Source: a virus. Taken from it: a stretch of DNA of 20,429 nucleotides. A program made the translations under genes and the position numbers. The DNA is taken from positions 2,659 to 23,087 of the IMG/VR virus record IMGVR_UViG_3300030419_001110; one strand, 5' to 3'. Below, piece by piece: positions 1 to 20,429 of the stretch. The stretch's first letter is position 1; each line of letters starts with the position of its first letter. The notes beneath the pieces are model-generated. The model worked only from the letters and a program-made list of their open reading frames with translations, was not told the DNA's origin and did no database searches.

Positions 1-301
1 TAATACCATTTAACCATCTTTCTACAGCTCTATATACTTTAAAGTCAGTATCATTAATAACCGTTGTTGACCAAGTGTCAAATGTTCTGTCACCTGCAAC
101 ATATAATGTTCTGCCTCTAAAAGCAACTCCCACTTCACTTATATTTGAAGCTGGTGTGTTAGTTGCTGTGCATAAAAAAGCCATATCACTCGTTTCGCCG
201 CCTACTTGAGCGAACCCTGGAAAAGGCATAGTTACCTTAAACTGATTCGGTCTAGCACCGCCGCCTTTTAGACGAGATTTAAAATCATCAATACTTGCCA
301 T
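1..301 (-). CDS. 19: Tail tube protein gp19, 5' part (cut by window edge)
   Basis: The first 100 codons of the tail tube protein, whose stacked hexamers form the inner channel of the contractile tail. The start is ATG at 301-299, after a strong GAGGAG ribosome binding site about 8 bases upstream. The translation begins MASIDDFKSRLKGGGARPNQ. Seen features that match T4 gp19 as known: the ARPN-F stretch near residues 16-21, which opens the first strand, and the AGDRTFDTW segment at residues 69-77, close to the T4 AGDRTFDDW segment. It follows gp18 after a 22-base gap, which is the T4 order. The frame runs open to the window edge, so the C-terminal part is missing here. Identification is confident. 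Confidence 0.92.
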   Translation of the reverse strand, partial: MASIDDFKSRLKGGGARPNQFKVTMPFPGFAQVGGETSDMAFLCTATNTPASNISEVGVAFRGRTLYVAGDRTFDTWSTTVINDTDFKVYRAVERWLNGI

Positions 302-323
302 TTTTGTTTCTCCTCTCTATCTG

Positions 324-2303
324 TTAAGCGCCTGCAACTTCAGAAAAGGCTACGCCTGTTCTAGTTGCGACAAAGTTAAGTGTTATGAAGTTAATAGAAC
401 GAGCAGGTTTGATAAAGATATCAGCCCTAAATTCGTTTCTGTCTATAACTTCTCCAGTATTATTGGTATCATCACAAACCACTGAAAAGTCTGTAATACC
501 TCTTCTTCCTTGAACATCCCTTAAAAACGGTTCTACCATATTTCTAAATCCTGCTCTAGTGAACTCATCATTGAACTCAAATAGTTGGAATTTAGCTGCA
601 GTAGCAATCGCCTTTTCAAGAACAATGAATAATCTTCTTACATTGATTCTATCAAATGCACTAGGTTTAGCTTGAGCAGTTTTATCACCAAATAGTACCG
701 TTCCCTGACCTGGGAAAGTCACTACTGGATTTACTCTTGCTTTATACAAGTCATCTCTTTGTGTTTGATTTGGATTAAAGGCAAGTTTAACTGCACCTCT
801 AATTTGACCTCTATTGAAACCGCCTGGTGAGAACCAAGGGTCTGCAACGCTGTCTGTTCTAGCACAAAGACCAGCAATATCTCCGTTTAACGGAACATGG
901 CGGTATACATCATTGTATTTGTCATACATATATTTGTAACCACTATCTATTACTGCATAACTAGATGAAGATAAACCATCAGCAAAAGATTTAACATTAG
1001 CAGTTTGAGAAATAGGATCAGTCACATTAACAACATCTGCTCTCGCAGGTGAAATAAATGCCACACAATCTTTTCTTGCTTCTGCAACATCAATTACTTT
1101 AGTTGCTTTAGTGTCTCCAGTAGCGTCAGCTGCTGTTTGAGATGGTCCGCATAATAATAACGCAATATCAACCGTTTCAGCGTCATTGAACTTATCAAAT
1201 CCTAATGCATACTCAGCATTAGTAATTGTGTAGTCATCTGTGCCTCCAGCTAATGAATGTGAAAATACGGTAAAATCATTTGCACCTTGAGCGTCAAATG
1301 TTTGTCCTGTTTTTGCAGAACCAGCATTTGCTAAAGTTGTTTCGTGATCCATCCAATAGATATATTTTGATTCATTGTATATAACATCAACATAATAATT
1401 TGTTCCACCTTGGGAATTTTTTGCATCCGAAGCCTGTGAAAGACCTTCAAATGTTTCCAAGATATGTCCTGCCGTACCTGTAATACCGCCATCTTCATCT
1501 GATACTACAATATGTATTTCATCAAGTGAACCGCCAGCAGCTGATACATCATCTGTTGTGCCGTTTGGTTGTGAAAAGTTAAAGTAGTATTCCCAATGTC
1601 GTCTAATTTTCGCATTATCTACAACAGCGTGTCGTAGACCACCTGATTCTGTTTTACCAGTTGCAGGATTAAATCTTGCGATTGTTATAACGTGGGTAGC
1701 GATGTTGGTTACCTTATAATAGCTTCCTGCAGGCGCCGCGGTCCAACCACTAGCGTCTCCAAATTCTAAAATATCTCCAACTTGCATTAGAGAGCCATCA
1801 TCAACGGTAACGGTTGTATCGCCAATGTCTGCCGAAGCGTCATTGAGAAGGTTACCGCTCATTCCGTGAGGCCCAAATGCAGTTGAGTTGGTACACATGG
1901 ACACTTTCAGGTTATTCGCTAATGTTCCTGGTTCTCTAGCCGCCCAAGCGCCTACATTGGCAGAGCCATCAGCATAATTGTCTTGATAGTGAGTAGTATT
2001 TTTGATTAAAATAGGCGTACCTGATACACCGGCATTAACCATTCCTGTTGTAGGTCTTACTACTTTACAAGCGTTTCCGTATTGAAGAAAGTTAGCAATC
2101 GTAAACCAAGATTCAAAGTTAGAAGCATTTGGTTTCCCAAACTTTTCTACTAATTCTTTTTCACTTGAAATAAGAGTAACCTCATCTATAGGACCTTTTT
2201 CAGCACAAAGACAAGCGCCAGCAATTGATGTTGAAACCGCTGGGATTATATTTGTAAGGTCCGTTTCTTGAACTAAAACGCCTGGTGATACTTGAAATGC
2301 CAT
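324..2303 (-). CDS. 18: Contractile tail sheath protein gp18
   Basis: Major tail sheath subunit. It polymerises around the gp19 tube and contracts to drive the tube through the cell envelope. The predicted length, 659 aa, equals that of T4 gp18. Seen: the N-terminal SPGVLVQETDLT motif (residues 6-17) characteristic of myovirus sheath proteins, a NFLQYGNACKVVR segment at about residues 71-83 that parallels T4, and a C-terminal KPARSINFITLNFVATRTG segment that is the conserved sheath handshake region. A middle region of about residues 155-220 is a beta-rich, more variable part, as is usual in exposed sheath domains. The ATG at 2303 follows an AAGGAG site. A TATAAATA late promoter element lies about 50 bases upstream, in the gap after gp17, so this gene can start its own late transcript. 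GC looks higher than in the oxygenase region. Confidence 0.97.
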   Translation of the reverse strand: MAFQVSPGVLVQETDLTNIIPAVSTSIAGACLCAEKGPIDEVTLISSEKELVEKFGKPNASNFESWFTIANFLQYGNACKVVRPTTGMVNAGVSGTPILIKNTTHYQDNYADGSANVGAWAAREPGTLANNLKVSMCTNSTAFGPHGMSGNLLNDASADIGDTTVTVDDGSLMQVGDILEFGDASGWTAAPAGSYYKVTNIATHVITIARFNPATGKTESGGLRHAVVDNAKIRRHWEYYFNFSQPNGTTDDVSAAGGSLDEIHIVVSDEDGGITGTAGHILETFEGLSQASDAKNSQGGTNYYVDVIYNESKYIYWMDHETTLANAGSAKTGQTFDAQGANDFTVFSHSLAGGTDDYTITNAEYALGFDKFNDAETVDIALLLCGPSQTAADATGDTKATKVIDVAEARKDCVAFISPARADVVNVTDPISQTANVKSFADGLSSSSYAVIDSGYKYMYDKYNDVYRHVPLNGDIAGLCARTDSVADPWFSPGGFNRGQIRGAVKLAFNPNQTQRDDLYKARVNPVVTFPGQGTVLFGDKTAQAKPSAFDRINVRRLFIVLEKAIATAAKFQLFEFNDEFTRAGFRNMVEPFLRDVQGRRGITDFSVVCDDTNNTGEVIDRNEFRADIFIKPARSINFITLNFVATRTGVAFSEVAGA

Positions 2304-2351
2304 TTTGTTCGTTCTCCTTAATTAAGTTTTTTGTTTCAACCCTTTGACTAA

Positions 2352-2359
2352 TATTTATA
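2352..2359 (-). promoter_or_regulatory. T4-type late promoter -10 element before gp18
   Basis: The minus strand reads TATAAATA exactly, the T4 late promoter consensus recognised by gp55-type sigma with the sliding clamp. It lies in the 69-base gap between the gp17 stop and the gp18 start, in the right orientation and about 50 bases before the gp18 ATG. This is one of the few gaps in the window that is long enough for a promoter, and sheath is made in very large amounts. In this AT-rich genome an 8-base match could be chance, but the position supports it. Confidence 0.72.
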
Positions 2360-2360
2360 T

Positions 2361-2377
2361 ATTAGAGATTCTCTAAT
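2361..2377. other. 17-bp palindrome at the gp17 stop codon
   Basis: ATTAGAGA, one base, then TCTCTAAT: a perfect inverted repeat with 8-base arms spanning the gp17 stop codon (2373-2375) and ending next to the gp18 late promoter element. It has no following T-run on the minus strand, so it is not a standard intrinsic terminator. It could be a protein binding site, a weak RNA hairpin at the gene junction, or chance. Confidence 0.35.
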
Positions 2378-4028
2378 AATGTTCGCCTTTTCGTATTTCG
2401 ACTGGTTGCCATAATTCACCAGCGTCATCAAAAAAAGAATTATTTTTTCCATCGGGGTCATCAAGACCATTATCAATGAATCCAAAGGGTGCCATATCTT
2501 GTTCTATTGCATTTTGTTGTTCGGTAAACATCTGTCCACGAACATCCACATTAGTTAATTCTTTAAAATATCGTTGATTCGCCATCCAAGAGAATATAAC
2601 CATACACATAACTAAATCGTCTGTAGCACCCGATTCCGCTTCGAATGATTTCCCTTTCGCAATAAAAGTAGATAGTTCCGATATTATATCAAAATCTTGA
2701 ATAATTAATTTGTTTCCCTCGATTAAACTTTTCAGGTTAGAACAACCGATTTTTTTCGCCGCTTTCGTCATTCTTAACCCTAATTGATTACCTCTTCCAC
2801 TAAAACCACCACCTAGTATTTGACCTGACCTTCCTCTTTGAGTAACCATCATCATATTATCATATTCTAATTCAAATTGTAGAGCGTCTGCCACTTGTTG
2901 TCCTAAATCATTTATCTCTATTAGGCAAAAGGCCTTGTTGTAATAATTACCTATCTTCTGTATGATATTGGGAAAGACTATCGGTTTAATTTCATTATCC
3001 CTAAACTTACAAACAATTTTGTAAGGGGCTTTAGTCACATCAAATACAATTAATGCTGAATAGTCATTTGATAAACCTCTTGAAACATCAACACACATTG
3101 TATAAGTATGTCCTGGTTTAGGCATTTCAAATACATCTATATTGTTGCTTCGTTTTGGTTCAACTGCCGCCATTGTTTTAATCTTACTTGCAGTTATAAG
3201 TGTATCTACACTTCCTAAAAACTCACATTCAAACTCGGTCTGAAATTGTGAAAGACTTGTATTTCGTATAGTCTGTTCTTTCCATTCTTCATCTCTTCCT
3301 GGAACTTCTGACCAATGAACTTCGGTCGGAACATAATCGTTCTTTTTATTAACTGCATCCATCCACAACTTATAATACATATTCATTCCGTGTGGAGTAG
3401 AAACAATAATTACCTTTGAACTTTCACCAGATGAAATTGTAGGATAAACTGAACTGAAAAATTCTTCAGCAATATTGTTGGGTACATAGGCGAACTCATC
3501 TAGGAATATAATGTTAAAGGTACTTCCTCGAACAGCACTAGAGGAAGTAGAAGCCGCAATAATTTTACTTCCATTTTCTAATTCGAGTGAACCTTTATTC
3601 CAATTAAGAACGCCTTGTTGTAACCATTTTGGTAGATGTTCGTAAGCCAGTTGCAATCTGCCTAACAAATCTCTAGCCGTAGAGGACTTGTTGGCAAGAA
3701 TAGCAATATTCACATTATCATTAAACAATGCATAATGTAAGAGGTAGGCGACAATGATGGTTGACTTTCCACTTTGTCTAGGTAATTTACAAATTGAAAA
3801 CCTATTATTGTGGAACACATTAACCATCTTCCGCTGAAAATCATACATTTCAAAAGGCACTAAACCTTTATCTAGTGTGACTATCTTTAAGTATTTTTCG
3901 ATAAAATGTTCAGGCGAATCCAAACAATTAACCACTTCTTCGATTTGCTTTTTTGTAAATCGTGATTTAGTGTGGGCTCGTTTAAGATTTGGATTACCCA
4001 AATATTGGTCGTGTTTTGCTATACTCAT
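2373..4028 (-). CDS. 17: Large terminase subunit gp17 (packaging ATPase and nuclease)
   Basis: Motor protein that pumps concatemeric DNA into the prohead and cuts it. The N-terminal ATPase domain shows an adenine-motif region (YDFQRKM, 62-68), Walker A LPRQSGKST at 82-90, Walker B IIFLDEFA at 173-180 with D177 and catalytic E178, and the coupling motif VSTPHG at 209-214. The C-terminal RNase H-like nuclease domain shows its three acidic clusters: D314 in CVDVSRG, E371 in LIEINDLG, and D470/D471 in GATDDLV, matching T4 D401, E458 and D542. At 551 aa it is somewhat shorter than T4 gp17 (610 aa), mostly at the N-terminus. The start overlaps the gp16 stop by 4 bases (ATGA), which suggests translational coupling. 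All key residues are present. Confidence 0.98.
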   Translation of the reverse strand: MSIAKHDQYLGNPNLKRAHTKSRFTKKQIEEVVNCLDSPEHFIEKYLKIVTLDKGLVPFEMYDFQRKMVNVFHNNRFSICKLPRQSGKSTIIVAYLLHYALFNDNVNIAILANKSSTARDLLGRLQLAYEHLPKWLQQGVLNWNKGSLELENGSKIIAASTSSSAVRGSTFNIIFLDEFAYVPNNIAEEFFSSVYPTISSGESSKVIIVSTPHGMNMYYKLWMDAVNKKNDYVPTEVHWSEVPGRDEEWKEQTIRNTSLSQFQTEFECEFLGSVDTLITASKIKTMAAVEPKRSNNIDVFEMPKPGHTYTMCVDVSRGLSNDYSALIVFDVTKAPYKIVCKFRDNEIKPIVFPNIIQKIGNYYNKAFCLIEINDLGQQVADALQFELEYDNMMMVTQRGRSGQILGGGFSGRGNQLGLRMTKAAKKIGCSNLKSLIEGNKLIIQDFDIISELSTFIAKGKSFEAESGATDDLVMCMVIFSWMANQRYFKELTNVDVRGQMFTEQQNAIEQDMAPFGFIDNGLDDPDGKNNSFFDDAGELWQPVEIRKGEHY

Positions 4029-4429
4029 TTATTCTTTTTTAATAACTTTTGTAATTCTGTGGTCGATCCTACAAATAAAGCATTAGTGACATTTTTCGGT
4101 GCTTTATCAGGAACTTCTTTTAACTTCTTTAACTTATCTTGTAAATTAATTAAATCTTGTGATACTTGACTTACGGTACCAATTAATTGTCCTGCAACTT
4201 CATAAGCTCTTGGATGTTCTCCTTCTTTTGCAAGATTTAAAATACCATCTATTGCTTCATTACCTTTATTAATTAACTTGTAAAGATTTTCCCTACCAGT
4301 TTCAAAGTCAGTATCTACATCAGGTTTAGGTATTGTAATTTCTTTAGATATTTCTTTTTTAGATTCTTCAGGCAATATCTCACCTGCAATATCTAAAACT
4401 TCATTAAGTTTTTCATCTATTTTGCTCAT
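4025..4429 (-). CDS. 16: Small terminase subunit gp16
   Basis: Small terminase, which forms a ring that regulates gp17 and selects DNA for packaging. At 134 aa it is a little shorter than T4 gp16 (164 aa). Recognised from the C-terminal NALFVGSTTEL segment (116-126), close to the T4 NATVFMGSPTEL end, from a HPRAYEVAGQLIGT segment (72-85) that parallels the T4 central coiled coil, and from an FETGRENL segment (42-49). The central part, about residues 55-105, is predicted helical with coiled-coil spacing. Position directly before gp17 with a 4-base overlap supports the call. Its start lies inside the end of the RpiB-like gene (17-base overlap), with a GGA ribosome binding site within that gene. 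Confidence 0.93.
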   Translation of the reverse strand: MSKIDEKLNEVLDIAGEILPEESKKEISKEITIPKPDVDTDFETGRENLYKLINKGNEAIDGILNLAKEGEHPRAYEVAGQLIGTVSQVSQDLINLQDKLKKLKEVPDKAPKNVTNALFVGSTTELQKLLKKNK

Positions 4430-4844
4430 CTATCATTTCCAATCTTTCACTATGGCGTCCGCCTTCAAATTCAGTTGTTAAAAACTTATCCACAATTTTT
4501 GTTGCTTGTTCTTCTCCAGTAAAATCTGCACCTAAACATAAGACATTAATATTACCGTGCTTTCTAGCAATTTCTGCTTCTTCAGGTGTTCTTGCAGGAA
4601 CAGCTTGAACGCCTTTGTGTCTGTTAGCAGCAATACTCACACCAAATCCTGAACCACATATTAAAATACCTTTTTTACTATTCATCAATTTAATTAAATC
4701 TTTAGCAACTTTAGGGTAATGACAAGATTTATTATCGTGAGTTCCAACATCTAATACATCATATTTTTTATACATCAAATATGCTCTTATTGCCTGTTTT
4801 AATTCATAACCACGATGGTCGCTACCAATTATTACGGTGGGCAT
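4413..4844 (-). CDS. rpiB: Ribose-5-phosphate isomerase B (RpiB/LacAB family)
   Basis: Predicted sugar-phosphate isomerase interconverting ribulose 5-phosphate and ribose 5-phosphate. The length, 143 aa, is close to E. coli RpiB (149 aa). Active-site positions are present: the D9-H10 pair in GSDHRG, the anion loop GILICGSGFG with catalytic C63, the SIAANR segment (70-75), H96 in ARKHGN, and the C-terminal EFEGGRHSERLE with R130 and R134. The enzyme therefore looks intact. It is inserted between gp15 and gp16, which are neighbours in T4, sharing one base with the gp15 stop (TAATG) and 17 bases with gp16. This makes it a likely auxiliary metabolic gene that could raise ribose 5-phosphate for nucleotide synthesis during infection. 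The related LacA/LacB sugar isomerases or a different aldose substrate cannot be excluded. Confidence 0.92.
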   Translation of the reverse strand: MPTVIIGSDHRGYELKQAIRAYLMYKKYDVLDVGTHDNKSCHYPKVAKDLIKLMNSKKGILICGSGFGVSIAANRHKGVQAVPARTPEEAEIARKHGNINVLCLGADFTGEEQATKIVDKFLTTEFEGGRHSERLEMIDEQNR

Positions 4845-5659
4845 TACTTATCGTCACCACTAACTTCATCATAATTCTTACCATCATCAAAAAACTCAAG
4901 CGTTGAAGTAAATGTATAATCATCATCATAATCAGCACTTGTTGGATTTGGAGTAATCGTAATTCTTTCTTTTCTTGATGGATTAGTAGATTGCACATTT
5001 TCATATAAATCAACACCAACTTTTCTAATAATAGAACTAGAACTAATCGGTCCATAAAGATAAATCTTTGCTGTAAATTTTAATGTGTAAATAATTGCTC
5101 TTCTATTATCAAAATTACCTGTGTATGTATCTTCATAATCCACACTTTCTAAAATAAAAGGTATATCTCTTTTTATGTCCATATAAGTTGAATCTTCAAT
5201 CATTGTAACCGTATAGTCAGGTTGAAAGTATGGTAATATTTGTTCTAATATCTGTAAACCATCATCTGAATTAGCAACAAAGGCATATAAGTTAAAAGAA
5301 ACATCATAAGGAACAGGAGAATATTGAGTATTAAGTTTTTTTGTATCCGATGTTGTTTTCACAGCACCATATTTTTGTAGCTTATTTAATTTTCTTGTAG
5401 GGTCGTAAGCAAAACTTTGTATATCAAATGACATTCGAGGTAGAGTAATTGCCACTTTTGAATCATCTCCAGTTAAGTCTTCCTGTTGTTCTAATCTAAC
5501 TAACATTTTTTCTTTTGGGGCATAAGCCAAAGGAACACGAATATTCTGTAAAGGATTTCCGCTAGAATCCAAACGCTTGATATTGACATTATTAAATATC
5601 GTACCAAATGCAATAACCGTATTTCTTATGTGTTTGTTATAAAAATGTGCTCCAAACAT
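4844..5659 (-). CDS. 15: Tail terminator / sheath stabiliser gp15
   Basis: Protein that caps the finished tail, stabilises the sheath and tube ends and provides the interface to the head neck. At 271 aa it is one residue shorter than T4 gp15 (272). Seen: an N-terminal MFGAHFYNKHIRN similar to T4 MFGYFYNSSFRR, an IRVPLAYAPKEK segment (40-51) like T4 IRVPITYASKEH, an LPRMSFDI segment (73-80), and EQILPYFQPDY (139-149), nearly identical to T4. The C-terminal tail is acidic and divergent. It lies directly after gp14, starting on the same base as the gp14 stop, and before the inserted RpiB-like gene. Confidence 0.94.
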   Translation of the reverse strand: MFGAHFYNKHIRNTVIAFGTIFNNVNIKRLDSSGNPLQNIRVPLAYAPKEKMLVRLEQQEDLTGDDSKVAITLPRMSFDIQSFAYDPTRKLNKLQKYGAVKTTSDTKKLNTQYSPVPYDVSFNLYAFVANSDDGLQILEQILPYFQPDYTVTMIEDSTYMDIKRDIPFILESVDYEDTYTGNFDNRRAIIYTLKFTAKIYLYGPISSSSIIRKVGVDLYENVQSTNPSRKERITITPNPTSADYDDDYTFTSTLEFFDDGKNYDEVSGDDK

Positions 5660-6429
5660 TAGTATTCATCAACCTCCCCAAATGGATTTCTTTCACTAAA
5701 GTCCAGTATGTCGTCTGAACTAGAGCCAGGCGTTGTGCCTGCTTTATCTTCAAATATCTTGCCTTGGTCAACTGGTTGTTGAGTTGCCATTGTAAAGTCC
5801 TCATTAATAAGATAACTAATTTCACCTGTATCACTTTCAAGTAAAATAGAACCAGTTTCTGCTTCTAAAGTAAATTGCCAATTCATTGTATCAGTAGATA
5901 AACTATCTTCTAATTTATCAATATCACTAACACCAGTATCAATTCTTTCTGAAGCATATTCCCATTTTGTGCAAGATAATTTATAAACTGGTAAAGCACT
6001 TTGTTGATAGAAAGGTGCTTCGTGTTCTACAAATTGAATTTCAAAGAACGCTTTTGTAGTTGGGAAATAAACTAAATCGCCTTCGTTAGGTCTTTTAGTT
6101 GTTTGTAAATCTGTATTACTTGAAATTAACCTATCCCATCTTAATTTTGAAACAACAAAAGTAATATCATCTCTTAATTCTAAACCAAAACGCTTAATGA
6201 TTTCTTGGTCACCCATATAACCCTGGGTGTTATCCACATACATTTCAATAATGTATGAATCATCAAAAGACGAAGCTGGATCCTCTCCAAAGATTGTATC
6301 CTTGTTCGCTATCTTTCTCGGTAAATAATAGACATCTTGGCCATAAATCTTCAGCTGTTCAATGATTAAATCTTCATATAATCTTTGTTCCGAAGTTGTG
6401 CCTGTATCAAAGTATTGATTTGTTGGCAT
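5659..6429 (-). CDS. 14: Neck protein gp14
   Basis: Head-tail neck protein that, with gp13, closes the filled head and forms the docking site for the tail. The length, 256 aa, matches T4 gp14 exactly. Conserved family pieces seen: VYYLPR (33-38), IFGED (46-50), a GY-G segment at 70-73, EGDLVYFP (116-123) and APFYQ (138-142), which correspond to the T4 YYVPR, IFGED, GYEGQ, EGDLIYFP and DPFYQ stretches. The C-terminus ends with an acidic NPFGEVDEY segment, as in T4, where it ends SPFDNDFMD. Its ATG lies three bases after the gp13 stop with an AGGA site just upstream. Confidence 0.94.
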   Translation of the reverse strand: MPTNQYFDTGTTSEQRLYEDLIIEQLKIYGQDVYYLPRKIANKDTIFGEDPASSFDDSYIIEMYVDNTQGYMGDQEIIKRFGLELRDDITFVVSKLRWDRLISSNTDLQTTKRPNEGDLVYFPTTKAFFEIQFVEHEAPFYQQSALPVYKLSCTKWEYASERIDTGVSDIDKLEDSLSTDTMNWQFTLEAETGSILLESDTGEISYLINEDFTMATQQPVDQGKIFEDKAGTTPGSSSDDILDFSERNPFGEVDEY

Positions 6430-6432
6430 TTA

Positions 6433-7353
6433 CTATCCTATTTCAAAATGAGCAGGAGTTTCGTATGTTGTTCTAATTTCTTGTTCTAATTTTTCTTGTT
6501 CCGCAATTGCCGTAGAAAATAATTCTGGACCATTAAGAGTGACGCCCCCAAGCATAGCTGTGCCTGAAAACTTTGATAAGTTTTGACCCCATTGTTTTTT
6601 AATTAATGCTGTTGCATATCTTTTTAAAAATATATCATCATAGATATCCACAAACTTTGAAGGGTCTACTTTTCTAAAACATTCTATAATTAAATGTTCA
6701 TCAGCACTAATTGCTTCTTCCCAATCCATATCAATATACAATCTATTCATATGCTGATTAAATCTAAATGGTTTCTCTCCCACTAATATGTGGTCAAGAA
6801 AATCTAAATGTCGCATTGTCATTTCATAATGAACAATACTAGTTGATGAGAAATCATATAAATCATTTAATCGTAATTGATATTTAACATCAAATATATT
6901 TAAGTTTGCTCTATCAGAAAAAGGAAATATATTGACAATACTAATTACTGAATCAGGAACGGTTAAATAATTTTCTACTTCTTTCCATCCTGTTGTTGCA
7001 CCAGTTGAAGTTTCATCTAAAACCTTAAATTCAGTTTCTAATAATAAATCACCCTTTGTATCGCCTGTTGTTTGTGTGCCTTCTTCTAACTCGATATTAT
7101 CTTGAATAGACCCTCTTTCAGTTGCATAGTAAGTATTTGTATCAGTAGTAACCCTAGTTAAGTCATCTGCTGTTAATTTATACTTTAAATACATTCTTTC
7201 AACACCATCATAATGGTATTGAGCAAAATATTGTAATGCTTCGTCTATTCTATCTTCAACTTGGTCATCATCAACATTAATATCAATAACAGGCTTACCT
7301 AAAGACCTCAAACAATACGATTTTAATGTTGCTCTTGAATTTGGGACTGCCAT
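6433..7353 (-). CDS. 13: Neck protein gp13
   Basis: Neck/head-completion protein that binds the portal end of the packaged head together with gp14. At 306 aa it is close to T4 gp13 (309 aa). The N-terminus carries the segment LGKPVIDINVDDDQVEDRI (18-36) followed by DEALQY and QYHYDG, which is the typical opening of gp13 proteins in marine T4-like phages. The rest is mixed alpha/beta with no catalytic motif. It precedes gp14 by three bases. The 29-base gap upstream contains a GATAAATA element and an AAAGGAAA ribosome binding site, so a late promoter may start a gp13-gp17 transcript here. Confidence 0.92.
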   Translation of the reverse strand: MAVPNSRATLKSYCLRSLGKPVIDINVDDDQVEDRIDEALQYFAQYHYDGVERMYLKYKLTADDLTRVTTDTNTYYATERGSIQDNIELEEGTQTTGDTKGDLLLETEFKVLDETSTGATTGWKEVENYLTVPDSVISIVNIFPFSDRANLNIFDVKYQLRLNDLYDFSSTSIVHYEMTMRHLDFLDHILVGEKPFRFNQHMNRLYIDMDWEEAISADEHLIIECFRKVDPSKFVDIYDDIFLKRYATALIKKQWGQNLSKFSGTAMLGGVTLNGPELFSTAIAEQEKLEQEIRTTYETPAHFEIG

Positions 7354-7372
7354 ATTTTGTTTCCTTTAATAC

Positions 7373-7380
7373 TATTTATC
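7373..7380 (-). promoter_or_regulatory. Possible late promoter element before gp13
   Basis: The minus strand reads GATAAATA followed by GTATTA, one base away from the T4 late consensus TATAAATA and fitting the looser NATAAATA form reported for T4-like cyanophages. It lies in the short gap before gp13, about 20 bases from the ATG, leaving room for a short leader with the AAAGGAAA ribosome binding site. Weaker than the two exact matches. Confidence 0.5.
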
Positions 7381-7382
7381 TA

Positions 7383-9743
7383 TTATCCTAATGCGACTGC
7401 CTGTGCGATTGCGAAAGCGTTTGTTGCTTTAGTATCTAATTGTGTTTGAATATTACTTGATACATTATCTAAATATCCTGCTTCAGTTGAAGTAACCGCA
7501 CTTACTGATACATCGCCGTTAGCGTCTGATACTAATAATCTTGAAGCAGTTAAATTTTCCATTTTACTAAATGCAATAGCGGCACTTGAAGCCACACTTG
7601 CATTAACAACAGCATTCGCTGCTAATTCATCTGCCCCTACGGCATCATCTGCCAACATTGAATTTTCTACTGCACCTGCTTGAATTACTGCTGAACCTGT
7701 GACATTACCTGCACCTGTAAATGAAGCAGAGGTCCAAACAACATCTCCTGTCATACCTATTGTTCGACCAGTTGCTAATGCAGTTGCTGTATCAGCATTT
7801 CCTGTGACATCACCTGTGACATCACCTGTGACATCACCTTCTACATTTGCAACTAAAGTATCAACTGCATAACCTGTGCCACTAGTATTTACGGTTGTTG
7901 TTGGTGCTGCCTGATTTGATTTAAATAATTTCCATTTACCAGAATCAGAAGCATCCCTAAATAATCCTGAATATAAATCTTGTGAACCTGAAGTATCATA
8001 TAACCCATAAAACCCAATATCTACAGCGTCAGCAGAATTATTATTTGTTGCTAAGTGTAATAATGGATCTGCAACTTCAATAGTAGTTGAACTTACGGTT
8101 GTTGTTGTTCCACTAACGGTTAAATTTCCTGCGATGGTAACATTGTTAGGTAAACCAATTGTAAGTGTTCCTGAACTTTCTGATACTTCTATTTCATTAC
8201 TTGTTCCTGCAAAAGTCATTGTGCTACCTAAAGAAATAGCAGTAGTTGATGAACCATCCGAAAGTGTTATAGAAGAATTACTTAATTTTGAATTACCAAT
8301 AGAGCCTGCAAGTTTAGAAGCTGCAATACTTCCTGCTAACATTGTATTAGTAACCGAACCAGTATCTCCTGTGGTTACAACCGTACCAGTCACATTTGGT
8401 AAAGTAATTGTTCTATCTGCTGTTGGATCCGTAACCGTTAAAGTTGTTTCGTAAGCATCAGCTGTCGATCCTTCAAATATTATAGTGTTTCCTGCCATTA
8501 CTAAATTTGCACCTAAATCAATAGTTGCACCAGTAATTGTAGGACTTGTTAATGTTTTGTTTGTTAATGTATCAGTTGTTGCACGACCTACCAAAGTATC
8601 AGTAGCGTCTGGTATAGTAATTGTTCTATCTGCTGTTGGGTCAGTAACCGTTACCGTTGTTTCATAACTATTATCTGTAGCACCTTCAAATATAATTGTT
8701 GCATCCTCAATTAAATTTAAAGAAGTCCCTACATTTGGTCCTGTTAAAGTTTTATTTGTTAGTGTTTGTGAACCAGTTAAAGTTGCAACCGTAGAATCAA
8801 TAGCAAAGGTAACTGCATTACCAGAACCACTTGTATCAATACCAGTTCCGCCTGTAAATGTTAATGATTCAGAATCTAAATCAATTGATAAAGCACCACC
8901 ACTATCTCCTTGAAAATCTAAATCCTGTGCTGTAACCTGAGCGTCAACATAAGCTTTAATACTTTGTTGTGTTGCTAATTGAGTAGCAGAATTAGTTGCC
9001 ATATTATCTTCATCTAATATAGCACTTCCTGAAACGCCTGTGTTTAAAACTGGACTAGTTAAAGTTTTATTTGTTAAAGTATCAGTTGTAGCTTTACCAA
9101 CTAGCGTATCAGTTGCATTTGGTAAAGTAATCGTTCTATCAGCAGTTGGATCCGTAACCGTTAAAGTTGTTTCGTAAGCGTCATCCGTAGCACCTTCAAA
9201 TACAATTGTTGCATCCTCTATAAGATTTAATGATGTTCCTACACTTGGACTTGTTAAAGTTTTATTTGTAAGTGTTGCTGTTGTTGCTGAAATATAAGTA
9301 TCAATTTGTGAAGCATTAAGTTTCTTTTCTGTGCCACCGTCTGATACTATAAATTTATCTGTAGCAGCTAAAGTAATTCCTGTTCCATCAGCATATGAAT
9401 CAATATCTAATCCTAATTCTGCATTAACATAGGTTGATATTTGAGAAGCGGTTACATATTTTTCTGTGCCACCATCTGAAATAGCAAACTTATCAGTATC
9501 AGCAATTGTTGCACTTGACCCATCGGTCATTCCATCAATATTTAAAACTGCTTCTACATTACCAAATTCTAATGCACTTCCACCTGAATTAACTTTTAAT
9601 ACCTGACCTGCACTACCTATTGATAAGGAAGCACCAAGACCACCGTGTGTTAATCCTATCGTATCACCAGATTGAAATTCAGATAATCCTGTTGCGACAT
9701 TACTATCATTAAAGACTGCTCTGATTGGTGTTTTATTCGCCAT
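7383..9743 (-). CDS. Repeat-rich fibre-like structural protein
   Basis: 786-aa virion protein, probably a fibre or fibre-like appendage, rich in Thr, Ser, Asn, Ala and Gly and almost without Cys or Trp. It has no signal peptide or enzyme motif. It starts with MANKTPIRAVFNDSN and a GLGASLSIGSAGQVLKV segment common in marine phage fibres. The body holds three diverged copies of a module of about 50-60 residues built around TDPTADRTITLP, DTLVG and TLTNKTLTSP, a GDVTGDVTGDVTGN tract, and a C-terminal TEAGYLDNVSSNIQTQLDTK segment typical of tail fibre and neck fibre proteins. It occupies the place just before gp13 where T4 has the short tail fibre (gp12) and fibritin (wac) genes, so it may fill one of those roles. 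Exact role unassigned. An AAGGATAG site precedes the ATG. Confidence 0.8.
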   Translation of the reverse strand: MANKTPIRAVFNDSNVATGLSEFQSGDTIGLTHGGLGASLSIGSAGQVLKVNSGGSALEFGNVEAVLNIDGMTDGSSATIADTDKFAISDGGTEKYVTASQISTYVNAELGLDIDSYADGTGITLAATDKFIVSDGGTEKKLNASQIDTYISATTATLTNKTLTSPSVGTSLNLIEDATIVFEGATDDAYETTLTVTDPTADRTITLPNATDTLVGKATTDTLTNKTLTSPVLNTGVSGSAILDEDNMATNSATQLATQQSIKAYVDAQVTAQDLDFQGDSGGALSIDLDSESLTFTGGTGIDTSGSGNAVTFAIDSTVATLTGSQTLTNKTLTGPNVGTSLNLIEDATIIFEGATDNSYETTVTVTDPTADRTITIPDATDTLVGRATTDTLTNKTLTSPTITGATIDLGANLVMAGNTIIFEGSTADAYETTLTVTDPTADRTITLPNVTGTVVTTGDTGSVTNTMLAGSIAASKLAGSIGNSKLSNSSITLSDGSSTTAISLGSTMTFAGTSNEIEVSESSGTLTIGLPNNVTIAGNLTVSGTTTTVSSTTIEVADPLLHLATNNNSADAVDIGFYGLYDTSGSQDLYSGLFRDASDSGKWKLFKSNQAAPTTTVNTSGTGYAVDTLVANVEGDVTGDVTGDVTGNADTATALATGRTIGMTGDVVWTSASFTGAGNVTGSAVIQAGAVENSMLADDAVGADELAANAVVNASVASSAAIAFSKMENLTASRLLVSDANGDVSVSAVTSTEAGYLDNVSSNIQTQLDTKATNAFAIAQAVALG
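7801..7836. repeat. Three tandem 12-bp units inside the fibre gene
   Basis: The 12-base unit CCTGTGACATCA occurs three times head to tail with no mismatch, encoding repeated GDVT on the minus strand. The number of units is a multiple of three bases, so slippage would change fibre length without a frameshift. Confidence 0.85.
8398..8490. repeat. Fibre module repeat, copy A
   Basis: DNA encoding the TDPTADRTITLP module, highly similar to copies at 8611-8770 and 9121-9275, for instance in the shared strings GTAATTGTTCTATCTGCTGT and CCGTAACCGTTAAAGTTGTT. It codes about residues 418-449 of the fibre-like protein. Confidence 0.75.
8611..8770. repeat. Fibre module repeat, copy B
   Basis: Second copy of the fibre module, coding about residues 325-378. 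It includes both the TDPTADRTITIP part and the NLIEDATIIFEGATD part and ends in the TLTNKTLTGP linker. Differences from the other copies are mostly at third codon positions. Confidence 0.75.
9121..9275. repeat. Fibre module repeat, copy C
   Basis: Third copy of the fibre module, coding about residues 157-208, with the same order of NLIEDATIVFEGATD, TDPTADRTITLP and flanking TLTNKTLTSP linkers. Confidence 0.75.
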
Positions 9744-9753
9744 ATTCTATCCT

Positions 9754-11019
9754 TTAAAATTGAAAAATAGTTGTATCACTATCTGCAAGTGAAGAACCAT
9801 TTGCCAATGTAAATGTTTTTGTTCCTGTAAATGTTGTTCTATTATCAATCGTAGCATTAAATTCAAAGTCTGTATTTTTTGAACTTAAACCACCAGCAGC
9901 ACTATAAAATGGAACAACTCTTGCAACTTGACCAGAAGCACCAGAAGCACCAGTTGATACAACTGCCATTTCATTGTCACCTGCTTTTGAACCTGCAGGT
10001 AATGTTGCACCAGTAGCAGCAATCTCAATCGTTCCAGTACCATCAGAGGATATTGTTGCACCACCCAAATCTACCGTAGAACTTGCCAAGTAAATCTTTC
10101 TCCATCTTTTTGAAGATGTACCTAAATCATAAGTGTTATTTGTTGCTGGTATTATATGTTGGTCAACAGCACTTAAATCACTTGCAACTTCTCCAAAATC
10201 ATATGAGCCAGTTGTTGAATTATATTTTAATGCATAACCATTTGCTTGTCCAGATGTATCAACATCATCCATTTCTGAAATTCTAACAGAACCACCACCG
10301 CCTAATGATGATAATTGTTTTGAAACCGTATCTTTAAATTTAGCAAATTCTGCTTTCATTTTATCGAAAGAGTCAATTCTTTCTAATGTAGCAATTTTTT
10401 CTTTATCAAATTCAGTAGCAGTATTCATTTCAGAAATCTGCTTCTCAACTTGTTGCATTAATGGGGTTTCTTTTTCATTATCTTTTGGATTTAAAAAACC
10501 ATCCATAGTTTTATCAAAAGAAGTAAAAGAACTTTCTTCTTTCTTTTCTTCTACTTTCTTAACTTCTTCAGGTTCTAATAATAACTTTTTCTTTTCTTTT
10601 TTCTTTTCTTTTTGTAAATTAGAAAACAACTTTTCTAACTCACCTATTTTTACTTTATCTTTTTTAACTTTTGCTTTTAACTTTTTCTTTTCTTCTGATA
10701 TTGAAGCAAAAAAATCTACTAATGAAACTCCTAAATTTGGTGTTTCAACAATTACTTCACTATCCTTAGGAAGAACTTCAACTAGTTTTTTACCTAATCT
10801 TTGTTCTTGTATTAAACTTATTTCTTTTTCAATATCAGGATCAATATCTATAATAGGGTCACCATCTTTAATTGGATCCATTTTAGGAACAGGATCCTTT
10901 ACAACTTCTTCAATAGCAGGTAATGGTTTAGTTTCTTCTATAATATCATTTGATAAAAAAGAATCTAACCAATTACTATTTTTTTCTGAATCGATATATC
11001 GTTGTGTTGATTTTTTCAT
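9754..11019 (-). CDS. Structural protein: charged coiled-coil N-terminus with fibre-type C-terminus
   Basis: 421-aa protein with two clearly different halves. Residues 1-235 are strongly charged, low in aromatic residues and rich in Lys/Glu runs (for instance 109-165), with acidic DP-rich repeats at 42-64 and heptad-like helices around 185-237; this looks disordered to coiled coil. After a GGGG hinge (240-243), residues 245-421 are Gly/Ser/Thr-rich and contain the NNTYDLGTSSKRWRKIY segment (294-310) and an ISEMDDVDTSG segment typical of marine phage fibre or tail structural proteins. A role as a trimeric fibre or whisker-like structural protein is likely, but the T4 counterpart is unclear. 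It begins one base after the 110-aa gene stop and ends just before the next fibre gene. Confidence 0.72.
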   Translation of the reverse strand: MKKSTQRYIDSEKNSNWLDSFLSNDIIEETKPLPAIEEVVKDPVPKMDPIKDGDPIIDIDPDIEKEISLIQEQRLGKKLVEVLPKDSEVIVETPNLGVSLVDFFASISEEKKKLKAKVKKDKVKIGELEKLFSNLQKEKKKEKKKLLLEPEEVKKVEEKKEESSFTSFDKTMDGFLNPKDNEKETPLMQQVEKQISEMNTATEFDKEKIATLERIDSFDKMKAEFAKFKDTVSKQLSSLGGGGSVRISEMDDVDTSGQANGYALKYNSTTGSYDFGEVASDLSAVDQHIIPATNNTYDLGTSSKRWRKIYLASSTVDLGGATISSDGTGTIEIAATGATLPAGSKAGDNEMAVVSTGASGASGQVARVVPFYSAAGGLSSKNTDFEFNATIDNRTTFTGTKTFTLANGSSLADSDTTIFQF

Positions 11020-11020
11020 A

Positions 11021-11353
11021 CTATCTAGTCACGCTTGGTGTTACCGTTGCTCTACCTTCAATTCGTCTAGTTTTTAAACCAGCTGAATCAGTAGTCACAA
11101 AGTCCCACACATATCGCCCTTCATCAAGAGCTGCAGTTTGAACATCCGTTAGCTTAATTGTGCAAGTGCCGTCGGATGCACTTACCGTAGCAGTAGTGAA
11201 ATCTGTTTTTGTAACCGACAAATGATGTTTTCTCATACTCGCTGTTAGTGTTTCTGAACTTAAATCTACAACGGTACCAGTAGAATCTTTAATAGTTAAA
11301 GTTTCTGAAAAATCTGCATCCTGGTCAATAGTGATATTCTGTATTGTTGCCAT
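11021..11353 (-). CDS. Small beta-sandwich-like phage structural protein
   Basis: 110-aa protein with alternating hydrophobic/polar residues and many Thr/Ser/Val, predicted all-beta. It carries a SETLTASMRKHHLS segment and an ALDEGRYVWDFVTTDSAG segment, a pattern seen in small Ig-like or BppU-like baseplate/fibre accessory proteins of marine phages. No catalytic motif, signal peptide or membrane segment. It lies after a 46-base gap that contains an exact TATAAATA late promoter element and directly before the two fibre-like genes, so it is probably expressed with them as a virion protein. The family assignment rests on general appearance only. Confidence 0.6.
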   Translation of the reverse strand: MATIQNITIDQDADFSETLTIKDSTGTVVDLSSETLTASMRKHHLSVTKTDFTTATVSASDGTCTIKLTDVQTAALDEGRYVWDFVTTDSAGLKTRRIEGRATVTPSVTR

Positions 11354-11387
11354 TAATAAACCCTATTGTAATATTTATTTTTACTTA

Positions 11388-11395
11388 TATTTATA
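11388..11395 (-). promoter_or_regulatory. T4-type late promoter -10 element before the fibre module
   Basis: The minus strand reads TATAAATA exactly in the 46-base gap between the oxygenase gene ending at 11400 and the 110-aa gene starting at 11353. A second near match, AATAAATA, follows closely at about 11372-11379. The placement divides the oxygenase block from the fibre genes and suggests an independent late start for the fibre and neck genes. Confidence 0.72.
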
Positions 11396-11399
11396 AACT

Positions 11400-11999
11400 T
11401 CAGGTCGTAAATTTCAAGTCAAAACTAATCATAATTCTATCATTATCAGAAAAACTTGGTTCAACAAAATGGTCTATAAATGCAGGCCAAAACATTAAAT
11501 CACACTCTTTAGGGATTATATGATGTAATTCACCTTCTATTCTAGTATGAAAATAACTAGCTATTGCGCTAGGTCTAGGATCCCTGAACACTATCTTGCC
11601 AGAATTTGGAGGAACTTGAAGATAATATGCACCAGATATGTCATATTCTCCGTGTTGATGTATCACATTAAAATCATTTTTTTTATTAACAGCTGCCCAC
11701 ATTTGACTAATTCGCATATGCTTAACAAATGGAAATATCGTTTTACTGCAATCCCATATTTTTGCACACAATTCTTTTGTTGCTGGATCCTTAAATAAAT
11801 CGGTTCGACTTTGCCAACCGCCTCTATTTGATTTTCTTATTTTATTTTCTTTATCTTTTTCTGCTTCAGAAATAATAAATTGTATTAAATCTTCGTTGTA
11901 TGATACTTTTCTTTCTTGCACTTTCCATTCTTCTATATTTGCAGACCAAAATGGAGTAGTCCATTTATTTTCTCTAGTTATAGTAGTTTTATGGGACAT
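11400..11999 (-). CDS. 2OG-Fe(II) oxygenase-like protein, HxH type
   Basis: 199-aa protein resembling the TIGR02466/PF13759 group of putative 2-oxoglutarate and Fe(II)-dependent oxygenases, which form a double-stranded beta-helix. Seen: H114-Q-H116 in VIHQHGEYDISGAYYLQVP, the GKIVFRDPRP strand (134-143), H177 in IDHFVEP as the distal metal His, and R188 in NDRIMISFD as the likely 2OG carboxylate anchor. The second ligand position is His rather than the Asp of classical HxD enzymes. Substrate unknown. It is the last gene of the oxygenase block and overlaps the ferredoxin gene stop by 11 bases. Family assignment is strong; enzymatic activity is inferred. Confidence 0.85.
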   Translation of the reverse strand: MSHKTTITRENKWTTPFWSANIEEWKVQERKVSYNEDLIQFIISEAEKDKENKIRKSNRGGWQSRTDLFKDPATKELCAKIWDCSKTIFPFVKHMRISQMWAAVNKKNDFNVIHQHGEYDISGAYYLQVPPNSGKIVFRDPRPSAIASYFHTRIEGELHHIIPKECDLMFWPAFIDHFVEPSFSDNDRIMISFDLKFTT

Positions 12000-12321
12000 A
12001 GACTTTTAATCCATTATGTTTTTGAGTCAATTCTATTTGACAAGCCAATCTACTAAATTTTTCATCAAAATTATGTTCGTATTCTAACAAAGATAATTCT
12101 GCTGTGTCATCGCTTGCAGGACCTATTTTATCAATCCATTCAGGTAAAACATGGATATGACAAGTTGCACAAGAACATCCACCACCACATTCGGCTTCAA
12201 TACCTCTCACATACTTATCTTTAGAAAAGAATCTACTTGCTTCCATTAATGTAGTTCCAACAGGAACTGATATTGTTTCTTCTTCTCCTGTATCCTTTTG
12301 AACAAAGGTTACATCAATCAC
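11989..12321 (-). CDS. [2Fe-2S] ferredoxin, adrenodoxin/ISC type
   Basis: 110-aa electron carrier. The cluster-binding Cys pattern is complete: C45-x5-C51-x2-C54 in AECGGGCSCATCH, and C94 in RLACQI; an extra C49 lies inside the loop. This spacing and the TCHIHV segment are typical of adrenodoxin-like and bacterial ISC ferredoxins rather than plant-type photosynthetic ones. The start is GTG at 12321, supported by a good AGGAG ribosome binding site 7 bases upstream and a GTGA overlap with the preceding oxygenase stop. It overlaps the next oxygenase by 11 bases, so it is made together with them. Most 2OG oxygenases need no ferredoxin, so its partner is unclear: a host or phage oxygenase, Fe-S assembly, or reductive repair of the Fe centre are possible. 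Confidence 0.93.
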   Translation of the reverse strand: MIDVTFVQKDTGEEETISVPVGTTLMEASRFFSKDKYVRGIEAECGGGCSCATCHIHVLPEWIDKIGPASDDTAELSLLEYEHNFDEKFSRLACQIELTQKHNGLKVYVP

Positions 12322-13046
12322 AATTGTTCTCCTATAGCTTTTAGTGTATCTCTAGCTTTTGGTCCATCAGAAAAATTACAACTTACTGATACTCTTTCGG
12401 TATCTGCTTTAAATGGATATACTTGATGAGATAATGCAGCTGGGAAAAAATAAATATCTCTTACTTTAGGTGTTCGTATAAATCCACCTGCAGAATAAGG
12501 CATACCTACATTACCAAATTGAAATTCAATACGACCAGCACTAGGTGTATTACTTTTACTAGAATGCTCACTTGTTTTATTTTCTTCTTCAATTTCTTTT
12601 GGCACTCTTAAATATGTCACACAAGATATTTCACCTGAATGATTATGAGAAGGATTCCATTCTCCAGCTTTCATATAATTAACCCATAGGGGTCTTTGTA
12701 AAATTATTTCTTCAGGTTTTCTAATACCCGCTTTCTTTATCTTACCAACCTGATTTGCCAGTTCAGTATATTTTGAAGCTAACCAAGTTAATTCTTCAAC
12801 TATAATCTTATCTTCATCTTTAGTAAAAATCCCTTCATAACTATATTCTTCTGATAAACAACCTGCCAATCTTTGTCTATAATCGTTTGTTTGTTTATTA
12901 AAAGACCCAATATTAGGATGTGTTCCATCTCTTAAAGAATCTGCTCTACTTAATAACAGGTTGTGCAATTCTTCTGATATTGTGCTATGAACAACAATAG
13001 GACCAAAAGGATTAAACCATTTTATATCTCTTCCAATTAAACTCAT
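12318..13046 (-). CDS. 2OG-Fe(II) oxygenase-like protein, HxH type
   Basis: 242-aa member of the TIGR02466-like group. Motifs seen: H134-N-H136 in WNPSHNHSGEISCVTYLRVP, a GRIEFQFG strand (171-178), H207 in ALSHQVYPF and R218 in TERVSVSCNFSD. An N-terminal region of about 115 residues is predicted helical and may carry substrate specificity. A low-complexity polar loop (155-168) interrupts the core between the first motif and the next strand. It overlaps the neighbouring upstream gene by 4 bases (ATGA) and the ferredoxin by 4 bases (GTGA). Substrate unknown. Confidence 0.83.
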   Translation of the reverse strand: MSLIGRDIKWFNPFGPIVVHSTISEELHNLLLSRADSLRDGTHPNIGSFNKQTNDYRQRLAGCLSEEYSYEGIFTKDEDKIIVEELTWLASKYTELANQVGKIKKAGIRKPEEIILQRPLWVNYMKAGEWNPSHNHSGEISCVTYLRVPKEIEEENKTSEHSSKSNTPSAGRIEFQFGNVGMPYSAGGFIRTPKVRDIYFFPAALSHQVYPFKADTERVSVSCNFSDGPKARDTLKAIGEQL

Positions 13047-13774
13047 TTTTTATCTCCAAAATGTTTTCCACCTTGTTTATATTCACCATGGAATTTCATT
13101 TCTGCTTGTTTCAATTTTTTAAGAGCGTCTGGATCTTTTGCTGTATGAGGAAAACCAAGACCTGGTCGACAATCAAACTTAGCGTCTTTGAATGGACCGT
13201 TTCTATCACAATAATGAAAGAATACTTGCGATTGCATAATACCTTTAAACTCATCTCTCCAATGGTCTACTTCACAACCACGATAGATAATAGCGTCACC
13301 TGGTTCCATATTATACCCCCTATCATATTCAGGATCACCACCATATCGTTGACCGTTAGCAGTATTATTTACCCATAGTTGCCAATTGTAATCTGATTTC
13401 TTAAAGGCGTCTAAATTAGAATAATCATAACCTAAACACATAGTTGCTGATATTTCACAAGCAGGTCTATCTGTATGATGTTTTAATATATCACCTTGTT
13501 TATATACTCTATAAAAAGTATATGTAGGCCATAACTCGACACCTGTTAATTCTTCCATCTTCGGCCATGTATATTCAAATATAGATTCCATCAAATGGTC
13601 ACCGTGAATAGAATGTGTATGTGGTATTTGACCTGTAGCACCTTCTGGTTGAAAATTATGTCTTGCTTGATGTAATGTATATGTTAATGCTATTTTTGCT
13701 AATTCAGGACTGATAAAATTCTTTACAAGTAAATATCTGTCCTTTTCAAATTGTTCTATTGTTTCTTTACTCAT
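13043..13774 (-). CDS. 2OG-Fe(II) oxygenase-like protein, HxD type
   Basis: 243-aa protein with a phytanoyl-CoA or prolyl-hydroxylase-like layout. Seen: an N-terminal helix with YLLVKNFISPELA (14-26), usual at the start of such enzymes; H100-T-D102 in KHHTDRPACEIS as the first two metal ligands; MEPGDAIIYRG (156-166) as the strand before the distal ligand; and H171 in VDHWRDEF. The usual Arg or Lys 2OG anchor about ten residues later is not obvious, with K177 or the QSQVFFHY stretch as candidates. The C-terminal 45 residues are Lys/Gly-rich and probably flexible. It overlaps its upstream neighbour by 8 bases and its downstream one by 4. Substrate unknown. Confidence 0.82.
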   Translation of the reverse strand: MSKETIEQFEKDRYLLVKNFISPELAKIALTYTLHQARHNFQPEGATGQIPHTHSIHGDHLMESIFEYTWPKMEELTGVELWPTYTFYRVYKQGDILKHHTDRPACEISATMCLGYDYSNLDAFKKSDYNWQLWVNNTANGQRYGGDPEYDRGYNMEPGDAIIYRGCEVDHWRDEFKGIMQSQVFFHYCDRNGPFKDAKFDCRPGLGFPHTAKDPDALKKLKQAEMKFHGEYKQGGKHFGDKK

Positions 13775-14333
13775 CTGTTTTCCTAAATCCTAGCCATCCT
13801 GTTATTATCATTTTATCTTCTGTTTGACTTATAACTCCTCTATGTGTAAAAGGAAAATCTGTTGGCCATATTAAAGTTAATCCTTTTTTACATTCCGAGG
13901 ACCAATTTAAATATTCAAAATGTGTTCCTGCATTTTTTGTATCAGTTAAATAAGTCATCCATACTAACAATCTGTGACCGTCCCTTATACTCATTCGTTC
14001 ACTATGTTGTTTATAATACCCTTGTTTAGGTCTATAATATTGTATATTAAATCCTTCAGCGTGTCCAAATTCTTCGTGTAATGAAAGAATAGGATATTTT
14101 CTCATATAATTATCTATTATATCGTGCAACTTACCAAAATATTTAGGCAATTTTATCTTTTCATTAGTTTTAAAGCCTATATCTAAAGATTCTTTAGCTC
14201 TTGCATTTGTTAAACCTACCTCTCCAGACCAGCCTGGAATAATTCTTTTCTGTTCCTTTCTATAAAGGTCAAGACATTCCTGAACAGCTTCCTCGCTAGT
14301 ATATTCGGCGTGTATGAACTCTGGTGTTTTCAT
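13767..14333 (-). CDS. 2OG-Fe(II) oxygenase-like protein with HxE motif (prolyl-4-hydroxylase-like)
   Basis: 188-aa protein of the P4Hc-like fold. The core reads YYRPKQGYYKQHSERMS: a strand with two Tyr, then H110-S-E112 where these enzymes usually have HxD, so the acidic ligand is Glu. The VWMTYLTDTKNAGTHFEY strand (124-141) is the usual YLND-G-T-F/Y segment, H164 in FTHRGV is the distal metal ligand, and K174 in the DKMIITGW strand is the likely 2OG anchor. I choose ATG 14333, with a GGA site seven bases upstream, over the in-frame TTG at 14345. The gene starts inside the 39-aa microprotein frame. An HxE triad is known from a few enzymes such as AsnO-type Asn hydroxylases. Confidence 0.83.
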   Translation of the reverse strand: MKTPEFIHAEYTSEEAVQECLDLYRKEQKRIIPGWSGEVGLTNARAKESLDIGFKTNEKIKLPKYFGKLHDIIDNYMRKYPILSLHEEFGHAEGFNIQYYRPKQGYYKQHSERMSIRDGHRLLVWMTYLTDTKNAGTHFEYLNWSSECKKGLTLIWPTDFPFTHRGVISQTEDKMIITGWLGFRKTDE

Positions 14334-14415
14334 TTCTTTTTCCAAACCAATAACCTATACTAAAGGTTACTGCCATTAAAGTTATAATTGCTAACATATG
14401 CCAAACTATAAACAT
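14296..14415 (-). CDS. 39-aa single-span membrane microprotein
   Basis: A short frame not explained by its neighbours: ATG at 14415, stop TAG at 14298-14296. It has an ideal AGGAGATA ribosome binding site directly upstream and starts 8 bases after the stop of the preceding oxygenase. The product is hydrophobic from residue 2 to 24 (FIVWHMLAIITLMAVTFSIG is the core), followed by a basic tail with K26, R27, R32, R36 and R37, which predicts a single membrane helix with a cytoplasmic C-terminus. Its 3' end overlaps the following oxygenase by about 38 bases in another frame, and that gene's start depends on its coding sequence. Function unknown; it could anchor a partner at the membrane. Confidence 0.68.
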   Translation of the reverse strand: MFIVWHMLAIITLMAVTFSIGYWFGKRNENTRVHTRRIY

Positions 14416-14423
14416 ATTATCTC

Positions 14424-15332
14424 CTATCTAAAAGGTTTACCTAAACTCCAAACAACAAGTGAATATCTTGTGCCTTCGGTGACTGGTGTAACCTGATGGT
14501 GTATAAATGAGGGGAATATTATCATTGAACCACGAGGTCTAATTTCTTGACAAGTCTTAAATCTACCTCTACCAGCGTGAGGACCAAAATCAAATTTTAA
14601 ATTACCTCCTTTATATTCACTAGGTTCTGTTAAATTTAATGTCATACTAATTTTACGAACTTTACCCCACATCATTCTATTGTCAGTCCATCCTGACGCC
14701 AACATTGTTCTTCCATCATATGCTTTTCTTTTTCTAATTGGAGCATCCTCTTCTAATACTTCATATTTGGGAACCTTAAAACCATTAAAATCTTCATACA
14801 CCCAATCAGAACCATCTTTATTAGGAATTAATTTACATTTTTTCCATACATCATCAACCATCCAAGCAGGTTTATACATATTAGGCCAATCTGAACTTCC
14901 GTCAGCGTGCCAACCATAAAATTGTCCTGGTTGATATTTTGTAAATTGACAAGATTCACTAAAATCCCATTCATAATTCCAACCTGCTGCTTGATTTGCT
15001 TGATGAATAAGTGGATGAATTAAATCATATATCCACTTATCACTTAACCAGGCAATAGAACTATCTCTTACATAACCATCACTCTCTTTAATACCTTTTC
15101 TATGTAATGCTTCTTTAGTTATAGAATGTTGGGCTAAGTCACCAGCTGCCTTTTTACCATCAGCACTTAAACCACCCCTTTCTCTACCATCAGCAGTTTG
15201 TGCAGAAATACCAGCTTCACCATATGCTGAAGATTTTTTAACTAATTCAGTCATTCCTGCTTCTAATATTTTTTGACAATCTTTAGGTTTAATAACACTT
15301 CTAAACCAATAATAATTATTTGCTATTTGCAT
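14424..15332 (-). CDS. 2OG-Fe(II) oxygenase-like protein, HxD type with long insertion
   Basis: 302-aa enzyme similar to PKHD-type/PiuC-like hydroxylases. Seen: YQPGQFYGWHADGS with H142-A-D144, then a long insertion (about 146-223, rich in Trp/Lys and containing PNKDGSDWVYEDFNG) before the next core strand RKISMTLNLTEPSEYKGGNL (226-245), IIFPSFIHHQVTPV with distal H279, and R289 in TRYSLVVW as 2OG anchor. The canonical spacing between the HxD loop and the following strand is much shorter, so the insertion is a special lid or substrate domain. N-terminal 100 residues resemble the helical start of the family. It shares one base (TAATG) with the preceding unknown gene. Substrate unknown. Confidence 0.87.
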   Translation of the reverse strand: MQIANNYYWFRSVIKPKDCQKILEAGMTELVKKSSAYGEAGISAQTADGRERGGLSADGKKAAGDLAQHSITKEALHRKGIKESDGYVRDSSIAWLSDKWIYDLIHPLIHQANQAAGWNYEWDFSESCQFTKYQPGQFYGWHADGSSDWPNMYKPAWMVDDVWKKCKLIPNKDGSDWVYEDFNGFKVPKYEVLEEDAPIRKRKAYDGRTMLASGWTDNRMMWGKVRKISMTLNLTEPSEYKGGNLKFDFGPHAGRGRFKTCQEIRPRGSMIIFPSFIHHQVTPVTEGTRYSLVVWSLGKPFR

Positions 15333-16117
15333 TATTTACCTCCATGTGGATAGGGGCATTTTGCCTGTTGCTCTTTTACTGACCTTTGTCTATTAAATTG
15401 ATATCCGCTTGTAAATTTTGTCCTTACATTAAAATAACTTGTCCACCTTTTTGTTATTAATTCTTTATTTTCTTCCTTAACTTCGTGTGAAAAGTTTTCT
15501 CTACGATAAGGAATATATTGTGCTAACGGCGTTCCTCTTTGTATTAAAAACTCACCTTTCTTTTTAAACATCATTTGTTGATTAATCTCGTGGTGTATAT
15601 CTGTCCATATCACACCAGGCGCAACTTCAAAATCAGGATTAAAATGATAAAACATAGGAAATTGAAACATACTAACTCCTGGAGGTGTTTTAATATACCA
15701 AGGACAATCAGGTTTTAAAATTAAACTAGGTTGAGCGTGCTTTGGAAGGAATTCACCTAACTGATTTTTTGGATGTTGACCAAACTTAAACCGCCCTTCT
15801 GGTGTATTCCATTCAAACGAACCATCATCAAATATCTTTACTCTTAAATCACACCACAATGGCACAACAAATCCCATACTCATAAATTCGGGAATAGCAG
15901 GACATCTTTTGACCGTTCCTTTATTAGATACATTTTTTCTAAAATGGTCTAATTTTTCAACCTGCTTACTATTCCATTTTGGCATATTCTCATACCATTT
16001 TGGAATAAAATGTCCTGCAGTTTGAACTGGCATTACATCTTTCAATCCAGTAATACTGCACCAAATTTCTATAATATCTTCTTTTTTAGGACCAAATTTA
16101 AATATTTTTTTAAGCAT
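15332..16117 (-). CDS. Conserved-looking phage protein of unknown function
   Basis: 261-aa protein that I do not recognise with certainty. It is rich in Trp, Pro, Phe and Lys. Noticeable segments: WCSITGLKDVMPV (19-31), HFIPKWYENMPKW (36-48), VVPLWCDLRVKIFDDGSFEW (84-103), TPPGVSMFQFPMFYHF (144-159), GVIWTDIHHEINQQMMF (168-184) and a final RGTPLAQYIPYRRE (194-207). The paired PPG...FP...H and GTP-AQ-IP pattern suggests a beta-barrel (cupin-like) fold, and it is reminiscent of DUF6065-type proteins, but this is tentative. No HxD/HxE triad is evident, although H174-H175 and several other His are present. It lies between two oxygenase genes, sharing a base with one and three bases from the other, so it is probably linked to their function. 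Confidence 0.75.
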   Translation of the reverse strand: MLKKIFKFGPKKEDIIEIWCSITGLKDVMPVQTAGHFIPKWYENMPKWNSKQVEKLDHFRKNVSNKGTVKRCPAIPEFMSMGFVVPLWCDLRVKIFDDGSFEWNTPEGRFKFGQHPKNQLGEFLPKHAQPSLILKPDCPWYIKTPPGVSMFQFPMFYHFNPDFEVAPGVIWTDIHHEINQQMMFKKKGEFLIQRGTPLAQYIPYRRENFSHEVKEENKELITKRWTSYFNVRTKFTSGYQFNRQRSVKEQQAKCPYPHGGK

Positions 16118-16120
16118 ATT

Positions 16121-16654
16121 CTAAAGTTTTCTATCTAAATGTAAATTAAATGACACAGCAATTCTTTCGTCATCTGACCTATTAGGTTTTACACCGTGTC
16201 TTAAATAACCATCAAATAAAACTACCGTATTCTTTTGAGGTGTCATACTTTTTTTCAATTGTGGCCAATATAAATCACCACTACCTTTAGGTGCATTTAT
16301 ATAATACACTCCACTCCATAATGCAGGCCAATGGTCGTGGACAATAGCATAGTCATTTTTCTTATAAATCATACCCCACATATCTTTCACTAATAATGCC
16401 ACCTTACAATTATAATATTTTTGAGATATATGATTTGCAATATCTATAACTTTATTTGCTAATCTATCAAAACCAGGTTTATCTGCCATTTGCCAGTCTG
16501 TCATATATGCTTTTACATTTGTTTTGTGGTCGTGTTTATCGCCACATTTTTTAATTTCTTCCACAAGAATATCATCCATCATTGGGTCATCAAGAGCCGC
16601 AGTAAAAATACTTTGTGGTTTTTCTGTTTTAAAATTATGTTGATATATTTCCAT
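16121..16654 (-). CDS. 2OG-Fe(II) oxygenase-like protein, HxH type
   Basis: 177-aa compact member of the TIGR02466-like group. Seen: MIYKKNDYAIVHDHWPALWS with H106-D-H108, then GVYYINAPKGSGDLYW (115-130) as the following strands, H153 in YLRHGVKPN and R164 in DERIAVSFN. The DPR segment of its relatives is shortened to WPQ, so it is a reduced version of the fold. N-terminal 90 residues are mostly helical. Begins on the same base as the stop of the gene before it (TAATG) and ends four bases before the next gene. Substrate unknown. Confidence 0.85.
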   Translation of the reverse strand: MEIYQHNFKTEKPQSIFTAALDDPMMDDILVEEIKKCGDKHDHKTNVKAYMTDWQMADKPGFDRLANKVIDIANHISQKYYNCKVALLVKDMWGMIYKKNDYAIVHDHWPALWSGVYYINAPKGSGDLYWPQLKKSMTPQKNTVVLFDGYLRHGVKPNRSDDERIAVSFNLHLDRKL

Positions 16655-17403
16655 TATTCATTCTCCAAATCATCTATAAAGACACCGCCACCAGAGTCGT
16701 GTCCTTTTCTTTGTTTTATTTTTTTCCCAGGTTTATATCTTTGACCAAAATTAAATGAGATTGAATATCTCCATCCCCTTTTATCTTCCTCATCAAATTC
16801 TTTATTCATATTTGGCTCTACTTCGTGCATTAACCAAGATGGGAAAATAAGTAATCTTCCTGGAACAGGTTCATAATACACCTCTCTCCAAGTATGTGGT
16901 GACCTTTTTTCTGAATAGTTTGGCATAATCATATGTGCTTCAGCCCTAGGGTCTGTAAACCATATACGGCCACTTTCTTTAGGTGCATAGATATAATATA
17001 CCCCACTCCACATTCCTCCTGGATGCATATGATTTCTATTATGGGAATATCTTTTGTTTATATTTGCCCACATATTATCACACCAAGGTTCAGTATCAGG
17101 ATGATAAGTTTCCTTCATCATAACCTCTTGAACTTTATTAAATAATATCTTTGTAAAATGATTGTATTCTGTTCTATGGTGCATATCAACAGCACTATGC
17201 CAACCTAAAGAATTTGACCGAATAATTCCTTTAGTATCTCTCTCATACCATCTATCAATATCACTCATCAATTTACTATTAATATTTTCTGCATTAGGTA
17301 AATCTGTAAACCATATACGAGTAGGAAACCAATTTTCTACAAAAAGATTATCTTTATTGCCCTCATTTACTGATTGTTTCTTAATATTTTTTATTTTAGG
17401 CAT
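16654..17403 (-). CDS. 2OG-Fe(II) oxygenase-like protein, HxH type (TIGR02466-like)
   Basis: 249-aa protein that best matches the TIGR02466 pattern. Seen: N-terminal FVENWFPTRIWFTDLPNAEN (21-40), the usual start of the family; NRNHMHPGGMWSGVYYIYAP with H125-M-H127; GRIWFTDPRAE (145-155); LLIFPSWLMHEVEPN with H193; and R212 in WRYSISFNFG. I choose ATG 17403, whose GGA site lies seven bases upstream inside the preceding gene, over the in-frame TTG at 17436. The start overlaps that gene's stop by 8 bases. The last 25 residues are basic and Gly-rich. Substrate unknown. Confidence 0.9.
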   Translation of the reverse strand: MPKIKNIKKQSVNEGNKDNLFVENWFPTRIWFTDLPNAENINSKLMSDIDRWYERDTKGIIRSNSLGWHSAVDMHHRTEYNHFTKILFNKVQEVMMKETYHPDTEPWCDNMWANINKRYSHNRNHMHPGGMWSGVYYIYAPKESGRIWFTDPRAEAHMIMPNYSEKRSPHTWREVYYEPVPGRLLIFPSWLMHEVEPNMNKEFDEEDKRGWRYSISFNFGQRYKPGKKIKQRKGHDSGGGVFIDDLENE

Positions 17404-18052
17404 AAGTAGGTCCGTGCAACCATCCAACAATCGCAACTCTTTTACCAGATTTAACTTTAGTAATTCTATGTGCTAAAAATGATGGGAATATTATACAAGT
17501 TCCTTCATTTCTAAAATCTTCCTTTTTAACTTCTGTTCCTAAAAACTCTAAATCACCACCTTCATATTCATCAGGTTTAGATAGTTGAATTGTAAAACTT
17601 AACTTACGATTAGGCACATTCTTACCTATATCAATATGCCAATCATAATGACAACCCTTACCATATTCCATTATCATTGGAGCGTCATAATTCATAAAGC
17701 CATCTACTTTAAATTTAAATCTTGCTTCATTAGCCTGTCTTAACAACTCTAATATTCTTGTATGAGGCCAACCATCCTCACTCATCATTAATCCTTGTTG
17801 TTTAACATTTCTTAATTTTTTATTAATTTGTCCACTATCTACTTCACCTTGAATCCACAATGGACTTTCTGTAGCATTTCTAACCGCCTCACATTGAGTT
17901 GGACTTAAAAATGTTGTATGAACTATTGATGTAATTAAATCGTTTGTCGGTACTTGATTGGGGTCTACTGCAGGAGGTGCTTCTGATTGGTCTTTGAAGC
18001 CTGCATTTATTGATTGTGCCTCTTCGGCAACATTTATTATTTCTTCGGTCAT
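17396..18052 (-). CDS. 2OG-Fe(II) oxygenase-like protein, HxD type (PKHD/PiuC-like)
   Basis: 218-aa enzyme with the clearest classical motifs of the block: YGKGCHYDWHIDIG with H139-I-D141, the strand KLSFTIQLSKPDEYEGGDLE (150-169), IIFPSFLAHRITKV with distal H195, and R205 in KRVAIVGW as 2OG anchor. The DEYEGGDLEF segment is diagnostic of PiuC-like and prolyl-4-hydroxylase-like enzymes. Length is close to the PKHD family (about 225 aa). The first 40 residues are polar and likely flexible. A strong GGAG ribosome binding site precedes the ATG, following the repeated 39-bp leader element. Substrate unknown. Confidence 0.92.
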   Translation of the reverse strand: MTEEIINVAEEAQSINAGFKDQSEAPPAVDPNQVPTNDLITSIVHTTFLSPTQCEAVRNATESPLWIQGEVDSGQINKKLRNVKQQGLMMSEDGWPHTRILELLRQANEARFKFKVDGFMNYDAPMIMEYGKGCHYDWHIDIGKNVPNRKLSFTIQLSKPDEYEGGDLEFLGTEVKKEDFRNEGTCIIFPSFLAHRITKVKSGKRVAIVGWLHGPTYA

Positions 18053-18062
18053 AATATCTCCT

Positions 18063-18101
18063 CTACTGGTATATCCTCATTAGATATATTTACATAGTAA
18101 T
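18063..18101 (-). repeat. 39-bp repeated leader element, copy 1
   Basis: One of two copies, 37 of 39 bases identical, the other at 19605-19643. On the minus strand it starts ATTACTATGTAAATATATC and ends ATGAGGATATACCAGTAG, next to the GGAG ribosome binding site of the oxygenase gene starting at 18052. It contains TGTAAATA, one mismatch from the late promoter consensus. It can also be read as YYVNISNEDIPV in one frame, but that frame has no start codon. Confidence 0.85.
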
Positions 18102-18108
18102 ACTATAA

Positions 18109-18909
18109 TTACTTTTTCTTACTATTACTTTTTCTTCCTTTCTTCGTTTTTTTATTTGCAGTTATATTTTCTGCTGTTGCAGATTTATCTCTGCCTCCAT
18201 AAACTCTTGGGTCACTAAAAGTTGTTCTTATTGTTCTTTTCTGTCCACCACCTAATCCTGGAGGACTTCTATCAACACCGTGAAATCCTTTTCCAAAATT
18301 ATTAGTTTGATCCATAATTAATTCCCACTTTTGTCTTGCTCGTTCTTTTTTTGCTTCATTAGATTTTAATACCATATCAGGTGTAGGTTCTTTTAATTTA
18401 AGAGTATCGGGATTGAAATTCTTTTTTCCTTTAAAGGCATTACCTGTATCTGCGGCCTGCAACCACTTTCTTACACTCATACTTTTATCTGGCACATATT
18501 CTTGTGACCATCCGCCAGTAATAGGACTTTGTTTCATTCTTCCTTTACCTGCCATCTTTTTAGGTTTTGTCCACCACCATCTTGAAAATAATAAATGACG
18601 ACCTTTATCCATCATACGGTGTAACCAGTCTTTACCATAATGTTTCCAATTTTGAAAATCACTTGCTATTTGTTTCTCTAATTCCATTCTTTGATGATGT
18701 TGTTGCCATCTAAATTCTCTTTGTTCTACACTTTCACCATATTTCTTTTCAAATTCTCTTAACTCTTCCCAAGATATTTCACCTTTAGCAAACTTTTCTT
18801 TCTTTTGTTGATATGCAACTAAATTATGAACCTCCCAATTAAAGCTATCAGGCATTTTAGTTTTCCATTGTAGTGGAATCCAATTTTTAAAATAATTTTT
18901 AAAAGACAT
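18109..18909 (-). CDS. Trp- and Lys-rich protein of unknown function
   Basis: 266-aa protein that I do not recognise. It is very basic and rich in Trp, especially a FQNWKHYGKDWLHRMMDKG stretch (85-103) followed by SRWWWTKPKKM (109-119). The N-terminal 80 residues are helical and charged, with a SWEELREFEKKYGESVEQRE helix (46-65). The C-terminus from about 185 is Gly/Lys/Ser-rich and ends in KKTKKGRKSNSKKK, suggesting a flexible tail that could bind nucleic acid, membrane or acidic proteins. No signal peptide, metal motif or membrane span is seen. It lies one base after an oxygenase gene and 56 bases before another. It may be a structural or accessory protein; function open. Confidence 0.75.
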   Translation of the reverse strand: MSFKNYFKNWIPLQWKTKMPDSFNWEVHNLVAYQQKKEKFAKGEISWEELREFEKKYGESVEQREFRWQQHHQRMELEKQIASDFQNWKHYGKDWLHRMMDKGRHLLFSRWWWTKPKKMAGKGRMKQSPITGGWSQEYVPDKSMSVRKWLQAADTGNAFKGKKNFNPDTLKLKEPTPDMVLKSNEAKKERARQKWELIMDQTNNFGKGFHGVDRSPPGLGGGQKRTIRTTFSDPRVYGGRDKSATAENITANKKTKKGRKSNSKKK

Positions 18910-18910
18910 T

Positions 18911-19594
18911 TTACTTATTTTCCTTATCCTCTATATTTTGAACAGCGTCTAAAGCTGTAGTCATATTAAAATGAACAAACCTAAACTTCTCTCTACCCTT
19001 ATGATGTTGATAACTATGTGGCATAAATGAATTAAAGAAAACAAAATCACCAGGTTTTACTGAATAGTAAATTTTATTTGAACAATGATTTAACTTTTTT
19101 GGTTCTTTTTTAATTCTTTCTTCATCTATTCTTAAATCACTCATCATTTTACCAGGTCTAGGATCGTGAAACCAAGGTTTAGATGTTTTTGAACTACATT
19201 TTAAAAAATAAAAACCAGACATTTGATTTCTACTATGGATATGTATATCGTGGAAACCACCTTCTTCAGGAAATTCTTGCACCCAACATTCTTGTAATAA
19301 AGGTCTAAATCCTTTTAATTCATATCCTTGCCAATGTAATATATTCCACATTTGTTGCATAACATATTCACAAAAAGGTTGCCACTCTTTATATTGCCAT
19401 AGATTTTCGCTATGATATGAATTAGGCAATTGTTCTATTTCTTTTTTCTTTAACTTTTCTTTATGATGTTTTTGTAATCGGTCGATTATTTTATCTGACT
19501 CTTTATCCAAATACATAAATTCGTCATTGTGTCCTCTATATATGGGACAAGTAAAAATTTCTTCTTTGGATAATTGTAAAGGGGTTGTAACCAT
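18911..19594 (-). CDS. 2OG-Fe(II) oxygenase-like protein, HxH type (TIGR02466-like)
   Basis: 227-aa protein, first of the oxygenase block. Seen: GGFHDIHIHSRNQMSGFYFL with H118-I-H120 (H115 also nearby), PWFHDPRPGK (140-149), VKPGDFVFFNSFMPHSYQ with distal H193, and R205 in KFRFVHFNM as 2OG anchor. The N-terminal 100 residues are helical and Lys/His-rich. A good AGGAG ribosome binding site lies before the ATG, directly after the repeated 39-bp leader element. It ends one base before the Trp/Lys-rich gene. Substrate unknown. Confidence 0.87.
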   Translation of the reverse strand: MVTTPLQLSKEEIFTCPIYRGHNDEFMYLDKESDKIIDRLQKHHKEKLKKKEIEQLPNSYHSENLWQYKEWQPFCEYVMQQMWNILHWQGYELKGFRPLLQECWVQEFPEEGGFHDIHIHSRNQMSGFYFLKCSSKTSKPWFHDPRPGKMMSDLRIDEERIKKEPKKLNHCSNKIYYSVKPGDFVFFNSFMPHSYQHHKGREKFRFVHFNMTTALDAVQNIEDKENK

Positions 19595-19604
19595 TATATT
19601 TCTC

Positions 19605-19643
19605 CTACTGGTATATCCTCATTGGATACATTTACATAGTAAT
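19605..19643 (-). repeat. 39-bp repeated leader element, copy 2
   Basis: Second copy of the element at 18063-18101, differing at two positions. On the minus strand it begins ATTACTATGTAAATGTATCC and ends ATGAGGATATACCAGTAG, then runs straight into the AGGAG ribosome binding site of the oxygenase starting at 19594. In the same frame as the other copy it reads YYVNVSNEDIPVGEI followed by a stop, again without an upstream start codon. Confidence 0.85.
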
Positions 19644-19658
19644 TTAATTTACTCTATA

Positions 19659-19670
19659 TTATATATATAA
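19659..19670. other. AT palindrome in the gap after the Gly-rich gene
   Basis: TTATATATATAA is a perfect 12-base palindrome in the 82-base gap between the Gly-rich gene stop and the first oxygenase gene. It includes TATATATA, one mismatch from the late promoter consensus, about 70 bases before the oxygenase ATG. A promoter or simple AT-rich spacer are both possible. Confidence 0.3.
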
Positions 19671-19676
19671 TCCTTT

Positions 19677-20429
19677 TTACGACCAACTTAAAGAAACTCC
19701 ATGAATTTTTACAGAATTATTAGCTAATGCAAGTTTCCATCGCATATTTGTTCCACTTGGCTGCCCACTAATTGTCGCTATTCCGGTTAATATCCTTTGA
19801 CCAGAACTTCCAGTCACATAACCACTATCTGCTAAAGTGACATTTGTAAAATTGGAACCACCATCTCTACTAACACTTGCTATAACATCGGTATTTAAAG
19901 TAGGTGTATCTACATTTTCCTCAAAAACTACTATTCTAGCAGTAGATGGAGTGCTTGAAGCCGTAAAGGCATTTGAAACTATATTTGTTGTTGTTGTGGT
20001 TGCAGAAGCACAACCTGTTAATAATACATAACCATCTTCTCCAGGAGAACCATCCGTAGAGGGTCTTGTTGGTGAAAATGATCCTTCATTTGTGCTTGAA
20101 ACATAAGCAGGATCCGTAACCCCACCACCTTGACTTCCTGAACCTTCTTCTGTTGAACCTGATGTGACTTGTGGATGTCCATAATAAGATGAACCGCCTC
20201 CACCAAATCTAGCGTCTGATGGACCAGCAGGATTTCGACTACCTCCACCGCCACCGCCATAATATCCTTCACCTCCAGCACCTGCATTTGGATCTTGACC
20301 ACTTGCAGCTGTACCGCCTGCTAAGAACCCACCTGGTTCTCCATCAGGTGGAGGGTTAACACTTGAACCCGCTTGACCACCTTGTTCTTGGTCTCCGCCA
20401 CCACCAGCAGAACCACTATTATTATTCGA
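19677..20429 (-). CDS. Glycine-rich tail fibre/adhesin-like protein, 3' part (cut by window edge)
   Basis: The last 250 codons of a larger gene whose 5' end lies outside the window. The frame is open from the right edge to the TAA at 19679-19677. The N-terminal half of the visible part is Gly-rich with tracts such as SAGGGGDQEQGGQAG, GEGYYGGGGGGS and RFGGGGSSYYGHP, similar to Gly-rich domains near the tips of phage fibres. The C-terminal about 105 residues form a beta-rich domain with IVVFEENVD, TDVIASVSRDGGSNFTNVTL, GYVTGSSGQRILTG, SGQPSGTNMRWKL and a final IHGVSLSW, a recurrent C-terminal domain of marine phage tail fibre proteins. It is therefore likely a receptor-contacting fibre protein. 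It stands immediately upstream of the oxygenase block. Confidence 0.82.
   Translation of the reverse strand, partial: SNNNSGSAGGGGDQEQGGQAGSSVNPPPDGEPGGFLAGGTAASGQDPNAGAGGEGYYGGGGGGSRNPAGPSDARFGGGGSSYYGHPQVTSGSTEEGSGSQGGGVTDPAYVSSTNEGSFSPTRPSTDGSPGEDGYVLLTGCASATTTTTNIVSNAFTASSTPSTARIVVFEENVDTPTLNTDVIASVSRDGGSNFTNVTLADSGYVTGSSGQRILTGIATISGQPSGTNMRWKLALANNSVKIHGVSLSWS

Follow-up and report, generated by a model that had tools for sequence, protein, structure and literature searches.

Oxygenases dependent on 2-oxoglutarate (2OG) are among the commonest unexplained genes in marine phages, and no substrate of such a phage enzyme is reported in the literature that we found. Phage S-SCSM1 encodes 24 of them (PMC9602691), HTVC008M encodes 19 and another genome 10 (published values or counts made here). 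Oxygenase islands adjoin tail-fibre genes in HTVC008M, Mosig, S-SM1, S-RSM4, S-RIM44, HTVC023P and S-SCSM1. In the HTVC023P-type podovirus cassette, which comprises 3-5 genes in the order T-P-T-G, a "ferrochelatase" (G, PHROG 2954) always adjoins 2OG oxygenases; this widespread protein is a published partner of these enzymes, and the authors read it as a ferrochelatase (PMC9599517).

We analysed a 20,429-nt stretch of IMG/VR virus record IMGVR_UViG_3300030419_001110 (the window), whose positions 11400-19594 hold a block of genes, all on the minus strand. It is almost certainly a marine T4-like multi-oxygenase island, as it contains several oxygenases, including a PHROG 2954 member and the PKHD type, and adjoins fibre and neck genes. 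The block comprises 12 genes, not the 13 counted in an earlier note on this DNA: nine Fe(II)/2OG oxygenase-like genes (A to I), a ferredoxin gene (Fd) and two further genes (X and Y). All nine oxygenase-like genes proposed in that note were recovered by Pfam, PHROG and motif analysis, with the predicted fold deciding for gene G, and their division into HxH, HxD and HxE subtypes was likewise confirmed.

Five enzymes carry the HxH motif: A (18911..19594; H118, H193, R205; PF13759, 3.9e-12), C (16654..17436; H136, H204, R223), D (16121..16654; H106, H153, R164), H (12318..13046; H134, H207, R218; PF13759, 1.3e-15) and I (11400..11999; H114, H177, R188; PF13759, 9.1e-17). The classical motif of the family is HxD/E. 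HxD is found in B (17396..18052; H139, D141, H195, R205; PF13640, 1.2e-15), E (14424..15332; H142, D144, H279, R289; PF13640, 7.7e-13) and G (13043..13774; H100, D102, H171), and HxE in F (13767..14345; H114, E116, H168, K178; phrog_61, 8.2e-23). Matches above the Pfam gathering cut-off were obtained with PF13759 for A, C, D, H and I and with PF13640 for B and E. In a TIGR02466 scan covering A, C, D and H, the cut-off of 62.5 bits was passed by C (130.6) and D (65.2) and missed by A (46.1) and H (37.1). Solved structures were reached by sequence from B (PKHD hydroxylase 3dkq, 9.8e-9), E (PKHD hydroxylases 3dkq and 9ghl) and C (3bvc, 2rg4); an ATG at 17403 is a possible alternative start of C. 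The metal triad, HxD/E or HxH followed by a distal His, is present in all nine and kept in their orthologues on a related contig (see below). A basic residue (R or K) follows about 10 residues past the last His in eight of the nine and is not assignable in G. The double-stranded beta-helix is predicted for G by AF2 modelling and structure search and for the other eight by profile homology alone, and all nine would depend on 2OG.

Gene G belongs to PHROG 2954, "ferrochelatase", at 1e-44. Pfam returned no family match for it, and neither Pfam nor NCBIfam reported a ferrochelatase family with an E value of 1 or less. Its AF2 model (pLDDT 91) had only 2OG oxygenases among the best Foldseek and VIA matches, the closest being SnoN (VIA Z 17.5), PHD2 (16.8) and bacterial P4H (16.7), and its triad is invariant across 44 sequences. 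On these grounds we reject the ferrochelatase assignment and predict that PHROG 2954 is a prolyl-hydroxylase-fold 2OG oxygenase, a reassignment that is new here. PHD2 and P4H act on protein prolines. If G is an oxygenase, its published pairing with oxygenases becomes a pairing of oxygenase with oxygenase, and the haem or iron readings of this co-occurrence (PMC9599517, PMC11561400) would lose their basis.

The earlier note had regarded such a set as exceptional. However, it is not exceptional in kind, such islands being already present in sequenced marine phages: blocks of 8-9 oxygenases occur in S-RSM4, S-SM1 and one unrelated IMG/VR virus. Like the block, the S-RSM4 and S-SM1 islands include homologues of E, F and G as well as an Fe-S protein and adjoin tail-fibre genes, that of S-RSM4 lying directly between a tail fibre and gp13. 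They differ in their T-type members, in the absence of X and in an Fe-S partner of 4Fe-4S type instead of a [2Fe-2S] ferredoxin; several of their members are annotated as ferrochelatase or DNA endonuclease. The islands of the Pelagibacter phages HTVC008M and Mosig resemble the block in that G and E, joined by F in HTVC008M, accompany T-type oxygenases beside gp13, but they have 5-6 genes and no ferredoxin; that of HTVC008M lies on the strand opposite to the fibres, and that of Mosig, unlike the block, contains bilin-reductase/haem-oxygenase genes. The T genes of the HTVC023P-type cassette, smaller and set in a podovirus background, group with C and A. S-SCSM1 shows the same Pfam mix, with oxygenase runs amid fibre genes (PMC9602691), but in the part of its genome examined these are dispersed and contain up to four genes.

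An independent 54-kb contig, L010, carries 12/12 block genes in identical order at 56-86% identity (A 61%, X 70%, B 74%, C 66%, D 64%, E 68%, F 56%, G 86%, H 66%, Fd 72-73%, I 56%), although the neck proteins of the window and L010 are only 41-55% identical. Because the same genes in the same order were found independently, the block is not an assembly artefact, a possibility that the earlier note had named as fatal to its reading. Recent tandem duplication, which the note had argued against, can be dismissed as well: the nine oxygenases fall into four sequence groups too diverged for it, and the five PF13759 genes do not cluster together, each grouping first with its L010 orthologue and next with genes from other phages. 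For I, the nearest isolate gene is the neighbour of the HTVC008M halogenase gene. All nine oxygenases are under purifying selection (dN/dS 0.17-0.35). Overlaps, said to run throughout, exist at 7/11 junctions; at two the genes lie 1-3 bp apart, and the remaining two junctions are wider, 56 bp at 18053-18108 and 78 bp at 14346-14423.

The block consists of two sub-blocks, each opening with one copy of a hairpin leader described here for the first time, which consists of CTATGTAAATR, a 7-bp hairpin and CAGTAG ahead of the RBS. Leader 1 (19605..19639, minus strand) lies 5' of A, and leader 2 (18063..18097, minus strand) 5' of B. The element had no match in Rfam, and no further convincing copy was found in the 1.28 Mb searched; a candidate third contig, L223, was discarded as a chance pattern match within a tail-sheath-like gene. 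Inheritance of the 12-gene order, dN/dS, the shared leaders and the rejection of recent tandem duplication support the view that the block behaves as a module, as the note had proposed. Intact in two diverged phages, the set offers a defined unit for testing.

Fibre genes were also correctly expected on both sides of the block, as indicated by PHROG matches and L010 homologues. On one side lies a minus-strand gene for a structural/fibre-like protein (19677..20429), glycine-rich by composition and truncated by the contig end, with three tandem homologues in L010. On the other side, also on the minus strand, are a tail-fibre assembly gene (11021..11353; phrog_3304, 7.6e-20) and two tail-fibre genes (9754-11019 and 7383-9743; phrog_7121, phrog_38058), then neck gp13. 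Multi-oxygenase blocks tend to be close to glycine-rich structural genes, an association that is new here. In six isolate genomes, 12/16 such genes lie within 5 genes of oxygenases (shift-permutation p 0.003), a value that comes from few genomes of related phages and a chosen threshold. In a separate set, with near-identical contigs counted once, glycine-rich genes adjoin 2/6 distinct multi-oxygenase loci versus 0/52 single-oxygenase loci; within IMG/VR loci, which are short, the signal was not significant.

Based on these observations, we tentatively suggest, as a possibility falling well short of an even chance, that, before virions are assembled, the island oxidises amino-acid side chains in fibre or adhesin proteins of the phage itself. 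Expressed during infection, probably late, the enzymes would each bind Fe(II) through the triad, use O2 and 2OG and recognise a site of their own on these proteins, mainly hydroxylating it. Fd (11989..12321, minus strand), an ISC/adrenodoxin-like [2Fe-2S] ferredoxin that passes the PF00111 cut-off (38.5 vs 21 bits) with a weak fdx_isc match, would donate electrons and thereby keep the iron ferrous; the Fe-S proteins inside the S-RSM4 and S-SM1 islands are consistent with this role. A protein substrate is suggested by the PKHD/P4H structures matched by B and E and by the likeness of the G model to PHD2 and P4H, and gene position weakly favours fibres or adhesins as the target. Counting against a fibre target, an E-G pair lies amid head/replication-type genes in contigs L011-L021, and many S-SCSM1 oxygenases sit among replication genes. 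The HxH motif of five enzymes, in place of the classical HxD/E, also speaks against the proposed mechanism. The description of the S-SCSM1 virion proteome does not name oxygenases among the non-structural proteins identified (PMC9602691), as expected of enzymes acting in the cell. That nine site-specific oxygenases with a dedicated ferredoxin and paired leaders decorate glycine-rich receptor-binding proteins, tuning host recognition or stability, seems to us quite unlikely.

X and Y might be accessory proteins. X (18109..18909, minus strand) is basic, without a Pfam match or a relative outside L010 in viral_contigs, and weakly matches PHROG 24494, "tail fiber chaperone" (0.0017). Y (15332..16117, minus strand) belongs to phrog_7084 (5.6e-51). 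A first scan with Y as sole query gave no matches; profile-profile comparison indicated a distant relative of DUF6065 proteins (probability 95.9 over 129 columns), without a direct match to Pfam PF19541. Its AF2 model (pLDDT 55) was too poor for use. Judged by motif, Y is not a tenth oxygenase, as 14 sequences showed no conserved metal triad.

Alternatively, the site may be a hot spot gathering independent oxygenase genes with separate targets and no joint function, which we consider doubtful. Block members group with genes from different phages, isolates differ strongly in copy number and in composition, and comparable sites exchange other genes. Such a history does not sit well with the gene order kept in L010 or the two leaders, nor with the finding that a PKHD/F-type gene lies within 3 genes of G in 79/87 loci, nor with the natural G+PKHD fusion, S-SCSM1 ORF248.

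Tailoring of a non-protein product of the infection, with the enzymes working one after another on a small molecule, a short peptide, or an envelope lipid or glycan, is unlikely on our assessment. A G homologue lies between NRPS and PKS genes in a Brasilonema cluster, which would allow for substrates that are small molecules or peptidyl; DUF6065-G pairs are present in soil Verrucomicrobia chromosomes, and among comparable islands those of HTVC008M and S-RIM44 encode flavin halogenases and that of Mosig bilin reductase/haem oxygenase. However, no scaffold-making enzyme (NRPS, PKS, RiPP precursor) was recognised within the window, and the islands remain next to fibre genes. Less probable still is that the phage alters the metabolism of its host through 2OG consumption, as proposed for cyanophages (PMC3037559): this agrees with the spread of oxygenases across genomes, but one enzyme would be sufficient, and it fails to explain why purifying selection has kept nine diverged active sites and why the gene order is conserved. 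AlkB/TET-like hydroxylation or repair of nucleic acids is very improbable, for despite homologues among replication genes and an earlier suggestion of DNA repair in the literature, for none of the nine did the search report an AlkB-type (PF13532) or TET/JBP match with an E value of 1 or less, and the island is situated among tail-region genes. A defence island was also considered and rejected, the PADLOC matches being limited to generic "2OG, CRISPR-associated" models.

The window spans positions 2659-23087 of an IMG/VR virus record 23,087 bases long. Its terminase is 66% identical to the HTVC008M (Pelagibacter phage) enzyme and about 63% identical to cyanophage terminases, which makes the virus a T4-like, marine phage with, by inference, a Pelagibacter-like host. 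The gene order on the - strand is as follows: fibre, oxygenase block, fibre-assembly gene, two fibres, gp13, gp14, gp15, rpiB, gp16, gp17 and gp18. All 12 genes of the block (the oxygenase-like genes A-I, ferredoxin gene Fd, probable distant DUF6065 relative Y and gene X) were found in identical order, with similar flanks, in L010, an independent 54-kb IMG/VR contig (3300025137_000048). Amino-acid identity between the two is 56-86% within the block, 41-55% for gp13-gp15 and 67-73% for gp17-gp18, with dN/dS of 0.17-0.35 across the nine oxygenases. Synonymous divergence in the block is mostly below that of the neck and tail genes, which is compatible with block exchange or constraint. For rpiB (ribose-5-phosphate isomerase B, 4413-4844), located between gp15 and gp16, no L010 counterpart was found.

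In Pfam, seven of the nine oxygenase genes score above the gathering cut-off of either PF13759 or PF13640. PHROG 61 is the sole family recognising F (13767), and G (13043), without a Pfam match, is a member of PHROG 2954, named ferrochelatase. The metal triads (HxH in A, C, D, H and I; HxD in B, E and G; HxE in F) are all identical in the L010 orthologues, and a basic residue follows the last His by about 10 positions in eight of the nine proteins. HMM iteration gave four groups: A/C/D/H/I (T), B/E (P), F and G. The top long similarity within the block is about 29% (C-I), while B and E share 39% over 76 residues; in a 178-sequence tree A, C, D, H and I are each sister to their own L010 orthologue and, one step further out, to genes of other phages. 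D also matches PHROG 274 ("DNA endonuclease V") at 1e-7. Phage genes of this family (L128:12219-12698 of S-RSM4, L126:13249-13737 of S-SM1 and L009:22696-23208) look like small 2OG oxygenases: they match PF13640 weakly and show the pattern HxD...H...R, and the one scanned member of this set had no Pfam match to the endonuclease V family.

The identification of G as a ferrochelatase is ruled out by its 2OG-oxygenase-like predicted fold, the invariant H100, D102 and H171, and the lack of any ferrochelatase family match at E up to 1 in a family profile search. With its AlphaFold2 model (mean pLDDT 91.3; input alignment of 44 window and IMG/VR sequences), the best 50 Foldseek matches were all 2OG oxygenases or close kin, the top one being bacterial prolyl-4-hydroxylase 4j25 (7.6e-11), and VIA Z was 17.5 for SnoN, 16.8 for PHD2 and 16.7 for P4H. 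The phage "ferrochelatase" was reported to lie always beside a 2OG oxygenase (PMC9599517), and seasonal enrichment was reported for PHROG 61 with PHROG 2954 (PMC11561400); as G is not a ferrochelatase, these associations are oxygenase-oxygenase pairs. Upstream sequence was long enough for 87 G genes, part of them from loci retrieved using E as query; in 79 of these a PKHD/F-type oxygenase (PKHD being the type of B and E) lies within three genes of G, and there is some other oxygenase in 85. In phage S-SCSM1, G (residues 22-177) and a PKHD/F-type domain (267-452) are naturally fused in a single protein, ORF248.

Oxygenases beside fibre genes recur in myo- and podovirus-type phages. Gly-rich structural proteins lie within five genes of oxygenases in 12 of 16 cases, nearer than expected (p 0.003 in a shift test, with a small sample of related phages), and Gly-rich genes accompany two of six distinct multi-oxygenase loci versus none of 52 single-oxygenase loci (likewise a small test on related phages). 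The description of the S-SCSM1 virion proteome names no oxygenase, although the function of 13 virion proteins is unknown (PMC9602691). Fibre position, Gly-rich proximity, this proteome and the prolyl-hydroxylase-like folds together lead us to favour, tentatively and at less than even probability, hydroxylation of proteins, namely fibres or adhesins. In S-SCSM1 (L221:42204-44621), a gene annotated as GDP-fucose protein O-fucosyltransferase lies between PKHD-type and G-like oxygenases, hinting at protein modification.

On the other hand, the block enzymes may tailor small molecules. A G-family oxygenase of the cyanobacterium Brasilonema sp. CT11 (L134:7971-8642) is located between NRPS and PKS genes, a natural-product tailoring context; in soil Verrucomicrobia/Chthoniobacterales a DUF6065 gene directly precedes a G homologue (L158:1061-2558, L160:6939-8609, L161:6271-7779), recalling Y and G; and comparable islands include halogenase or bilin genes. 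These facts keep small-molecule tailoring in play and count against fibre hydroxylation.

A 35-nt leader, CTATGTAAAT-N8-TGAG-N7-CAGTAG, is present just upstream of A (19605-19639, - strand) and of B (18063-18097, - strand), and L010 has leaders at the same two places (about 5813-5847 and 7309-7343), so paired as to head two sub-blocks. All four fold alike, with a 4-bp outer and a 7-bp inner helix, at energies near those of shuffles; the inner helix has two compensatory pairs with both sides changed, and all cells pair (four sequences only). A covariance-model search of 1.28 Mb of DNA from related phages detected no further convincing copy, and there was no Rfam match. Possible roles for the leader are a promoter that includes a hairpin or operator, or a site of translational control. 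The T4 late promoter-like TATAAATA has only two exact sites on the coding strand, both likely late promoters: one in the gap preceding gp18 (2352-2359, -) and one in that preceding the fibre-assembly gene (11388-11395, -). As these sites lie elsewhere and the block has its own leaders, it looks separately controlled. The null view, in which the site is a hot spot that gathers unrelated genes, is opposed by the leaders common to both sub-blocks and by the 12-gene order, intact in the window and L010.

Similar islands occur in other phages. In S-RSM4, eight genes between the tail fibre and gp13 match window-derived HMMs, and a candidate ninth, annotated DNA endonuclease V, matches PF13640 weakly (0.015) and shows an HxD...H...R pattern like that of oxygenases. 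The S-SM1 island resembles it but, unlike that of S-RSM4, does not adjoin gp13. The same HMMs found 19 oxygenase genes in HTVC008M, 13 in S-SM1, 12 each in S-RSM4 and S-RIM44, 11 in Mosig and four in HTVC023P, with a maximum of eight per 8.2 kb among these genomes. Another virus (L250, L251 and L253, 99.8% mutually identical) has eight in an unbroken row adjoining a Gly-rich gene; S-CREM1 has ten and S-SCSM1 24 (PMC9602691). With nine in one block, the window island stands at the upper end of a kind already known.

One protein of the S-RSM4 island carries two Cys-rich motifs of 4Fe-4S-like type; proteins with such QueG/NuoI-like 4Fe-4S Cys motifs (L128:9941-10642 in S-RSM4, L126:15317-16018 in S-SM1) are perhaps the counterpart of the window ferredoxin. 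In the IMG/VR contig L227, a relative of Fd (2491-2826) lies 4 kb from a relative of H (6654-7370, 55% identity).
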